From Stigmatella ashevillena (GTDB lineage: Bacteria; Myxococcota; Myxococcia; Myxococcales; Myxococcaceae): DNA of 64,000 nucleotides. Every line of letters begins with the position of its first letter. Position 1 is the first letter of the stretch. Shown here one piece after another: positions 1 to 64,000 of the stretch. The position numbers were made by a program, and so were the translations under genes. Below the pieces are notes generated by a model. That model was not told the DNA's origin. It made no database searches and saw only the letters and a program-made list of their open reading frames with translations. The DNA lies in the NCBI RefSeq assembly GCF_028368975.1, contig NZ_JAQNDM010000002.1, forward strand, positions 7,930,425 through 7,994,424, read 5' to 3'.

Positions 1-1794
1 GGCCGGGGGGGCTTTGGCCGGGGGCCGCTTCGCGGGCGGGGCGGGCTTGGCCACCGGTTTGACGGAAACCTGGGCGGGCCGGGGCACCGGTGCCTGGGGG
101 GCCACGGCCACGGGGGCGACGGAGGGCGCCTGCCGGAGGCTGTAGCTGAGCCCCTCGATGCGGCAGGTGCCCTCGATGCAGCCTACGGCCGGGCGGGGCG
201 CGTCGCCCAACTGCTTCTGCCAGGCCGGGCCGATGATGAGGGGCTCGGCGATGGGGCGGCGATCCTTGTCGGTGCCCACGAAGGCGCGCAGCACCCCCTC
301 GGCGTCAATCTCCATCTCCAGGTGGGCTTTGCCGGTGGGGGAGAACAGCCCCAGCATGGTGCCGCGGCGCTCGCCCAGGGCCCATTCCAGCGCCAGCGGC
401 GCGCCCGCTCCATGTTGGACAAGGGCGACGTAGCGCCCCGTGGAGCCCACCAGCATCAGCGCGGCCTGGGCGTCCGGAGGGGGACCGTAGAGCACCGAGC
501 GCAGGCGCACGGCCAGGGTGCTGGGGGGCGGCTCGGCGAGCACATCCGCCTTCAGCAGGGCGATGTCTCCTTCCATGTCCACCACGTCCACCACGGCCCG
601 GCCCACGCGGGACTGCCCCTCCACTGCGGGGAACACCAGCCCCTTGGCCTCGGAGACCACGGGCCTGCCCGCGGTGAGCAGCGAGAGCGCATCGGGCCCA
701 TCACCGGCCACCACCTTGCGCTCGGCGCCCTTGGTGAGCCGCCCTGGCAGCGAGCGGGTGGAGTGGGGGCCCAGGTCCGCGGTGAGCGCGGCGCCGGGCA
801 TCACCCGGGGGCGCTTCTCGCCCGAGCGCAGCCACGCCACGCCCAGCACGCCCAGCGCCGAGAGCACCAGCAGGACGGCCACCCCTTGGGCGGCGACCCG
901 GGCCGCGCGCCGGGCGCTCCGCTTCACCCGCCCCCAAAAGGTGAGCGGCTTGGAGATCTGCGAGAGGGTGAGCGGGGCCAGCGGCTCCAGATCCGCCATG
1001 AGGGCGCTCACCGTGGGGTAGCGCTCCTCGGGGTCCGGCTTCAGGCAGCGGGTGACGATGCCATCCAGCCGCCCGTCGATCTCCGGCTTGTGCTTGGAGG
1101 GCGGATCAAACGTGCCCAGGGGCACCTCGCCCGTGAGCAGCTCATAGAGGATGACGCCCAAGGAGAAGATGTCGGCGCGGGCGTCCGCCGTCTTCGCGTC
1201 CACGCGCTGCTCGGGCGCCATGTAGGACAGCGTGCCCATGGAGACGTGGGTGCTGGTGAGGTTGAAGCGGGTGTTGGCGTCGTCCACGAACGAGGCCAGC
1301 CCGAAGTCCGTCACCTTGGCGATGTTGCCGGCCTGCTGGTCGAAGAGGATGTTCTCCGGCTTGAGGTCCCGATGGATGACGCTGCGCGTGTGCGCGTACT
1401 GCACGCCCCGGCAGATCTCCATCATCATCCGCAGGGACTCGGGAATGGTCAGCAGCGGCGAGCGCATCAGCTCGCGCAGCGAGGGCCCATCCACGAACTC
1501 CATGACCAGGTAGTACGTGTTGTCCGTCTTCCCCTTGTCGACGATGTCGACGATGTTGGGGTGGGACAGGGTGGCCAGCGCGGCGGCCTCTTTCTGGAAG
1601 CGCGCGACGAAGTCGGCTTCCTTGGCCAGGTCCGGGTTGAGCAGCTTCACCGCCACGGTGCGGTTGAGGGACAGCTGGGTGGCCTTGTGCACTTCACCCA
1701 TTCCCCCCATGCCCACGAGCTTTTCGAGGCGGTAACCGGGGAGGGAGTCAGCGTTGCGCGGCCGGCTAATCGCGGTGGTGTCCAGAGAAGGCAT
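1..1794 (-). CDS. Transmembrane Ser/Thr protein kinase (C-terminus cut by window edge)
   Basis: Eukaryote-like (Hanks-type) protein kinase, read from ATG at 1794 towards the left edge; 598 residues are visible and no stop is reached. The kinase domain spans about residues 20-270: glycine loop VGMGGMGEV (27-35), ATP lysine in VAVK (Lys50), catalytic loop HRDLKPEN (141-148), DFG (163-165) and APE (193-195). All active-site residues are present, so it should be catalytically competent. A basic juxtamembrane stretch is followed by one membrane helix near 303-321, then an extracytoplasmic region of about 210 residues that looks beta-rich and could be a sensor. The visible end is rich in Pro, Ala and Lys. 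Myxobacteria encode many such kinases. Substrate and ligand cannot be told from sequence. Confidence 0.93.
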   Translation of the reverse strand, partial: MPSLDTTAISRPRNADSLPGYRLEKLVGMGGMGEVHKATQLSLNRTVAVKLLNPDLAKEADFVARFQKEAAALATLSHPNIVDIVDKGKTDNTYYLVMEFVDGPSLRELMRSPLLTIPESLRMMMEICRGVQYAHTRSVIHRDLKPENILFDQQAGNIAKVTDFGLASFVDDANTRFNLTSTHVSMGTLSYMAPEQRVDAKTADARADIFSLGVILYELLTGEVPLGTFDPPSKHKPEIDGRLDGIVTRCLKPDPEERYPTVSALMADLEPLAPLTLSQISKPLTFWGRVKRSARRAARVAAQGVAVLLVLSALGVLGVAWLRSGEKRPRVMPGAALTADLGPHSTRSLPGRLTKGAERKVVAGDGPDALSLLTAGRPVVSEAKGLVFPAVEGQSRVGRAVVDVVDMEGDIALLKADVLAEPPPSTLAVRLRSVLYGPPPDAQAALMLVGSTGRYVALVQHGAGAPLALEWALGERRGTMLGLFSPTGKAHLEMEIDAEGVLRAFVGTDKDRRPIAEPLIIGPAWQKQLGDAPRPAVGCIEGTCRIEGLSYSLRQAPSVAPVAVAPQAPVPRPAQVSVKPVAKPAPPAKRPPAKAPPA

Positions 1795-1884
1795 GGGCGG
1801 AGGACGTAGGCTAGCAGACCTTGGGACGTTGAGGATCCCCTTGGTGAGAAGCCCTTCTTCGCCCTCTTCCCACGTAGGCCCGGG

Positions 1885-2466
1885 TTACCGGTTCACGCTC
1901 AGGGTCATCATCTCGCGCAGCTGCGAGCGCGTCTGCGACAGCGAGGAGCGCATCTGCCGGTGGCGCAGCGCCGCGCTCAGCCCGCTTGCCAGGGACTTGA
2001 GCAGGATGACCTCCTCGGCGCCCCACACCCGGTTCTGCTGACAGTCATCGAAGCCCACAAAGCCCCACCACTCCTTGGACGGCCGCAGGGGGGCCAGCAT
2101 CATCGAGCGCGTCTTGTGGTCATCCAAGAGCAGCCTCATGCGCGGGGGGGCCTCCTTGGCCAGGCTGGTGACGATGTGCCCCTGGGAGAGCAGGTCCGAC
2201 CACTGGGGGGCCAGCTCCCGCAGGCACAGGCTCTGCATCGTGGAGGACTCCAGGGGCGAGGTGAGGCCCGGGACCGTCCAGGCGTACCGCGCGTCCGCGA
2301 TCATCCGGCCCCGGATGGGGTAGGGCTGGTTCTCGAAGATGTAGACGCGGTCCACCTTCAGCGCGCTTCCCACCATGGACAGCGCCGAGCTGGCGTGGAG
2401 CGGGGTGAAACCCTTCTCCAGGAGGAGCTTCGTCGCTTCAGAAATCTTCGTGAAGACTTCGATCAT
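1885..2466 (-). CDS. GAF-domain protein
   Basis: A 193-residue soluble protein made almost entirely of one GAF domain, the small-molecule or cofactor sensing fold. The typical C-terminal GAF signature is visible (GFVGFDD, then RVWGAEEVILLKSLA), followed by a short basic helical tail that could be a dimerisation or output helix. The reading frame is open much further upstream, but ATG 2466 is preferred because GGAG lies 9 bases upstream and the GAF fold begins straight after it. A TTGACA-17-TTTATT promoter lies 74 bases upstream. No kinase, cyclase or DNA-binding output domain is attached, so it probably acts on a partner. The neighbouring Ser/Thr kinase 90 bp downstream on the same strand is a candidate partner (inference). 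Confidence 0.85.
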   Translation of the reverse strand: MIEVFTKISEATKLLLEKGFTPLHASSALSMVGSALKVDRVYIFENQPYPIRGRMIADARYAWTVPGLTSPLESSTMQSLCLRELAPQWSDLLSQGHIVTSLAKEAPPRMRLLLDDHKTRSMMLAPLRPSKEWWGFVGFDDCQQNRVWGAEEVILLKSLASGLSAALRHRQMRSSLSQTRSQLREMMTLSVNR

Positions 2467-2539
2467 GGGTGTCGCTCCGGGTAGGGAAGGGGGGGAGGAC
2501 CGCGCCGACTTGGAAACTTCATGTATCCCTTGAGACCAG

Positions 2540-2568
2540 AATAAACCTGAATTTGGCGATTCTGTCAA
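2540..2568 (-). promoter_or_regulatory. sigma70-type promoter for the GAF gene
   Basis: Read on the minus strand: TTGACA (2568-2563), a 17-base spacer, then TTTATT (2545-2540). The -35 is a perfect match and the -10 matches 4 of 6. It sits in a locally AT-richer stretch and points at the GAF gene start at 2466. Predicted by eye only. Confidence 0.55.
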
Positions 2569-2615
2569 ATAGCATTTAGACTGTAAGGAAGTGCGGGGGT
2601 GTGCGGTGAATCCCC

Positions 2616-2750
2616 CTAATCGGAGACGGTCTCGGTCTTTGTCTCGGGGGGCGTCTCGTCGGGCTTGGCCGCGTCCTTCATCGCAGCGCCCTTCATCGAG
2701 CGGACAAAAAGAGAGGGCGCCCTTCCTGGTTCCAGAAAGAGCGCCCCCAT
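2616..2750 (-). CDS. Possible small ORF (44 aa)
   Basis: Open frame of 45 codons from ATG 2750 to TAG 2616. The protein has a hydrophobic or basic first half and a charged Lys/Asp/Glu/Thr/Pro-rich second half ending in TETVSD. An internal in-frame ATG at 2693 would give a 25-residue peptide. There is no clear ribosome binding site, and the ATG lies inside one arm of an 11-bp inverted repeat. It may not be a gene. Confidence 0.2.
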   Translation of the reverse strand: MGALFLEPGRAPSLFVRSMKGAAMKDAAKPDETPPETKTETVSD

Positions 2751-2783
2751 GTCCTCTTCCGGGGGGGACTGAAAGAGGACATG
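2748..2783. repeat. 11-bp inverted repeat (CATGTCCTCTT / AAGAGGACATG)
   Basis: Perfect 11-base arms at 2748-2758 and 2773-2783 separated by 14 bases. It could be a hairpin in RNA or a protein-binding operator. There is no following T-run, so it is a poor intrinsic terminator. Confidence 0.6.
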
Positions 2784-2802
2784 TTCCTGAGTGTACCGGA
2801 AT

Positions 2803-2829
2803 GACTGCCTGCCCTGCCTGGAGGCAGTC
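2803..2829. repeat. 8-bp inverted repeat (GACTGCCT / AGGCAGTC)
   Basis: Perfect 8-base arms at 2803-2810 and 2822-2829 with an 11-base loop. It is the second of a series of hairpins in the leader region ahead of the lipoprotein gene. Confidence 0.55.
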
Positions 2830-2847
2830 TTCGTGCCAAGGGCGTCT

Positions 2848-2863
2848 GCCGGGGAAACCCGGC
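2848..2863. repeat. GAAA-tetraloop hairpin
   Basis: GCCGGG (2848-2853), GAAA (2854-2857), CCCGGC (2858-2863): a perfect 6-bp GC stem capped by a GNRA loop, typical of structured RNA read on the plus strand. Confidence 0.55.
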
Positions 2864-2925
2864 GTCAGGGGGGGAGACTTGAGAAGCACCGTCACCCATT
2901 GGAGTCCCAATCGTGTGGATCGATT

Positions 2926-2939
2926 CCCCCGGAAGGGGG
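2926..2939. repeat. GGAA-tetraloop hairpin
   Basis: CCCCC (2926-2930), GGAA (2931-2934), GGGGG (2935-2939), extendable by one U-G pair. GGAA caps SRP RNA helix 8, but the asymmetric SRP internal loops are not visible here, so SRP RNA is not called. Confidence 0.5.
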
Positions 2940-2983
2940 GCAGGGGCTTTGACGACTCGCCTTGTCTTCTGCAATCTGTGGTC

Positions 2984-3451
2984 ATGCGGTTCCTCTTCAT
3001 CTGTGCGGTGGCCTGCGGCGTGCTGGGGTGCGCGCAGGGCATCCCTCCCGCGCGCCTTCAGGCTCACATGCGTGCCGCGGAGCAATGGCAGCGCCAGTAC
3101 CAGGAGGAGCGGGCGCACACGGAGGCCCTGGCGGAACGGCTGGCCGCGGCCGAAGCGGCGCTGGAGCGCGTGGCGTCGGAGCTGGCGGAGGCCGATCAGG
3201 CCCGGCAGGTGTTGAACGAGGAACTCGAACGCTCCGAGGTGGAGCGGCATACCTTGGAGGACTTTGTCACCCACCTCCGGGCCCAGAAGCGCGAGCTGTC
3301 GGTGATGCACGAGGAGCTGTCCGAGATGCACGAGGAGCTGTCCGACGTGTGGTACGAGTCGGCCCTCTCCCGGGCGCGGCGCTACAGCCCGCCTCCGCCT
3401 CCGCCCCCGGCGGCCCCCACCGTCGAGGGGACGCGGGAGTCGCTCCCCTGA
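2984..3451 (+). CDS. Coiled-coil lipoprotein
   Basis: A 155-residue protein with a short lipoprotein signal (MRFLFICAVACGVLGC; lipobox VLGC, mature Cys16). It is followed by a long Glu/Ala/Arg-rich alpha-helical coiled coil (about residues 30-118) and a proline-rich tail with a run of seven prolines. Family unknown. ATG 2984 is chosen because the signal peptide starts exactly there; no good Shine-Dalgarno is visible. It ends 7 bases before the sensor kinase gene and could be a periplasmic partner of that kinase, or simply a cell-envelope coil such as a YbgF- or outer-membrane-tether-like protein. The functional assignment is inference. Confidence 0.8.
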   Translation: MRFLFICAVACGVLGCAQGIPPARLQAHMRAAEQWQRQYQEERAHTEALAERLAAAEAALERVASELAEADQARQVLNEELERSEVERHTLEDFVTHLRAQKRELSVMHEELSEMHEELSDVWYESALSRARRYSPPPPPPPAAPTVEGTRESLP

Positions 3452-3458
3452 GCGCGCT

Positions 3459-4868
3459 GTGAGCGTTCGCGTTCCCCTGCGAGGCTACCGGGCCGGATTT
3501 CTCTTCGCGGTGGCGCTCCTGGCCGCCGTGGCGGCCTTCTCCTTGTGGACCGAGGTGCGCACGGGCCAGCAGGTGGACCACCTCGTGAAGGAGGCCCTGG
3601 ACCGGGCCAGCCTCATCGGCCGGATCCGGGTGGATGCGCTCTCGCTGGAGAGCGCCATCGAAGCCCACGTGCGCGCCATGGATGACCGGCAGCGCCAGGC
3701 GGCCAACGCGGTGATGGAGGACATCCTGGGGGGCATTCGCCGCTCCACCGATGCGTACACGAAGGACTTGCCGCCGGGAGAGACGGTGACGTGGCAGCGC
3801 TTCAACACGGCCTGCCAGACGCTGGCGGATCAGGTTCGGGCCGCTGCGGTCTTCTCCCATCGCCGAGAGGCGGAGCGCGCCCGGGTCCACCTGACGGACC
3901 GCATCCGCCCGCTGGTGCTGGAAGTGGACGAGCTGGCCACCCAACTGGCCCAGGAGAACGCACAGGAAGCGAGGGATCTGGCCGCCCACATCGCCTCGCT
4001 GCGCGTGCGCAACACGGCGCTCGGTGCCGCGGCGACGCTGGTGGCGGTGCTCATCTCGCTGCTGGTGGGCTGGCACATCACCTCCGTGCTGCGGCGGCAG
4101 GAGACGACGATCCAGCGGCAACTGGAGGATCTGGGGCGCGCGAACGAGGAACTGGATTCCTTCACCCACCGGGTGGCGCACGACTTGATGGGGCCGCTGG
4201 CGCCGCTCAAGGGGTACCTGACGCTCATCCGCCGCACGGGCGGGGTGGTGGATCCGGGAGCGCTGGAGATGCTGGCGCAGTGCGAGTCGAGCGCGGGACG
4301 CATGGGCGAGCTCATCGAGGCGCTGCTGCGCTTCTGCCGGGCGGGGCGCCGCGGGGAGCACACGGCGTCGGAGCTGGACACGGCGGTGAGCACGGTGCTG
4401 CTGGAACTGGCGCAGACCGCCACCGCGCTGGGGGTGACGCTGGAGCGGGAGCTGGCGCCGGGCGTCTCGGTGGACTGCCCCAACCAGCTGCTCCAGGTGG
4501 TGGCGCGCAACTTGGTGTCCAACGCGGTGAAGTACACGGCGGGCCAGCCCGAGCCGCGCGTCACCGTCCGGGTGTTCCCGGCGGAAGACGAGGCGGTGCT
4601 GGAGGTGGTGGACAACGGCATGGGGATGAGCGCGGCGACGCGGGCGTCGCTCTTCCAGCCGTTCTTCCGCGCGCCCGAGGCCCGCAATCGTCCGGGCCAT
4701 GGCCTGGGGCTGGCGACCGTGAAGCGGTTGGTGGAGGCGCACGGAGGGCTGCTCGTCGTGAATTCCGAGCCCGGCGTGGGTACGAAGATGGAAGCCCGGC
4801 TGCCCCGGGTGAAGATGCCCGTTTCGAACGCCGAGCCCCTCGCTTCCCGCCATCAGGTCTCCTCATGA
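3459..4868 (+). CDS. Membrane sensor histidine kinase
   Basis: A 469-residue two-component sensor. Membrane helix 1 is at about 10-28. An extracytoplasmic helical domain (about 30-185, probably a four-helix-bundle-like sensor) follows, then membrane helix 2 at about 188-208. The HisKA dimerisation domain carries the phospho-acceptor His241 in RVAHDLMGP. The HATPase domain has the N box NLVSNAVKYT (about 350), DNGMGM (about 384) and GHGLGLA (about 412), so it should be active. The start is GTG 3459, 7 bases after the upstream lipoprotein gene. It overlaps the downstream response regulator by 4 bases (ATGA), strong evidence for a cognate pair. No HAMP domain is obvious between helix 2 and HisKA. 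Confidence 0.93.
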   Translation: MSVRVPLRGYRAGFLFAVALLAAVAAFSLWTEVRTGQQVDHLVKEALDRASLIGRIRVDALSLESAIEAHVRAMDDRQRQAANAVMEDILGGIRRSTDAYTKDLPPGETVTWQRFNTACQTLADQVRAAAVFSHRREAERARVHLTDRIRPLVLEVDELATQLAQENAQEARDLAAHIASLRVRNTALGAAATLVAVLISLLVGWHITSVLRRQETTIQRQLEDLGRANEELDSFTHRVAHDLMGPLAPLKGYLTLIRRTGGVVDPGALEMLAQCESSAGRMGELIEALLRFCRAGRRGEHTASELDTAVSTVLLELAQTATALGVTLERELAPGVSVDCPNQLLQVVARNLVSNAVKYTAGQPEPRVTVRVFPAEDEAVLEVVDNGMGMSAATRASLFQPFFRAPEARNRPGHGLGLATVKRLVEAHGGLLVVNSEPGVGTKMEARLPRVKMPVSNAEPLASRHQVSS

Positions 4869-6205
4869 AAGCCCCCCGCATCCTCGCCGTCGATGATGAT
4901 CCGCACGCGAGGGATCTGCTGCGGCGGTTGCTCGGGACCTTGGGCGAGGTGATGCAGGCCCCCCATCCGGAGGGCGCCATCGAGCGGCTGACCGAGGACG
5001 GGCCGTTTGACTTGGTGCTCACGGACATGGCGATGCCCAACCCGGGGGACGGCCTGCGGGTGCTGCAGGAGGTGAGGACGCGGCTGCCGGACACGCCGGT
5101 CATCGTGGTGACGGCGTTCGGCAACATTGAGGGCGCGCTGGACAGCATCCAGCAGGGGGCCTTCGACTACCTGGCCAAGCCGTTTGACGTGGATGCCATC
5201 GTGCGCGTGGCGCGGCGGGCGTTGGACCAGAAGCGGTTGGTGGAGGAGAACCGCTCGCTGCGCAAGCAGGTGGAGCGCAGCACGCTGGTGGGCCGGAGCC
5301 CGGCGTTGCTGGAGGTGTACAAGCAGGTGGCGCGTGCGGCGACGAGCAACGTGCCGGTGTTGATTACGGGCGAGACGGGGACGGGCAAGGAGATGGTGGC
5401 GCGCTCGCTGCACAAGCGCTCGCCGCGTGCCACGGGGCCGTTCATCCCGGTGGACTGCGGGGCCATCGCCGAGTCGCTGATGGAGAGCGAGCTGTTCGGC
5501 CACTCTCGAGGAGCCTTCACGGGGGCCACGGGGGCACGGCGCGGGTTGTTCGAGGAGGCGAGCGGCGGGACGCTGTTCCTGGACGAGATTGGCGACGTGG
5601 GGCTGAAGGTCCAGTCACAGCTCTTGCGCGTGCTCCAGGAGGGGGAAATTCGCCGGGTAGGGGAGAGCGCCCCGGTGAAGGTGGACGTGCGGGTGGTGGC
5701 GGCGACGAACAAGGACTTGCAGGCGCGGGTGGCGGAGGGGCTGTTCCGAGAGGACCTGCTGTACCGGCTGGACGTGGTGCACCTGCGGCTGCCGCCCTTG
5801 CGGGAGCGGCGGGAGGACATCACCGCGATGGTGGAGCACTTCGCGGCGCTGCATGCGCGGGGCGGCGTGCGGCCGGTGGTGACGTCGGAGGCACTGGCCC
5901 GGTTGGCGGCATACGAGTGGCCGGGCAACGTGCGGCAGTTGGAGAACGTGGTGGCGCGGGCGCTGGCGCTCAACGTGACGGGGGTCCTGGGTCCTCAGGA
6001 CTTCCCTGAGCCCATCGGCGATGCGCCCAAGAAGCTGACCGGGCTGGCCGAAGACATGCCGAGCTTGGCGGAGCTGTCCCGGCGGTACGCGGCGCAAGTG
6101 CTCCAGCACGTGGGTGGCAACAAGAGCGAGGCGGCACGGCTCCTCGGTGTGGACCGCAAGACGCTCTACAAGTTGCTGGAGGCCGCCGAGCCCGAGGGAG
6201 CCTGA
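4865..6205 (+). CDS. NtrC-family sigma54-dependent response regulator
   Basis: A 446-residue three-domain activator. The receiver domain (1-120) has the acidic pocket VDDD (9-12), phospho-acceptor Asp54 in LVLTDMAMPN, Thr in VVVTAFG and Lys in YLAKPFD. The AAA+ domain (about 140-370) has Walker A GETGTGKE (about 168-175), the sigma54-contacting GAFTGA loop (about 216-221), Walker B GGTLFLDEIGD and an R-finger region. A Fis-type helix-turn-helix near 410-440 (NKSEAARLLGVDRKTLYKLL) binds DNA. Every functional motif is intact. It overlaps the histidine kinase stop by 4 bases and will be its partner. Targets are genes with -24/-12 promoters. It converges on the MopE-like lipoprotein gene with only 18 bp between stops. 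Confidence 0.95.
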   Translation: MKAPRILAVDDDPHARDLLRRLLGTLGEVMQAPHPEGAIERLTEDGPFDLVLTDMAMPNPGDGLRVLQEVRTRLPDTPVIVVTAFGNIEGALDSIQQGAFDYLAKPFDVDAIVRVARRALDQKRLVEENRSLRKQVERSTLVGRSPALLEVYKQVARAATSNVPVLITGETGTGKEMVARSLHKRSPRATGPFIPVDCGAIAESLMESELFGHSRGAFTGATGARRGLFEEASGGTLFLDEIGDVGLKVQSQLLRVLQEGEIRRVGESAPVKVDVRVVAATNKDLQARVAEGLFREDLLYRLDVVHLRLPPLRERREDITAMVEHFAALHARGGVRPVVTSEALARLAAYEWPGNVRQLENVVARALALNVTGVLGPQDFPEPIGDAPKKLTGLAEDMPSLAELSRRYAAQVLQHVGGNKSEAARLLGVDRKTLYKLLEAAEPEGA

Positions 6206-6223
6206 AGCGCTGGGAGCGGAGGC

Positions 6224-8215
6224 TCACTCCGCGAAATGAACCACGAGGCCGTTATCGCCCACGGCCCAGATATCATTCATCGACATGGCCGCGATATCCC
6301 GCAGGGCGTGCGCTCCGTCATAAAGAGGGGCAGGAGCCCAGCCACTGGGTTTGAGTAGGCGAATGCGACCTTCTGTGTCAGTGATGTAGATGGAGTACTG
6401 GTCTAGTGCCACCACGCTTGTGTAATCAACAACAGGACTGTCTATCGGAAGGTTCACATAAGACCAGTCTTTATTCCCATTCCACTTCAGGACGATCCCT
6501 TTGTTTCCCACGGCATAAGCAAGAGTTGGTGAGGCCATCCATACTGCCAGAAGATAACCTCTGTATTGAGGAGGGACGCCAGTAAATGTATGGTTTATGA
6601 GTTGAGGCTCACCGCCGGTTCCAGGATGGCCGGAAATCAGTGGGGTCGAGTTGGATGCATCATACTCGTTTGTTCCGCCGACCAGCAGAAGCTGAGCCGA
6701 TTCAGGGTGTGTGTGTATGCTGAAATAAGAAGGGCCACCCAAATCGAAGAGCTGGTTGGCTGAAGTGCCTGGGGTCCAGGTGAAGAGTAATCCACCTTTG
6801 TTCACGGCATAGAGCCGCGTCGTATTTCCATCGAAGCGTCCAACAATGCTCTCTGGGGGAAATGTATGGCCTAAGAATGTTTTGTCGTGGCAGTTGGTGC
6901 CGTCATGCCATGCAACTCGCCCCATACCACCTGAGAGAAACACGGCGCCATCGCTGCGGGCCCAAGCTGCTGTCCAGTCGTGGTTATCGCACTGCCCATC
7001 CAGGCTGGAAAAGCTCGCATTGGTAGTTTTTCGGACTGCGAGCTTGCCTCCATCCCCCGCCACCCAGACCCAGCCATTCTGAGCGAGTGCGACCGTTTTC
7101 CAGTTGCGGCCCGTGAGGGCTGAATCGGTGAGTGCTTTCCAGCCTTTGCCCATGCAGGCATCGTCCTCATCCACCGCGGAATTGCAGTTGTTGTCCTGGG
7201 CATCACAGACTTCGAAATTCCCTCCTGCGTTGTAGGGATCCTGGTCATCGCAATCATCCTTGTTGGAGACGGTCTTCGGAGGGTAAGGGTCTTTAGGGCA
7301 CTTTACCCCTGCGCTGGCACTGCGTCCGTCGCCCGTTCCGTCACCATCCGCGTCCGTGTAGTAAGGTTCCTTTGGGGGAGCACCACTGCAAGCCAGCCCA
7401 TCATGGTTGTCGTTGCAGACAAATTTTCCCTCAGGGCACGGATCGCTGCAGGCTTTTCCTTTTTGGGCGAAGCCGTCATCCACAATTCCGTCGCAGTCGT
7501 CATCTACCTCATCACATTGAGTCTCGTTGACGTCCTTACGAGGGAAAACATTCTTGTTCGAGTCCAGGCAGTCCGAGTTGTCCAGCACATACTGAGTGGT
7601 GCCCTGTGACGCGGGCTGAGCGCAGCTGGCGAACGGAGTGGCCTTCATGTCTCCGAAGGTGTCGCCATCCGCATCGGGATACCAGTTGGGCCCCACGCCC
7701 TCATCACTATTGCCGTCACAGTTGTTGTCCTTGCCGTCACACACTTCCTGGACGCCCGGATGGAACGCCGGGTCGGTATCGTTGCAATCCGCTCCGCCTT
7801 GATCGGCGGGGATGTAACCATCCTCATCCTCATCGGGTGCTGCCAGGTCGATCCGGTGCTCAACGATTTGTGTTTCTGGAAGGTTAACGGTGCTCTCTTT
7901 CTTCGCGAGTACGGAGCCTTCGCAAGAGGAGTTCCCGTAGGCGGTGGCCGTGATGCGCAGCGTCCGACTCCAGCTGGCTTTGCGGAATACTGCGACCACT
8001 GCCTCTGCGGACCCTGTTTGGAGCTGCTTCAAGCTGCTCGTGAGCCGCTGACGCTCTGGCTCGCCGTTGTCACCGTCCTGTGCGCTGACAACAAGGCACT
8101 GGGTCCTGAAGGTGTAGGCGACCGTCAATTTGACGGCGGCCTCTTGTGCCCCCGGTGAGCGGCAGCTGCTCAGGAGCGACATCGAAACGAGCGAAATCAG
8201 AGAGAGCCGAAACAT
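6224..8215 (-). CDS. MopE-type repeat lipoprotein with C-terminal propeller-like region
   Basis: A 663-residue exported lipoprotein (lipobox LSSC, mature Cys18). Residues of about 130-340 contain three copies of the MopE / putative metal-binding motif, with the pattern DCxDxxPxxxPGxxExCDxxDNxCxGxxDE and an accompanying DADGDxxGD calcium-loop-like motif. Cys spacing is conserved. The C-terminal 300 residues contain repeated WVAGDGG, VFLSGG, AYAVGNKG and IWAVGDNG strands, which suggest a beta-propeller of the BNR/YCF48 kind. MopE in Methylococcus is a surface copper-binding protein, and myxobacteria carry many related proteins of unknown role. No good Shine-Dalgarno is seen at ATG 8215; the start follows the signal peptide. 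Local GC is lower than in the neighbours. Confidence 0.85.
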   Translation of the reverse strand: MFRLSLISLVSMSLLSSCRSPGAQEAAVKLTVAYTFRTQCLVVSAQDGDNGEPERQRLTSSLKQLQTGSAEAVVAVFRKASWSRTLRITATAYGNSSCEGSVLAKKESTVNLPETQIVEHRIDLAAPDEDEDGYIPADQGGADCNDTDPAFHPGVQEVCDGKDNNCDGNSDEGVGPNWYPDADGDTFGDMKATPFASCAQPASQGTTQYVLDNSDCLDSNKNVFPRKDVNETQCDEVDDDCDGIVDDGFAQKGKACSDPCPEGKFVCNDNHDGLACSGAPPKEPYYTDADGDGTGDGRSASAGVKCPKDPYPPKTVSNKDDCDDQDPYNAGGNFEVCDAQDNNCNSAVDEDDACMGKGWKALTDSALTGRNWKTVALAQNGWVWVAGDGGKLAVRKTTNASFSSLDGQCDNHDWTAAWARSDGAVFLSGGMGRVAWHDGTNCHDKTFLGHTFPPESIVGRFDGNTTRLYAVNKGGLLFTWTPGTSANQLFDLGGPSYFSIHTHPESAQLLLVGGTNEYDASNSTPLISGHPGTGGEPQLINHTFTGVPPQYRGYLLAVWMASPTLAYAVGNKGIVLKWNGNKDWSYVNLPIDSPVVDYTSVVALDQYSIYITDTEGRIRLLKPSGWAPAPLYDGAHALRDIAAMSMNDIWAVGDNGLVVHFAE

Positions 8216-8440
8216 AGGAGGCAGTCTACCCCGTGCTTCCCGTGGGAGAGAAAGAGGATGTGCCCTCGTGGATGATGGAGGGCGGGTCGGGGGTGTCGTC
8301 TTCGCCCAGCGCCCCCTGCGGCAGGCAGCTGACGGGTGGTGCACGCTTCCACACCCAAGCAAGCAGGAGGTTCGTTCCCAGCGCGCACCGCCCGGTAATG
8401 TCGCTCCCCATGTCTCCACGCTCGGAACGAGGAAGCGCTC

Positions 8441-9796
8441 ATGGCCCAGTATGACTTCGACCTGCTGACGATCGGTGGCGGCTCGGGCGGCACGTCCGCG
8501 AGCCGCCGGGCCGGTGTTCTGGGGAAGCGTGTGGCCCTCTTCGAGGAGGACCGCGTGGGCGGCACCTGTGTCCTCCGGGGCTGCGTCCCCAAGAAGCTGC
8601 TCGTCTATGGCTCCCACTTTCGCGAAGAGTTCGAGGACGCGGCGGGCTACGGCTGGACCGCCCCCTCGCCCACGCTGGACTGGAAGAAGCTCCAGGAGGC
8701 GAAGAACCGGGAGATGGACCGGCTCAATGATGTGTACAAGCGGCTCCTCCGGGACGCGGGGGTACGGCTCATCGAGGGGCGCGCTCGCATCCTGGACGCG
8801 CACACCGTGGAGGCAGGGGGCCAGCGCTACACGGCGGCCCACCTGTTGATCGCCACGGGCTCACGCCCGGCGATGCCCAGCATCCCGGGCATCGAGCACG
8901 TCCTCTCTTCGGATGGTGTGCTGAGCCTGCCGAAGCTGCCGCGCCGGATGATCATCGTCGGCGGGGGCTACATCGGGGTGGAGTTCGCCAGCATCTTCAA
9001 TGGTCTAGGGACGCAGGTGACGCTGCTCGTCCGGGAGGACACCGTGCTGAAGGGCTTCGACGAAGATGTCCGCTCGGTGCTCTCCCAGGAGCTGAGAAAG
9101 AAGGGCATCGATCTGCGCTGTGGGGTCTCCGTGAGAGATGTCGAGAAGAAGCCCGATGGCACCCGCAGCGTGCTGACGAAGACGGGGGACACGTTGGAGG
9201 CGGAGGTGGTGCTGTTCGCCACGGGCCGGGTTCCCAACACCCGGGGCTTCGGACTGGAAGAAGTGGGGGTGAAGCTGGACGAGCACGGGGCGGTGGTGGT
9301 GGACGAAGAGTCCCACTCCTCGGTGCCCAACATCCACGCGGTGGGAGACGTGACGAACCGGCTCAACCTCACGCCCGTGGCCATCGTGGAGGGACGGGCG
9401 CTGGTGGAGACGCTCTTCCATGGCAACCCCACGCGGGTGGACCACGCGGTGATTCCCTCGGCGGTGTTCACTCAACCTCCCGTGGGGACGGTGGGGCTCA
9501 CCGAGCAGGAGGCGCGCGAGAAGCACGGCGCGGTGGACGTGTACGTGTCCAGCTTTCGGCCTATGCGGCACACGATGAGCGGGCGGAACGAGGGGGCCAT
9601 GATGAAGGTCCTCACCGAGCGTGACACGGGCCGGGTGCTGGGCTTCCACATGGTGGGAGTGGACGCTCCGGAGATCCTCCAAGGCCTGGCGGTGGCCTTC
9701 CAGTGCGGCGTCACCAAGAAGCAGCTCGATGCGACCGTGGGCATCCACCCCACGGCGGCCGAGGAGTTTGTCACCCTGCGTGACAAGCGCTCGTAG
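8441..9796 (+). CDS. gor: Glutathione reductase
   Basis: A 451-residue class I flavoprotein disulfide reductase, the usual length for glutathione reductase. The FAD Rossmann motif GGGSGG is at 12-17; the redox pair GGTCVLRGC has Cys43 and Cys48. The NAD(P)H Rossmann motif is GGGYIGVEF (about 171-179), with a following VRED...KGFDED stretch typical of NADPH-using glutathione reductases. The catalytic histidine motif GIHPTAAEEF is near 432-441. It should reduce oxidised glutathione with NADPH in the cytoplasm. ATG 8441 has a good GAGGAAG site 6-7 bases upstream. The 225-bp divergent gap upstream (8216-8440) shows no recognisable RNA or operator. Confidence 0.92.
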   Translation: MAQYDFDLLTIGGGSGGTSASRRAGVLGKRVALFEEDRVGGTCVLRGCVPKKLLVYGSHFREEFEDAAGYGWTAPSPTLDWKKLQEAKNREMDRLNDVYKRLLRDAGVRLIEGRARILDAHTVEAGGQRYTAAHLLIATGSRPAMPSIPGIEHVLSSDGVLSLPKLPRRMIIVGGGYIGVEFASIFNGLGTQVTLLVREDTVLKGFDEDVRSVLSQELRKKGIDLRCGVSVRDVEKKPDGTRSVLTKTGDTLEAEVVLFATGRVPNTRGFGLEEVGVKLDEHGAVVVDEESHSSVPNIHAVGDVTNRLNLTPVAIVEGRALVETLFHGNPTRVDHAVIPSAVFTQPPVGTVGLTEQEAREKHGAVDVYVSSFRPMRHTMSGRNEGAMMKVLTERDTGRVLGFHMVGVDAPEILQGLAVAFQCGVTKKQLDATVGIHPTAAEEFVTLRDKRS

Positions 9797-9852
9797 GCTG
9801 GGGAAGGGTGGTAGGGTGGGGTCCCCTACCTGTCCGTACAGAGAGAGACTGC

Positions 9853-10746
9853 ATGGTTTCAGCCATCTTCAACCCGGCCCGTTGGAAGGCCGTGGACGGC
9901 TTCAACTTCAAGGACATCACCTTCCACCGCGCGGTGGACCAGGGCACGGTGCGCATCGCCTTCAACCGCCCCGAGGTGCGCAATGCCTTCCGTCCGCGCA
10001 CGGTGGATGAGCTGGCCACGGCGCTGGAGGCCACCCGATTCATGACGGACGTGGGCTGCGTCCTCATCACCGGCAATGGGCCCTCGCCCAAGGATGGGGG
10101 ATGGGCGTTCTGCTCGGGAGGCGATCAGCGCATCCGTGGCAAGGACGGCTACAAGTACGAGGGCGAGGCGGGCAAGGCGGACCCTGCGCGCCTGGGCCGG
10201 CTGCACATCCTCGAGGTGCAGCGGCAGATCCGCTTCCTGCCCAAGGTGGTCATCGCGGTGGTGCCGGGTTGGGCGGTGGGCGGTGGCCACAGCCTGCACG
10301 TGGTGTGTGACATGACGCTCGCCAGCCGGGAGCACGCCGTCTTCAAGCAGACGGACCCGGATGTGGCCAGCTTCGACAGCGGTTACGGCTCGGCACTGCT
10401 GGCCCGGCAGATTGGCCAGAAACGCGCGCGGGAGATCTTCTTCATCGGCCGCAACTACACGGCGGAAGAGGCCTTCCAGATGGGCATGGTGAACGCGGTC
10501 GTTCCCCACGATCAGTTGGAGGAGTTCGCGCTTGAGTGGGGCACGGAGATCAACACCAAGAGCCCCACGGCCATCAAGATGCTCAAGTACGGCTTCAACC
10601 TTCCGGATGAGGGGCTGGTGGGCCAGCAGCTCTTCGCGGGCGAGGCCACGCGCCTGGCGTATGGCACCGAGGAAGCCCAGGAGGGGCGGGACGCCTTCGT
10701 GCAGAAGCGCAAGCGCGACTTCAAGCGCTTCCCCTGGACGTACTGA
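9853..10746 (+). CDS. menB: 1,4-dihydroxy-2-naphthoyl-CoA synthase
   Basis: A 297-residue crotonase-fold enzyme that closes the naphthoate ring in menaquinone synthesis. MenB-specific features are clear: WAFCSGGDQRIRG (oxyanion-hole loop), VPGWAVGGGHSL, and DPDVASFDSGYGS, where MenB has the catalytic Asp and Ser-Phe-Asp-x-Gly segment. The C-terminal RDF(K)RFPW(T)Y-type tail is also typical. The frame is open upstream to 9808, but ATG 9853 gives the normal family start and has a purine-rich AGAGAGA upstream. It lies 56 bp after gor, possibly cotranscribed. Its stop almost abuts the stop of the convergent RDD gene. Confidence 0.93.
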   Translation: MVSAIFNPARWKAVDGFNFKDITFHRAVDQGTVRIAFNRPEVRNAFRPRTVDELATALEATRFMTDVGCVLITGNGPSPKDGGWAFCSGGDQRIRGKDGYKYEGEAGKADPARLGRLHILEVQRQIRFLPKVVIAVVPGWAVGGGHSLHVVCDMTLASREHAVFKQTDPDVASFDSGYGSALLARQIGQKRAREIFFIGRNYTAEEAFQMGMVNAVVPHDQLEEFALEWGTEINTKSPTAIKMLKYGFNLPDEGLVGQQLFAGEATRLAYGTEEAQEGRDAFVQKRKRDFKRFPWTY

Positions 10747-10757
10747 GCGCTTCTCAG
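10743..10757. terminator. Short shared hairpin between convergent stops
   Basis: CTGAG (10743-10747), CGCTT, CTCAG (10753-10757): a perfect 5-bp stem that includes both the menB stop and the stop of the convergent gene. It is too short to be a confident terminator. Confidence 0.25.
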
Positions 10758-11368
10758 CGTCCGTTCGCGGAGACCTTCACGACCTTGGTGTCAGCGATCT
10801 GGTCGTGGAGGCAGCGGCGGTCGTCCTGGAAGATGAACAGGGCGTCGATCAGGCTGAAGAGGCCGCAGGCCGCGTTGATGGCGCTGGGAACGACGTTGCG
10901 CAGGAGGATGATCCGGCCGAGGGAGGCGGGGCTGCCGTCGGAGCGCACCACCCGGATGCCTCGCATCCGCTTGCCGATACTCTGACCGGATTGCGCGACG
11001 AGGTGGAGTTGATACCCCGCCACGGCAAGGGTTCCTGCCGCGGCGAGGAACAGACCCAAGCCTATGCCCCTGTCAGGGCGGTCCAACTGTGCGAACAAGA
11101 GGATGACGACGAGGGCGGCCAACCAGGGAAGGCCCAGGACAAGCTGGTCCACGAGGTTCGCCCAGAAGCGGTCGCTCCGTTCCGCGAGGAAGACCATCCG
11201 TGGGATGCAGAGGGAGCAATACTCCAGGCCATCGCCGCCCACCCGGCGGCATTGTCCACACGCGTAGTTGCCGCAGCGAGAGCACACAGTACTGGCGGAG
11301 CGCGTGGAGTGCTGGGCACACCGGGCTCCCTGCGGCTGGACACTGGACTCATCCCACTGAGGCTCCAT
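10754..11368 (-). CDS. RDD-family membrane protein with N-terminal B-box-like zinc motif
   Basis: A 204-residue protein. The first 60 residues hold a Cys/His cluster (CAQH, CSRC, YACGQC, EYCSLC) resembling a B-box zinc finger. An RDD domain follows: the signature Arg-Asp-Asp positions appear as RFWANLVDQ and the conserved IGKRMRGIRVV loop is present, with three to four membrane helices. RDD proteins are small polytopic proteins, some with proposed ion or proton antiport roles; function is not established here. ATG 11368 is preferred over an upstream GTG at 11386 because GGAAGG sits about 9 bases upstream of it. The combination of a zinc motif and an RDD domain is common in delta-proteobacteria. 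Confidence 0.82.
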   Translation of the reverse strand: MEPQWDESSVQPQGARCAQHSTRSASTVCSRCGNYACGQCRRVGGDGLEYCSLCIPRMVFLAERSDRFWANLVDQLVLGLPWLAALVVILLFAQLDRPDRGIGLGLFLAAAGTLAVAGYQLHLVAQSGQSIGKRMRGIRVVRSDGSPASLGRIILLRNVVPSAINAACGLFSLIDALFIFQDDRRCLHDQIADTKVVKVSANGR

Positions 11369-11431
11369 GGGAACATCCTTCCGCACGGCAAAGGCAGATG
11401 TCCATCTTGTCCCCTCGCTGCAAGCAAGCAG

Positions 11432-12220
11432 TCACGATGTCGGTGGAGACTCCTCCAATCCTGCGAGGTTCTCCTCGGCAGCTTGGCGGTACACCGGCAC
11501 GACCTCCACAGCCAGCAGATCGCGCATCTGCTGGCGGGCGCCTTCGAGGTCACCCGCATCCCGAAGGTCCATCATTCGCAAGAGGGCACGTTCGAGTCGC
11601 CTCCTTCCCTTCCGCCTGCGTTCCACGATCTTCCGAAGCAAGGCCCCTGCGCTTCCCTGACTTGCCAGATCCTCTTTGGTCTCAGCCTCACTGATACCCA
11701 CTTCTGCGGCGGCATGGCGCAGGAAGGCACGCATCCCCTTGGTGGGTTTCAGATGCTTGCCCTGATCGAGGCGGTGCAAGAGGATGAAGAGCTGAGAGTG
11801 CTCGGACAGCTTCGGATCCACCCGCCCACTCGTCGCAACCTTCTGTAGCCGGGCGAGGTTGGCCAGCGCCTTCTTGGCGTGCTTGCGGTAGAGCGGCACG
11901 ACCTCGACCGCGAGCGCCTTCGCGATCTGTTCGCGTGCTCCCTTCAAGTTTCCGGCATCACTCAGGCGGTCAGCGCGGAGTTTGGCGTCCATCAGCCGCC
12001 GTGAGCCGACCCGGATACGCCTGCTGATCTTCCGGAGCAAGGCCGTAGCGGTGGGCAGGCTGTGGAGGGCCTTCTCAACGTCCTTGGCGGGGATTGCCAC
12101 CTCCCGTGCGGACCGCCGCAGTAGGGCGTGCACCTTGTCCGTGAGCTCCAGTGGCTCGCCCTGCTCCAATACGCGTCGCGCCAGTGTTCGGATTGGAACC
12201 CAGTCAATCTTGCCGGTCAT
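11432..12220 (-). CDS. Protein with two DUSAM domains
   Basis: A 262-residue protein consisting of two tandem copies of the DUSAM domain (DUF2379/TIGR02267, a family first noted as paralogous in Myxococcus and Stigmatella). Each copy is about 120-130 residues and ends with the same motif: LxxAGNLKGAREQIAKALAVE in the first copy and DAGDLEGARQQMRDLLAVE in the second, each followed by VVPxYRxxAxxxLA. The N-terminus has the family hallmark DWVPIRTLARRVLEQGEPLELTD. ATG 12220 is chosen over an in-frame ATG at 12241 because it starts the conserved block and has AGAGG 8 bases upstream. Soluble and helical, no known activity. It is divergent from the DUF2381 gene, a typical neighbourhood for these families. 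Confidence 0.85.
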   Translation of the reverse strand: MTGKIDWVPIRTLARRVLEQGEPLELTDKVHALLRRSAREVAIPAKDVEKALHSLPTATALLRKISRRIRVGSRRLMDAKLRADRLSDAGNLKGAREQIAKALAVEVVPLYRKHAKKALANLARLQKVATSGRVDPKLSEHSQLFILLHRLDQGKHLKPTKGMRAFLRHAAAEVGISEAETKEDLASQGSAGALLRKIVERRRKGRRRLERALLRMMDLRDAGDLEGARQQMRDLLAVEVVPVYRQAAEENLAGLEESPPTS

Positions 12221-12525
12221 ATGGGCAACCTCTAGGAGCATGTTGGCGTAACCCGATGACCTACTAGATGGGCTTCGACTCCGGAGCCGGTACTATCGCT
12301 CATAGGTCGAAGCTCGTTCTTCCTGTTACTGCACCACACTCCTATCTACAGAACGATTAAGCGACAAATCCCCGCGCCTCGCTGGTCCTTCGTGAGGTGG
12401 CTCGCAAACGCGCTCCCCGCGACCGGAAGGGGCCGTCATGTGTCGGCGGTCAGTCATTCGGGAATCTCTCCATCATGCTTCAGAGGTTGTGCGTCTGCTT
12501 CCCATCCTGCTAGGTTAGATGGGCT
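12221..12525. other. 305-bp divergent gap, no gene seen
   Basis: Intergenic region between the DUSAM gene and the DUF2381 gene, with lower GC than its surroundings. It contains an 8-bp inverted repeat GCTTCGAC (12272-12279) / GTCGAAGC (12306-12313). No convincing -35/-10 pair and no RNA gene are visible. Confidence 0.5.
12272..12313. repeat. 8-bp inverted repeat in divergent promoter region
   Basis: GCTTCGAC at 12272-12279 and GTCGAAGC at 12306-12313, 26 bases apart. It may be an operator for the divergent DUSAM/DUF2381 pair. Confidence 0.35.
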
Positions 12526-13467
12526 ATGCGTGACTTCCTTTCTCGCTGGTCTGTCCTGCTTACCGGTCTCGTGTCCTCGGTGGCCATGGCCGGAGGGCCG
12601 TATGACAAGGTCATCATCAGAACCGAGAAGGTGTCAGACCATCCGGGCAACTCTACGAGCAGCGTCTACGTGGCCGGGCAGGTGGCGACCGTCCTCCGCT
12701 TCGAGAAGGACGTTGATCCGGCGAAGACGCAGCTTCTGGGGTGGGAGGGGCGGTTCGAGCCGCTACTCGTAGGGAGCAAAAAGGTGGTCATCGAACCGCT
12801 CCGAGATCTCAACCGGGATGAGGCGGTGCCCCTGCTCGTCACGCTCGTAGACGGGACGGAGATTCCGTTCATCGTGACGCCGCCGAGCCGTGAGGATTGG
12901 GGGTGGACTGACCATCAAGTCAACGTGTTCAAGGATCACGAGAGCTACAACGCGGTTCTCTCCGAACTCTACGACACCCTGAAGAAGGAGCGGGCGCTCA
13001 GAGAGGAGAACCAGCGGTTCAAGAAGGAAGAGAACTCCGTTGATCACGCCTACGCGACGCTCCTCGCAAATGGCGAAGTGAAGAAGACGCCGTTTCTCCG
13101 CAAGAAGTTCTGGCGCTCGAAAAACGAGGACATGGACGTCGCTGTCGAACTCTTCTCTGGCCCCGGGAAGGCGGCAGTCGTGGTTCACCTGAAGAACACC
13201 TACTACGGCGACTCCGGCGAGCCGTGGAAGTTCGATGGCGCCTACGTGACCCGCGACTACACGAGTTTCACTTCTCGCCCCTTCGCGATTCGCTTGGAGC
13301 GCTCCACCCTCCAGCCTGGCCAGTCTGGGAAGATCGCGGTCGTCGTGGACAAGAACGCGTTCGAAACAAAGGACGGGAGCCTGACCGATCTCGCCCTCCA
13401 GATTTTCCGTGGCGATGGTCTGCTACAGGTGGCCGTGACGCTGGAAGCCTCGCTCATTCGCCAGTAG
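12526..13467 (+). CDS. DUF2381 (TIGR02268) family exported protein
   Basis: A 313-residue protein with an N-terminal signal peptide (about 1-23, ending SVAMA) and the layout of the myxobacterial paralogous family DUF2381/TIGR02268. There is an N-terminal beta domain, a Glu/Lys-rich central coiled coil (about residues 145-175, LKKERALREENQRFKKEEN), and a C-terminal beta-sandwich with the pattern RPFAIRLERSTLQPGQSGKIAVVVD. Function is unknown; family members usually sit beside Ser/Thr kinase or lipoprotein genes, suggesting a signalling role at the envelope. It is followed 11 bp later by a lipoprotein gene on the same strand, likely one operon. Confidence 0.82.
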   Translation: MRDFLSRWSVLLTGLVSSVAMAGGPYDKVIIRTEKVSDHPGNSTSSVYVAGQVATVLRFEKDVDPAKTQLLGWEGRFEPLLVGSKKVVIEPLRDLNRDEAVPLLVTLVDGTEIPFIVTPPSREDWGWTDHQVNVFKDHESYNAVLSELYDTLKKERALREENQRFKKEENSVDHAYATLLANGEVKKTPFLRKKFWRSKNEDMDVAVELFSGPGKAAVVVHLKNTYYGDSGEPWKFDGAYVTRDYTSFTSRPFAIRLERSTLQPGQSGKIAVVVDKNAFETKDGSLTDLALQIFRGDGLLQVAVTLEASLIRQ

Positions 13468-13478
13468 AACCGCCGCTC

Positions 13479-13970
13479 ATGTCCACCACCAAAGCGCTCC
13501 TGCTTGGCTCTCTCGTCCTACTCGCTACGTACTCCGGTTGCACCACGACCGGCGGAGTGTCGCTGCGCCCGGACGGCACTCCAGGACCGGAAGAATGCCC
13601 AGCGGAAGCCAAGCGGGTGATGGAGGCGCTGAGACTGCACGTAGGGGATGCAGCTTGGGTAGAACTCGACGCCAACCAGATCAGCTCCAAGCGCATCACG
13701 CTCTACGACGGGCCGATTGAGAGCATCCTCAACGACGATCTCGGCACGCTCGAAGAGACGACTCGCTTGTACGGAAGGGTCTGGACGGTTGGTCCGCAGG
13801 TCGTGATCCGGTGGTACGAGGCCCATCCGCCGAACAGAGGGAAGCTCCCGATCTGCGCGGTGGCCCGGCTCAGCTATGACCAGATGCGCAAGCTGCCTGA
13901 GTCCAAGCCCGGGATGGCTGTCCTCGATGGGTCCACTTCTGCGGCCTACATCGTCGATTCCTTCCGGTGA
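13479..13970 (+). CDS. Lipoprotein linked to DUF2381 gene
   Basis: A 163-residue lipoprotein (signal MSTTKALLLGSLVLLATYSGC, mature Cys21). The mature part is a small alpha/beta domain with no motif that I recognise. It has a Cys-Pro near the start (EECPAEA) and a second Cys in LPICAVARL that could form a disulfide. It follows the DUF2381 gene by 11 bp and is probably cotranscribed and functionally paired with it. Similar lipoproteins follow DUF2381 genes in myxobacteria as far as I recall, but no function is known. Confidence 0.78.
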   Translation: MSTTKALLLGSLVLLATYSGCTTTGGVSLRPDGTPGPEECPAEAKRVMEALRLHVGDAAWVELDANQISSKRITLYDGPIESILNDDLGTLEETTRLYGRVWTVGPQVVIRWYEAHPPNRGKLPICAVARLSYDQMRKLPESKPGMAVLDGSTSAAYIVDSFR

Positions 13971-14019
13971 GTCATACCCCTCAAGTCTTTAGGAATTCCG
14001 ATTTTCAATCCCCCGCCAA

Positions 14020-14054
14020 GCCATCGAAATCACTGGAGATATCAATTCGATGGC
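14020..14054. terminator. Bidirectional terminator-like hairpin
   Basis: GCCATCGAA (14020-14028) and TTCGATGGC (14046-14054) form a perfect 9-bp stem with a 17-base loop, placed between the convergent lipoprotein and yjbQ genes. The region is AT-rich for this genome. There is no strong U-run on either side. Confidence 0.5.
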
Positions 14055-14071
14055 CCTAATAGGAGAGGGCT

Positions 14072-14485
14072 TCAGCCCAGCACAGAGACGGTGACGCGGC
14101 GGCGGTGGGGGGACGTGCGGTGCTCCCACACGTAGAGCCCTTGCCAGGTGCCCAGCTTCGCCTCGCCATCTTGGATGGGGATGCTCAGCGAGTTCTGGGT
14201 CAGCACCGTGCGGATGTGCGCGGGCATGTCGTCGGGCCCCTCTGCGTCATGCTGAAAGAGCGGGTCCCCATCCTTCACCAACCGGGCGAAGAATGCCTCC
14301 AGGTCCTTGCGCACGTCTGGATCGGCATTCTCGCAGAGCAGGAGGGACGCGCTGGTGTGGTGCAGGAACACCGTGCACAGGCCCTGGCGGGCCCCGCTGG
14401 CGGCCACGGCCTGTTGCACCTCGGAGGTGATGTCATGAAACCCTCGCCCCCGGGTGGACACCGTCAGCTCTCGCGCGTGGTACAC
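14072..14485 (-). CDS. yjbQ: YjbQ / UPF0047 family protein
   Basis: A 137-residue protein matching the YjbQ (UPF0047) fold: GFHDITSEVQ, the signature LCTVFLHHTSASLLLCEN with conserved His-His-Thr-Ser-Ala, DPDVRKDLE, DGDPLFQHDAEGPDDMPAHI, and GTWQGLYVWEHR. E. coli YjbQ has been reported to have secondary thiamine-phosphate synthase activity; the physiological role is uncertain. The start is GTG 14485, with AAGGAG 6 bases upstream; this gives the normal family length and leaves a 13-bp gap after the upstream esterase stop, so the two genes form an operon. The longer frame to 14575 is not used. Confidence 0.88.
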   Translation of the reverse strand: MYHARELTVSTRGRGFHDITSEVQQAVAASGARQGLCTVFLHHTSASLLLCENADPDVRKDLEAFFARLVKDGDPLFQHDAEGPDDMPAHIRTVLTQNSLSIPIQDGEAKLGTWQGLYVWEHRTSPHRRRVTVSVLG

Positions 14486-14498
14486 GGCGGCTCCTTGC

Positions 14499-15239
14499 TC
14501 AGCGGGCCGGAAGTCGCGCCACGAGGAAGTCCGCCAGCTTCTCGAGTTCCTCGGGATCGATGGTGTGGGGCCCATCGAAAGGTAAGAACTCCACCGCGAG
14601 CCCTGCTTGGGTCAGCAGGTCACGCAGGCGTTCGGCCCCCTGGAAGGGCAGCACCGTGTCGGAACGGCCGTGCCCCTGGAAGACGGGCAGCCCCTTCCGG
14701 TTCGCCGCACGCGCCTTCCACTCGGTTTGCGCGATCGGGGCACCAGACAGGATGCACAGGCCGGCGGGGGCCTCCTCCAGACGCAGCGTCACGTCCGTCG
14801 TCACCATGCTGCCCTGGCTGAAGCCCCCCAGCACGATGCGGCCGTAGGGGAGCTTCGTCGCCGCCGACAAGGCGGAGACCACGCCCATCACCGCCCTCCG
14901 GGCGGCGGGCAGCCCCTCAGGGACCGCGAGCGAGTACTCGTCCCAGTTGCGTTGCTGGCCCATCAGGATGGCTTGGGGGAGGTGGAACCACGCCCGTGCT
15001 CCTGGCATGCCCTGCGCGGCCAGGGTCAACGGGGCGCCGGGGAAGACGAAGCGCACGTGCGGTGCCAGCTCGGGGCGCAGGTTCATCAGCTCCGGTGCCA
15101 GGGGAACCAGATCCGTGGCCGGAGCCCCGAACCCATGGCACAGGATGACGGCGAGCTCCGGACTGGCCCCGTCCGGCAGGGCATCCACCACCTGGCAGTC
15201 CAGCTCGCCGAGCCGTGTCGAGATGCGTCGCATGGCCAT
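14499..15239 (-). CDS. Phospholipase/carboxylesterase-type alpha/beta hydrolase
   Basis: A 246-residue soluble alpha/beta hydrolase of the acyl-protein thioesterase/carboxylesterase (phospholipase/carboxylesterase, PF02230-like) family. The oxyanion segment is LCHGFGAP, the nucleophile elbow is LGGFSQGS (Ser in GFSQG), the acid is Asp in GRSDTVLPF, and the base is His in FDGPHTI. All triad residues are present. It likely hydrolyses short-chain or lysophospholipid esters in the cytoplasm. ATG 15239 starts 6 bp after the cyclophilin gene stop, so it belongs to the minus-strand operon of cyclophilin, esterase and yjbQ. Confidence 0.88.
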   Translation of the reverse strand: MAMRRISTRLGELDCQVVDALPDGASPELAVILCHGFGAPATDLVPLAPELMNLRPELAPHVRFVFPGAPLTLAAQGMPGARAWFHLPQAILMGQQRNWDEYSLAVPEGLPAARRAVMGVVSALSAATKLPYGRIVLGGFSQGSMVTTDVTLRLEEAPAGLCILSGAPIAQTEWKARAANRKGLPVFQGHGRSDTVLPFQGAERLRDLLTQAGLAVEFLPFDGPHTIDPEELEKLADFLVARLPAR

Positions 15240-15245
15240 GGGCGG

Positions 15246-15995
<750 letters not shown>

Positions 15996-16024
15996 GGCGG
16001 GCGCATACTACCGCTCCCCGGGCT

Positions 16025-17005
16025 TCATTCCAGGGCCAGTGCCACCATGGCTTCGGTCAGGTCCCCCGGGTGGTAGGGGGCAAGGCCTGGGATGCCCAGG
16101 AGCGCGGCTTGGGCGTGGTCCAGGTCATCCAGGCGCACCACCCGTGAGCCGGGGATTTCCGCGTCCACCGCCGCCACCAGCCCATCACTGGCCAGTCCGT
16201 AGCGCTGGCGCAGGTAGTTCGCCACCGGCCATAGCAGCGAGCGCCGGGAGTCGCGCGAGGAGGCCAGGGACACGGTGGGGATCTCCACCGGATACGGGTG
16301 GCGGCGCACGAAATCCATCCTCCGGGGGTAGCTCAGGTCCTCCACGGACCGGGAGACGCCGTAGAAGAGCAGCGGCAGGGCGATGTCCACCACCCGGCGC
16401 ATCTCGGGCGAGGCCATCAGGTCATGCGCGACGGGGGAGCCGCCATAGGGGGCTTGCAGGGCCACCACCGCGCGCACGCCTGTGCGCAGGTGGGGGTACA
16501 TCGCCAGCGCCGAGAGGCTCTCCACGGCGCCCTTGCTGTGGCCCACCAGCACCACCGAGCGCCGGAAGAAGGCCGCGTCCTCCAGGGCCTTGCGGATCTT
16601 CGCGACGTTGGCTTCCAGCGAGCCCTCCGTGTCCACGGACACCGCCTCGGTGTCCAGCCCCCGGCGCTCCAAGCGGAGCTGGTTGTCCTCCAGGTAGCCG
16701 AACAGCTCGTCCCCGAGCATTCCCTTCACCAGCAGGTACAGGTGACGGTTCGCCTCGGCCGGGAGCACGGGCGTGCCCCGGCGGACCTGGGCGTACAGCT
16801 CCCGGAAGCGGGGCGTCGCATCCGAGGGGGGCGTGGACTCCGCCTGGAACCAACCCGGCAGTCCCGCGCAGCCAGGCCCCCACCAGCGCTCCGCGGAGGG
16901 CAGCCCCCGGAGCGAACGGACCAGCCGGGCCACCGCTCCAGGGCCCGGGGAGAGCGCGGAGGCAGGCTCGGGGGGGGACGGAGGGAGGAATTCGGATCGC
17001 GGCAT
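16025..17005 (-). CDS. Alpha/beta hydrolase (lipase-like)
   Basis: A 326-residue protein with a GHSKG nucleophile elbow (VVLVGHSKGAVESL). Upstream Asp-rich segments and the following AVVALQAPYGGSPVAHDL loop resemble triacylglycerol lipases and PGAP1-like hydrolases. A candidate catalytic His is in LDDLDHAQAAL near the C-terminus. There is no signal peptide; the N-terminus is proline-rich. ATG 17005 (MPRSEF) is preferred to a longer frame from 17047. Substrate unknown. It lies divergent from the polyamine-type operon that starts 78 bp away, and 29 bp upstream of the cyclophilin gene on the same strand. Confidence 0.8.
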   Translation of the reverse strand: MPRSEFLPPSPPEPASALSPGPGAVARLVRSLRGLPSAERWWGPGCAGLPGWFQAESTPPSDATPRFRELYAQVRRGTPVLPAEANRHLYLLVKGMLGDELFGYLEDNQLRLERRGLDTEAVSVDTEGSLEANVAKIRKALEDAAFFRRSVVLVGHSKGAVESLSALAMYPHLRTGVRAVVALQAPYGGSPVAHDLMASPEMRRVVDIALPLLFYGVSRSVEDLSYPRRMDFVRRHPYPVEIPTVSLASSRDSRRSLLWPVANYLRQRYGLASDGLVAAVDAEIPGSRVVRLDDLDHAQAALLGIPGLAPYHPGDLTEAMVALALE

Positions 17006-17083
17006 GACCCGGATTGTACCGGCCCAGGTCCCACATCCTCCAACCACCCCCCCTGGAAGGCATGGCCCTTCGGGGCGGTCCCC

Positions 17084-17470
17084 GTGTTAGAAAGTCGAGG
17101 GTCAGGGGAGGACTGGACGCTGACGACGGGACAAGAATGGCTGGTGGATGTGAGCGGCTGCTCGCCCGAGCGGCTCAAGAGCCTCGCCGTGCTCGTTGCC
17201 CTTTTCGAGGAGCTCATCGTCCTGATGGAACTCAAGGTGGTGGGGCAGCCCCAGTGGCACGTGTTTCCGGAGCCGGGAGGCATCACCGGGCTGACCTTGT
17301 TGGCTGAGAGCCACCTGTCCATCCACACGTTCCCGGAGCACGGCTTCGCCGCGCTCAACGTCTACTGCTGCCGGCCCCGCGTGTGTCCCGATTTCCCGGC
17401 GTTGCTGGCACGGCACCTGGGAGCGCAGTCCAGCCATGTGCGTGAACTGGTACGGGGGGTGAAGGCGTGA
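17084..17470 (+). CDS. speD: SpeD-like pyruvoyl-dependent decarboxylase (S-adenosylmethionine decarboxylase family)
   Basis: A 128-residue protein of the bacterial class Ib AdoMet decarboxylase family, matching its usual 120-135 residue length. The self-processing motif AESHLSIHTFPEHGF places the pyruvoyl-forming Ser at residue 76, the proton donor His at 81 and catalytic Cys at 96, exactly the S/+5/+20 spacing of Thermotoga SpeD (S63, H68, C83). It is expected to make decarboxylated AdoMet, the aminopropyl donor. SpeD homologues that instead decarboxylate ornithine or arginine are known, so the substrate is inferred from the aminopropyltransferase neighbour. The start is GTG 17084, as no ATG precedes it in frame. 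It overlaps the next gene by 4 bases (GTGA). Confidence 0.85.
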   Translation: MLESRGSGEDWTLTTGQEWLVDVSGCSPERLKSLAVLVALFEELIVLMELKVVGQPQWHVFPEPGGITGLTLLAESHLSIHTFPEHGFAALNVYCCRPRVCPDFPALLARHLGAQSSHVRELVRGVKA

Positions 17471-19353
17471 CGCAAGGGCAATGTCCCTCCTGTGGGGCCC
17501 CCGTCGAGTTCACCGCGGGCTCCGCGCAGGTGCTCGTGTGCAGCTACTGCCAGACGGTGGTGGCCAAGAAGGGCTTGAACCTCGAGGCGCATGGGAGGAT
17601 CGGCGCCATCGTGGACACGGACTCGCCCCTGCGGCTGGGGTTGGAGGGCCGTCATGACCGTGCGCCCTACCGGCTGGTGGGCCACCTCCAGAAGGACCAT
17701 GGCGCGGGCCCCTGGGACGAGTGGTACGTGGAGTTCGAGAACGGGCGCACCGCCTGGCTCAGCGAGGCCGAGGGGTTCTTCTACCTCCTGTTCGAGTCGG
17801 GCGTGGAGGAGGGTGTCGAGCTGGAGACGCTGCACCCGGGTGAGAGGTTCTCCCTGCGCAACCGCTCCTTTGTGGTGGAGGAGCGGGGGCATGGGCGCGT
17901 GGTGGCCGCCGAGGGGCAGCTGCCCAGCGACGTGGACCCGTCCGAGGACAGCTACTACGTGGACGCGACGGGCCCCAAAGGCACCCTCGTCACCCTGGAT
18001 TTTGGCACCCGCTCGCGGGACCCCGAGATCTTCGTGGGCCAGCGGCTCAAGCTGGAGCAACTGGGCATTCCCATGGACCAGGTGCGCCCCAAGGCGCGCA
18101 AGGTGGCCCTGGACCAGGCGCGATGTCCCCAGTGCAATGGCGCCCTGGCCCTGCGGGCCCCGGACAGCACCCGGCGTGTGGCGTGCCCGTACTGTGGCGC
18201 GCTGCTGGATGCCAGCAAGGGTCGGCTGGCCTTCCTTCAACTTCTGGAGAAGCCGGACCACCCGCCCCTGATTCCCCTGGGCGCCAAGGGGCGGCTGGAT
18301 GGCGTGGAGTGGATCTGCATCGGTTACATGATCCGCTCGTGCGCGGTGGAGGGGGTGCGCTACCCCTGGGAGGAGTACCTCCTCTTCAACCGGGCGCGAG
18401 GCTTCACCTGGCTGATGCTGTCCAACGGCCACTGGGTGTACCTCAAGCCGCTGGATGCGGGAGAGGTATCCCTGGCGCCGGGAAGCTCCGCCTACCACGA
18501 GGGCCGACGTTACAAGTCCTTCCAGAATGTCACCGCCGTCACGGAGACGGTTCTGGGCGAGTTCTACTGGGAGGTGCGGGCTGGAGAGACCGCGCAGGCC
18601 TCCGAGTACGTGGCACCGCCCTACTCGGTGAATGTGGACGCCACGGAGTCGGAGGTGTCCTACACCCTCGGAGAGTACCTGGCGCCCTCCGTCATCCAGG
18701 AGGCCTTCCAGCTCAAGGAGCCTCTGCCCTCGATTCATGGCATCGCCCCCAGCCAGCCCAATCCGCACAGCTCCGCGTCCACGTGGAAGTGGTCCTCCCT
18801 GTGGGGGGGGGCGCTGGTGCTGCTCTACCTGGTGGTCAACCTCCTGGCCGCCAACGAGACGGTGCTGGAGACCACGGTGAGGCTGGACGCGGAGGCGGTC
18901 TCCGGCCAGCCCAGCGCCATGCGCTTCAGTGAGCCGTTCACGATCCACAAGCGGGGCAACGTGCGCGCGGAGGTGTTCGCGGAGGTGAGCAACAACTGGC
19001 TCGGTGTGCAGGGGGACCTGGTGAACCAGGAGACGGGCGAGGTGAGGAGCTTCTACCAGGAGCTCAGCTACTACTCGGGGAAGGACTCGGATGGCTCCTG
19101 GACCGAGGGGAGCCGGGAGGCAGAGGAGTACCTGTCCGCGGTGGCGCCGGGCACCTACGTGCTGCGCACCACGGCGGCCTTCCCCTCCGAGCTGGCCCAG
19201 CAAGGGCGCGCGTACAAGGTGAAGCTCACCAGCGATGTGCCGCGCGGCACCTGGTTCTGTTTCGCGGTGGTGCTGCTGTTGCTGGGGCCGGTGCTCTCGT
19301 ACCTGCGCTCGTCGAGCTTCGAGTCCGCCCGGTGGGCGGAGAGCAACAACTAG
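17467..19353 (+). CDS. DUF4178 zinc-ribbon membrane protein
   Basis: A 628-residue protein with two zinc ribbons (Cys6, 9, 25, 28 and Cys220, 223, 240, 243). Each is followed by a DUF4178-like beta domain; conserved pieces WDEWYVEFENGRTAWLSEAEG and WEEYLLFNRARGFTWLM show that the two halves are repeats. One membrane helix is near 448-466, then an extracytoplasmic beta domain with a long hairpin, then a C-terminal helix near 594-612. DUF4178 has no established biochemistry; it is repeatedly found beside SpeD/SpeE and DUF350 genes, as here. The start is GTG 17467, overlapping the SpeD stop by 4 bases. It probably forms a membrane scaffold or regulator in this operon (inference). Confidence 0.85.
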   Translation: MTQGQCPSCGAPVEFTAGSAQVLVCSYCQTVVAKKGLNLEAHGRIGAIVDTDSPLRLGLEGRHDRAPYRLVGHLQKDHGAGPWDEWYVEFENGRTAWLSEAEGFFYLLFESGVEEGVELETLHPGERFSLRNRSFVVEERGHGRVVAAEGQLPSDVDPSEDSYYVDATGPKGTLVTLDFGTRSRDPEIFVGQRLKLEQLGIPMDQVRPKARKVALDQARCPQCNGALALRAPDSTRRVACPYCGALLDASKGRLAFLQLLEKPDHPPLIPLGAKGRLDGVEWICIGYMIRSCAVEGVRYPWEEYLLFNRARGFTWLMLSNGHWVYLKPLDAGEVSLAPGSSAYHEGRRYKSFQNVTAVTETVLGEFYWEVRAGETAQASEYVAPPYSVNVDATESEVSYTLGEYLAPSVIQEAFQLKEPLPSIHGIAPSQPNPHSSASTWKWSSLWGGALVLLYLVVNLLAANETVLETTVRLDAEAVSGQPSAMRFSEPFTIHKRGNVRAEVFAEVSNNWLGVQGDLVNQETGEVRSFYQELSYYSGKDSDGSWTEGSREAEEYLSAVAPGTYVLRTTAAFPSELAQQGRAYKVKLTSDVPRGTWFCFAVVLLLLGPVLSYLRSSSFESARWAESNN

Positions 19354-19382
19354 GGTGGATTCATGAGGAGGGTCTCGAGGAG

Positions 19383-19544
19383 ATGAAATACTTCGGTGGG
19401 CTGGTGCTGCTGCTGTACGGGGCGATGGCCTTCTCGGGCTGGGAGCCCTTCACCAACGAGGAGCGCGGCAAGGTGTCGGGAGATGTTCGGCGCGGTCCAG
19501 GCGGCGTGCTGCTGTGGACTGGCGGATTCCAGGGAGGGAAGTGA
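19383..19544 (+). CDS. Small membrane peptide (53 aa)
   Basis: A 53-residue peptide from ATG 19383, with GAGGAG directly upstream. One membrane helix (about 3-19, FGGLVLLLYGAMAFSG) is followed by a charged, glycine-rich tail (NEERGKVSGDVRRGPGG). The stop overlaps the ATG of the DUF350 gene (TGATG), a translational-coupling arrangement that supports it being real. Family unknown; probably a small subunit of the membrane complex encoded by this operon. Confidence 0.7.
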   Translation: MKYFGGLVLLLYGAMAFSGWEPFTNEERGKVSGDVRRGPGGVLLWTGGFQGGK

Positions 19545-19771
19545 TGTTGCTATTCGGTGCGGTGGTGAGCGTGCAGGGACTGCTGGCGAGCGTCATCTAC
19601 TCGCTCATCGGGCTGGCGGTGTTCGTCGCGGGCTTCTACGTCATCAAGCTCATCCTTCCCTTCGACGTGAACAAGGAGATCGAAGCGGACCAGAACACGG
19701 CGTTGGGCATCGTCATCGGCTCCTTCATCCTGGGGCTGGCCATCATCGTGGCCTCGGCCATCTCGGGATGA
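19544..19771 (+). CDS. DUF350 membrane protein
   Basis: A 75-residue protein with two membrane helices (about 8-32 and 54-73) separated by a short charged loop, VNKEIEADQNTALG. This loop and the GIVIGSFILG segment are characteristic of DUF350 (E. coli YjfL group). Full DUF350 proteins often have two such modules; this one has a single module. In E. coli yjfL lies in an operon with the glutathionylspermidine-synthase-like yjfC, so DUF350 is repeatedly tied to polyamine chemistry (established co-occurrence, function unknown). ATG 19544 overlaps the previous stop by one base. Confidence 0.82.
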   Translation: MLLFGAVVSVQGLLASVIYSLIGLAVFVAGFYVIKLILPFDVNKEIEADQNTALGIVIGSFILGLAIIVASAISG

Positions 19772-19806
19772 CGGGGTGCTCCTCTTGCGTGCCGTGAAGT
19801 GAAGAC

Positions 19807-21303
19807 GTGAACAAGACGCTGCTGTTCGTCACCGTCCTGGTCATCGCCACGTGTGGGCTCATCTACGAGCTCATCGTGGGGGCGCTGGCCAGCTATCTGC
19901 TGGGGGACTCCATCACCCAGTTCTCCACCGTCATCGGCGGCTACCTCTTCGCGATGGGCATCGGCAGCTACCTGTCGCGCTTCATCGACAAGGGGCTGGC
20001 GCAGCGCTTCGTGGAGGTGGAGCTGGGCGTGGCGCTGGTGGGTGGGCTGTGCGCGCCCATGCTGTTTCTCACCTTCACGCTGACGGATGTCTTCCATGTG
20101 GCGCTGTACGGCAGCGTGCTGGCCATTGGCACGCTCGTGGGGCTGGAGATTCCCCTGCTGCTGCGCATCCTCAAGGACCAGGTTCAGTTCAAGGACCTGG
20201 TCAGCCAGGTGCTGACGTTCGATTACCTGGGAGCGCTGGCGGCCAGCGTGAGCTTTCCGCTGCTCTTCGTGCCCAAGCTGGGCCTGGTGCGCACCTCGCT
20301 GCTCTTCGGGCTGCTCAATGCGCTGGTGGGACTGTGGAGCACGTGGCTCTTGGAGCCCGTGCTGAGCAACCCCACGCGGCTGCGGGTGAAGGCAGTGGGG
20401 CTGTCCCTCTTCCTGGTCGCGGGGTTGGCGCTGGGAGACCGGCTGACCACCTTCTACGAGGACCAGCTCTACGCGGACGAGGTGGTGCACGCTTCCAACT
20501 CGCCCTACCAGCGCATCATCGTCACCCGGGGCAAGCGGGGCTTCTCGCTGTTCCTCAACGGGAACCTGCAATTCGCCAGCATCGACGAGTACCGCTACCA
20601 CGAGCCCCTGGTGCACCCGGCGCTGGTGCGCGCAGGCGCGTTGGACCGGGTGCTTATCCTGGGGGGCGGCGATGGGCTGGCGGCGCGCGAGGTGCTCCGC
20701 TACCCCGAGGTGAAGTCCGTCACGCTGGTGGACCTGGATCCGGCCATCACCGGGCTGGCCACGGGGTACGGCGAGCTGGCCGCGCTCAACGGCCATTCCC
20801 TCTCGCATCCGAAGATGCGGGTCATCAATACGGACGCGATGAAGTTCCTGGCGGAGGGAGAGGGCCTCTTCGACGCCGTCATCGTGGACTTCCCGGACCC
20901 GAACAACTTCTCGCTGGGCAAGCTCTACACCACGGGGTTCTACAAGCTGTTGAAGCGGAGGCTGGCGCCGGAGGGGGTGGCCGTCATCCAGAGCACCAGT
21001 CCGTTGTTCGCCCGCCGCTCGTTCTGGTGCGTGAACGCGACGCTGAAGGCCGCGGGCTTCTGGACGGAGCCGTACCATGCGCTGGTGCCTTCTTTCGGCG
21101 AGTGGGGGTATGTCCTGGTCTCTCACGAGGCTGTGCCGCGCCGCCGGGCCCTCCCTCCCGGACTGTCCTTTCTCGATGACGCCACGCTGGAGTCGCTCAC
21201 CCGATTCTCCCCGGACATGGGCCCGCTGCCGGCCGAGGTGAACCGGCTGAACAACCAGGTGCTGGTGCACTATTACGAGGAAGAGTGGAGCCGGTGGAAC
21301 TGA
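19807..21303 (+). CDS. speE: Membrane-anchored polyamine aminopropyltransferase (SpeE-like)
   Basis: A 498-residue protein: a polytopic N-terminal domain of about seven helices (1-220) fused to a spermidine-synthase-type Rossmann domain (225-498). The aminopropyltransferase signatures are present: YQRIIVT, LNGNLQFASIDEYRYHE, the nucleotide-binding GGGDGLAARE (286-295), and the catalytic D-x-x-D-P block as DFPDP (Asp361, Asp364). A soluble enzyme would read DSSDP or DSTDP, so the acceptor pocket differs. It should transfer an aminopropyl group from decarboxylated AdoMet made by SpeD; membrane attachment and the altered pocket suggest an unusual acceptor. GTG 19807. It overlaps the following FAD oxidase gene by 19 bases. 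Confidence 0.87.
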   Translation: MNKTLLFVTVLVIATCGLIYELIVGALASYLLGDSITQFSTVIGGYLFAMGIGSYLSRFIDKGLAQRFVEVELGVALVGGLCAPMLFLTFTLTDVFHVALYGSVLAIGTLVGLEIPLLLRILKDQVQFKDLVSQVLTFDYLGALAASVSFPLLFVPKLGLVRTSLLFGLLNALVGLWSTWLLEPVLSNPTRLRVKAVGLSLFLVAGLALGDRLTTFYEDQLYADEVVHASNSPYQRIIVTRGKRGFSLFLNGNLQFASIDEYRYHEPLVHPALVRAGALDRVLILGGGDGLAAREVLRYPEVKSVTLVDLDPAITGLATGYGELAALNGHSLSHPKMRVINTDAMKFLAEGEGLFDAVIVDFPDPNNFSLGKLYTTGFYKLLKRRLAPEGVAVIQSTSPLFARRSFWCVNATLKAAGFWTEPYHALVPSFGEWGYVLVSHEAVPRRRALPPGLSFLDDATLESLTRFSPDMGPLPAEVNRLNNQVLVHYYEEEWSRWN

Positions 21304-22928
21304 CGCGGCGGGAGCTGATTGCCGCGTTCCTGGGGTCGGCGGTGGCGGCGAGCGCCTGCCGACGGTCCCGCCCTCGGGAGACGGTCCCGGGTGCGCTGGT
21401 GGACCGGGCGATGGAGACAGGGCACCGCCTACGGGGGGGGCCGCTGCCGCGCGCCGAGGGAGCCGAGCCAGTCGAGGTGCTCATCGTTGGCGCGGGGGTG
21501 GCGGGCCTGTCCGCGGCGTGGCGGCTGGCGGGGGCGGGGGTGAAGGACGTGCGGGTGGTAGAGCTGGAAGACGAGCCCGGGGGAACCTCCCGCTCCGGGA
21601 AGAACGCGGTGTCCGCGTTCCCCTGGGGGGCTCACTATCTGCCCGCGCCGTTGACGGAGCAGGGCGCGGTGCTCCGGTTGCTGCGGGAGATGGGCTTCGT
21701 GGCCGGGATGGACGCGGAAGGGTACCCCGTCTTCCCGGAGGAACTGCTCATCCGCGAGCCGGATGAAAGGCTCTTCTACAAGGGCTCCTGGTACGAAGGG
21801 CTGTACCTGCGCGCGGGCGCGAGTGCGGGAGACCTGGCGGAACTGGCCCGCTTCGAGGCACGGATGAACGCCTTCGCCGCCGCGCGGGACGCAAAGGGGC
21901 GCAAGGCGTTCGCGGTCCCCACGGCGCTCAGCAGCGATGACGCGGAATGGACGGTGCTCGACGCGGTGAGCATGGCCCAGTGGATGGAGGCGGAGGGCTT
22001 CCGCACCCCTCGGCTGAAGTGGCTGGTGGACTACGCCTGCCGTGACGATTACGGCACGACGGCCGAGGGGGTGTCCGCCTGGGCGGGCATCTGGTACTTC
22101 GCCGCGCGCCAGGATGGGCAGGGAGAGCGCAGCGAGGGCTTTCTGAGCTGGCCCGAGGGCAATGGCCGGTTGGTGCGGCAGTTGTTGGGAGCGCTGGACC
22201 CACGGCGGGTGGAGCGCCACGTGTTGGTGCACACGGTGGAGCCGGGCGAGGGCGGGTGCCGGGTGGAGGCGCTGGAGGCAGGGACGGGGAAACCCCGGGC
22301 GTTCCAGGCGCGCCAGGTGGTGTTCGCCGGGCCGCGCTTCGTGGCGGCGCACGTGGTGGCCCCGTGGCGCCAGCAACGTCCCGCGTGGATGGGGGCTTTT
22401 TCCTACGGTCCGTGGGTGGTGGCCAACCTCACGCTGTCCAGCCCGCCCCAGTCGCGCGGCTTCCCGTTGGCCTGGGACAACGTCTTCTACGAGAGCCGCA
22501 GCCTGGGCTACGTGGCGGCCACCCACCAGATGCTGCGGCAGGATGACTCGGGGCCCACGGTGCTCACCTGGTACCTGCCGCTTGCGGGACTGGACGTGAA
22601 GGCCGAGCGCGAGCGGGTGCTGGCGGCGAGCTACGAGGACTGGGAGAAGCTGGTGATGGCGGACATGCTCCCGGCGCACCCGGGCATCGCCGGGCAGGCG
22701 CAGCGCCTGGAGGTGATGCGCTGGGGCCACGCGATGATCCGGCCCACTCCGGGCTTCATGTGGGGCCCGGCGCGCTTCGCGGCGCAAGAGAGCCTGGGCC
22801 GGACACTCCATTTCGCGCACACGGACCTGGGCGGCATGGCCTTGTTCGAGGAGGCCAATTGGTTCGGAGTGAGGGCGGCGGAGCGTGTCCTCGGAGAACT
22901 GGGACGCCCCTCCGCCAGTTGGCTGTAG
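21285..22928 (+). CDS. Exported FAD-dependent amine oxidase-like protein
   Basis: A 547-residue flavoprotein. The N-terminus has a twin-arginine motif and lipobox (TRRELIAAFLGSAVAASAC), so it is probably folded in the cytoplasm, exported by Tat and lipid-anchored. The FAD Rossmann motif is VLIVGAGVAGLSAAWRL with a following Glu (VVELE), then the amine-oxidase GGTSRSG loop. The C-terminal FAD-closing segment of this family is less clear (DLGGMALFEEANWFGVRAAERVL). By family it would oxidise an amine or other C-N/C-H bond; adjacency to SpeD and SpeE suggests a polyamine-derived substrate (inference). GTG 21285 has GAGG 4 bases upstream; GTG 21294 is an equally possible start. Confidence 0.83.
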   Translation: MEPVELTRRELIAAFLGSAVAASACRRSRPRETVPGALVDRAMETGHRLRGGPLPRAEGAEPVEVLIVGAGVAGLSAAWRLAGAGVKDVRVVELEDEPGGTSRSGKNAVSAFPWGAHYLPAPLTEQGAVLRLLREMGFVAGMDAEGYPVFPEELLIREPDERLFYKGSWYEGLYLRAGASAGDLAELARFEARMNAFAAARDAKGRKAFAVPTALSSDDAEWTVLDAVSMAQWMEAEGFRTPRLKWLVDYACRDDYGTTAEGVSAWAGIWYFAARQDGQGERSEGFLSWPEGNGRLVRQLLGALDPRRVERHVLVHTVEPGEGGCRVEALEAGTGKPRAFQARQVVFAGPRFVAAHVVAPWRQQRPAWMGAFSYGPWVVANLTLSSPPQSRGFPLAWDNVFYESRSLGYVAATHQMLRQDDSGPTVLTWYLPLAGLDVKAERERVLAASYEDWEKLVMADMLPAHPGIAGQAQRLEVMRWGHAMIRPTPGFMWGPARFAAQESLGRTLHFAHTDLGGMALFEEANWFGVRAAERVLGELGRPSASWL

Positions 22929-22949
22929 CCGCGGCGGGCGCCGGACGGT

Positions 22950-23507
22950 TCAACCGGTTGCCGCCACCTGCCGCAGCTCGCTGAACAGGCGCGCCAGGTC
23001 CTCCAGCCGGTAGTGCGCGTTGAGCCCGCTTGGGTTGGGGAGCACCCAGAGTCGGGCCTCCCCCAGCGGCTCGGGCTGGAGCCCCAGGGCCGCCTGGGGA
23101 CGGCCAAAGGCGGCCCGGTAGGCGCTCACGCCCAGCACGGCGATGACGTGAGGACGGTAGCGCCGCACCTTGGCCACCAACTGGCGGCCTCCCCGCACCA
23201 GCTCCTCGGCGGACAGCTCAGCGGCAGTCGCCGTCGCGCGGTCCACCACGTTGGTGATGCCATAGCCGAGTCCCAGCAGCTCGATCTGCTCGGCGGGCTT
23301 CAGCCGGCGAGGGGTGAAGCCCGCTGCATGGAGCGTGGGCCAGAAGCGGTTGCCCGGCCGGGCGAAATGGTGGCCCACCACCACGGAGTACAGGCTCGGG
23401 TTGATGCCGCAGAACAGAACGCGCAGCCCCGGGGCGATGACATCCGGCATGTTTCGCCCCACGGCGGCGCTCAGCTCCTCCCGGGTGGGTCTTCGAGGGG
23501 GCATCAT
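22950..23507 (-). CDS. mug: G/U mismatch-specific DNA glycosylase
   Basis: A 185-residue protein of the Mug/TDG branch of the uracil-DNA glycosylase superfamily. The active-site motif GINPSLYSVVVGHHFARPGN (catalytic Asn in GINPS), the LGYGITNVVDR segment and the second motif VLPNPSGLNAH are all present. It removes uracil or ethenocytosine from mismatched duplex DNA in the cytoplasm. The length is slightly above E. coli Mug (168). Two adjacent ATGs at 23507 and 23504 are possible starts. It converges on the FAD oxidase gene with 21 bp between stops. Confidence 0.92.
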   Translation of the reverse strand: MMPPRRPTREELSAAVGRNMPDVIAPGLRVLFCGINPSLYSVVVGHHFARPGNRFWPTLHAAGFTPRRLKPAEQIELLGLGYGITNVVDRATATAAELSAEELVRGGRQLVAKVRRYRPHVIAVLGVSAYRAAFGRPQAALGLQPEPLGEARLWVLPNPSGLNAHYRLEDLARLFSELRQVAATG

Positions 23508-23561
23508 GGACAGGCAACCTAACGGGTCGTCAGGCTGCCTGTCTACCTGCCATCGGGCGTG

Positions 23562-25619
23562 CTAGTTGGCGCACTGCCTGGATTCGTTGCCAGAGAAGCT
23601 GTTGCCGTACGTGCTCAAGGTGTAGTCCGTCGTTACGGGGGTGCTGCCCGTGTGGCCTCCACCGCTCCGGGTGACGGCACAATTCAAGGAGTCATTGAGC
23701 ACGCTGTTGGTCAAGAAGGCCCCCAGCTCCCTGAAAATGTTCACGTTCCCTCGCCCAGGGTTTCCCAATGCGCCACCATGGGTCACGACGGTGTAATCGA
23801 GTCGGCTTCCCTCGGCCTGCCAGAAGTAAAGCCCTCGCCAGTGACCCCTGGCAGGCGTTTCAGTGTTCGGAACGAAGCGGATGGGGGCTGTGGCGGTCCC
23901 TTCGGCGGACAGGGTGCCTGGCCGGGTTTGTCCTACGATCAACGCCTTATCAAGAGCGAACCGGAGCTCTGTCCCTGGCGTCAGGGTCAGCTTCGGTGAA
24001 TTGGCGGATCCCACCTCGAGCGTCTCATTGAGCACATACGGAATGCCCAGATTGGACCATGTCTGGGTTTCCCTGACGCCGCCATACAGGATCTCCACCG
24101 CATTGATGGCATTGCCACTGAAAACGCCCCCTTGCGGAATGGAGCCGACAAAGTTTCCTTCCAGGGCGATGGCATAGCCGCCATTGTCACGCGATGTCAG
24201 GAGGGCCGAGCCGGGTCCAAAGGCGCCATCTTCCTGCAAGAAGACGCCATAGTGGCTGCTCTTTTGCACGATGACGTTGTTGAGGATGGGGCGCGCTCCG
24301 CCACCGGCACTGTTGCCGTAGATGTTCAGGTTGCCTCTGCCGGCCCTGCCGGCCGGGCGCTCTGCGCCGGCATATTCAATCGTGACATGGGAAAGGCGGG
24401 TGCTGCTGGAGGTGCGCGGTTGCAGGTGAACCCCATACCAGTGGCCGGGCTGGGGCGCCGCTGCATCGGCCGTGAAGAGGATGGGCGCGGCCGCGGTGCC
24501 ATCCACGACCAGCTCGCCCAGCCCATTCTCACCGATGGCCAGCGCGGAAGCTCGCCCGAAGCGCAGCACCACTCCGGCCGACAGGGTGAGGGTGGGCGTG
24601 GGTGTCCCCGAGACGTCCACTTGTGCTGGCACGTCATAAGGGATGCCCAGGTGGCGCCAGGTCTGAGAACGCGCGACGTTGCCCCGGAGTTCAATCGCAT
24701 TGGGCTGGTTGCCGGAGAAGGTGCCTCCCGTGGGAAGCGTGTCGGCTTGATTGGAACCCATCCGCACGGCGTAGCCCTGGCTGTCAGAGACATTGAGCCG
24801 GGCGGAGCTCGCGCCAAAACCGCTGCCATCCTGTGCCACCAAAACCCCGGAGGTTCCGCTGCGCTGCACCGTCACGTCACGAAGCACGGGCGCCGCTTGG
24901 TCCTGAATGACAATGCATCCCCCTGCGCCCGAGGCGCCTCCACACTCACTCAGGGCAACGTGCTCCAGTTGCGAAACGCTGTCCTTGTGGGCGAACACCA
25001 GTCCACGCCACTTGACACCGGCCGCGCCCGGGTCGAGCACCATGCGGATCCCGGCGTCCTGGGTTCCCTGTGCCAGAATCGCCCCTTGGAGCACTCGGAG
25101 TTCGGCGTCCGCCTCGAAGCGGATCACCACGCCCTTCTCCAGGGTGAGGGTGGGCGCGGGGGTACCGGTCAACGCGATCTGCCCACGCACCAGGTGGGGG
25201 TTGTTGGCCGCGAGCCACGTCTCGTTGGAGGTGATGTTGCTGGCATGGACGGTGGGCAGAGGCTCGGGAACCTGGGTGACGGTGAGGGTGGCTTGTCCTT
25301 GGCGGGTGACGCCGGAAGCGGTGGCGCTCGCCTGAATGGCGGTGGATCCGGCGGTCACGGTGGTGACCTGCCCCTTCGTGTTCACGGTCGCCACGGAACT
25401 CACCGTGGAAGTCCATGCGTAGCTGGAGACGGAGAACGGTTGGCCGTCCTGGTCCTTGGCGCTGGCGGTACACTCGGCGGACTGTCCGGCCACAACGGAC
25501 GAAGGAGTACAGGTGACGGTGACTTCGCTCAGCTGGGGGGTCTCGCTGGGGTCATCGCCCCCGCAGCCTCCGAAGACCAGCAGCGTGGAGAGCCAAAGGG
25601 ACGCCTGGGAGAGCCTCAT
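23562..25619 (-). CDS. Lipoprotein with BIG2-like Ig domain and parallel beta-helix repeats
   Basis: A 685-residue lipoprotein (lipobox FGGC near residue 18). Residues of about 30-115 form a bacterial Ig-like (BIG2) domain with the phrase VTVTCTPSSVVAGQSAECTA and a final QATLTVT strand. The rest consists of three right-handed beta-helix modules of about 150-180 residues. Each module contains W-x-GIPY-type starts, PTLTLxxGVxLRF, G-x-L-x-x-xGTAxAPI and GHWYG/GHWRG turns. Such helices are common in surface carbohydrate-binding or lyase-like proteins, but no catalytic residues are recognised. ATG 25619 has AAGGA 10 bases upstream; an in-frame ATG at 25637 is possible. The C-terminus has a Cys pair (NCAV, RQCAN). 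Confidence 0.82.
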   Translation of the reverse strand: MRLSQASLWLSTLLVFGGCGGDDPSETPQLSEVTVTCTPSSVVAGQSAECTASAKDQDGQPFSVSSYAWTSTVSSVATVNTKGQVTTVTAGSTAIQASATASGVTRQGQATLTVTQVPEPLPTVHASNITSNETWLAANNPHLVRGQIALTGTPAPTLTLEKGVVIRFEADAELRVLQGAILAQGTQDAGIRMVLDPGAAGVKWRGLVFAHKDSVSQLEHVALSECGGASGAGGCIVIQDQAAPVLRDVTVQRSGTSGVLVAQDGSGFGASSARLNVSDSQGYAVRMGSNQADTLPTGGTFSGNQPNAIELRGNVARSQTWRHLGIPYDVPAQVDVSGTPTPTLTLSAGVVLRFGRASALAIGENGLGELVVDGTAAAPILFTADAAAPQPGHWYGVHLQPRTSSSTRLSHVTIEYAGAERPAGRAGRGNLNIYGNSAGGGARPILNNVIVQKSSHYGVFLQEDGAFGPGSALLTSRDNGGYAIALEGNFVGSIPQGGVFSGNAINAVEILYGGVRETQTWSNLGIPYVLNETLEVGSANSPKLTLTPGTELRFALDKALIVGQTRPGTLSAEGTATAPIRFVPNTETPARGHWRGLYFWQAEGSRLDYTVVTHGGALGNPGRGNVNIFRELGAFLTNSVLNDSLNCAVTRSGGGHTGSTPVTTDYTLSTYGNSFSGNESRQCAN

Positions 25620-25754
25620 GGGGGAGATTTCCTTCATGTCAGGGAAGCAGAGAACAGGTTGAATTCGTGTTTCAGCGGGAAAGCGGGCCAGTATCAAGGA
25701 ACACGCGGGGAGGGGCGCGTTGCAACCATGGAGCGTGCTCGATAATCTTCCCTC

Positions 25755-26747
25755 ATGGCCGAGGTTGTTGGCAGCAGACTGCCGGACGAATCGGGGAACG
25801 GGTTGGCGGATGCCGCTGAACTCGAGAGCATCGCCTCTCAGGCAGCATATGAGACCTTTCTCTCCGCCGTGAAGGCCGTTGACCCAGGGGCACTGGAGGA
25901 GTGCTGCGCCGACGTCGTGCTCGCCTACCACAATGTCGTGCGCGGGGTTGAGGGTGTGCTGGGCAGTGGTGCGGTCATCGTCGGCCGACTGCCGAACGTG
26001 AATGTCGTGGAACTCTCCATGCTTCCACAGCTTGTCCAAGGATTGGCTTTCGCTGCCTTGCAGGTGCACCGCCAACTCCAGGCCGCTTCATTCGGGGCCC
26101 TGTACGCACGGGTTCAGCACCTCCGCCGCAAGCTGCGCAAGGCCGCGGAGGCCCTGGCCGAAGCGAACCTTCTAACCGACTCCGATGCGGACGAAGTCCG
26201 GCTTCACGGCCACCAGGATGTCCTGGAGGACTGTTCAGGACTTGTGGCGCTGCTTCGAAGGAACGAGGCGCGGATTGTTGGCCGCTCACCGGTCACGGCC
26301 TCCGATGTCGCCGAGGCAGAGCAGGTGACCGGAAAGCTCCGGGTGATGCTCGGGCAGTCAGAGGAAGCTCCTGATGGAGGCGCCCATGTCCTCATCAAGG
26401 CGGTCGAGATGCGCGACCGGTTCTGGACGCTGTTGAACCAGCGCCACGATGTGCTCTGGAGGTGCGGCACATGGCTCTACGGCCGAGGGGTTGATGAGCG
26501 TGTGCCGCCTCTGCCAGTCCGGCAGGCCATGGTTCGAAAGTCCCAGCCTGGGACTGCCGAGCGGGAGCTGCCCCGCGCGGGGCCAGAGCCCCGACGCAGC
26601 ATGGGGCCTCCTTCCTTGGCTCCCGCGCGCGCGAGTCCACCCGCAAGCGTGCCCGACACGACGCGGCACCTGCGGGATCTCCAAGGAGAGGTGGAGCGCA
26701 AGACCCGCTTCTTCGTCCGCATGGGCATCATCCCCTCCCAACGCTGA
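25755..26747 (+). CDS. Unrecognised soluble helical protein
   Basis: A 330-residue protein with no signal peptide or membrane helix, predicted mostly helical up to about residue 250, followed by a proline/arginine-rich linker (about 260-300) and a short helical C-terminus. Its codon use is less GC3-biased than the flanking genes. It contains an alanine/leucine-rich central helix set and single WRCGTWLYGRGVDERVPPL and FFVRMGIIP motifs. I do not recognise the family. The 3' part contains a perfect 8-bp palindrome pair around 26540-26556 (AGTCCCAG/CTGGGACT). It stands alone: 135 bp from the upstream divergent lipoprotein gene and convergent with the OmpA gene. Confidence 0.7.
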   Translation: MAEVVGSRLPDESGNGLADAAELESIASQAAYETFLSAVKAVDPGALEECCADVVLAYHNVVRGVEGVLGSGAVIVGRLPNVNVVELSMLPQLVQGLAFAALQVHRQLQAASFGALYARVQHLRRKLRKAAEALAEANLLTDSDADEVRLHGHQDVLEDCSGLVALLRRNEARIVGRSPVTASDVAEAEQVTGKLRVMLGQSEEAPDGGAHVLIKAVEMRDRFWTLLNQRHDVLWRCGTWLYGRGVDERVPPLPVRQAMVRKSQPGTAERELPRAGPEPRRSMGPPSLAPARASPPASVPDTTRHLRDLQGEVERKTRFFVRMGIIPSQR

Positions 26748-26766
26748 GCCCTTCCACCGCGCGGTG

Positions 26767-28245
26767 TCAGGGGCTGGGCGTCTGGGTGGTGACAGGCGCC
26801 TCGGCTTCCATGAGAACGAGCACCTCGGCGCGCCGGTTGAGCTGGTGCTCCTGCTCGGTGGCGGGTTTGGAGCTCACGGGCCAGTCTGCGCCAAGGCCGC
26901 GGATGCGCACCTTCGTCCCTGGAATGCCCTGATCGATCAGGTAGCGCCGCACCGCTTGGGCTCGCCGCAACGACATGAACATCTCGGAGGTGTCGGTGCC
27001 TTCACTGTCCGCGTGCCCCTCGATGATGATGGCGCTCCGCCTGGCCTGCCCAGACCACTGGAGGATGACCTGATCCAGCAGGGGCACCACCCCTGGCAGT
27101 TCCGAGCTGCCCTTCACGAAGTGAACATCTCCCCGGAGCAGTAGCCGCTCCTGCGAGGTGGGCTGGTAGGGCCGGGGAGCCTCGGGGGGAGCATCTTCCT
27201 CGGCCAGGACCACCTTCGGATCCTCGCGGGAGAGCGCGTTGAACTCCCAGGTACTGACCTCACGGACCCGCTTCTCGGAAGGAGGGCGTCTCTGGTCGGC
27301 CAGCGACAGCTGAAGCTCTCGATCCGCTTGTTCATCGATGAAGGAGAGCCTGGGGGGGGGTTCGCTTCGGAACGAGACGCCGGCCAGCAAGCGGAGGCTG
27401 GGGCTTCCGGGCGCCCCGCCCAATCCCGGGCCTCCCAGGATGAAGGTCTCCAGCCCGACCAGCAGGGGAAACCGCACGCCGCCCAGGAGATCCACTGAAA
27501 CCTGGGGAGAAAGGGTGGCCCGGAGTCCCAGTTCCCCCCGAAATCCCTTGCCCGTGGTGGTCAACCCGGCGCCCAGGCGGATCTCCGAGCGTGCTCCGGG
27601 CTGATCCGCCCCTTGGGGGGTGGCCAGAAGAATGGCCGGGCGGAAGAGCACACCCGCCTCCAGGGACGGGTGAAGCCATCCGATGGTGGTCCCTGCGACC
27701 ATCCGGACTTGAAATCGAGGCCCTGTATCACCCGCCAGGGCGTCCCCAGCACCCACGGGCAGACCCACTCCCAGGTCTGCGGAAAGATCCACGGGTTGCC
27801 GATAGTTCCTGGAAAGGAGCCCTAGCCGGGCTTGTATCAGCGGTGTGCCCAACCCCTGAGCGGTCAATCGGGCGAGGCCCACGTTGGTGGGATCTTCTCC
27901 TTGCTGCCAGAGGACAAAGGGGACTTGGACGCCCATCTCGAGCCAGGGCAGGACGCCGTAGCTGGCCGACAGCAGTGCCGTGGCCCGATCCCTGACCACG
28001 GCGAGTTGCTGCTCGCCATCGTCTACTTCCAGGGGCAATCGCTGGTAGTGTCCCAACAGGCTGATGCTCAGGCCCCCCGGAACCATGAGTTCACCGTTGC
28101 CGACCAGTAAGGTTCCGCGGCCCACGTTCGTTTCCAGCCGCTCCAGGTCGAAGCTGGGCAGCTGCGCGGTGGATTGTGCGGATGCCAGCGAGCCAGCGAG
28201 CAATGTCGCGGCCATTGTTACCTGGGCAATAAAAGGTAGACTCAT
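26767..28245 (-). CDS. OmpA-family outer membrane protein
   Basis: A 492-residue exported protein (signal peptide about 1-23, LAGSLASAQ). Residues 30-290 look like an outer-membrane beta-barrel (alternating strands, many Gly/Leu/aromatic residues). A charged linker (300-365) precedes a C-terminal OmpA/MotB peptidoglycan-binding domain (about 370-485), with VHFVKGSSEL, IIIEGHADSEGTDTSEMFMS, LRRAQAVRRYL and the NRRAEVLV end. It anchors the outer membrane to the cell wall. It is divergent from the giant repeat protein gene (42 bp apart); since that gene abuts the T6SS genes, a linked envelope role is conceivable but unproven. Confidence 0.88.
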   Translation of the reverse strand: MSLPFIAQVTMAATLLAGSLASAQSTAQLPSFDLERLETNVGRGTLLVGNGELMVPGGLSISLLGHYQRLPLEVDDGEQQLAVVRDRATALLSASYGVLPWLEMGVQVPFVLWQQGEDPTNVGLARLTAQGLGTPLIQARLGLLSRNYRQPVDLSADLGVGLPVGAGDALAGDTGPRFQVRMVAGTTIGWLHPSLEAGVLFRPAILLATPQGADQPGARSEIRLGAGLTTTGKGFRGELGLRATLSPQVSVDLLGGVRFPLLVGLETFILGGPGLGGAPGSPSLRLLAGVSFRSEPPPRLSFIDEQADRELQLSLADQRRPPSEKRVREVSTWEFNALSREDPKVVLAEEDAPPEAPRPYQPTSQERLLLRGDVHFVKGSSELPGVVPLLDQVILQWSGQARRSAIIIEGHADSEGTDTSEMFMSLRRAQAVRRYLIDQGIPGTKVRIRGLGADWPVSSKPATEQEHQLNRRAEVLVLMEAEAPVTTQTPSP

Positions 28246-28287
28246 GCTCAGGTAGAATCATACCGCCTTCTGTGTAGGGAGGAGCAA

Positions 28288-31200
28288 GTGCTCCGGTTCA
28301 ATGTCCTTGTGATGCTGTGCCTCGGAGCGCTGGTCTCCTGTACACCGGCCGAGCGCGAGAATTCGGCTTCCATGTCCCCGACCGCGCGCCAGATGCTCGC
28401 GCGATCGGACGCGTCCGTGACGGTGCCGACCCTGAAGTGGGCGGAGGCAGAGGACAAGTGCTTTACCTGTCAGAATGTCGGTAAAAAAGCGCTCTGCTCC
28501 TCCGAGACCTCCCTCTGGGCCAATGGGCTGACTTTTCGGGATCCGCTTCCCGCGGGCAGCGTGTTGGTCAAAATCGAGGCTTCGGTCCGCGGACTGCTCA
28601 TCGACAATTCGCCAGCAGGCCCTACCACGGTGAGCGCCTTCTTGAACGATGCCGGTTCACAGTTTGGTTCTTACAGTGCGGGCCTGGGCTCATGCTCTGG
28701 GACGCCCATCTGCCGCCAGTATGAGGCCGCATCCACATACAAAGAAGAGGGATTTGGCAGCAGCGAGTATGTCTATGGAGGTTGGAATACGCTGAAGTTG
28801 AGTGTCCCTGCAGCGGCCAACTACTGCGTCTCCTATGTCGACCTCAAGCTTGTCTATGCGATACCCCGCCTCGTGTTTTCAAGAAGCACGGTGGACTTTG
28901 GCAGACAGAAAATAGGAGGGAGAGGGGATGCGGGGGACGAGATAGTAAAGGTCTATGGCGATCCCGATAGCGGCGTGTTGCTCAAGCTCGGGGCATGCAG
29001 CACCAGCGTGCCTGATGGAGGAAGCAATCCTTTCAGCGTTGTAGGCACCACGTGTGTGGGGGAAGAGCCGACGCCTGAGATTCCGCTGGAAATCAAGGTG
29101 AGGTTCCAGCCTACGGAGACAGGTTCGGTGACAGGGACCCTCCTGGTTGACAGCAATGATCCCACCCATCCAGGCAGTGTGGAACTCACCGGTTATGGAT
29201 TGGCATCCGCCATTGACGTCATCAACCCTGGCGACGCAGGGCTTGTCTTTCCCGAGCAGACGGTAGGCATCCCCTCCTCGTTGGATGTGACGCTCAGAAA
29301 TGTGAGCGCCGAAGCATTGACCGTGACTCCCTCCATCACAAGTGATGGCGGTGTCTCTCCTTTCAGCGTGGCGGCGGGCGGGTTCCCGGTGTCGGCTGAC
29401 GGCGGGGTGCTCTCGGTGACGTTCACCCCCGTCGATGGAGGGGAAGCTTTCTCAACCCTCCTTCTTGCCTCCAATCAGGCGGGAGATCCGGGAGTCGAGG
29501 TTCTGCTGAAAGGAACGGGAGTCAGTCCGAAGCGGGTGATGGACGAAGGACCGCTCGAGTTCGGTGAAGTGCAGTTGCAGGCATACAAGGACCTTCTGGT
29601 GACGGTGAAGGCAGGGGGGACAGGGACGTTGATCCTCTCCGGGGTGGCGGTCACCTTGGCGGATGGAGGAGTGGCGCCCTACACGGTGGACTTGGACGGA
29701 GGGGCTCACACCGTGCCGGCTGGTAGCAGTGGGCTGACCATGAACGTGAAGTTCTCTCCGACGGCAATGGGAGGGGCCTCAGGGATTCTGAAGTTCAAGA
29801 CGAATGAGGAGAGTGATCGCGACGTGGAGGTGCCCTTGAAGGGCACCGGTGTGCAGTCCCAGGTGCTGGTGGAGCCTTCGGCGCTGGCATTCCAAGAGCA
29901 GACGGTGAACAGCCCCAGGCAACTACCGGTGGTGGTGAAGAACCCGGGAACCGGGACGTTGTCGGTCACGAACATCTCAGTGCTCAGCGGGGACGGAGGT
30001 GTGGTGGGGACGAGGCCCTACTCCGTGCTGGACGCGGGAGCGTTCCAAGTGCCCGCCCAGGATGGAGGTGTCCTCCAAGTGCAATTCCATCCTCAGGACG
30101 GTGGGTTGTACGAAGGGATTCTCCGGCTGAAGACGAATGCGCCAGGGCAGGGACAGGTCGATGTCCGGCTGACGGGTGAGGGAGTACGCCCACTGATAGC
30201 GGTTGATCCGAGTCCGGTGGCGTTTGGGGAACAGACGGTGAACTGGGAGAGGGACATCTCGGTTCAGGTGAGGAACGACGGAACGGGCAAGTTGGTGGTC
30301 AGCAAGATAGCGATTGACGCGGGGACGGGAGCCACCCCCTACACCGTGGATGCCCAGACGCTCGAGGTGCCGAAGGGAGAAGCGAAGGACATCCATGTGA
30401 GGTTTAAGCCCATCGACGGAGGTTTTGTCGAGAACCAGCTCATCTTCACCACCAACAAAGAAGGAACGCCCAACACCACGGTTCTGCTGAGAGGAACGGG
30501 TGTGAGTCCGAAGCGGGTGATGGACGAAGGGCCGCTCGAGTTCGGTGAAGTGCAGTTGCAGGCATACAAGGACCTTCCGGTGACGGTGAGGGCAGGAGGG
30601 ACAGGGACGTTGATCCTCACCGGGGTGGCGGTCACCTTGGCGGATGGAGGAGTGGCGCCCTACACGGTGGACCTGGACGGAGGGGCTCACACCGTGCCGG
30701 CCGGTAGCAGCGGGCTGACCATGAACGTGAAGTTCTCTCCGACGGCAATGGGAGGGGCCTCAGGGATTCTGAAGTTCAAGACGAATGAGGAGAGTGATCG
30801 CGACGTGGAGGTGCCCTTGGAGGGCACCGGTGTGCAGTCCCAGGTGCTGGTGGAGCCTTCGGCGCTGGCATTCCAAGAGCAGACGGTGAACAGCCCCAGG
30901 CAACTACCGGTGGTGGTGAAGAACCCGGGAACCGGGACGTTGTCGGTCACGAACATCTCAGTGCTCAGCGGGGACGGAGGTGTGGTGGGGACGAGGCCCT
31001 ACTCCGTGCTGGACGCGGGAGCGTTCCAAGTGCCCGCCCAGGATGGAGGTGTCCTCCAAGTGCAATTCCATCCTCAGGACGGTGGGTTGTACGAAGGGAT
31101 TCTCCGGCTGAAGACGAATGCGCCAGGGCAGGGACAGGTCGATGTCCGGCTGACGGGTGAGGGAGTACGCCCACTGATAGCGGTTGATCCGAGTCCGGTG

Positions 31201-34200
31201 GCGTTTGGGGAACAGACGGTGAACTGGGAGAGGGACATCTCGGTTCAGGTGAGGAACGACGGAACGGGCAAGTTGGTGGTCAGCAAGATAGCGATTGACG
31301 CGGGGACGGGAGCCACCCCCTACACCGTGGATGCCCAGACGCTCGAGGTGCCGAAGGGAGAAGCGAAGGACATCCATGTGAGGTTTAAGCCCATCGACGG
31401 AGGTTTTGTCGAGAACCAGCTCATCTTCACCACCAACAAAGAAGGAACGCCCAACACCACGGTTCTGCTGAGAGGAACGGGTGTGAGTCCGAAGCGGGTG
31501 ATGGACGAAGGACCGCTCGAGTTCGGCGAAGTGCAGTTGCAGGCATACAAGGACCTTCCGGTGACGGTGAAGGCAGGGGGGACAGGGACGTTGATCCTCA
31601 CCGGGGTGGCGGTCACCTTGGCGGATGGAGGAGTGGCGCCCTACACGGTGGACCTGGACGGAGGGGCTCACACCGTGCCGGCCGGTAGCAGTGGGCTGAC
31701 CATGAACGTGAAGTTCTCTCCGACGGCAATGGGAGGGGCCTCAGGGATTCTGAAGTTCAAGACGAATGAGGAGAGTGATCGCGACGTGGAGGTGCCCTTG
31801 GAGGGCACCGGTGTGCAGTCCCAGGTGCTGGTGGAGCCTTCGGCGCTGGCATTCCAAGAGCAGACGGTGAACAGCCCCAGGCAACTACCGGTGGTGGTGA
31901 AGAACCCGGGAACCGGGACGTTGTCGGTCACGAACATCTCAGTGCTCAGCGGGGACGGAGGTGTGGTGGGGACGAGGCCCTACTCCGTGCTGGACGCGGG
32001 AGCGTTCCAAGTGCCCGCCCAGGATGGAGGTGTCCTCCAAGTGCAATTCCATCCTCAGGATGGAGGGTTGTACGAAGGGATCCTCCGGCTGAAGACAAAT
32101 GCGCCAGGGCAGGGACAGGTCGATGTCCGGCTGACGGGTGAGGGAGTACGCCCACTGATAGCGGTTGATCCGAGTCCGGTGGCGTTTGGGGAACAGACGG
32201 TGAACCGGGGGAGAGACATCTCGGTTCAGGTGAGGAACGACGGAACGGGCAAGTTGGTGGTCAGCAAGATAGCGATTGACGCGGGGACGGGAGTCAGCCC
32301 CTACACCGTGGATGCCCAGACGCTCGAGGTGCCGAAAGGAGGATCGAGGGACATCCATGTGAGGTTTGAGCCCACCGACGGAGGTTTTGTCGAGAACCAA
32401 CTCATCTTCACCACCAACAAAGAAGGAACGCCCAACACCACGGTTCTGCTGAGGGGAACAGGGATAAGTCCGCAGCGGGTGATGGACGGAGGGCCGCTCG
32501 AATTCGGCCCTGTGAGGGTTAGTTCGACGCGGAGCTTGCCGGTGACGGTGAAGGCAGGGGGGACAGGGACGTTGATCCTCACCGGGGTGGCGGTCACCTT
32601 GGTGGATGGAGGAGTGGCGCCCTACACGGTGGATCTGGACGGAGGGGCTCACAACGTGCCGGCCGGTAGCGGAGGGCTGACCATGAACGTGAGGTTCTCC
32701 CCCACGGCAAAGGGAGATGTGCCGGGCTTCTTGAAGTTCCAGACGAATGAGGAGAGTGATCGCAACGTGGAGGTGCCCTTGGTGGGCAATGGGGTCACCC
32801 TATTGTCCGCGAACACCGATGGGGGAATCCTCGAATTTGGTCCCGTCCCCAAGGGTGGCAAAGGGAGCATCGTTGTCTCGCTGGAAAATACCAGCAATCT
32901 CCCCATCACGTTGTCTCAGCCCTCGTTGAGCCCGCCATTCAGTTTCGAAATTGGCTCCTTGGTGATCAACAAGGGGACCCAAACCTTCAAGGTCCATTTT
33001 TCGCCGGAGGTAGATCAGGAGTTTTCGCAGCAGCTCATCTTGGAGAGCGATGCCGACAACAGCCCTCTGACCTGGGAACTCAAAGGCAGGGGAATCGTGG
33101 CGCGGGCGCACTTGTCGCACTCTTCTAGCGACGCTGGAATCAGCAGTTATGACTTCGGTGCGGTGCGGGCGGGTGATGGAGATGGGGGCACGGGCAGTAC
33201 CGTTCAGCAAACATTCAGGCTCTCCAACACGGGAGAAGCGGCACTCACCATCAGCCAGCCTCCCTTCATTCCAGGGGATGGAGGAGTCTTTAGTTACCTG
33301 GGGGCTTCTGGGGTGACCATTCCTCCAGGACAAGGTTTCAATTTCGAAGTCTCATTCACGCCCAAAGCAGAGCAGTCTTACAGCGCAGAGCTCGTCATCA
33401 ACTCGAACGCTGATAACAGCCCGACCAAGTTGTTCCTGCAGGGGGTGGGTTCTTCGTCCAAGCTGATGGTCTCCCGCCCGGATATCCCCTTCGGGGACGT
33501 GCGGGTGGGTTCCGAGAGTGCCAAGGCTCCCGTGACCATCACCAACTCGGGCTTGGCGCCCGCGTTCATCCAGAGCATCCCGATCCAAGGCCCCTTCCGG
33601 GTGATGTGCGCTCCAGCGGATGGAGGCTCTGATGGTGGACTGGGATGCGATCTGCCCAGACAGGTCACTTCCGGGCAGCCCTTCACGTTCTACGTCTCGT
33701 TCAAGCCGTCCCAGCCTGGAGAGGTCGATGGGGGGCAACTCACCATCACCAACGACCTGAATGCCAGCCTCAAGGTGTCCCTCACGGGAAAGGGCACGGT
33801 TGCCTCGATGAATGTGGTCCCATCGCAGCTCACCTTCGGATCGCAGGTGGTGTCCAGCGATGGAGGAAGCCAGACGGTGACCATTTACAACAATGGCATC
33901 GCCGATCTTTCGATCTCGCGCATCGATTTCGTCGACAAGTCCGTGTTCAAGATTGATCCCCCCGAAGCAGCCCCCTCGGAAGGCTCACCCTTGGTCATTG
34001 GAGGCGGTACCAATAAGACGTTGAACGTGCTCTTCGTGCCGAAAAACATTGGACCTGTCTTGGAGGCCAATGGGATGTCCATCGTCAGCGATGCGTTCGC
34101 GAACGCGACTGCCAGCGTGGGCTTGTCGGGAACAGGCATCGATGGCCAGTTGGTCATGGTGGATGCCGGCGTCATCTCCTTTTCCGAAGTGGAGGTCGGA

Positions 34201-36339
34201 GGCTCTCCTGGCCAGAAATCCGTGACACTGCAGAACATGGGCGGGCACAGGGTGGTGATCCAAAAGGTGGTGAAGCCTTCCAACGCGCCATTCGACGTGC
34301 TGGGCTTGGAGGGCGTCGCGGATGGGGGAACGGTGGTCTTGAACCCTCTGGAGTCCAGGGTGGTGACCATCTCCTTCAATCCCCAGTCCCGTGGTTATTC
34401 CGTCGCTTCCGCGACGATCGAGACAGATGCCGTCGTCAGCAAGATCCTCAACCTGTCGATGGATGGCACGGGGGTCGGGGCGGCCATGGGGGCCCTGCCC
34501 GAGAGCCTCAAGTTTGGCCGGGCGAATGTCGGTGAGTTCGCCACCAAGGAGTTCTCCATCACAAACGTGGGGGAGCGGAACCTGAATGTCTTCGACATCA
34601 TCATTGAGGCCGCGGCCCCAGATGGTGGGTCTGCGCCTGACGCGGGAGCGGACGGAGGTTCGTTCCTGGCGTTCACACTCGACGAGTCCGATGGAGGCTC
34701 CCCGCCGTTTGTCGTCAGGGACGGTGGCAGCGCCCGGGTTCGTCTGAAGTTCAGCCCGCAGGAGCTTGGGCCTCACACGGCTCAGGCCGTCATCCAGGCA
34801 AGCGTCAAGAACGGTCAGGATCACTGGAGAATCCCCCTGGAAGGAGAAGGGACTTCGCCCAGCATGCTCCTGAGCCCCGATGGGGGGGTCTTGAACTGTG
34901 GAAGCACGCCGGTGGATCAGCCCTCCGCCCCGGTCTCCCTCACCATCAGCAACAGCGCCCAGAGCACGGGCACACTGGTCGTGGACAAGGTGTCCCTGGC
35001 AGGAGCGGACAGCACGTTCTTCAAGACGTCGGCGTCCACGAAGTCTATCACGCTGGCGCCGGGGGCCTCCGAGCAGGTGCTGGTCTGGTTGGAGCCGGGG
35101 GGACAAGAGCGGGCGTTCTCGGCCCAGCTCATGATCTCATCGAATGACCTGAGCAAGCCGAACGAGAAGGTGCTGCTCTTTGGACAGGGAGGCCTTTCGA
35201 AGATCGACTCGCCTGCGCGCCTGGACTTCGGTCAACAGTTGCTCAGGCATGTGTCGGCTCGGCGGATGGTCAGCATCGTCAACAACAACACCTCGGCGGT
35301 GACCCTGGCCGATGTGTTGATCCAGGGAGAGGGCGCTTCTCAGTTCACGTTTGCTCGGGAACTGCCGCGCTTCCCCCATACCCTGTATGATGTCTCGGCC
35401 CGGGCGGCGGATGGAGGGGTTGCCCTCAATCAGCTTGATCTGGAATTGACCTTTACCCCGGTCGCGGAGAAGGTGATGCCCGCGCAGCTGAAGCTCCGCT
35501 TCAGTTCTCCCGTGCTCGAGCGCACCGTGGATTTGTTGGGGCAGGGAATTCCCTCTGTTCTTTCCCTCAGCCCGACAGCGTTGGAGTTTGACGTGGTTCG
35601 CGCGGGGAGGAGCGGCGAGGCGCAGTCCAAGACGCTGACCGTCCTCAACGTGAGCAGCGACCCGATCATCCTGGATGAGTTGGGGGTCCAGCGCAAAGTC
35701 GGAGAGCCCTTCCAGATCGAAGTGCCGGGAGCCAACGGAGGCTGGCCCGATGGAGGCTGGCTTGAGCCGAACAAATCCGTCCCCGTGAAGGTGACGTATG
35801 ATCCCAAGGTGGAAACGGTGTCCGAGACCACCTTGGTCTTTGGAACCACGACGCCGGTGGATCCCAGGGCGGTGAACGTTCTCTTGAAGGGCAGTGCCAC
35901 CAAGCTCGTGTTGCGCGTCGAGCCTGGGAGCTTGGAGTTTGGCCGGGTGGACATGGGGGCAAGGCAGCAGGAGCCGAAGGTGGTCACCATCACCAACGCC
36001 TCTTCCTCTCCACAGCTGGCGATCGTTGCGCTGCGCGACAACACGGGGACGTCTTTTGTGCTGGACACCTCGGAGCTGGTCGATGCCATCCTTCCCGAAG
36101 AGAGTGCCTCCTTCACGGTGAACTTTGTTCCTGACTCCGTATCGCTGGTCGAAAACGAGTTGGAAGTCCGGTTGCAAGGGGAGTCCGAGCCCGAGGCGCG
36201 CGTTCGCGTGTCGGGACAAGGGCGGAACCTGACGGGGCAGGGCGGAGGGTGCTCCTTTGGCAGCACCGAGGCCGGAAGCGCGGGAGTGTTGGCGCTGCTG
36301 GCACTGCTGGTCCTGATGTCCCGGCGGAGGCACGGATAG
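28288..36339 (+). CDS. Giant ASH/choice-of-anchor-D repeat protein with MYXO-CTERM-like tail
   Basis: A 2683-residue exported protein. It starts at GTG 28288 with AGGAGGAGC upstream and has a lipoprotein-type signal (MLRFNVLVMLCLGALVSC). After a unique N-terminal domain (about 20-195) it consists of about 20 immunoglobulin-like ASH/HYDIN (choice-of-anchor D) domains of about 105-110 residues. Each has the pattern L-x-F-G/Q-x-(V)...(V)TVxNxGTGxL...PYTV...V..RF.P...G...G.L.F.TN...V.L.GxGV. Residues 412-1392 are three nearly identical 327-residue units of three domains each. The C-terminus (GGGCSFGSTEAGSAG, hydrophobic helix, SRRRHG) fits a MYXO-CTERM-type sorting tag. It is therefore probably a surface fibre or adhesin. 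The stop is 4 bases before the next gene, which belongs to the T6SS locus. Confidence 0.88.
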   Translation: MLRFNVLVMLCLGALVSCTPAERENSASMSPTARQMLARSDASVTVPTLKWAEAEDKCFTCQNVGKKALCSSETSLWANGLTFRDPLPAGSVLVKIEASVRGLLIDNSPAGPTTVSAFLNDAGSQFGSYSAGLGSCSGTPICRQYEAASTYKEEGFGSSEYVYGGWNTLKLSVPAAANYCVSYVDLKLVYAIPRLVFSRSTVDFGRQKIGGRGDAGDEIVKVYGDPDSGVLLKLGACSTSVPDGGSNPFSVVGTTCVGEEPTPEIPLEIKVRFQPTETGSVTGTLLVDSNDPTHPGSVELTGYGLASAIDVINPGDAGLVFPEQTVGIPSSLDVTLRNVSAEALTVTPSITSDGGVSPFSVAAGGFPVSADGGVLSVTFTPVDGGEAFSTLLLASNQAGDPGVEVLLKGTGVSPKRVMDEGPLEFGEVQLQAYKDLLVTVKAGGTGTLILSGVAVTLADGGVAPYTVDLDGGAHTVPAGSSGLTMNVKFSPTAMGGASGILKFKTNEESDRDVEVPLKGTGVQSQVLVEPSALAFQEQTVNSPRQLPVVVKNPGTGTLSVTNISVLSGDGGVVGTRPYSVLDAGAFQVPAQDGGVLQVQFHPQDGGLYEGILRLKTNAPGQGQVDVRLTGEGVRPLIAVDPSPVAFGEQTVNWERDISVQVRNDGTGKLVVSKIAIDAGTGATPYTVDAQTLEVPKGEAKDIHVRFKPIDGGFVENQLIFTTNKEGTPNTTVLLRGTGVSPKRVMDEGPLEFGEVQLQAYKDLPVTVRAGGTGTLILTGVAVTLADGGVAPYTVDLDGGAHTVPAGSSGLTMNVKFSPTAMGGASGILKFKTNEESDRDVEVPLEGTGVQSQVLVEPSALAFQEQTVNSPRQLPVVVKNPGTGTLSVTNISVLSGDGGVVGTRPYSVLDAGAFQVPAQDGGVLQVQFHPQDGGLYEGILRLKTNAPGQGQVDVRLTGEGVRPLIAVDPSPVAFGEQTVNWERDISVQVRNDGTGKLVVSKIAIDAGTGATPYTVDAQTLEVPKGEAKDIHVRFKPIDGGFVENQLIFTTNKEGTPNTTVLLRGTGVSPKRVMDEGPLEFGEVQLQAYKDLPVTVKAGGTGTLILTGVAVTLADGGVAPYTVDLDGGAHTVPAGSSGLTMNVKFSPTAMGGASGILKFKTNEESDRDVEVPLEGTGVQSQVLVEPSALAFQEQTVNSPRQLPVVVKNPGTGTLSVTNISVLSGDGGVVGTRPYSVLDAGAFQVPAQDGGVLQVQFHPQDGGLYEGILRLKTNAPGQGQVDVRLTGEGVRPLIAVDPSPVAFGEQTVNRGRDISVQVRNDGTGKLVVSKIAIDAGTGVSPYTVDAQTLEVPKGGSRDIHVRFEPTDGGFVENQLIFTTNKEGTPNTTVLLRGTGISPQRVMDGGPLEFGPVRVSSTRSLPVTVKAGGTGTLILTGVAVTLVDGGVAPYTVDLDGGAHNVPAGSGGLTMNVRFSPTAKGDVPGFLKFQTNEESDRNVEVPLVGNGVTLLSANTDGGILEFGPVPKGGKGSIVVSLENTSNLPITLSQPSLSPPFSFEIGSLVINKGTQTFKVHFSPEVDQEFSQQLILESDADNSPLTWELKGRGIVARAHLSHSSSDAGISSYDFGAVRAGDGDGGTGSTVQQTFRLSNTGEAALTISQPPFIPGDGGVFSYLGASGVTIPPGQGFNFEVSFTPKAEQSYSAELVINSNADNSPTKLFLQGVGSSSKLMVSRPDIPFGDVRVGSESAKAPVTITNSGLAPAFIQSIPIQGPFRVMCAPADGGSDGGLGCDLPRQVTSGQPFTFYVSFKPSQPGEVDGGQLTITNDLNASLKVSLTGKGTVASMNVVPSQLTFGSQVVSSDGGSQTVTIYNNGIADLSISRIDFVDKSVFKIDPPEAAPSEGSPLVIGGGTNKTLNVLFVPKNIGPVLEANGMSIVSDAFANATASVGLSGTGIDGQLVMVDAGVISFSEVEVGGSPGQKSVTLQNMGGHRVVIQKVVKPSNAPFDVLGLEGVADGGTVVLNPLESRVVTISFNPQSRGYSVASATIETDAVVSKILNLSMDGTGVGAAMGALPESLKFGRANVGEFATKEFSITNVGERNLNVFDIIIEAAAPDGGSAPDAGADGGSFLAFTLDESDGGSPPFVVRDGGSARVRLKFSPQELGPHTAQAVIQASVKNGQDHWRIPLEGEGTSPSMLLSPDGGVLNCGSTPVDQPSAPVSLTISNSAQSTGTLVVDKVSLAGADSTFFKTSASTKSITLAPGASEQVLVWLEPGGQERAFSAQLMISSNDLSKPNEKVLLFGQGGLSKIDSPARLDFGQQLLRHVSARRMVSIVNNNTSAVTLADVLIQGEGASQFTFARELPRFPHTLYDVSARAADGGVALNQLDLELTFTPVAEKVMPAQLKLRFSSPVLERTVDLLGQGIPSVLSLSPTALEFDVVRAGRSGEAQSKTLTVLNVSSDPIILDELGVQRKVGEPFQIEVPGANGGWPDGGWLEPNKSVPVKVTYDPKVETVSETTLVFGTTTPVDPRAVNVLLKGSATKLVLRVEPGSLEFGRVDMGARQQEPKVVTITNASSSPQLAIVALRDNTGTSFVLDTSELVDAILPEESASFTVNFVPDSVSLVENELEVRLQGESEPEARVRVSGQGRNLTGQGGGCSFGSTEAGSAGVLALLALLVLMSRRRHG
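29521..30501. repeat. 981-bp tandem unit 1
   Basis: First of three in-frame 981-bp direct repeats (327 codons, three ASH domains) in the giant gene. It differs from unit 2 by only a handful of bases, for example Leu to Pro in DLLVTVK and Lys to Glu in PLKGTGV. Confidence 0.9.
30502..31482. repeat. 981-bp tandem unit 2
   Basis: Second exact-length copy, nearly identical in DNA to unit 1 including synonymous sites, which points to recent duplication or gene conversion. Confidence 0.9.
31483..32463. repeat. 981-bp tandem unit 3
   Basis: Third copy. The first two domains match units 1 and 2; the third domain has diverged (VNRGRD for VNWERD, GVSPY for GATPY, GGSRD for GEAKD). A partial, more diverged fourth copy continues from 32464 to about 32800. 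Confidence 0.9.
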
Positions 36340-36343
36340 GCGG

Positions 36344-38023
36344 ATGGCTTTTGATGTGAAGAAGATCCTCGAGCAGTTGGAGACCGGCGCTTCTGTCGAA
36401 GCGGCCGTGCCGGTTTGGCAGCAGGAGAGTTGGGCGGATCCGGAGGGATTCGTCTCGGCCTTGGCGGTGGCCCATGCCGGTAAAGGGGCACCCCTCAAGA
36501 GCCGGACGGGCCAGCACTACGATTTCTTTCATGATCTCGTGGTCCGCCACGGCAACACGGACCGCGCTGCGCTGAGGGTTTACGACCGCAGGAGTGGTTG
36601 GCAGGTGCTGACCTACCGGCAGCTCCATGAGCAGTCCGCCCGGCGGGCCACGGAGTGGGCCCGGCAGGGGGTCAAGGCGGGGGCCAAGGTCTGTCTGGTC
36701 TACTCCGTGGGAAACGAGCTGCTGGTGTCGCTCGCCGCGGCCTTGGGACTGGGGGCCTGCATCAGCTTTTTGCCCGCGCAGGGAAAGCGCTTCCTCGCGC
36801 GCCGCCTGGCCGCGCTCGAGCCAGACCACATCGCCACGGAGCCCCATCAGGCGTTGCTGCTGGAGGGCTTTGAGAAGCAGCTACTCCAGAGCCGAGGCCA
36901 GGCCACGCCGGCCTTTACCTCGCACACCTACAAGCCCTCGGAGCCGGTGGGGCTGCTCTTTTCTCCCTTGGTGGAGCCTCCGGTGGTGCCAGCCGTGCTC
37001 CTCGCGGAGGATGCCTGGCGCGGCGCGATGGTGGATGGCCTGCTCACCCTGGGGCTCGGGGCGGGCGAGCATCTGGCGGCCCCTGGCTACCACCCGCTGC
37101 AACACCTGCTTGCCTTTCTTCTCGCCACCTTGCTGCGGGGGGCCACCTACCTTCACTTCGAGTTGGCCGATCTCGAGGTCAATCCCTCTCTTCTCACGGA
37201 GCACCCCATTCGCGCCCTCGGTGTGACGCCGGCCCTGAGGGATGTGATGCTGCGGGCCCGGACACCGCTCAAGAATGTGTCCCATTGGTTCCGCAACCCC
37301 GAGGAGCCGCTCGACTGGCAATCCTGGCGTGCCTGGGTCAAGCAATGCGGCTTGTCCGAGGTGCCCTCCTCCAACGTGTTGGTGGATCCTGCCGCGGGGG
37401 GCGCCGTCCTCGTGTCGCCCCGGCGGGTGCGGGATGTGCACACCGAGACCCCTCCGGCCCCGGGGCGCCGCTGGGCGTTGCTCGACGTCAACATGAGCGG
37501 GCAGCAAGCCCCGGGGGACTTGGGCGTCTTCGCCTTGCTTCCGAACGAGGAGCGTCCGCCTCCCTATGTGGTGCTCACCCGCTCCTATGGCGTGTACCAC
37601 TATGGGGGACCGCGCTCGGCGCGGCGGGAGGGCCGCGTCTATCTGTCCGATGAAGTGGCGGAGACCGTGCGGGGCTTGTCGTTCGTGCGAGGTGCCGTCG
37701 TGGTGACGGCTCCGACAGGGGGCGTCGCGGGCCATTACCGTTATGTGTTGCTTGTTTTCACGGGGTCCCAAGCAGAGCAGAGAGACCCCTGGTCACAGGA
37801 GATTCGCCGTCTCCTGGAACTTCAACTCGGTGCCGAACATCTGCCAGACCGGATGGAGTTCATGCCCCTCTACGCTCGCCAGGTGGAGGGCCAGGTAGAC
37901 GAGGCATGGTGCCACGCGCAATTTCTGACGGGAGCGCTCCATCGAAAGCAGTCGGATCCGCTCTTTCAGGCATTGACCCAGCTCCGGGGGCGTCTGCTGG
38001 AAAAAGAGGAGCGGGGTGTGTGA
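36344..38023 (+). CDS. Degenerate adenylate-forming (ANL/AMP-binding) fold protein of the T6SS locus
   Basis: A 559-residue protein whose layout follows acyl-CoA/AMP-binding enzymes: an N-terminal segment with VLTYRQLHEQSARRATEW, GVKAGAKVCLVYSVGNELLVSLAAALGLGA, APGYHPLQHLLAFLLATLLRGATYL and a small C-terminal domain. The key catalytic elements are missing. The Ser/Thr/Gly-rich ATP loop is replaced by LLFSPLVEPPVV, the YGxTE block is unrecognisable, and the C-terminal catalytic Lys (PxTxxGK) reads ARQVEGQV. It is therefore probably a non-catalytic binding or scaffold protein. ATG 36344 lies 4 bases after the giant gene stop and 40 bp before the PAAR-like gene. AMP-binding-like proteins are known near myxobacterial T6SS genes; the role is unknown. 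Confidence 0.75.
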   Translation: MAFDVKKILEQLETGASVEAAVPVWQQESWADPEGFVSALAVAHAGKGAPLKSRTGQHYDFFHDLVVRHGNTDRAALRVYDRRSGWQVLTYRQLHEQSARRATEWARQGVKAGAKVCLVYSVGNELLVSLAAALGLGACISFLPAQGKRFLARRLAALEPDHIATEPHQALLLEGFEKQLLQSRGQATPAFTSHTYKPSEPVGLLFSPLVEPPVVPAVLLAEDAWRGAMVDGLLTLGLGAGEHLAAPGYHPLQHLLAFLLATLLRGATYLHFELADLEVNPSLLTEHPIRALGVTPALRDVMLRARTPLKNVSHWFRNPEEPLDWQSWRAWVKQCGLSEVPSSNVLVDPAAGGAVLVSPRRVRDVHTETPPAPGRRWALLDVNMSGQQAPGDLGVFALLPNEERPPPYVVLTRSYGVYHYGGPRSARREGRVYLSDEVAETVRGLSFVRGAVVVTAPTGGVAGHYRYVLLVFTGSQAEQRDPWSQEIRRLLELQLGAEHLPDRMEFMPLYARQVEGQVDEAWCHAQFLTGALHRKQSDPLFQALTQLRGRLLEKEERGV

Positions 38024-38063
38024 GGATGGCACCTTCCGCGCGCTTCGAGCTGGGGAGGCTGCC

Positions 38064-38450
38064 ATGGGAGTCCAGGTCGTTACAGGAGCGATGTTGCAGT
38101 GCAGCTTCGGCGCGGCCCCCGCCTCATTGGTGGTGCTGCCCACCAACAAGGTGATGGCCACGACGCCGGCGGCCAACATCATGGACAACAAGCCGATGGC
38201 GAACATCCTGCCTTTCGGCATGTGCATGTCGATGGCCAACCCCACCGTGGCCGCGGCCACGGCGGCGGCCCTGGGGGTTCTGACGCCCATGCCGTGTGTG
38301 CCCGCGACGGCGGCCCCCTGGGTCCCTGGGTGCCCGAAGATCCTGATCGGCAACATGCCGGCCGTGGACAGCAACTGCAAGCTGATGTGCAACTGGGGAG
38401 GGGTGATCCAGGTCGTCTCCCCCGGACAGGTCACGGTGCAAGATGGGTGA
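38064..38450 (+). CDS. PAAR-like protein (DUF4280)
   Basis: A 128-residue protein matching the DUF4280 family of PAAR-like spike-tip proteins. It has GAMLQCSFGAAPASLVVLP, the IMDNKPMANILPFGMCMSMANP core, TPMPCVPATAAPW and CKLMCNWGGVIQV. It carries several conserved Cys (in LQCSF, GMCMS, MPCVP, GCPK, NCKLMC) rather than the His/Cys set of classical PAAR. By analogy it would cap the VgrG needle and sharpen the T6SS spike or carry a toxin domain; none is fused here. ATG 38064 has GGGGAGG about 8 bases upstream. Its 3' end overlaps the next gene by 8 bases. Confidence 0.88.
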   Translation: MGVQVVTGAMLQCSFGAAPASLVVLPTNKVMATTPAANIMDNKPMANILPFGMCMSMANPTVAAATAAALGVLTPMPCVPATAAPWVPGCPKILIGNMPAVDSNCKLMCNWGGVIQVVSPGQVTVQDG

Positions 38451-39456
38451 GCCCGCCAAGGTTGCCGCTGTCCCCCTCGAACGGGGCCTCCTGAACACGG
38501 CGTTGGAGGCCGAGGCGCCCGACCTGGAGAGTTCGGATGAGCGGCTGGAGAAGGTCAACGGCCTCGTGTCCCGGAGCGATTATCTGGGGGCGGCCCGGGC
38601 CGCGGAGGCGCTGTTGCGCGAGGGCCTCTACGACGTGAGGCTGGTGGGCCCCTACGTGCTGGGCCTCTTCATCGAGGGCGGACTCCAGGCGCTGCCGGCG
38701 ATGTTTCACTCGCTCTCCAGCACCCTGCTGCGCAACTGGCAGTTCTTCGGGCCGAGTGAGCGCAGGGACATGTACGCCGACGGCAGTCTGCGTTGGCTGC
38801 TCAAGGTGCTCAACAAACACATCGAGCACCACGAGCGGATCAAGGATGAGACGTGGCAGCGTTGGGTCGCCCCGTCCAACCGCGAACCCCTGGAGCAGGC
38901 GCTCGCGCTCAGCGAGGAGATCTTCTCCTCGTTTGGCCAGGCGATGCCTCGCAACGGCTGCGAGGCGCCCTTCCGCCGCCTGACCCAATGGATGGAGGGA
39001 CACCTGATGTCCCTGCCCTCCGCGCAGCCTCCTGCCGCGCCCGAGCCGGAAGTTGAATCGGCCCGGGAATCCGAGAGGGCCGCCGTTCCCGAGAGGGAAG
39101 GGCCACCGCGCGCCGCGGCCCGCGAGGCGGGCCCCACGGTGCCGGTCTCACCTGCACTGGCGGAACTGATGCGCAAGCTGGCCGCGTTCGACACGCTCGT
39201 TCAGCGTCAGGACTTCCAGCGCGCCAGCGTGGTGGCGGCGGATGTGCTGGCGGTGATGGAACGCTTTGATCCGCGCGTGTATCTGCCTTCATTGTTCTCA
39301 CGGTTTTTTTCTGGACTGAGCACGCATGCGGAACAGGTGGAGTCGCTGCTGCAAGGCACCGAGTCCCTGTCCTTCCGCGCGCTCGATCAGCTCTACCGGG
39401 TGGATCTGGAGACCTTCCTGGCGTCCGGAGACGGGTCGTCCGGGGCAGAGGAGTAG
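38443..39456 (+). CDS. TssA/IglI-like T6SS protein
   Basis: A 337-residue soluble protein. An N-terminal helical domain (about 30-195; RAAEALLREGLYDVRLVGPYVLGLFIEGG) and a C-terminal helical domain (about 235-330) are joined by a Pro/Glu/Ala-rich linker. The layout and motif style resemble the proteins annotated as IglI-family or TssA/ImpA-like in divergent T6SS loci; TssA-type proteins cap the growing sheath and tube. No canonical ImpA_N motif is clear, so the TssA link is inference from position and architecture. It overlaps the PAAR-like gene by 8 bases and ends 4 bases before tssG. Confidence 0.6.
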   Translation: MGEPAKVAAVPLERGLLNTALEAEAPDLESSDERLEKVNGLVSRSDYLGAARAAEALLREGLYDVRLVGPYVLGLFIEGGLQALPAMFHSLSSTLLRNWQFFGPSERRDMYADGSLRWLLKVLNKHIEHHERIKDETWQRWVAPSNREPLEQALALSEEIFSSFGQAMPRNGCEAPFRRLTQWMEGHLMSLPSAQPPAAPEPEVESARESERAAVPEREGPPRAAAREAGPTVPVSPALAELMRKLAAFDTLVQRQDFQRASVVAADVLAVMERFDPRVYLPSLFSRFFSGLSTHAEQVESLLQGTESLSFRALDQLYRVDLETFLASGDGSSGAEE

Positions 39457-39460
39457 GAGG

Positions 39461-40321
39461 GTGGAAGGACCCCTGGAGCAGCGCATTCGTGAGCGCATTC
39501 GCAGCTTCGACATCCCCGCGCTGTTGGAGGTGCTGGGGACCTCTGGCTATGGGGACGCCGAGATCGAATATCGCAGCCACCGGACCACGTTGCACCAGGC
39601 CCACCTGGTTCACGACATCCAGTTCATCCCTCAGCCGCGCAAGCGCGTCGTCATCACGGTGAACGTCGGGCTGCTCAGCGCGCAATCCCCGTTGCCGTCG
39701 TTCCTCATGCGGGCGATGGATCAACTCGACCACGAGCGGCTCGAACGCTTCGTGGGGTTTTTCGACCACCGGTTGCTACAGGAATGTTTCGCCGGGCTCC
39801 ATCCGGAGCGTGACGAGGCGCTGTTGCCCGGGTGGCCAGAAGCGGCGCGGGACCGGTTGCGCCTGCTCAGCCCTACCTGTCCGAGCACCCTGCATTGGCT
39901 CTTCAGCAAGGCCTTTCCCGAGGCGGAGCTCTCGGTGCGCCGCGAGGCCCGCAAGCAGCGGCTGCCCGCACGCGAGATGCGGCTGGGGGCCAGCGCATTG
40001 GGCGAAGGGGACTCCATGGGGGGCTTTGCCTCCGTTGCCACGGGGGGCATCGAGGTGAAGATCCACTGCAGCGAGCCCCTGGCCAGCAGCGGGATTCCCT
40101 GGGCCGTGGAAGCACGCCGCCGGTTCGATGCGGATGTCTTGCCGCTGCTCTCCGACAAGGTGTTGATGCTCAATGTCGTGCTCGTGCTGCGCGAGCAGGA
40201 AAGCGTCTTGCGCATCGAGCGTGACAGCCACCTGGGCTATGATCCGCTGAAGGGGGTCCCCCCTCAGGCCCAGCATGTTCTTCTTTTCTCGGGAGATACG
40301 TCGAACCCCTCGGGCCCGTAA
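39461..40321 (+). CDS. tssG: TssG-like T6SS baseplate protein
   Basis: A 286-residue protein from GTG 39461 (AGGAGG just upstream). TssG/ImpH features are visible. The N-terminal RFRS-like segment is replaced by IEYRSHR, the central GLLSAQSPLPSFLMRAMDQ corresponds to the TssG GLxGPxGxLPxHL block, and FVGFFDHRLLQECFAG corresponds to the conserved FxDxFHHRLL segment. TssG forms the baseplate wedge with TssF, TssE and TssK. Sequence divergence from the family is large, so the call rests on these two blocks plus context. It is the last gene before the 139-bp promoter gap ahead of tssB. Confidence 0.7.
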   Translation: MEGPLEQRIRERIRSFDIPALLEVLGTSGYGDAEIEYRSHRTTLHQAHLVHDIQFIPQPRKRVVITVNVGLLSAQSPLPSFLMRAMDQLDHERLERFVGFFDHRLLQECFAGLHPERDEALLPGWPEAARDRLRLLSPTCPSTLHWLFSKAFPEAELSVRREARKQRLPAREMRLGASALGEGDSMGGFASVATGGIEVKIHCSEPLASSGIPWAVEARRRFDADVLPLLSDKVLMLNVVLVLREQESVLRIERDSHLGYDPLKGVPPQAQHVLLFSGDTSNPSGP

Positions 40322-40335
40322 GCCATGAGGCCCTC

Positions 40336-40364
40336 TTGACCCCATGATTCACTTGTCCTTAAAT
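40336..40364 (+). promoter_or_regulatory. sigma70-type promoter ahead of tssB
   Basis: TTGACC (40336-40341), a 17-base spacer, TTAAAT (40359-40364). This gives 5/6 and 4/6 matches with optimal spacing in an AT-richer patch, about 97 bases before the tssB start. It would drive the tssB-to-tssJ run. No -24/-12 sigma54 site was seen. Confidence 0.6.
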
Positions 40365-40379
40365 GTTCCTCCAGAACAT
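40363..40379. promoter_or_regulatory. Palindromic operator candidate overlapping the tssB promoter
   Basis: ATGTTC (40363-40368), CTCCA, GAACAT (40374-40379): perfect 6-bp arms that begin inside the -10 box and cover the likely start point, the classical position for a repressor. A second palindrome, TTTCCGGAAA, lies at 40423-40432. Confidence 0.45.
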
Positions 40380-40422
40380 CGCGGGCCAGCACAATCCAGC
40401 AGGGGTCGGACGGGCGGCGGGT

Positions 40423-40432
40423 TTTCCGGAAA
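40423..40432. repeat. 10-bp palindrome in tssB leader
   Basis: TTTCCGGAAA, a perfect palindrome 28 bases before the tssB start codon; possible operator or RNA stem. Confidence 0.3.
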
Positions 40433-40460
40433 TGTGTTCCGCTTGGTGTAAGGAGAATCC

Positions 40461-41078
40461 GTGCCGATTCAGGACAGTCTGCCCAAATCTCGTATCACCC
40501 TCACCTATCGTACCAACCTCAGCGGGCAAGAAGAGGACGTCAAGCTTCCCTTCCGTGTCGTGGTACTGGGCGACTTCTCGAGTGGGAGTTCCACGGATCG
40601 CCAGACGGATCTGGAAGAGCGCAGGTTGCGCTCGGTCACGGGTTCCAACATCAACGAGCTGATGAAGGACATGGCCATGTCCCTCTCGTTCGAGGTGGAT
40701 GACAAGCTCAGCGCCGATGGCAAGGGGCGGATGGCCGTCAATCTGCCCATCGACCGGATGAAGTCGTTTCACCCGGATGAGATCGTCCACCACGTGCCCA
40801 AGCTGAAGGCGCTGTTGCTGCTGCGCAAGCTGTTGCTGGAGATGCAGGCGGACATCGACAACCGCAAGGACCTGCGGCGCAAGCTCTACGAGCTGTTCTC
40901 CAACAAGGAAGAGCTGCAGAAGCTGCTGGAGAGTGATCAGCTCAAGAGCTACGCGAGCATGCGCCTGCCCGCCACCGCGAAACCGCAAGCGTCGCAGCCG
41001 GCTCCGCCGGCCCAGACTCCTAAGGCCGCGCTCGTCGCCGACACCGTTCCCGCTGTGGCTCCCGCCAAGGCCACCTGA
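40461..41078 (+). CDS. tssB: T6SS sheath small subunit
   Basis: A 205-residue TssB (VipA/ImpB). Family blocks are PFRVVVLGDFSSG (29-41) and a conserved helix with FHPDEIVHHVPKLKALLLLRKLL (about 107-129). The C-terminal tail is Ala/Pro-rich and longer than usual (165-205). It pairs with TssC to form the contractile sheath in the cytoplasm. The start is GTG 40461 with AAGGAG 5-6 bases upstream. It follows a strong candidate promoter and is the first gene of the main T6SS operon. Confidence 0.95.
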   Translation: MPIQDSLPKSRITLTYRTNLSGQEEDVKLPFRVVVLGDFSSGSSTDRQTDLEERRLRSVTGSNINELMKDMAMSLSFEVDDKLSADGKGRMAVNLPIDRMKSFHPDEIVHHVPKLKALLLLRKLLLEMQADIDNRKDLRRKLYELFSNKEELQKLLESDQLKSYASMRLPATAKPQASQPAPPAQTPKAALVADTVPAVAPAKAT

Positions 41079-41119
41079 TTTCTCACGTTCTCTTCTTCGT
41101 GCCGAGGAGCCCTTAGCTC

Positions 41120-42613
41120 ATGGCTGACAATAAGAATTATCTGAAAGAGTTGTTCCAGGTTCGTGGCCTCGAGGTGCCCCTCCAGGCCCAGCCGATGGTG
41201 GGGACGGGTCTGGTTCCCGCCGCCCACAGCGATCTGCAGATGTCTGGGGACGAGCGCTTCATGTCCTCCCTGGCCGCGTTGCTCTACAACGTCGAGCCCA
41301 TCCAGGACGAGTCGGGGGAAGCCCGCTTCGACAAGGGCGAGGTGATGAAGGCCATCGCGCGCATCGATGGGCTCATCGAGGCGCAGATGAACGAGATCCT
41401 CCACGCCGAGGAGTTCCAGACGATGGAATCCTCCTGGCGGGGATTGGAGGACCTCGTCAACAACACCAACTTCCAGGCCGACATCACCATCGACATCTTG
41501 GATGTCGCCAAGGAAGAGTTGAGCGAGGACTTCGAGAAGAACTCGAGCAACATCTTCTCCAGCGCCCTGTTCGACAAGATGTACATCAAGGAGTACGACC
41601 AGTTCGGCGGCAAGCCCTATGGGGTGATGCTGGGACTGTACGAGTTCTCCGCCTCCCGCGCGGATCTCACCTGGCTGGAGCGCATGGGCAAGGTGGCCAA
41701 TGCCGCGCACTGCCCCTTCATCTCCGCGGCCAGCCCCAAGTTCTTCGACTGTGACAGCGTCGAGCAGCTCGAGTCGCTCAAGAACCTGGACGGCGTGCTG
41801 AGCCACCCGCGCTACAGCAAGTGGATGGAGCTGCGCGAGAAGGAAGAGGCGGCCTACATCGGCCTGACGTTGCCGCGCTACGTGGTGCGGCTGCCGTGGG
41901 ATCCGGACCGCAACCCCTGCGACGTGCTCAACTTCAAGGAGGACGCGGAGGGTGACTCGAAGAAGTACCTGTGGGGCAATGCGTCCTACCTGATGGGTCG
42001 CAACCTGGTGAAGGCCTTCGAGCAGTCGGGCTGGTGCCAGTCCATCCGTGGCCCCAAGGGCGGCGGGCTCGTCACCGGGCTGCCGGTGGACTCCTTCACC
42101 CTGCGTGGGCAGAAGATGATCCAGGCGCCGGTGGAGATCGCCATCCCGGACTATCGCGAGTACGAGTTTGCTCGCAACGGCTTCATCCCCCTGGTGCACC
42201 GCAAGGGCTCCAGTGAGGCGACCTTCTTCAGCACCCAGTCCATCAAGCGGGCCAAGAAGTTCAAGGACCCGAAGGATTCGGAGAACGCGCAGCTGGTCAC
42301 CAACCTGGCCTACACCTTCTCCATCACGCGGCTGGCGCATTACGTCAAGAGCATCGCGCGCGACAACATCGGGAGCACCGCCGACGCGGGCTACGTCCAA
42401 CGGCAGCTCGATGCCTGGCTGGCGGGATACATCACCACGGTGGTGAATCCGGATGACCTGACGTTGCGGCGCTTCCCTTTCAAGGCCACTCAGGTCATTG
42501 TGGAGTCCCGGCCCGGTGAGCTGGGCTGGTATGACTGCAAGGTGGCGGTCCTGCCGCACATCCAGTTCGAAGGCCTCAATGTCGAGTTGATGCTGGAGTC
42601 CCGCCTGGGGTAG
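41120..42613 (+). CDS. tssC: T6SS sheath large subunit
   Basis: A 497-residue TssC (VipB/ImpC), the usual length. Hallmarks are ILHAEEFQTMESSWRGLEDLV (about 90-111), DITIDILDVAKEEL, FDKMYIKEYDQFGGKPYGVMLG, a central LPRYVVRLPWDP, an ALxxG-type GNASYLMGRNLVKAF segment, and C-terminal FSITRLAHYVKSIARDNIG and VELMLESRLG. It forms the outer layer of the contractile sheath with TssB. ATG 41120 lies 41 bp after tssB with GAGGAG about 12 bases upstream. In systems with ClpV, the sheath is recycled through TssB/TssC; no ClpV gene is present in this window. Confidence 0.96.
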   Translation: MADNKNYLKELFQVRGLEVPLQAQPMVGTGLVPAAHSDLQMSGDERFMSSLAALLYNVEPIQDESGEARFDKGEVMKAIARIDGLIEAQMNEILHAEEFQTMESSWRGLEDLVNNTNFQADITIDILDVAKEELSEDFEKNSSNIFSSALFDKMYIKEYDQFGGKPYGVMLGLYEFSASRADLTWLERMGKVANAAHCPFISAASPKFFDCDSVEQLESLKNLDGVLSHPRYSKWMELREKEEAAYIGLTLPRYVVRLPWDPDRNPCDVLNFKEDAEGDSKKYLWGNASYLMGRNLVKAFEQSGWCQSIRGPKGGGLVTGLPVDSFTLRGQKMIQAPVEIAIPDYREYEFARNGFIPLVHRKGSSEATFFSTQSIKRAKKFKDPKDSENAQLVTNLAYTFSITRLAHYVKSIARDNIGSTADAGYVQRQLDAWLAGYITTVVNPDDLTLRRFPFKATQVIVESRPGELGWYDCKVAVLPHIQFEGLNVELMLESRLG

Positions 42614-42661
42614 CCAGGTCTCGTTGCAGTCTCTACGCCGCAGTCAAATAGGAGGGGAGCA

Positions 42662-43237
42662 ATGCCTCAATTCTCGCGTTCCCTGGATGTGTACCAGGGG
42701 TTCAACTTCAAGAAGGACAAGCAGGCACCTGTCGGCTTCATCACCGAGATGAAGGTCGGCGATGTGGCGCTGGTCGCGGACCAGACGACCCTGCTGGACC
42801 CGGAGCAACCGGGTAAGAGCCTTCCGGCGGTGGTCGGTGTTCTCTCTCATTACCTGTGGGAGACGGGCAACACGGACGCCATGTACCTCTCGATGCAGGT
42901 CTCGACCAACAACAAGCAGATTGTGGCGGCTGCGTTGCTGGGGACCCTGTCCAACGTCGAGGTGTCGTTCAAGTACACCATCTACGAGTACGATCCGCTC
43001 GTGAAGAAGTACTTCAAGTCGAACTACATCGACGCGTCGCTCAAGGGCATCCTGGAGAAGAACGGGGACCGGCTGAACCTGGAAGTCGCGGATGATGAGT
43101 CCAGGGAAGTGCAGGCGCCCAAGAACTTCACCCTCCAGATTGGCATCAAGCCGCACTCGGTGGAGCAGGCGATCAACCTGGCCACGGGGTCGAGCAAGAA
43201 CGTCGTCAAGAAGTGGGGTATCACCGAGGCCGCGTAG
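42662..43237 (+). CDS. Hcp-like T6SS tube protein
   Basis: A 191-residue beta-rich protein directly after tssC, the usual hcp position. There is no signal peptide. It carries VYQGFNFKKDKQAPVGFITEM, a central SLPAVVGVLSHYLWETGN and a C-terminal NFTLQIGIKPHSVEQAI. It is longer than classical Hcp (about 160-172) and lacks the classical Hcp start motif, so it belongs to a divergent tube family; position and size support the tube role. ATG 42662 has AGGAGGGGAGC upstream. It should stack as hexameric rings inside the TssBC sheath and be secreted. Confidence 0.7.
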   Translation: MPQFSRSLDVYQGFNFKKDKQAPVGFITEMKVGDVALVADQTTLLDPEQPGKSLPAVVGVLSHYLWETGNTDAMYLSMQVSTNNKQIVAAALLGTLSNVEVSFKYTIYEYDPLVKKYFKSNYIDASLKGILEKNGDRLNLEVADDESREVQAPKNFTLQIGIKPHSVEQAINLATGSSKNVVKKWGITEAA

Positions 43238-43262
43238 CTGACCTCCGTCAGGAAAGCATACC

Positions 43263-44516
43263 ATGCAGCGCCACAAGCTCGCGCGGGTCCGCTGGCAGGT
43301 TGGCCAGACGCTCCTTCCCGAGCACTTCCGCGCCCAGGACGAGGCGCTCTCGTCCGAGGCGAGGCTGCATGCCGAGCTGTCTGGGTTGCCTCAGGTCGGT
43401 ATCGCCTCCTTCGCGTGGAGCGAGGCGCTGCTGGCCGAGGGCAGCCTGTCTGTTTCCGCCCTAACCGCTGTCCTGCCAGGAGGCTTTCTGGTGGACGTGC
43501 CGGGCAATGCGGTCATCCCGCCGCTCTCGCTCGAGGCCACCGGCCGCGCGGAGGTCACCGTCCACCTCCACCTGCTGGATGAGACGCGTGGCGCGGAAGG
43601 GGTGCCGCTCTATGCGGATGAGCCGCCCAGCGTGCAGCGGTACCTGAGCCGGTTGCAGCTCTCCAGCGAGCAGTCCGTGGACCGGGCCCTCTCCTCGATG
43701 GAGCTGGTGGCCTTCTCCAAGAACCTCGAGGGTGCTTGGCGCCCCGCCGCCCGGAAGGTGCCTCCCCTGTTGCTGGTCGGGGCCAATCCCTTTCTCAACG
43801 AACTGCTGAGCGAGCTGGACCTGTTGCTCGAGAAGGCCCATGGCCAACTCCGCACCCTGTTGCTGGACAGCTATCAGCGCAGTGAGCGGCTGGCGAGCGC
43901 CCGGAGAACCCTCCTCGAGGTGCGCCGCTTGCAGTCCTTGCGCTCGGACATGCGCGGCGGCATCTGCCCGCACCCGTACTCCTTCTTCGATGCCCTGCGC
44001 CGGTTCTACTTCGAGGTCTGCTGCTACCTGGAATTGGAGCCCGATGGTGCCCTGCCCGCGTACCGCCACGATGAGCTGGGGGCTGGGCTGTGGGGGTGGA
44101 TGGATCTGCTCAACCGCGCCTTCCGTCCCGAGGACACGCGGCTCACCTACAAGCCCTTCGAGAGCAAGGAGGGGCAATTCGTCCTGACGCCCTTGCCCAC
44201 CCTGGACGAGGGGGTGCAGAGCGAGTTGTATCTCCTGGTGCGGAGCGAGGATCCCAGTCGGCCGCCCTCCATGGAGGGGGTGAAGGTGGCGAGCCCGTCC
44301 CGCCTGTCCTCGGTGCGTCGGCTGGCGCTTCGGGGCATCCCTTTCCAGCACGTGCCGCACCCCGCGTTTCCTCATGCCTTCGGGCCGGAGATCTCCTGGT
44401 ACAAGTTGTCGCTGGGTGAGGAGTGGCAGTACGCCTTGCGCGACAACGGCATGGCCTTCTATGTCACCCCTGCGCTCCAGGGGACCCAGGTCTTTCTCTT
44501 CTGGCGCAGGGCGTGA
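43263..44516 (+). CDS. tssK: T6SS baseplate protein TssK
   Basis: A 417-residue TssK (ImpJ/VasE). Recognisable blocks include the N-terminal VRWQVGQTLLPEHFRAQDE (the family has W-x-x-G-x-x-L-x-P-x-H-F-Q), LPGGFLVDVPGN, DLLLEKAHGQLRTLLL, HPYSFFDALRRFYFEVC, and the C-terminal ISWYKLSLGEEWQYALRDNGMAFY. TssK links the baseplate wedges to the TssJLM membrane complex. ATG 43263 follows AGGAAAG. The stop is 3 bases before tssE. Confidence 0.92.
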   Translation: MQRHKLARVRWQVGQTLLPEHFRAQDEALSSEARLHAELSGLPQVGIASFAWSEALLAEGSLSVSALTAVLPGGFLVDVPGNAVIPPLSLEATGRAEVTVHLHLLDETRGAEGVPLYADEPPSVQRYLSRLQLSSEQSVDRALSSMELVAFSKNLEGAWRPAARKVPPLLLVGANPFLNELLSELDLLLEKAHGQLRTLLLDSYQRSERLASARRTLLEVRRLQSLRSDMRGGICPHPYSFFDALRRFYFEVCCYLELEPDGALPAYRHDELGAGLWGWMDLLNRAFRPEDTRLTYKPFESKEGQFVLTPLPTLDEGVQSELYLLVRSEDPSRPPSMEGVKVASPSRLSSVRRLALRGIPFQHVPHPAFPHAFGPEISWYKLSLGEEWQYALRDNGMAFYVTPALQGTQVFLFWRRA

Positions 44517-44519
44517 GCG

Positions 44520-44912
44520 ATGGCGCGCCCCTCCTTCCTCGATAAGTTCACCAGCAACTGGCAGCGCTCGGAGGACGAGGGCGAGCTGCAGCGCGTCTGT
44601 CAGAACATCGAGGCCGTGCTCAATACCAAGGAGGGTTACGGGTACTTCGTCGAGGGCTTCGGGCTGGGGCGCTACACGGAGAAGTTCGGCACCCGGGACC
44701 TGATGAAGACGCTGTCCGAGGAAATCCTGCACTCGGTCGAACGCCATGAGCCGCGTTTGCAAGAGGTGGAGCTGACGCTGCGGGGCCAGGACTCCGGATT
44801 GTGGCTGCACTTCGTCTTGACTGGCTCACTGCTTGGCTCTCCCTGTACGCTGCGGGTTCTCTTTCACACCATCAGCGGCCAGGTGCGGGTGGAAGAGGAC
44901 GAGGAGGGATGA
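44520..44912 (+). CDS. tssE: T6SS baseplate protein TssE (gp25-like)
   Basis: A 130-residue gp25/GPW-like protein. Conserved parts are the N-terminal FLDKF, VCQNIEAVLNTKEGYGYFVEGFGLG and HEPRLQEVELTL, with the usual Glu-Pro-Arg-Leu (EPRL) motif. TssE is the sheath-initiating baseplate wedge protein. ATG 44520 is 3 bases after tssK and the stop overlaps vgrG by 4 bases (ATGA). Confidence 0.92.
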   Translation: MARPSFLDKFTSNWQRSEDEGELQRVCQNIEAVLNTKEGYGYFVEGFGLGRYTEKFGTRDLMKTLSEEILHSVERHEPRLQEVELTLRGQDSGLWLHFVLTGSLLGSPCTLRVLFHTISGQVRVEEDEEG

Positions 44913-46561
44913 TGGAGAGCACTCTCGGCGAACGGCTGTCCATGTCACTCACGTTGACCGTGGGCGGCAACGTCCACAAGGTCATTGCCGGGCACATCAA
45001 GCGCTTCTCGCTGGAGCTGTGGAGCTGGGGGCTGGACGGCGAGATCGAGTTCCTGTTGACGGATACCCACGGCCGTGGCGGCCAGCAGAAGGACGACCTG
45101 CTGGCGGACTTCATCAAGCCGGATCTGATCGCGGTGACGCTCGAGCTGAAGGCCTATCTGCCGGAGACCTCGGCCAGGCCGAGCCAGACCGCGTTGAAGG
45201 TCCAGGGGTTCGTCACCGAAAAGACGCTCGTCGAGGAGTCCGTTTCCACCGGGCAGAGCAGCCTCATCCTCCATCGCCGGTATGGCTTCCGTTTCCAGGA
45301 TGCCGCGCGGCTGCTGTGGCGCCAGCACTATCCCTGTGCCCTGTACACCGCGAAGACGGTTCGGGATGTGCTGGAGGAGCACAAGGGCGAGAAGATCGCC
45401 CTCTCCTATGATTGGGATGCGGGCCTGGGGGCCTCGCATCCGATGATCTTCGTGGGGTTGGATCCGCGGGGCGGTGCCAGCTTCTACGACTGGGTGCTCT
45501 GGTACGTGCACACCCACGCGGGGGTCTTCACCTACGACTACGCGGCGCAGGGCTACAAGTTCACCGGCGTCAAGGCCGCCACCGGGACGCCGCTGCGCTT
45601 CCATGAGGACAATCTGGACCGGCTGGAGGTCCTGCTGCCCGAGGTCATCCGCCACGATGTGATGGTGCTCAACGCCGTGGCCGAGGGGCCCCAGCGTCAG
45701 CCCGTGACGCAGCAGCAGGCGGTCTCCGGGATCCGCCAGGATGTGCTGCTGTGCACCCCCATCGCGGACGAGGTGCAGGCACGGGTGGATCTGGAGACCG
45801 CACGCCTGAAGGCGCGAGGCCCGGAGCTGGAGCTGACCTGGCGCTCCTTTCCCGAGAAGGCGTTCACGCCCGGCACGTTGGTGAAGCTGCCACAGGGCGA
45901 TGCCTGGAGCGCCGCGGGCATCGCGAAGGATGCGGTTCTCCGGGTGCGCAGCCTGTCCTTGTCCGGCGAGGGCTCTCCCGAGATGGAGAACGAGGTGTAT
46001 GGCGATGACTACACCCTCTTCTCCGACTTCCGGATGAGCACCCGGTTGGAGCCGAAGGACGAGCCGGCGGTGGATCTGCCCGCCTGGCAGGCGCCCCCCT
46101 ATCCTCGTTACGTGGAGGGGCTCATCGTCAGCGAGCAGGGTGAGGACAAGGACGAGACCTGGCAGGCCTACACCGATTCGGCGACATCGCTGGATGACTA
46201 CAAGGTGAAGGTGCCGCTCTTCGCGAATCAGATCATCCCCGCGCCCTTCAACCCCAACCTGCTCCCCGGCCATTTCTACTTCCCCGCGTACAAGGGGGAG
46301 CGGGTGCTCGTGGCGCTGGATTTCAAGCGCGCGTGGATCAAACGTTTCCTGGATTGGCGCACGGGCGTGCGCATGCCGCAGGACGGGCAGGGGGTCCAAC
46401 TGATGGTGGGAAAGACCCCCGAGAGTGGGACCGCGCTCAAGCACTACTACGCGGATGACAAGCCCGTGTTTCTGATGCAGCGGACCCATGCCAAGGATAC
46501 GCAGAAGATCCAGCTAAACGAGGGCACGCTGCTCATCCAGGTCAAAGAAGAGCCATCGTGA
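44909..46561 (+). CDS. vgrG: VgrG spike protein lacking a long needle
   Basis: A 550-residue VgrG (TssI). Residues 1-350 correspond to the gp27-like hub (LTLTVGGNVHKVIAGHIKRFSLELW, FQDAARLLWRQHYPCALY, SFYDWVLWYVHTHAGVFTYDY, VIRHDVMVLNAVAEGPQ). Residues of about 400-500 are the gp5 OB-fold (PRYVEGLIVSEQGED, YKVKVPLFANQ, GHFYFPAYKGERVLVALDF). The protein stops soon after the OB-fold (LNEGTLLIQVKEEPS), so the usual C-terminal beta-helix is missing and is apparently supplied by the next gene. ATG 44909 overlaps the tssE stop by 4 bases. It is a clear paralogue of the minus-strand VgrG at 55559-57481. Confidence 0.9.
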   Translation: MMESTLGERLSMSLTLTVGGNVHKVIAGHIKRFSLELWSWGLDGEIEFLLTDTHGRGGQQKDDLLADFIKPDLIAVTLELKAYLPETSARPSQTALKVQGFVTEKTLVEESVSTGQSSLILHRRYGFRFQDAARLLWRQHYPCALYTAKTVRDVLEEHKGEKIALSYDWDAGLGASHPMIFVGLDPRGGASFYDWVLWYVHTHAGVFTYDYAAQGYKFTGVKAATGTPLRFHEDNLDRLEVLLPEVIRHDVMVLNAVAEGPQRQPVTQQQAVSGIRQDVLLCTPIADEVQARVDLETARLKARGPELELTWRSFPEKAFTPGTLVKLPQGDAWSAAGIAKDAVLRVRSLSLSGEGSPEMENEVYGDDYTLFSDFRMSTRLEPKDEPAVDLPAWQAPPYPRYVEGLIVSEQGEDKDETWQAYTDSATSLDDYKVKVPLFANQIIPAPFNPNLLPGHFYFPAYKGERVLVALDFKRAWIKRFLDWRTGVRMPQDGQGVQLMVGKTPESGTALKHYYADDKPVFLMQRTHAKDTQKIQLNEGTLLIQVKEEPS

Positions 46562-46603
46562 AGGCGGGGGGCTGGCGGTTCCCCACCGAGGAGGTGAGAA
46601 GCC

Positions 46604-47206
46604 ATGGGCAAGCTTGTCTGCACCGTTGAACTGGACAAGGAGAAAGGCGTCACCGTAAAGGTGGAGAATGCCGACGCCCAAATCACGCAGACGCTGGTGA
46701 TGAACGGCGAGAGCATCACCATCACGGTGGCGGGCTCTTCGGAGACGAGCACCGTCGTCCAGAAGCAAGACAGCGTCACCATCACCTGCAAGGACTTCAC
46801 CGTGGACGCCACCGGGACGCTCACCCTCAAGTCGAAGGACGCTTCGAGCTGGACCAGTCAGGCCACGCTCCAGCTGGAGAGCACCCAGGACATGACGTTC
46901 ACCTCCAAGGCCAAGCTCACCCAGAGCGCCACCTCGGACGCGAAGCTGTCTTCCAATGCGAATGTCGGCGTGGAGGCAGGCTCCCAGTTGGATCTCAAGG
47001 GCATGCAGACCAGCCTCACGGCCTCGGCCGGTGACAACAAGGTGGAGGGCGTCACCTTGACGATGTCCGGGAAGACGCAAGCGGAGTTGTCCTCCGCGAT
47101 GACCAAGGTGGCCGCGCAGGGCAAGCTCGGATTGGAGTCCTCGGGCCTCGCGGAACTCAAGGGCTCGCTGACCACTGTCAGCGGCTCGCTCGTGAAGTTG
47201 GGGTAA
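46604..47206 (+). CDS. Detached VgrG-type beta-helix needle protein
   Basis: A 200-residue protein made almost entirely of short alternating beta-strands rich in Thr, Ser, Val and Leu, with repeated pieces such as VTITCKDFTVDATGTLTLKS, AKLTQSATSDAKLSSNANV and GVTLTMSGKTQAEL. This is the composition and 8-10-residue periodicity of the gp5/VgrG C-terminal triple beta-helix. It has no signal peptide. It follows vgrG by 42 bp with a strong GGAGGTGAG site. The best reading is that it trimerises below the VgrG OB-fold to form the needle that DUF4280 caps. The split into a separate polypeptide is unusual; the function is inferred. Confidence 0.7.
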   Translation: MGKLVCTVELDKEKGVTVKVENADAQITQTLVMNGESITITVAGSSETSTVVQKQDSVTITCKDFTVDATGTLTLKSKDASSWTSQATLQLESTQDMTFTSKAKLTQSATSDAKLSSNANVGVEAGSQLDLKGMQTSLTASAGDNKVEGVTLTMSGKTQAELSSAMTKVAAQGKLGLESSGLAELKGSLTTVSGSLVKLG

Positions 47207-47212
47207 GGGGCG

Positions 47213-48862
47213 GTGAGCGACTCGTCGGAACGGATCTACCAGGACTACCTGAGCGAATTGGATGCGCTGGAACGCTTCCGGCAGCGCTTCCTGGAGTCCC
47301 ATCCCACCGTGCCGTTGGACCGGGAGGATCCGCATGTGCGGCGCCTCATCGAGTCCATGGCCTTCTTCTCGGTGCAGACCCGCCTGGCCACGCAGCACAA
47401 CCTGCGCTCGACGTGGCTGCGCCTGTTCTCCTCCTTCTTCGACTTCTTGCTGAAGCCGCTTCCCTCGGTGGCCCTGGTCCAGGCGCTGCCCACCGAGAAG
47501 ATGACGGAGACGCTGGTTCTCGCCCGGGGGACCGAGCTTCGGCTTGCCCCCGCGCATGGAGGCGCGGGGAGCTTCCGCACCCGCCGCAACCTGCGCGTCC
47601 TGCCCATCTCCATGCGGGGCACGGAAGTGCTGCGCATGGCCGATGGCCGCTACCGGCTGCTCCTGCACTTCGAGTCCAGTTTCCCTCGGAGGGATCCGGT
47701 GGGGCTGTTCAGCCTGTACGTGCGCCACCTGGACGAGTACAGGCCCTCGTTGGCCGTCTTTCACGCGCTGCGCAAGCACCTCCAGCAGCTCAGCGTGGTG
47801 TATGACGCCCCGGCCAATGAGTCCTCTCAAGGCATGCCGTGCGAGTACTCCTTCGGAGAGACCCCGGCCGAGCTGGAGGACGCGGGAGATTTCGAGCACC
47901 CCCTGCAGCGCGTGCGCGCCTTCTTCCAGATGCCCGAGCAGGGCCTCTTCCTCCATGTGGCGGTGCCCTCGCACCGCAAGGAGTGGACCCGCTTCAGCCT
48001 GTGCCTGGACCTGGACAAGGCCTGGACGGTGGGGCGCTCGACCCACCCGGACTTCTTTCAGCCCTTTGTCGTGCCGGTGGAGAACCTCAAGTCCGAGCCC
48101 GCTCAGCCCATCGTCGCCGATGGCACCCGCTCGGAGTACACCATTCGCGGCATGACCGCCGGGAGGGACATGCATCTGCATGCCGTCACCGGGGTGTACG
48201 TGCTGGGCCGTTCGGGGCGCACGCCCATGCGGCCGGCCTTCCTGCCGGGAGAGGGGCCCAGCTACGAGCTGGAAGAGTCGCTCGATGAGGAGATGCGTCC
48301 GCGCCACAGCCTGCTGGTGCGCCTGCCCGAGGCCCTCCTCGAGCCGAAGAAGCTGCTGGTGGAAGCCCTCTGGTACCAGCCACGGTTCGTTGCCGAGGCC
48401 ACGGGCCGGTTGAGTGTCTCCACCCCGGGGCGGCATGTGGAGGGGCTCAAGTGGCAACTGATGGGCCGGCTCGAGCCGCACCGTGAGAGCGCCCTGCGCA
48501 ACGACGTGGCGGGGCTGACCCGGTTGCTCTCCTGGAAGGTCAAGTCCACGCTCGAGCGCAACGAGCTCGCCGCGTTGTTGAACTATCTCGGCACCCCCGC
48601 CGAGGAGCCCTTCCGGCGCGTCATTCCCTGGATCCGGGAGCTCAAGGTCACGGTGGCCCCGGATGGGGCCTTGCGCGGCTCGGGACTGTTACATGTCTAT
48701 GAGCTGTTGCTGGAGCCGTTCGATGCCAGCGCCGAGTCCTTGGTGGCCTGCTTTCTGGAGCAGGTGCTCTTGCTGCTGGAAGCATGGAATGGCGAGGCTT
48801 CCGTGGTGCTCCGGCCCACGGTGGCGGGGGGTGGCGCCTTCCCGTTGAAAGCATCCTCATGA
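47213..48862 (+). CDS. tssF: T6SS baseplate protein TssF
   Basis: A 549-residue TssF (ImpG/VasA). Conserved elements are the N-terminal YQDYLSELDALERFRQRFLESHP, DPHVRRLIESMAFFSVQTR, VALVQALPTEKMTETLVLARGTEL and central FFQMPEQGLFLHVAVP. The C-terminal LNYLGTPAEEPFRRVIPWIRELK replaces the usual RxG/GxxRG-type block. TssF dimerises with TssG in the baseplate wedge. GTG 47213 is 6 bp after the needle gene, and the stop overlaps tssL by 4 bases (ATGA). Confidence 0.9.
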   Translation: MSDSSERIYQDYLSELDALERFRQRFLESHPTVPLDREDPHVRRLIESMAFFSVQTRLATQHNLRSTWLRLFSSFFDFLLKPLPSVALVQALPTEKMTETLVLARGTELRLAPAHGGAGSFRTRRNLRVLPISMRGTEVLRMADGRYRLLLHFESSFPRRDPVGLFSLYVRHLDEYRPSLAVFHALRKHLQQLSVVYDAPANESSQGMPCEYSFGETPAELEDAGDFEHPLQRVRAFFQMPEQGLFLHVAVPSHRKEWTRFSLCLDLDKAWTVGRSTHPDFFQPFVVPVENLKSEPAQPIVADGTRSEYTIRGMTAGRDMHLHAVTGVYVLGRSGRTPMRPAFLPGEGPSYELEESLDEEMRPRHSLLVRLPEALLEPKKLLVEALWYQPRFVAEATGRLSVSTPGRHVEGLKWQLMGRLEPHRESALRNDVAGLTRLLSWKVKSTLERNELAALLNYLGTPAEEPFRRVIPWIRELKVTVAPDGALRGSGLLHVYELLLEPFDASAESLVACFLEQVLLLLEAWNGEASVVLRPTVAGGGAFPLKASS

Positions 48863-49497
48863 AACTCGAGCATTGGCAGAACATCCTCCGGACCCATCGG
48901 CAGGTTCTCTCCTTGTTGGATCAGTCCCTGCCCGCCGAGTCCGCCGAGGGAGAGGCGCGCACGCAGGTGCGGGTAGGGCTGCAAGGTCTGGTGCTGCTCC
49001 AGCAGCAGCTTCTGGGGGAGATCGCGGGACTCCGGAATGTGCTGGGGGCCGCCTACCGGGAAGAGGAAGTGGACGAGGCGCTGCGCCCCTTCGTCTACCT
49101 GATCGACGAGCTGGTGCTGCGCCGGTTGGCGGACAGCGAGCAGTCAGACTGGCCATTGTTGCAGTACAAGCTGTTCGGCCTCGATTCGGGCGGAGACCGC
49201 TTCTACGAAATGGCCGATGAGAAGTTGATGCAGCGCGCCGCCTCACCCCTGGTGTTCGAGCTGCTACATTTCTGTCTCACCGCGGGTTTTGAGGGCCGTC
49301 ACGCGGGGAACGCAGCCCGGTTGCGCGAGTACAAGGAGCGCCTGGCGGCCCGTATCCCGAAGCCCGAGGCGGTGCCTGCTCCCCCGCCCCCCGTCGAGCA
49401 GGCACCCCTCGTCCATTCCTTTCCCATGCGGTACTACGCGGCGTCTGGTTTCGTGGTGTTGGCCCTCCCAGTGCTACTGTGGTGGCTGTCGAGATGA
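48859..49497 (+). CDS. tssL: T6SS membrane-complex protein TssL (DotU family)
   Basis: A 212-residue inner-membrane protein with a cytoplasmic helical DotU domain and a single C-terminal membrane helix (about 192-209, YYAASGFVVLALPVLLWWLS). Family blocks are VDEALRPFVYLIDELVLRR, WPLLQYKLFGLDSGGDRFYE and LVFELLHFCLTAGFEGRH. No periplasmic peptidoglycan-binding domain is attached. ATG 48859 overlaps tssF, and the stop overlaps the next small gene (both ATGA). It works with TssM and TssJ in the trans-envelope complex. Confidence 0.93.
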   Translation: MKLEHWQNILRTHRQVLSLLDQSLPAESAEGEARTQVRVGLQGLVLLQQQLLGEIAGLRNVLGAAYREEEVDEALRPFVYLIDELVLRRLADSEQSDWPLLQYKLFGLDSGGDRFYEMADEKLMQRAASPLVFELLHFCLTAGFEGRHAGNAARLREYKERLAARIPKPEAVPAPPPPVEQAPLVHSFPMRYYAASGFVVLALPVLLWWLSR

Positions 49498-49805
49498 AGG
49501 GCGAGGCGCTGAAGATGAAGGAGTCCCAGGACCCCCGGATGTATCTGGGGCGGCTGGAGCAAATCATCCGTTCCGAGTTGGGCGCGCTGGGGGCCGGAGT
49601 GGAGCCCCTGCTGAGTGAGGTGCGCGCGGGGTTGGCCGCGCTCTACCCGGAGCCGGGAGGAATACGGCTCGCCCCCAAGGAGCAGGATGCCCGGCACCAG
49701 AAACTCCTTCAAACCCTGGATGGGTTGGAAGACGTGCTGGAAGCACTCCAATTGGCCGCACGGACAGGCCGCTCCGAGGCGGGCGCGGTCCGCGGGAAGG
49801 GATGA
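49494..49805 (+). CDS. Small unknown protein between tssL and tssM
   Basis: A 103-residue soluble, highly helical protein (MKGEALKMKESQ..., heptad-like Leu/Ile spacing through RLEQIIRSELGALGAGVEPLLSEVRAGLAALY and LLQTLDGLEDVLEALQLA). It has no signal or membrane helix. It overlaps tssL by 4 bases and ends 3 bases before tssM, so it is translated with the membrane complex. I do not recognise the family. A cytoplasmic adaptor of TssL/TssM is a reasonable guess. Confidence 0.75.
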   Translation: MKGEALKMKESQDPRMYLGRLEQIIRSELGALGAGVEPLLSEVRAGLAALYPEPGGIRLAPKEQDARHQKLLQTLDGLEDVLEALQLAARTGRSEAGAVRGKG

Positions 49806-49808
49806 GCC

Positions 49809-52800
49809 GTGGGGCCGCAGCCGCTGAACGGGGTGGGACAGGCACTGAGTGTGGCAGATCCAACCAAGGTTCTTGATGCGGCGGGCAAGGCGCTCGACGC
49901 GGGGGCCCCGGTGGAGGGCGCGAACGCACCGGCGTCCGAGGGGCTCTGGCTCACGGTGAGCCCTTACCTGAAGTGGGTACTGATCGCGCTGCTCGTGGCG
50001 CTGCTCGTGGCGCTGCTCGTGTTCGCCGGGGTGAAGCTCTATCAATGGTGGCGCCGCCGCCGCCCGGCCACGGGCGCCTCCAGCGGCCCTCCGCCCATGG
50101 CGTCCAACCGCCTGCTCCAGGTGCACCGGGCTTTTCTCTCCGGGTTGCCCCTGGCCAACCGGGCCGCCGTGCTGGATCTGCCCACCGTGGTGGTGCTCGG
50201 CCCCGCGGGCAGTGGCAAGACGTTGCTCATTGGCCTGGATGTCGACTGGCAGCGTCAGGCCCGGCAGTTCCTGCCGAGCCACACGTCGGACGCGTTGCTT
50301 CAGGTGTATTTGGGCCCGGACTGCGTGGTGCAGGAGCTGTCGGCCCCCCTGCTGGAAGATGAGACTCTGCAGGCCCGCAGCGCCCTGCGCCGGATGTGGA
50401 GCAAGTGTTTCAACCGCCGCCAGCGGGGACTGGCCGTCCTCACGCTGGACATCCGCTGGCTCGCGGAGACTCCGCCGGATGAACAGCGGCGCATGGCGCA
50501 GTTGCTGCGCGGCAAGCTCAACCTCATCTCCGAGGCTTGTGGGGGGCCGGTGGAGACGCGCCTGTGCCTGACCCACATGGATGGGCTGGAGGGCTTCGAG
50601 GACTTCGCCCGGCTGCTGCGGCAGCATGGGGTGGCGAGATCCTTCGAGATTCCCAAGCACGGGGAAGAGTCCCGCCTGTCCACGCTGCTGGAAGGACAGG
50701 AGCAGTACCTGGCCCTGGGGCTCACCTCGCTTCCGGTCGATGCCTTCGAGCGCCTGGAGCGCTTCTATTCGCAGGGGGGCCGCTCGTTCGCGGCGCTGGG
50801 CCGGTTTGTCTCCTCGCTGCTGGAAGGCGATACCCTCTCGTTCAAGCCGCGGCTCACGCGTGTCTACCTGTCCTCTCCCACGCCCGAGGCGCGCGCCAGC
50901 GGCACGCTCTCGGTGATGCCCGAGGAGGGAGGCACCCAGGCGCCGCGCAGCCTCTATCTGCGCATCCATCGGCGCCGCGCCGCGTTGATTGCGCTGGTGG
51001 GCTGTTTGCCGGTGCTGGCCGCATACGCGAACTTCTACGTGCTGCTGGGCGATGCGCAGGAGCAAGTGGTGCGCTTCGAGAGCACGGTCGCGCAGATGAA
51101 GGAGCAGGGGCTGGAGGGAAGGGGAGAGGTCGTCGAAGAGCAGGTGAACGAGGCGGCGAATTCCATCAGCCACCTGTGGGGTGCGGCGCGCTGGTGGCCG
51201 CCCCTGAACTCCAGCTTCCCAGGCGAGATGTTGGATGTGCGCCAGCGGCTGGCTCGGGGGATCCGGGAGAGCCACCTTCGGCCTTCGCTCGAGCACTGCC
51301 GCAAGCATCCTCAGGAGTGCCGTCCCGAGCAGGTGGTCTACCTGCTGGCCGCCCTGCACGCGTCGAACAAGAATGGGCTCGGCAACTTCGTGAACTCCAG
51401 CATTCAACCCCGGCACTCCCGGAGGTGGAGCGACAATCAGCCCAGTGCGGCCGGGACGGCGGAGGTGGCTGCCGCCGAGCAGAACCGTACGTGGATCACC
51501 GCGCTCGAGCTGCGCGAGCCGCTCGTGGCCACCTACGTGCTCGCCAGCGATGATCCCTGGGAGCGCAATCCGCCTTGCCGCCGGGGGGCCGCGCAGGTGG
51601 CCCGTAACGTGGAGACAGAGTGGTCCTGCTGGCCCTATCCGGACCGGCTGACGGTCGAGAGTCAGCTCAAGCCCTGGTTGGATCACCTGCTGTTCCTCCG
51701 TCAGGCGCTGGAGGCGGGTCCCAAGGGTTTGGCCCAGCTCGATCAGCGGCGGGAGGAGCGGGAGCGGTTAGAGGCTCAGCTGGCGGATCTCGATGTCTAT
51801 GCCTCGCTGTCCACCGTGCTCAACCTGATCGACACCGCGGGACTCCAGACCAATACACGTCACTTCCAGGGCATCGAGTCCACGGTCCAGGTGCTCGACT
51901 GGCTGCGAACGAACCGGGATACCCTCGCCACGGTGTTGGACATGGAGGAGGAGGCCTACTCCGGTCTCCTGGCGGTGGAGAAGATGGGGCCCTCGGAGCT
52001 GCTCACGCGGGATGGGCTCTGGCTGACGGGCAACAAGAAGGGCCCTTACCGGATCGAACTGTTGCAGCAGTCCTTCGAGTTCCGTCCTCCCCAGCTCTCG
52101 CGCGAGCTCTTGCAGTCCCTGCTCGATACTTATGAGAAGAGCGGCCGGTTGATGATGGGGCCCAATGAAGCCATCCGCCCGGGGCAGTTGATCCTGAGCC
52201 GGACGCCTTTCGAAACCGACCTCAAGCCGCTGGTGGATGACTTCACCCAGCGGTTGAAGAACGTGCAACTGCCGACCGATGAGTCCGCGAAGCGCGAGGA
52301 GTATGTGCAGAAGCGGGTGGGCGTGTTCGCTCAGGGCTATCGCGAGGGGCTCTTCTACAGCGTTCGCAACTACCGCTTTGGCGCGCCGCGCAAGGTGCTG
52401 TTCGATGAGCTGGCGCGGCTCACCCAGCCCTCTTCTGACCAGGTGGACATGCTGCGCGACGTGGCCCTTCGGGCCAGCCTGGAGCCGTTGGAGGGGCCCT
52501 ACTATGAGCCGCTGCGCAACGCGGTGGCGCCCTTCCGGCCCATCGTCCAGCTCATGGTCACCGACAAGAGCGGCTTCTATGCCGCGCTGGCCCCGTACCA
52601 TGCCTTGATTGCCCAAATGCATGATGAGCTGGACGCGGGGGCCAAGCGCGGCCAGGCCAAGGGGGACAAGGGTGGAGCGGAGGCCCCGGACAAGGGCAAA
52701 GAGGCTCTGGCGCCTGGACAAGAAGCCCCTGCCGCGGGAGCTGGAAGCGAAGCGGGTTCCGCGGAGCTCGTGGACATGCTCACGCCGCTGGAGCGGGTGG

Positions 52801-53660
52801 CGCTCTCGATGCTCCTCGAGGAGGAGGGCTCCTACCTGCGCAAGGCGCAGGAGTGGCTGGATCAGCAGGGCCTCTCGGGAGAGCTGCGGCAGCCCTTTCT
52901 CGAGCCCTTCTTGCAGGTGCAGCGCCTGGGCAAGCAGGAGCTGGAGAGCACCCTGACGCGGCAGTGGGAAGAGGCCTCCGGACGCATGCTGCGGTCCATG
53001 CTCGAGCGCTATCCTTTCAACCCCGCCTCTCAGCAGGATGTGGACCCCGGCGAGCTGGAGGTGCTGCGCCGCAAGGATGGCGCCTTCTGGATCTTCGTGA
53101 ACCAGATGTTCTCCCGGGTGTGCGTGGAGCGGGGAACCCAGTGGTCCCTGCGAGGGCCCTTGCGCGAGAAGCTGGTGCTGCCCGAGCAGATGCTGCTCAC
53201 CCTCAGCCGGTTGGCCCGGCTGGCGACGCTGTTGTGGGATGAGGAGGGCCGCTCCCGGCCGTTGATGCTGAAGGTGCAGCCCCAGCCCCTGCCCACGCCG
53301 CCCATTCCGGGCGTCTTCGTCACGATGTCCTCACTCAAGTGCGGGAAGACGACCGCCTACGGCTTCAATCAGATTCCCACCTGGCAGGATTTCCCCGTGA
53401 ACTGGTGGGACCAGCAGGTGTCCTCGATCGTTCTGGAGCTGCGCTCCCCTACGCGGGATGCCCCCCAGTACGTGTCCCTGCCCTGGAATCGCTCGGCGTG
53501 GAGCTGCTTCCGCCTGTTCGAGGAGGCGGTGCTCACCACGGACCAGCGCCGGCAATGGAGTCTTGCATTGCAGGGGAATGCCGGAGACAAGCGCGGGCTG
53601 GAGATCAGCTTTGGGCTCAAGGGTGAGCCCTGGGTTCCTTTCCGGGAGGTTCCGCGGTGA
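49809..53660 (+). CDS. tssM: T6SS membrane-complex protein TssM (IcmF)
   Basis: A 1283-residue TssM. Membrane helix 1 is at about 53-77. The cytoplasmic NTPase-like domain has Walker A GPAGSGKT (131-138) and WLAETPPDEQ-type segments. A further membrane helix is at about 389-410, followed by a very long periplasmic part with the late TssM beta-domain (TMSSLKCGKTTAYGFNQIP... and the final FRLFEEAVLTTDQ, SFGLKGEPWVPF). An Ala/Lys/Glu-rich low-complexity insert lies near residues 935-980. The intact Walker A suggests nucleotide binding is retained. GTG 49809; the stop overlaps tssJ by 4 bases (GTGA). Confidence 0.93.
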   Translation: MGPQPLNGVGQALSVADPTKVLDAAGKALDAGAPVEGANAPASEGLWLTVSPYLKWVLIALLVALLVALLVFAGVKLYQWWRRRRPATGASSGPPPMASNRLLQVHRAFLSGLPLANRAAVLDLPTVVVLGPAGSGKTLLIGLDVDWQRQARQFLPSHTSDALLQVYLGPDCVVQELSAPLLEDETLQARSALRRMWSKCFNRRQRGLAVLTLDIRWLAETPPDEQRRMAQLLRGKLNLISEACGGPVETRLCLTHMDGLEGFEDFARLLRQHGVARSFEIPKHGEESRLSTLLEGQEQYLALGLTSLPVDAFERLERFYSQGGRSFAALGRFVSSLLEGDTLSFKPRLTRVYLSSPTPEARASGTLSVMPEEGGTQAPRSLYLRIHRRRAALIALVGCLPVLAAYANFYVLLGDAQEQVVRFESTVAQMKEQGLEGRGEVVEEQVNEAANSISHLWGAARWWPPLNSSFPGEMLDVRQRLARGIRESHLRPSLEHCRKHPQECRPEQVVYLLAALHASNKNGLGNFVNSSIQPRHSRRWSDNQPSAAGTAEVAAAEQNRTWITALELREPLVATYVLASDDPWERNPPCRRGAAQVARNVETEWSCWPYPDRLTVESQLKPWLDHLLFLRQALEAGPKGLAQLDQRREERERLEAQLADLDVYASLSTVLNLIDTAGLQTNTRHFQGIESTVQVLDWLRTNRDTLATVLDMEEEAYSGLLAVEKMGPSELLTRDGLWLTGNKKGPYRIELLQQSFEFRPPQLSRELLQSLLDTYEKSGRLMMGPNEAIRPGQLILSRTPFETDLKPLVDDFTQRLKNVQLPTDESAKREEYVQKRVGVFAQGYREGLFYSVRNYRFGAPRKVLFDELARLTQPSSDQVDMLRDVALRASLEPLEGPYYEPLRNAVAPFRPIVQLMVTDKSGFYAALAPYHALIAQMHDELDAGAKRGQAKGDKGGAEAPDKGKEALAPGQEAPAAGAGSEAGSAELVDMLTPLERVALSMLLEEEGSYLRKAQEWLDQQGLSGELRQPFLEPFLQVQRLGKQELESTLTRQWEEASGRMLRSMLERYPFNPASQQDVDPGELEVLRRKDGAFWIFVNQMFSRVCVERGTQWSLRGPLREKLVLPEQMLLTLSRLARLATLLWDEEGRSRPLMLKVQPQPLPTPPIPGVFVTMSSLKCGKTTAYGFNQIPTWQDFPVNWWDQQVSSIVLELRSPTRDAPQYVSLPWNRSAWSCFRLFEEAVLTTDQRRQWSLALQGNAGDKRGLEISFGLKGEPWVPFREVPR

Positions 53661-54139
53661 GTGCGTGCGTGTACCGGTTGACGGCCCTGGTGGCGGTGGT
53701 GCTGCTGGGGGCGTGTGGACCGAGCCGGATCAGTCTCAGTGTCAAGTCGCCGCCCGGGACCAACCTGGGTCGGCCGATGTACATGTTGGTCCGCCAGGTG
53801 GATCCCAAGCAGTACGCCAATGAGGAGTACTCCGAGGTCGCCTCCAAGGTCGGCTCGCCGGACAAGAGCGTGTTGCAGACGGCGGTCCTCTACCCGGGGA
53901 CCATTCAGCGCTTCCAGTTGAAGGCGCCGGAGGAGGGCTCCTTGGCGGTCTCCTTCTTGTTCACCGCCCCGGACGGCAACTGGCAGTTGCTGCTCAGCCC
54001 GCCCATCCCCACCGCGGTGGACGTGGAGCTGACCGTCAGCCGCATCATGAGTGACTCGGTTCCTCCAGCCATCCCCTCGGAGATGCCTGGCGCACCGGCT
54101 CCCAAGGCGCCTGAGGCACCGAAGCTGCCCGGTGCCTGA
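53657..54139 (+). CDS. tssJ: T6SS outer-membrane lipoprotein TssJ
   Basis: A 160-residue lipoprotein (signal MSACVYRLTALVAVVLLGAC, mature Cys20). The beta-sandwich contains the TssJ-type RPMYMLVRQVDPKQYAN and VLYPGTIQRFQLKAPEEGSLAVSFLFTAPDGNWQ segments, then an Ala/Pro-rich tail. TssJ anchors TssM to the outer membrane. The gene overlaps tssM by 4 bases and is the last plus-strand gene of the T6SS operon, converging on the coiled-coil gene with 17 bp between stops. Confidence 0.9.
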   Translation: MSACVYRLTALVAVVLLGACGPSRISLSVKSPPGTNLGRPMYMLVRQVDPKQYANEEYSEVASKVGSPDKSVLQTAVLYPGTIQRFQLKAPEEGSLAVSFLFTAPDGNWQLLLSPPIPTAVDVELTVSRIMSDSVPPAIPSEMPGAPAPKAPEAPKLPGA

Positions 54140-54156
54140 AAGCGCGCTCCGCCCGG

Positions 54157-55530
54157 TCAGGCGCTCTGCTGGGCCCGTCGGATTTCGGCGAGCGTTCCAT
54201 CCACCGAGGCATGAACCGGGGCGAAGCTGCCCTTCACCTGGCTGCGGGCAGCGGCCAGGTGTTGCCCTGTTCCTTCTCCCAGGGCGGTGAGTTGGCCGGT
54301 GGCGGTCTGCTCTCCCGTGTCGAGGCTCGTCTGGAGCAGGCCGAGCTGCTGCTTCACCTGGGCATCCAGGCCCTCCACGCGGGTGCTCACCTGCGCGGTC
54401 AGCGTGTTTACCTGGCCGGTTACCTGGTCACGCAGGGTGTTCATCTGCTGGGTCATCTGCGTCACCAGTTGCTCCTGCTGCGCGATGGCCTGGTCCACGG
54501 TGCTCTGCACCGTTTGCGTCACCGTCTGGATCTGCTGCACGAGCTGTTGCTGGAGCGTCTGCACCTGGCTCACGGCTTGTGTCTGGAGCTGCCCGACCTG
54601 GGTGATGAGCTGATCCTGCACCACCGTCATCTGGCGGCCCACCTGGCTGCTGAGGGTGCCGAGCTGGGTGGAGATTTGTGACACCACCTGCCCGATGGAT
54701 TGCACGGCCGGGGTGACCAGCGGCTTGGGCAGATCCGAGGTGGGCACGGCATCCAGCAGCTGTCCGGCGCGGGTGAGCAGCGACTCCAGCGTCCCGGTCA
54801 CGGTCTTGAACAGGGACTGGAGCTGTTCGAGCTTCTCGGGCAGGGCGGCGAAGAGGGCCTGAACCTGCTTCTCGAGCTGGGTCAGGGTGGCCATCAAGGT
54901 GTCGAGGGTGGTGGAGGAGGCTTCAATGGCCTGCCGGACGGGAGCCTGGATGGACGCCAGGGAGGTGCTCGCTGTCTGGACCAGGGCATCCACGGACGCT
55001 GTCCCCTGGGAGATGAGCGCGTCGACCTGGGGTTGCACCTGATCCAGGAGCTGCTCCACGGCCTGGATGCTGCTGGCTTGCTGCTGCACCTGCCCACTCA
55101 GGGTCTGCTCGAGGGCGTCGAGAGACTGATTGAGCTGTGTGTGTTGGTCCTGGAGGGAGCCCCCCAGGCGCGTCTCCAGGGGTTGGAGTTGCTGGCGGGT
55201 GGACTGGGTGGTGGATTCCACCTGGGAGCGGAGCGGGACCAGCCGCTCGCGCAGCTGGCTCACCCGGTGCTGGGTCTCGGCTTTCGCGGTGGGGTTGGCC
55301 TGAGCGCGTGCATCCACTTCCTTCAACTCGGCATCCGCGGAGTCGATCTTCGCCGCGAGGGCTTCCCGCTCCGCGTCCACTTCGGGGCCCAGCGAGGAGA
55401 CCTCTACCCGGAGCTGGCCCACCTGGCTTGCCGCCGCGGCACGGATGGATTGCAGGCGGGTTCCCGCTCCCGCGCCGAAGGACTCCAGTTCCTCCCGAAG
55501 CGCCGTTACCTTGCCGCGCAGTTGCCGCAT
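54157..55530 (-). CDS. Long helical (apolipoprotein/coiled-coil-like) protein, candidate VgrG2 cargo
   Basis: A 457-residue protein with almost no residues that break helices: Gln, Ala, Leu, Val, Thr, Ser and Glu dominate throughout, in 11- and 22-residue-like amphipathic repeats (for example QTVQSTVDQAIAQQEQLVTQ and TLRDQVTGQVNTLTAQV). It has no signal, membrane helix, enzyme motif or Cys. It is the last gene of a three-gene minus-strand set, 28 bp after vgrG2, with GGAG upstream of ATG 55530. The C-terminal tail of VgrG2 has the same composition, suggesting that the two interact. Possible roles are a membrane-active effector, a tail-length or tether protein, or an adaptor. None is proven. 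Confidence 0.8.
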   Translation of the reverse strand: MRQLRGKVTALREELESFGAGAGTRLQSIRAAAASQVGQLRVEVSSLGPEVDAEREALAAKIDSADAELKEVDARAQANPTAKAETQHRVSQLRERLVPLRSQVESTTQSTRQQLQPLETRLGGSLQDQHTQLNQSLDALEQTLSGQVQQQASSIQAVEQLLDQVQPQVDALISQGTASVDALVQTASTSLASIQAPVRQAIEASSTTLDTLMATLTQLEKQVQALFAALPEKLEQLQSLFKTVTGTLESLLTRAGQLLDAVPTSDLPKPLVTPAVQSIGQVVSQISTQLGTLSSQVGRQMTVVQDQLITQVGQLQTQAVSQVQTLQQQLVQQIQTVTQTVQSTVDQAIAQQEQLVTQMTQQMNTLRDQVTGQVNTLTAQVSTRVEGLDAQVKQQLGLLQTSLDTGEQTATGQLTALGEGTGQHLAAARSQVKGSFAPVHASVDGTLAEIRRAQQSA

Positions 55531-55558
55531 GGGTTTGCTCCGTCCCTCGGTTGGATGT

Positions 55559-57481
55559 TCACCTCAGCTTCTCGAGCGAAGCCTTGGCTTCCGCTGCGTT
55601 CCCCGAGAGCTGTCCGCTGCTTTGGGACAGCCGGGAAGAAGCTTCCTGAAGCGCGCTCTTGGCCTCGGCCACCTTGGCGCCGACTTCTTTCTTGGCCCCG
55701 CTGAGCGCTGCCTTCGTCTCGGCGTGGGCGCCCTGCATCTTCGTTTTCACGGAGCCCATCGCCGCCTGGTAGGCGGTGGTGCTCTCCGTGAGGGCTCCGC
55801 CGACCGAGGCCGAGAGGTCGGCCTTGGCGGCATCCACCTGGGGGCTGACGTCATAGGTCGGCGTGGGCGCCATGGCCCCCGGGGTCTCCTGCACCTGGAT
55901 GAAGAGGTGGCCTTCGCCCATGCGGACAATCTGCGTGTCTCCGCCGGAGGTGCGGTGGATGCGCCACACCGGGTTGTCATCCTGGAAGTCGTGGGTGAAG
56001 GCCGTCTGGCTCAACTTGTTCCAGCCCAGCAATGCCTGGTCCCCCTGGCCATCTTGGGGGGTGCGCACGCCCTCCTTCCAGTCGATGAAGCGCACCAACT
56101 CGGCATGCTCGAAGTGGAGCGCTACCAGGACCCGCGTGTTCTTGTAGGGCGGGAAGAAGAAGTGGCCCGGGAGCTGGTTGGGCTCGGCGGGGACATCCAC
56201 CGTCTTGTTCCACAGCGGCACCGTCATCCGGAAGGAGTGGAGGGACGTCTTCTCGTCCTCGACGATGAGGTAGCGCCTGTCTTGGGCGTCTCCCCCTGGG
56301 CTGTGCACCAGCCCTTCGACATGGATGGGGTAGCGCGGGGTGCGGTAGGCGGGCAGGTTGACCAACGTCTCCGAGGCGGGCTCCAGCCGGAGGGTCAGGA
56401 GGCTCTCGTAAGTGGCGATGAGGTTCTGCTGATCATCGTGAGGCCCCTCGTTCAGGGAGTGGGCCTCCAGGTCCAGATGGACCACCCGCTGGTCCTCATC
56501 GAGCCCCTTCAAGCCAGAGGGCCAGAGGGGGCCTTCCAGGCGCAGCAGGGCGCCGGGGAAGATGTCCACCGTGGGGAAGTGCTTGAAGGAGATATCGAGC
56601 TGGGACTGCCGTGGCTTCAGGCGGGTCTTCTCCAGCTTTTGCCGTTGCTCGGCCTGGGTGGCCAGCGGGGTCCTCAGCATCACATCGTGGGACACGCCCG
56701 AGACGGCCTGGGGCTGCTCGAGCACCGCGGTGGTGGGCGCTTGCGCCACCGCGTTGAGCACCCGGGTGGCATGGCGGATGGGCGGCGGCAGGTGCACCTT
56801 CATGTCCTGCACCTGGAGGCCGCTCAAGGGGGCCGCCAGGAGCGGGGACGGCTTGTCCGCGGTCAGCCAGTACTGGTTCAGGTGGCTGTCGTAGCTCCAG
56901 ACGCCGTTGTTCGTGGCCACGTACCACAGGACGAAGTCGTAGAAGCTCACCCCCGGGGCATCCGCGCCCAGCGCGAGGCACAGCATCGGCTGCTTCTGCT
57001 TGAGCACCGTCCAGTCGTAGGAGAGCTGGAGGTTGGCCTTGTGGGCTTCGAGCACCTCCATCATGGAAACATCGGTGTACAGATCGATGGGACGGTGCTG
57101 GCGCCAGAGCACCTGGGCAGGGTCGGCGAATTCGAGGGTGAAGCGGCGGAAGAGGTGCTCGGCCCCTTGGACGAGGCCATGGCTCTCCGAGGTGATGCGG
57201 CGGCTGCGGACGAGCCCTTGGAGCACCAGGGGGGTGGGGGGTGAGGCGTCCCCCGCAGCCACCGACAGCCGCACCTGAAGCAGGTCCGGCTTCTGGAGGG
57301 CGGTGAAGAGCGCCGAGTCCTTCTTCTGCAGGGAGGACCAGAAGGTGACCGACGCGGTGAAGCCGTGGGCGGCCAGGTGCACGGACAGGTGCTTCACCTG
57401 TCCCCCTGGGATGGAGAAGGACTGGCCTCCGAGGGTGAGCGTCAGCCCAATCTGGAGACCCTCCTGGACGGCCGTTCTCAT
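55559..57481 (-). CDS. Second VgrG with helical C-terminal extension
   Basis: A 640-residue paralogue of the VgrG at 44909-46561, with the same hub and OB-fold blocks: LTLTLGGQSFSIPGGQVKHLSV, FADPAQVLWRQHRPIDLY, SFYDFVLWYVATNNGVWSYDS, ATRVLNAVAQAP, YPIHVEGLVHSPGGD and GHFFFPPYKNTRVLVALHF. After the OB-fold (about residue 545), instead of a beta-helix, there is an 85-residue Ala/Ser/Glu/Lys-rich helical tail (AKADLSASV, TKAALSGAKKEVGAKVAEAKS). ATG 57481 is chosen: it has GAGG 8-12 bases upstream and aligns with the start of the paralogue. An upstream TTG at 57544 overlapping the previous stop is the alternative. The tail may bind the neighbouring helical protein. Confidence 0.88.
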   Translation of the reverse strand: MRTAVQEGLQIGLTLTLGGQSFSIPGGQVKHLSVHLAAHGFTASVTFWSSLQKKDSALFTALQKPDLLQVRLSVAAGDASPPTPLVLQGLVRSRRITSESHGLVQGAEHLFRRFTLEFADPAQVLWRQHRPIDLYTDVSMMEVLEAHKANLQLSYDWTVLKQKQPMLCLALGADAPGVSFYDFVLWYVATNNGVWSYDSHLNQYWLTADKPSPLLAAPLSGLQVQDMKVHLPPPIRHATRVLNAVAQAPTTAVLEQPQAVSGVSHDVMLRTPLATQAEQRQKLEKTRLKPRQSQLDISFKHFPTVDIFPGALLRLEGPLWPSGLKGLDEDQRVVHLDLEAHSLNEGPHDDQQNLIATYESLLTLRLEPASETLVNLPAYRTPRYPIHVEGLVHSPGGDAQDRRYLIVEDEKTSLHSFRMTVPLWNKTVDVPAEPNQLPGHFFFPPYKNTRVLVALHFEHAELVRFIDWKEGVRTPQDGQGDQALLGWNKLSQTAFTHDFQDDNPVWRIHRTSGGDTQIVRMGEGHLFIQVQETPGAMAPTPTYDVSPQVDAAKADLSASVGGALTESTTAYQAAMGSVKTKMQGAHAETKAALSGAKKEVGAKVAEAKSALQEASSRLSQSSGQLSGNAAEAKASLEKLR

Positions 57482-57540
57482 GGCGGAGACCTCTCCTCGT
57501 GCCAGCAAACAGCCATCTTCAGGGATGGGCGGACGCTCCG

Positions 57541-58989
57541 TCAACGCAGCGGCAGCGTGAACTCGAACCGCAGATGCGAGCCCGCCAGCTCCGGCCGGAG
57601 GGACACCTGCACGTGCAAGCCTTTTTCCGTCTTTCCGGTGGGCACCACGCGCCCGTGCACCTGACAGGATTTCCCTGAGCCCAGCGACAGGAAGGCTTCG
57701 GCGGCTTGGGTGAACGTGGAGGCCACCGCCTCGGGATTGGGCCTCTCGGGGAGGCGCTGGGCGAACACCTCGCTCAGGCGAAGCAGCCTGCCGGTGAGGA
57801 TCTGCGCGGGCAAGGGCGCCGCATCACGCCCCGCGTGCACAGAGGGGGCCGTGGCCCCCAGCAGCACGGCGTCCGAGTCCCAGCAGCCGCTCACGCCCAG
57901 CAGTCCCCGGGAGGCCAGCCGTTCCTGTTCGCGCAAGGCCAAGACGGTCTCGGTGGCCGCGGTGGAGCGGGCATTGGGCTGCCATACCGCGGGCGCACGG
58001 CTTCCACTGCCCGGGCCGGTGAGGCGGGCGAAGGTGAGTGTGTCCCGGAAGCTGGCCGTCAGCAGGGCGGCCACGGCGAGAACGGGGCTGGCGAAGCACT
58101 CGCGATGCACGGCTCCCTGGCGCTCGGCACCCATCACCACGGGGTTGAGGGCGGCGTAGAGCCAGCGAGCGGATTCCTCGGCGCGCAGACGGTTCCACGC
58201 TTCCGGGGGCCAGGCCTCTGGCGCGGGGGCTGCCCGCGAGCTGTCTCCGGCCAAGGCCGTGGGCACGCAGGCCACCACGGGAACCCAGGCGTTCTCTGCC
58301 AGCGAGGCGAGTGGGGACAGGGCCTCCATGCTGTCGAGCTCATCGGTGATGAAGCAGGCGTCGGGGCGCTGGAGGGGCTCGGCGCCGAGACGCTGGGTGA
58401 GGGCCTCCATGAGCTGGTGGGGCGCCACGTCCAGCACCTCGATTTCCAGGCCGGTGCAGGAGGCGCTGTGCTCCCACAGCCAGTGCAGCCCGCGCCAAGC
58501 GGACTCCAGCCGCGCCACGGCCGGGGATTGGAGGATGTCGCGCGCCGTGGCGAACAGGGACTCCTCGAGGACCGCCAGCGCGGCCCGGCGAGCGCTCTGC
58601 GAGGAGCGCGCTTCGTGGAGCGCCGCGAGCATGCTGGAGGCCAGCTGGCCGGGACCGAGGGTGGACTTGAGGCCTGCCAGCTCTTCGGCGGACAGGGAGC
58701 GCGTGCCCGAGAGGGCTTCGTGGAGGGTGCGCAGGGCGCTCAAGCCAGGCAGGGCGTCGATGACCCCCGCGAGCTGGAAGGCGCTTGGTGTGGCGAAGGA
58801 GACCTCGTGGAGGAGGGCATCGCTGGAGCCGATGCGATCCCGCACCGTGACGCTCAGTCGGCGGGCGGCGTGGCCGAACCGCTCGGTCAGGGCGCTCTCG
58901 GAGAGGACAAACGAATGGCCCGAGGGCGTGGGCAAGAACGCGCCTGCGACGAGCCAGCGCACGGGGCGGATGAGGGACAAGGGGACCAT
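57541..58989 (-). CDS. Natural TssB-TssC sheath fusion protein
   Basis: A 482-residue protein. Residues 1-110 resemble TssB: VRWLVAGAFLP for the TssB VVVLGDF strand, and FATPSAFQLAGVIDALPGLSALRTLHEAL for the TssB helix FHPDEIVHHVPKLKALLLLRKLL. Residues of about 140-482 resemble TssC: ILQSPAVARLESAWRGLHWL, LEIEVLDVAPHQL, WNRLRAEESARWLYAALNPVV, LREQERLASRGLLGVSG, and a C-terminus with GRLLRLSEVFAQRL and HLRFEFTLPLR matching TssC SITRLAHYVKSI and LNVELMLESRL. It is about 220 residues shorter than the two separate subunits combined. ATG 58989 has GGGAG 4 bases upstream; a TTG at 59019 is the alternative. It is first in the operon with vgrG2 and the helical protein. Confidence 0.82.
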   Translation of the reverse strand: MVPLSLIRPVRWLVAGAFLPTPSGHSFVLSESALTERFGHAARRLSVTVRDRIGSSDALLHEVSFATPSAFQLAGVIDALPGLSALRTLHEALSGTRSLSAEELAGLKSTLGPGQLASSMLAALHEARSSQSARRAALAVLEESLFATARDILQSPAVARLESAWRGLHWLWEHSASCTGLEIEVLDVAPHQLMEALTQRLGAEPLQRPDACFITDELDSMEALSPLASLAENAWVPVVACVPTALAGDSSRAAPAPEAWPPEAWNRLRAEESARWLYAALNPVVMGAERQGAVHRECFASPVLAVAALLTASFRDTLTFARLTGPGSGSRAPAVWQPNARSTAATETVLALREQERLASRGLLGVSGCWDSDAVLLGATAPSVHAGRDAAPLPAQILTGRLLRLSEVFAQRLPERPNPEAVASTFTQAAEAFLSLGSGKSCQVHGRVVPTGKTEKGLHVQVSLRPELAGSHLRFEFTLPLR

Positions 58990-59039
58990 GGAACTCCCAA
59001 ACGGCGCGGGATTTCTCAAAACGTGAAAACAAGTAAACG

Positions 59040-59067
59040 TTGACAGGCTCTGGGGGGCAGATTTACT
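59040..59067 (+). promoter_or_regulatory. sigma70-type promoter for the DUF5011 gene
   Basis: TTGACA (59040-59045), a 16-base spacer, TTTACT (59062-59067), about 78 bases before the ATG of the secreted protein, in the AT-rich 155-bp divergent gap next to the TssBC-fusion operon. Confidence 0.5.
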
Positions 59068-59144
59068 GTTCTACAAGATTTTGCCGCTACGGCTGCAACG
59101 CAACGAGGGCCGTCTATGGGGACGGACCACCACGGGGTGCGCAC

Positions 59145-60464
59145 ATGACGAAGCATGGGGCAGTGGGTACGATTGTTGGAGCATTTGTCGTTCTGTGTGG
59201 GTTGCCTGCCCTCGCGCAGACGCGCACGCCGTGGCAGATGCACAACGGTTTGGAGGTTTCGGCCACCAACCCCAACGGGTTCAAGAAGTTTACCTGTAAC
59301 CCCACGCAGCATGGCGCTGTCTGTGAATACGACGTTGCCACCATTCCGCCCCAGTCGGATTCGGGCTGGTCCATCGCGCCCAACGGCGAGACCATCGGAT
59401 TTTCCATCCCGTCGCGCGTGTGTCAGGCGCCCGTCACCTGTTTGGGCTACGGGGACTTCACCTACTTCCAGACCCTGGTGGATGTGCCCGCGAACGTGGC
59501 GGTGACCACGTTCACCATTGCCTTCAGCGGCATGGATGATGGCTCGCGGGTGAGCATCTTCAACTCGCAGTATCCCTCGGGGCTCGTCATCCCGGGCAGC
59601 TACGTCTACTTGGGGGGCTCCGGCACCACGAACCTCGGCGCCTACGTGAAGTCGGGGGAGATCAACCGCGTGGTCGTCACGCAGGTGGATGACTGCTGCT
59701 CGGAGAACAACCTGGACAGCGCCATCGTGGTGCTCAATGGCGAGCCGGTGGGCGCTGACTGCAACTCGGACCTCGAGTGCGATGATGGCAACTCCTGCAC
59801 CGCGGACATCTGCCAGTCGGATGGCTCCTGCGTCAGCCACACGCTGGCCTGCGTTGGCGGTGAGCTGTGCAACCCCCAGCCCCCGACCCTGAGCGCGCTG
59901 GCTTCCTACAGCAGCCACAACGCCTCCCAGCAGTCCAGCAGCACCTGCGAGATCATCCCCAGCAACATCGCCATCACCCTCAACGGCCCGCAGCACCTGC
60001 TGCTCGAGTGCGGTGTGGACTCCTGGGTGGACCAGGGCGCCCAGGCGTCGGATGCCTGTGGCTCGGTGGAAGTGGTCACCCACAACTCGGGCCATGACGC
60101 GTACGGCCCCGGCCCGAACACGTGCTCCGAGGGCACCTACTCGGTGCAGTACCGCGCCCTGGACGCGCAGAACAACGAAGTGCAGGTCGTCCGCTCGGTG
60201 CAGGTGGAGGACACCCTGGTTCCGGCGCTGACGCTCAAGGGTTCCGCGCACGAGTACCACAAGTGCGGCAGCCAGTGGGTGGACCCGGGCGCGGAGTCGT
60301 TCGACGAGTGCTACGGCAACATCTCGGCCGAGGTGAAGACGACGGGCTACGTGAACGGCTGGGTGCCGGGCCTCTACACGGTGATCTACTCGGTGACGGA
60401 CAGCGGCGGGAACTCCGCGACGCCGCTGACCCGGACGGTCGAGGTCGCCAACTGCCCCTGGTAG
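59145..60464 (+). CDS. Secreted protein with two DUF5011/HYR-like Ig domains
   Basis: A 439-residue protein with a cleavable signal (VVLCGLPALAQ, about 1-25). An N-terminal beta-sandwich (30-200) is followed by a Cys-rich DxxCxxxxCxxDxxCVS motif (DLECDDGNSCTADICQSDGSC). Two tandem Ig-like domains follow, of the DUF5011 type: LNGPQHLLLECGVDSWVDQGA and LKGSAHEYHKCGSQWVDPGAE, each with a conserved Cys pair and the ending GTYSVQYRALD or GLYTVIYSVTDSGGN. It is likely an extracellular or surface protein; there is no catalytic motif. It stands divergent from the TssBC-fusion operon, with a TTGACA promoter. A functional link to the T6SS is not implied. Confidence 0.8.
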   Translation: MTKHGAVGTIVGAFVVLCGLPALAQTRTPWQMHNGLEVSATNPNGFKKFTCNPTQHGAVCEYDVATIPPQSDSGWSIAPNGETIGFSIPSRVCQAPVTCLGYGDFTYFQTLVDVPANVAVTTFTIAFSGMDDGSRVSIFNSQYPSGLVIPGSYVYLGGSGTTNLGAYVKSGEINRVVVTQVDDCCSENNLDSAIVVLNGEPVGADCNSDLECDDGNSCTADICQSDGSCVSHTLACVGGELCNPQPPTLSALASYSSHNASQQSSSTCEIIPSNIAITLNGPQHLLLECGVDSWVDQGAQASDACGSVEVVTHNSGHDAYGPGPNTCSEGTYSVQYRALDAQNNEVQVVRSVQVEDTLVPALTLKGSAHEYHKCGSQWVDPGAESFDECYGNISAEVKTTGYVNGWVPGLYTVIYSVTDSGGNSATPLTRTVEVANCPW

Positions 60465-60488
60465 TCGCCGGGACAGCGGAGATGTGAA

Positions 60489-60528
60489 GGAGGGGTTGGG
60501 GGCGGCGAGGCCGTCTCCAGCCCCTTCC
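60489..60528 (+). terminator. Terminator-like hairpin after the DUF5011 gene
   Basis: GGAGGGGTTGG (60489-60499) can pair with CCAGCCCCTTCC (60517-60528), with one bulge and one G-U pair, followed by a pyrimidine-rich GTCTTTGTC. This is plausible Rho-independent termination before the next gene. Confidence 0.4.
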
Positions 60529-60568
60529 GTCTTTGTCGCTGGGCCCGGGCTGATAGCCTGGGAGGCGG

Positions 60569-61714
60569 ATGCCTCGTCTTTTCGCCCCTTCTCAGCGCTG
60601 GTTGTTCGGCCGTGAAACCGACTTGGCCGTCTTCGCGGGAACCGCGCTCGTGTCCGTGGCCTTGGTCGCCGCGGCCCCCTGGCTGGGCGCGGTGGGCGAT
60701 ACCCCCCTGTGGGCCTGGGTGCTGCTCGTCGTCTGTGTGGACGTGGCGCACGTCTGGTCCACGGTGTTCCGGACCTACTTGGACAGGGAGGAGCTGCTCC
60801 GGCGTCCCGCGCTCTATGCCATCGCCCCGCTGGCCGCCTACGTCACCGGGGTTCTGGCCTATCTGGTCTCGGCGGGCCTGTTCTGGCGGCTCTTTGCCTA
60901 CACCGCCCTCTTGCACTTCGTGCGCCAGCAATACGGCTGGGGGGCGCTCTACGACCGCAAGGCGCGGACGTCGGACGCCGAGCGGCGGCTGGACGCGGCT
61001 GCCCTCTATGCGGCCACGTTGGGCCCGGTGGTCTGGTGGCACGCGAACCTGCCGCGCGAGTTCTGGTGGTTCGTGGAGAACGATTTTCTCTCCGGCTTGC
61101 CAGGTTGGGCGGGCACGCTCGCGCTGTGGATCCACGGCGGAGTGCTGGTGGCCTGGGCGGGCTTCCAGGCCACGCGTGTGCTCCGAGGAGAGGGGCTCCA
61201 GGTGGGCAAGGTGTTGCTGGTGCTGGCCACCTGGGGGACGTGGTTTGGAGGCATCGTCCTGGCGCGGGATGACTTCGCGTTCACGGTAATGAACGTCCTG
61301 CTTCATGGCGTGCCCTATTTCGCGCTCCTGTTCCGGTATGCGCGGGGGAGGAACGCGGAAGGGGGCTATGGGCCCTGGGCGCTATTGCTGCGCGCCGGGC
61401 TGCCGGGTTTCCTCTTGTTCCTGGGGGCGCTGGCGTTCGCCGAGGAATTCCTGTGGGACCGGCTGGTCTGGCACGACCGGCCGCTGCTCTTTGGGGACAG
61501 TGGCTTCGTGCTGGCTCCCGATGTGCTGGCACTGGTGGTGCCGCTGCTGGCGCTGCCTCAGGCCACGCACTATGTGCTGGATGCCTTCATCTGGAAGGCG
61601 GGCAAGGATCCGGCGCTGCTCGGTCGGCTCGGATGGCGTGCCCCGGTGCGAGAAGGTTCTCCATTGGGCACGGCTCCCGCGTCTTCAGTAGCCATGGCGC
61701 GCCCCACGGACTAA
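60569..61714 (+). CDS. Polytopic membrane protein, unknown function
   Basis: A 381-residue integral membrane protein with about nine to ten hydrophobic helices and aromatic-rich interfacial segments. Several intramembrane or interfacial histidines stand out (DVAHVWSTVFRTY, LLHFVRQQYGW, WWHANLPREFWW, NVLLHGVPYF, PQATHYVLDAFIW). This spacing is compatible with a metal-binding membrane oxygenase or carotenoid-cleavage-like protein, but no family motif was confirmed. ATG 60569 follows GGGAGGCGG. The gene ends 13 bp before the trehalose gene, so the pair may be cotranscribed. Confidence 0.8.
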   Translation: MPRLFAPSQRWLFGRETDLAVFAGTALVSVALVAAAPWLGAVGDTPLWAWVLLVVCVDVAHVWSTVFRTYLDREELLRRPALYAIAPLAAYVTGVLAYLVSAGLFWRLFAYTALLHFVRQQYGWGALYDRKARTSDAERRLDAAALYAATLGPVVWWHANLPREFWWFVENDFLSGLPGWAGTLALWIHGGVLVAWAGFQATRVLRGEGLQVGKVLLVLATWGTWFGGIVLARDDFAFTVMNVLLHGVPYFALLFRYARGRNAEGGYGPWALLLRAGLPGFLLFLGALAFAEEFLWDRLVWHDRPLLFGDSGFVLAPDVLALVVPLLALPQATHYVLDAFIWKAGKDPALLGRLGWRAPVREGSPLGTAPASSVAMARPTD

Positions 61715-61727
61715 TTCGTGGAGTCCT

Positions 61728-63899
61728 ATGTCCCGACTCCTGCTGGTCTCCAACCGCCTCCCTGTCACCGTCAAGGCCGAGAAGGACCAGGTCTCCGTGG
61801 TCCGCAGTGCCGGAGGGCTGGCCACGGGCTTGAGTGGCCCGCACGAACGTTCCGGTGGACTGTGGATCGGCTGGCCCGGGGACGTGTCCCGCCTGTCTCC
61901 GGAGCAGCGGACGAAGGTGGACGCGCAACTGGCGGACTTGCGCTGCGTGCCGCTGTACCTCAGCGCCAGCGAGGTCAGCCGCTTCTACGAGGGCTATTCC
62001 AACCGCGTCCTCTGGCCGCTGTGCCACTACCTGCTGGACCGGATGCCGCAGCAGGACCGGGATTGGGATGCCTACGCCAAGGTCAACGAGCGCTTCGCGG
62101 AGCTGGTGGCAAGCCATTACCAGCCGGGCGACACCATCTGGGTGCACGACTACCAGCTGATGCTGGTGCCGGGCTTGTTGCGCAAGCGCCTGCCCGAGGC
62201 GCGCATCGGTTTCTTCCACCACATCCCGTTTCCCTCGAGCGAGATCTTCCGCACGCTGCCCCGCCGCGAGGCGCTGGTGCGGGGCCTGTTGGGCGCGGAC
62301 CTCGTGGGTTTCCATACGACGAGCTACGTGCACCACTTCTCCAACACGCTGTTGCAGGTGCTGGGGTTGGAGACCGAGGTGGACCACGTCACCCACGAGG
62401 GACGCACCGTGCGCCTCGGGGCCTTTCCCATGGGCATCGATGCGGCGTCCTTCGAGCGTCTGGCCCAGGAGCAGGGCACGCTGGATGAGGTGAAAGTGCT
62501 CCGGGAGCGGGCGACGGGGCAGCGGCTGCTGGTGGGCGTGGACCGGCTGGACTACACGAAGGGGATTCCCCGGAGACTGCTGGCCGTGCAGCGCCTGCTG
62601 GAGCGCGAGCCCTCCTTGCGCGGGCGGGTGCGGTTCATCCAGGTGGCGGTGCCCAGCCGCACCCAGGTGGAGGACTACGCCGCCTACCGCGAGGAGGTGG
62701 ACGAGCTGGTGGGCCGCATCAATGGGCTCTACGGCACCATTCACAATGTCCCGGTGCACTACCTCTACCGCTCCCTCAACGAGCGGCAGCTGACGGCGCT
62801 GTACCGGGGGGCGGATGTGATGTTGGTGACGCCCATCCGGGACGGGATGAACCTGGTGGCCAAGGAGTTTTGCGCGGCGAGGCCAGACGAAGATGGGGTG
62901 CTGCTCCTGAGCGAGTTTGCTGGCGCCGCCAACGAGCTGTGCGAGGCCACGTCCGTCAATCCTTATGACGTGGAGGGAATGACGGACGCCATCCTGAAGG
63001 CCCTGGAAATGCCCGCCACGGAGCGCCAGCAGCGCATGCGTGCCCTTCGCGCGAGGGTGAAGGCGCACGACGTGCATTGGTGGGTGGGCCGCTTCCTGGA
63101 CACGCTTCAGTCCATCCCTGCCCCGGCCAAACAGCCGGGACCCTCGGCGGCCAAGGACATCATGGCCCGCCTGAAGGCCGCCGGGCGGCGGGTCTTGCTG
63201 CTCGACTATGACGGGACGCTCGTGGGGTATGCCGCCCGGCCGGAGCTGGCTTCCCCCGATCCCGAGTTGAAGTCACTGCTGAAGCGGGTCGCGGCCTTGC
63301 CCCACACCACCGTTCATATCGTCAGCGGGCGGGCCAAGGAGACGCTGGAGGCCTGGCTGGGAGACTTGCCGGTGGGGCTGCACGCCGAGCATGGGCTCTG
63401 GTCCCATCCCAAGCCGGGGGGGGAGTGGAAGATGCTGGAGGGGGTGTCCCCCGAGTGGAAGGCGCGGGCGCGTCCGCTGCTGGATTCCTTCACCGCGCGC
63501 ATTCCGGGCTCCTTCGTGGAGGAGAAGACCGCGTCGCTGGCGTGGCACTACCGGCAAGTGGACGCCGGCTATGGCGCCTCCCAGGCCCGAGAGCTGCGGC
63601 TGAAGCTGATCGAGCTCTTTGCCCAGGGGCCATTGGAAGTGCTGCCCGGGGACAAAGTGGTGGAGGTCCGTCCCCAGGGGGCACACAAGGGCCGTGTGGT
63701 GACCCAGGTCATGGAAGCATTGGGACCGGGAGTCCTGGTGGCGGCCTTCGGAGATGATCGCACGGATGAGGATCTGTTCGGCGCGGTTCCCGAGGATGGG
63801 ATTGCCGTCCACGCGGGCGGACGGCCCACCCGCGCGGCTTACCGGGTGTCCGGGCCGGAGGAGGTGAGGCGGATCCTCGCTTCGTTGCTGGAGACGTGA
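61728..63899 (+). CDS. otsAB: Bifunctional trehalose-6-phosphate synthase/phosphatase
   Basis: A 723-residue fusion. The OtsA (GT20) domain, about 1-460, has [54 protein letters not shown] and [12 protein letters not shown] with ED. The OtsB (HAD phosphatase) domain, about 480-723, has the nucleophile motif [19 protein letters not shown] and [11 protein letters not shown]. Together these convert UDP-glucose (or another NDP-glucose) and glucose-6-phosphate to trehalose in the cytoplasm, for osmotic and desiccation protection and sporulation. All catalytic residues that I could check are present. ATG 61728 is 13 bp after the membrane protein gene. It converges on the partial gene at the right edge. 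Confidence 0.94.
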
Positions 63900-63926
63900 A
63901 GCGGAATCCGTAGGGACGTGGGCCCG

Positions 63927-64000
63927 TCACCGCGTGGCATCGAACAGCGCCAAGGTGCTAGGGGGAATGTCCTCCAGCGCGGCGATGAGTGGCATGGAGA
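63927..64000 (-). CDS. 3' end of a convergent gene (partial)
   Basis: Only the last 23 codons and TGA are inside the window (ending ...PPSTLALFDATR). The frame is open from the right edge, and its stop lies 27 bp after the trehalose gene stop. It is too short to identify. Confidence 0.3.
   Translation of the reverse strand, partial: SMPLIAALEDIPPSTLALFDATR

Follow-up and report, generated by a model that had tools for sequence, protein, structure and literature searches.

A putative two-chain type VI secretion spike in Stigmatella ashevillena resembles that of Francisella

Introduction

Why would a type VI secretion system (T6SS) encode its spike on two genes? The canonical VgrG (TssI, TIGR03361) is a single chain. 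In a 64,000-nt window of Stigmatella ashevillena (the whole stretch of DNA analysed here; all coordinates are positions within it unless marked as contig positions), a spike hub and a beta-repeat protein of the needle type instead lie on separate genes. The two-chain design itself has a precedent, which the original prediction for this locus overlooked: a spike of PdpA and a short VgrG is already known in Francisella (PMC5924787, PMC10653695). The Francisella system, T6SSii, is described in these accounts as reported from Francisella alone and is treated as a separate class (PMC4793230, PMC9600919), the first being a 2016 survey that lists T6SSii in Francisella only (PMC4793230).

Results

The spike genes and the gap between them are as follows.

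44912..46561, plus strand: spike hub, PdpA-like; 549 aa with a gp27-like domain, OB-fold and short beta tail, without the needle
46562..46603, plus strand: gap of 42 nt with ribosome site and a second in-frame stop (46595-46597)
46604..47206, plus strand: spike needle of triple-beta-helix type; 200 aa, a chain of its own with an ATG start

The hub reading frame opens with an ATG at 44912, correcting the start of 44909 given earlier, overlaps the stop of TssE (TGA, 44910-44912) and closes with a TGA at 46559-46561. The 200-residue reading frame was found where predicted, and its strong ribosome site is a GGAGG ending 9 nt 5' of the ATG. Hub and needle share one reading frame in S. ashevillena; readthrough alone cannot join them, because the second in-frame TGA stands just 5' of the needle start. 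Of 29 loci fetched from relatives, 25 have hub and needle adjacent on the same strand, the aligned needle start lying 12-61 nt past the hub. Nine of these pairs join in frame 0, 11 in +1 and 5 in +2, and TGA, TAA and TAG all serve as hub stop, so a single frameshift error cannot account for the split. The search for a frameshift that had been named beforehand thus found none, and the split holds in all three frames. The needle has a dN/dS of 0.12-0.21 against four relatives, a ratio indicating that the gene is under purifying selection. The idea that the split is a normal VgrG interrupted by a frameshift or an early stop codon draws on the shared frame in S. ashevillena, but its probability is negligible: it is contradicted by the three frames and three stop codons, the extra in-frame stop, the selection on the needle, the needles that some other clusters carry apart from their hub, and the separate needle gene kept in 38 of 45 loci. 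We conclude that the gene split and its conservation are established by computation.

The hub is related to PdpA both by sequence profile and by fold. PdpA was the sole PDB match of the hub profile (34 relatives) at E<=10 (E 7.1e-07), limited to profile positions 17-207. An AF2 model of the hub (pLDDT 83.4), compared after trimming a low-confidence stretch at about 481-500, gave PdpA of 6u9g, 6u9f and 6u9e as its top three matches (Z 23.5-23.7), with canonical VgrG next from Z 22.5 downward, about 1 Z below. The hub had been described as ending shortly past its OB-fold, and the model agrees: the matches of seven canonical T6SS VgrG chains stop at hub residues 480-489, and the tail beyond is made of predicted strands at 496-546. 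Family models gave nothing for the window hub (no Pfam match at E<=1, no NCBIfam match at E<=0.1, no PHROGs match at E<=1), and none of the 34 family members matched any Pfam model at E<=0.01.

We also considered whether the hub came from a phage or a plasmid. The idea was rejected, since tblastn found no hub match in phages or plasmids at E<=0.001, PHROGs gave no match, and pattern scans of IMG/VR yielded no confirmed hub or needle relatives.

The needle had been called a pure Thr/Ser/Val repeat protein. Threonine (14.5%) and serine (13%) do lead its composition, and proline, histidine, arginine and tyrosine are absent; purity was somewhat overstated, with leucine at 10.5% and valine, alanine and lysine at 9% each. 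Its assignment to the VgrG-needle type is borne out by profile searches, and no unrelated fold stood out. In the PDB the needle profile matched the VgrG C-termini of 8gra, 7b5h and 9gtr; profile-profile comparison with canonical VgrG gave a probability of about 80 (80.4), against <1 for two controls; and 7 of 20 canonical VgrGs matched the needle profile (E<0.001, database size 1000), 12 more doing so weakly. Repeat-driven chance matches do occur, as a first needle profile also matched designed WD-repeat proteins (E 0.001-0.006). The VgrG C-terminal domain DUF2345 scored 14.5 bits on the window needle, below its gathering score of 30.7, and matched 7 of 32 needle family members at E<=0.01. The AF2 model, a monomer of the expected trimer, is confident (pLDDT 94.2). 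Spike proteins rank first among its fold matches, led by an extracellular contractile (eCIS) spike (7aef_q, Z 8.3) and Francisella VgrG (6u9e_B, Z 8.1), values that are modest given that unrelated beta proteins attain 5-7; Foldseek returned no match to the model at E<=0.001. We conclude that the needle is related by computation to the beta-helix of spikes.

Hub and needle keep company across genomes. A scan of public genomes gave 45 hub loci: the needle lies directly 3' of the hub in 32 and elsewhere in the cluster in 6; five have tailed hubs without an adjacent needle, one shows no needle on the stretch fetched, and in one (L146) the two are fused. Whether relatives keep the genes adjacent or fused had been put forward as a check on the prediction, and both arrangements thus occur. 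Within the phylum Myxococcota the hub is present in 53 of 195 genomes and the needle in 54; all 53 hub-bearing genomes carry the needle, the one extra genome having a partial match of 100 residues. The fusion has the same boundary as the split. A needle profile built without L146 matched it at E 4e-43, aligning positions 2 to 199 immediately past the hub boundary; at the place of the needle start the fusion has the codon CAC. L146 is one contig of one metagenome-assembled genome, and a quick tree places it beside a split relative (L132) within a clade of adjacent pairs, at a point where two long branches meet. This natural fusion, demonstrated by computation, and the co-occurrence in 53 of 53 genomes show that hub and needle belong together, as expected of two proteins of one spike; the fusion also lends indirect support to a putative hub-needle complex.

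Low-complexity repeats in the needle, and the weak and mixed Pfam matches of single family members, would also suit some other beta-rich protein, such as an effector or adhesin, that merely follows the hub. Against this stand the fusion, the unbroken co-occurrence, the matches to VgrG C-termini and the lead of spikes among the fold matches, and we consider such a protein very improbable.

The two-chain spike differs from better-known spikes in distinct ways. Canonical VgrG has the gp27-like and OB folds in common with the hub (Z up to 22.5) and beta-helix repeats similar to those of the needle, but joins them in one chain, whereas the window encodes two. Tested as a canonical TssI/VgrG, the window hub proved not to be one chain with its needle, and VgrG sequence models left it unmatched. 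The hub profile matched none of 20 canonical VgrGs of the family at E<=10; these are 715-901 aa long and are what 24 loci yielded, the other four having no reading frame within the length and E-value limits. The genome's own canonical VgrG, an open frame of 725 aa, lies near ClpV and 3.1 Mb from the window cluster. Phage T4 gp27/gp5 (1k28, 1wth, 2z6b) has a similar hub fold (Z 17-18), and the beta-helix of cleaved gp5 is likewise a separate chain in the virion. However, the T4 break arises by proteolysis and a lysozyme lies between, and T4 has its OB-fold on the needle protein gp5, whereas in the window it belongs to the hub. The eCIS spikes (PVC, AFP, Anabaena All3320, Algoriphagus, Streptomyces) belong to extracellular systems and carry hub and needle in one chain. 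Our hub and needle models tile several of them end to end, with the hub reaching 441 and the needle starting at 441 on 9qgm_8A, 440 and 446 on 6j0m_A, and 456 and 459 on 9gtr_q (needle Z 5.8-7.8 on the tiled chains).

The other genes of the cluster are as follows.

38016..38450, plus strand: DUF4280 PAAR-like protein, presumed needle cap (IglG-like); PF14107, E 2e-36; start codon uncertain
38443..39456, plus strand: IglI-family protein; NF041244, 280.9 bits (cut-off 100)
39503..40321, plus strand: TssG-like baseplate protein; PF06996, 24.0 bits (gathering score 24.6), E 2.7e-05; start uncertain
40461..41078, plus strand: TssB sheath subunit; TIGR03358, 178.7 bits, above cut-off
41120..42613, plus strand: TssC sheath subunit; TIGR03355, 502.5 bits, above cut-off
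42662..43237, plus strand: 191-aa protein in the Hcp/IglC place between TssC and TssK; candidate tube protein from position alone
43263..44516, plus strand: TssK; TIGR03353, 352.6 bits, above cut-off
44520..44912, plus strand: TssE (gp25-like); PF04965, 43.3 bits, above gathering score; TIGR03357 under cut-off
47213..48862, plus strand: TssF; PF05947, 95.5 bits, above gathering score
48856..49497, plus strand: TssL/DotU; PF09850, E 3.4e-20; start approximate
49809..53660, plus strand: TssM-like, with Walker A motif GPAGSGKT; TIGR03348, 65.2 bits, under cut-off
53657..54139, plus strand: TssJ/IglE-like lipoprotein; NF041245 (IglE), E 1.8e-08, 34.5 bits (cut-off 75)

The DUF4280 partner that had been predicted to top the needle is thus encoded in the hub/needle cluster; against the IglG model NF041248 it scored 73 bits, under the cut-off of 200. 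A homologue of the IglI-family protein was found by phmmer in 31 of 32 scanned hub loci of at least 17 kb. In its own genome NF041244 has one match over cut-off, and a second, of 37 bits, near the canonical T6SS. The best PDB match of TssC is Francisella IglB, narrowly (373.9 bits versus 360.7 for the next). No ClpV gene was detected in the cluster: none of the nine ClpV-model matches of the genome falls inside the window's 7.93-7.99 Mb, and the sole match above cut-off lies at 4.82 Mb. The 191-aa protein matched no family model, and its PDB matches included neither Hcp nor IglC, the tube proteins; identifying it as Hcp from PDB profiles was rejected, as the matches were mostly antibody-like and due to chance.

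Several of these features recall Francisella T6SSii (6u9e, 6u9f, 6u9g), in which hub and needle are likewise on separate genes. The hub has its closest structural match, and its single PDB sequence match, in PdpA, and one of the two top fold matches of the needle is Francisella VgrG. The IglI-family protein and the absence of a cluster ClpV are Francisella-like too, as may be the DUF4280 protein with its below-cut-off likeness to IglG, and the order TssB-TssC-x-TssK resembles iglA-B-C-D. Other features differ. The alignment begins at PdpA residue 161, making PdpA about 160 residues longer at its N-terminus than the hub, and the needle has 200 aa against 164 in Francisella. TssE and TssF are recognisable in the window, unlike in Francisella, where a 2018 table still leaves TssE, TssF and TssG without assignment (PMC5924787). 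TssK matches canonical TssK in the PDB, with IglD absent at E<=1. The T6SSii trait of a TssM without Walker A does not hold in the window, where the motif is kept, in contrast to Francisella PdpB (PMC5014421), and the window cluster has, unlike Francisella, a second hub gene. Judged by sequence, the system appears T6SSii-like in its spike, IglI, putative IglG-like cap and lack of ClpV and different in TssE, TssF, TssK and the TssM Walker A, and its TssK and TssM look canonical.

Discussion

We suggest, with high confidence, that the two genes specify a single, two-chain spike, which together with the DUF4280 protein corresponds to PdpA (hub), VgrG (needle) and IglG (presumed cap) of Francisella. 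Three hub chains would form an adaptor at the tube end from a gp27-like ring and OB-folds, and three of the 200-residue chains would intertwine as a triple-beta-helix needle. This needle would sit non-covalently on the hub's short C-terminal beta tail, with the DUF4280 protein as its putative cap, and the machine is predicted to fire.

It had been proposed that a separate gene allows needles to be exchanged or varied in length. Needle lengths do vary among 37 near-complete needles, from 166 to 201 aa from the aligned start: Myxococcaceae and Archangiaceae needles have 192-201 aa, those of Syntrophus, Desulfobacteraceae, Desulfurivibrionaceae, Desulfoluna and Psychromonas 166-173, and one locus (L153) carries a single extended needle of 521 aa. 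However, length is almost constant within the family, the whole genome of S. ashevillena has one needle gene, tandem needle genes are absent from the loci examined, and second needles with fetched neighbourhoods sit in clusters of their own. This proposal found no support, and we regard exchangeable or length-tunable needles as highly doubtful.

The duplicated part is, if anything, the hub and not the needle. A second hub gene adjoins the T6SS cluster, found on the minus strand by a hub profile match (contig positions 7986304-7987905).

55559..57544, minus strand: second hub paralogue of 661 aa, extended at the C-terminus by about 106 residues that look helical; lacks its own needle

Ahead of the tail, its sequence resembles the end of the first hub. 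Among the 52 genomes with a hub in the family to which the window belongs, 49 have a match of this second type, scoring 474-561 bits in frames that stay open for 643-1247 aa; tail letters were read in the window and in L149 and the tail was measured in five tailed hubs, the other cases resting on score and frame length. The two-chain spike could accordingly be extended, reversing the exchange first proposed, to one constant needle served by interchangeable, cargo-carrying hubs. Two hub genes beside one needle gene, a second hub that retains the stretch where a needle would sit in addition to its helical-type residues, and its wide retention in the family favour this extension. On the other side, the second hub may be a separate effector carrier, its membership of the same machine and its binding of the needle being putative, and we think the extension possible but unlikely.

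For the two-chain spike itself, what is new here is its taxonomic range. In the titles and abstract openings covered, we found no two-chain spike of the PdpA-VgrG kind outside Francisella. Francisella is not alone in having the design, since gene pairs related to this one were found in genomes assigned to three phyla; from the genes, the range appears to take in Myxococcota and metagenome-assembled Thermodesulfobacteriota and Pseudomonadota. It is conceivable, though we would not expect it, that Francisella T6SSii is a branch of a widespread environmental class with two-chain spikes in these three phyla, in which a constant needle pairs with exchangeable, cargo-bearing hubs, the first hub or the tailed second. 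With a related spike, readable TssE and TssF, and a second hub, culturable predatory myxobacteria offer a system comparable to that of Francisella for testing how a two-piece spike assembles and why it is split. An earlier report, which is in keeping with this, found the DotU proteins closest to that of Francisella in Stigmatella, Desulfonatronospira and Haliangium (PMC3326028). A tailed hub is also carried on a Planctomycetota contig.

Hub and needle are separate genes

The plus strand of the window carries a T6SS-like cluster.

Order of the cluster genes and of the second hub
36344-38023, plus: first cluster gene; its 559-aa product matches the AMP-binding family only in part
start 38016, plus: DUF4280 protein
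start 38443, plus: IglI-family protein, directly after the DUF4280 gene
then TssG, TssB, TssC, a 191-aa protein in the Hcp position, TssK and TssE
44912-46561, plus: hub, a 549-aa spike protein with gp27-like domain, OB-fold and short beta tail
46604-47206, plus: needle, a 200-aa spike protein of triple-beta-helix type
then TssF, TssL, a 108-aa protein, TssM and an IglE-resembling lipoprotein
55559-57544, minus: second hub, beyond the lipoprotein on the opposite strand

The hub-needle split is genuine. As the original prediction of a VgrG divided between two genes had it, hub and needle are two real, separate ORFs: the hub ends at a TGA (46559-46561), the needle starts 42 nt downstream behind a good ribosome site, and the gap holds an additional in-frame TGA. 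The needle was present in 25 of 98 genomes searched, the window's own among them. In 25 of 29 fetched neighbourhoods hub and needle are adjacent on the same strand with a gap of 12-61 nt, and these pairs use all three relative frames (9, 11 and 5) and all three kinds of stop codon at the junction. Three other neighbourhoods (L055, L057, L058) have the needle after TssK and the hub on the opposite strand beside TssF, and in L059 the hub is absent from the fetched stretch. The needle's dN/dS is 0.12-0.21 (against four relatives), the hub's 0.09-0.30. Across 195 genomes of the phylum, the hub occurs in 53 and the needle in the same 53, one of which (G187) lies outside the window's family; one extra genome (G147), which has no hub, matches the needle weakly and only in part.

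Relationships of hub and needle

No Pfam model matched the hub family at E<=0.01 (0/34 members), and its profile found no match in 20 canonical VgrGs from the window's bacterial family. Searched against all PDB sequences, the hub profile gave a single match at E<=10, Francisella PdpA (E 7.1e-07, positions 17-207). An AF2 model of the hub (34 sequences, pLDDT 83.4) likewise placed three PdpA-VgrG entries best, both by Foldseek (E 3e-26 to 9e-25) and by VIA-align (Z 23.5-23.7); the best canonical VgrG, 8gra, followed about 1 Z lower (Z 22.5), ahead of the remaining VgrGs, of eCIS spikes and of phage hubs. In fold, therefore, it is a common gp27-like hub carrying an OB-fold; by sequence it sides with PdpA.

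The needle model (32 sequences, pLDDT 94.2) begins with six strands; the long chain after them finds no partner strands in the monomer, a predicted shape as expected of an intertwined trimer. Contractile-system spikes ranked first among its fold matches (7aef_q, Z 8.3; Francisella VgrG 6u9e_B, Z 8.1), unrelated beta proteins came next (Z 5-7), and Foldseek returned nothing at E<=0.001. The needle profile matches the C-terminal needles of 8gra (1.9e-05), 7b5h (5.9e-05) and 9gtr (0.0021); an earlier, narrower profile also matched designed WD-repeat proteins (E 0.001-0.006), so repeat-driven chance matches lie not far below. In a profile-profile comparison with the 20 canonical VgrGs, needle positions 86-182 aligned with the C-terminal repeats at a probability of 80, against <1 for two controls, the hub and the 191-aa protein. 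As single sequences, seven of the 20 matched the needle at E<0.001 and 12 more weakly (database size set to 1000), and none of 100 shuffled sequences matched at E<=10. On single-chain spikes, the hub and needle models line up end to end, the needle with Z 5.8-7.8: the hub extends to residue 441 and the needle starts from 441 on PVC 9qgm_8A; the corresponding residues are 440 and 446 on 6j0m_A, and 456 and 459 on Streptomyces 9gtr_q.

The two-gene spike in public genomes

A public scan, limited to one genome per species and to loci with one of two short peptide patterns, yielded 45 hub loci, for the most part from Myxococcaceae/Archangiaceae. Three are from Myxococcales metagenome-assembled genomes (MAGs; L132, L146, L153), and others are assigned to Syntrophus (L112, L120), Desulfobacteraceae (L113), Desulfurivibrionaceae (L115), Desulfoluna (L138), Methylococcales (L124, L139, L147, L150), Psychromonas (L145) and Planctomycetota (L149); all eleven non-Myxococcota loci are MAG contigs whose phylum assignment depends on binning, and the Psychromonas contig clusters with Desulfurivibrionaceae in the tree.

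A separate needle gene lies immediately 3' of the hub in 32/45 loci and elsewhere in the cluster in six; five hubs have 106-107 additional C-terminal residues and no adjacent needle, one locus lacks a needle on the stretch retrieved, and one is a fusion. One of the five tailed hubs, L149, is on a 7.8 kb contig, so for Planctomycetota the scan showed a hub and no needle. The loci L111, L114, L116, L119, L126 and L152 share a second cluster type with L055, L057 and L058: the needle gene is flanked by TssK and TssL, and the hub gene neighbours TssF on the other strand. In the 32 loci of at least 17 kb, phmmer with the window's proteins and, for the separate needle, a profile search found TssF and TssG in 32/32, the IglI-family protein and the separate needle in 31/32, TssE in 27/32, DUF4280 in 25/32 and a TssJ/IglE-like protein in 23/32, some absences possibly being ends of fetched stretches. 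A homologue of the 559-aa AMP-binding-match protein occurs in 29 of the 45 loci, Methylococcales ones included.

In the fused protein (L146, 770 aa) the complete needle (profile positions 2-199, E 4e-43) follows immediately on the hub boundary, with CAC as the codon aligned with the needle start; a separate needle gene was not found on its 20.8 kb stretch. The L153 needle gene (5823-7388) encodes 521 aa, a needle domain with a long Gly/Ser-rich, hydrophobic C-terminal extension, and is perhaps a needle with attached cargo.

Computation shows that hub and needle are split, that the split is conserved, that the two are related to PdpA and to VgrG needles respectively, and that they are fused in one relative. 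To this we add by inference a stoichiometry, a docking site and a cap: very probably, three hubs and three needles would form one spike, in which the needles attach non-covalently to the beta tail of the hubs, with DUF4280 as the cap. Needle exchange or length tuning, proposed originally as the benefit of two pieces, found little support, as the window's own genome has one needle gene and needle lengths stay within 192-201 aa in Myxococcaceae/Archangiaceae. Lengths are 186-196 aa in the Methylococcales loci and 166-173 aa in the Thermodesulfobacteriota and Psychromonas loci.

Comparison with the Francisella T6SSii

Francisella VgrG is described as a 164-aa protein without hub and OB-fold, with PdpA proposed as their supplier (PMC5924787), and a 2023 review gives the central spike as a VgrG-PdpA complex (PMC10653695). 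T6SSii was known from Francisella only according to a 2016 survey (PMC4793230), and was termed a class by itself in 2022 (PMC9600919); the closest relatives of Francisella DotU were reported in 2012 to be from Stigmatella, Desulfonatronospira and Haliangium (PMC3326028). We found no published description of a two-chain spike outside Francisella in a literature search that covers few subscription journals.

Like Francisella, the window encodes an IglI-family protein, far above the model cut-off and the sole match over it in this genome. The DUF4280 protein has a sub-threshold match to the IglG model and the lipoprotein one to the IglE model; IglB is marginally the closest PDB chain to TssC (373.9 vs 360.7 bits); and the order TssB-TssC-x-TssK mirrors iglA-B-C-D (gene roles as in PMC5924787, Table 1; four-gene operon as in PMC10653695). 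Both lack ClpV in the cluster. The genome's own ClpV lies elsewhere, at a distance of 3.1 Mb; the canonical single-chain VgrG beside it (G000:C2:4819307-4825275) presumably belongs to a canonical T6SS.

Against close kinship, however, the window cluster has recognisable TssE and TssF and a Walker A motif in TssM. Its TssK strongly matches the canonical model and retrieves canonical TssK from the PDB, IglD not being among the matches; published work puts IglD at a great distance from the other TssKs (PMC9600919). Given these shared and divergent traits, we class the spike and some accessory parts as T6SSii-like, and do not count the system as a member of T6SSii.

A second hub and neighbouring genes

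The duplicated part is the hub, not the needle. Hub 2 (661 aa) is 38.8% identical to hub 1, has no needle of its own, and ends in about 106 added residues that are helical and repetitive in look, with a weak apolipoprotein match. Judged by scores (474-561 bits) and open-frame lengths (643-1247 aa), with tails read or measured in few, a hub-2-like match occurs in 49 of the family's 52 genomes that carry a hub. A speculative reading, of low probability, is that a single needle may serve alternative hubs.

Directly downstream of hub 2 lies a gene for a 457-aa coiled-coil/apolipoprotein-like protein (54157-55530, minus), also found beside hub 2 in all four other hub-2 loci compared (L090, L093, L094, L095) and possibly hub 2 cargo. 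A 492-aa protein adjoining hub 2 (57541-59019, minus) matches the N-terminal domain of TssC over 62 residues (PF05943, E 1.2e-11).

A gene at 28288-36339 (plus) encodes a 2683-aa protein of long repeats. Within it lie three antisense ORFs of 237 aa each, at 29977, 30958 and 31939; their spacing of exactly 981 bases suggests a near-identical 981-bp tandem repeat in this gene.
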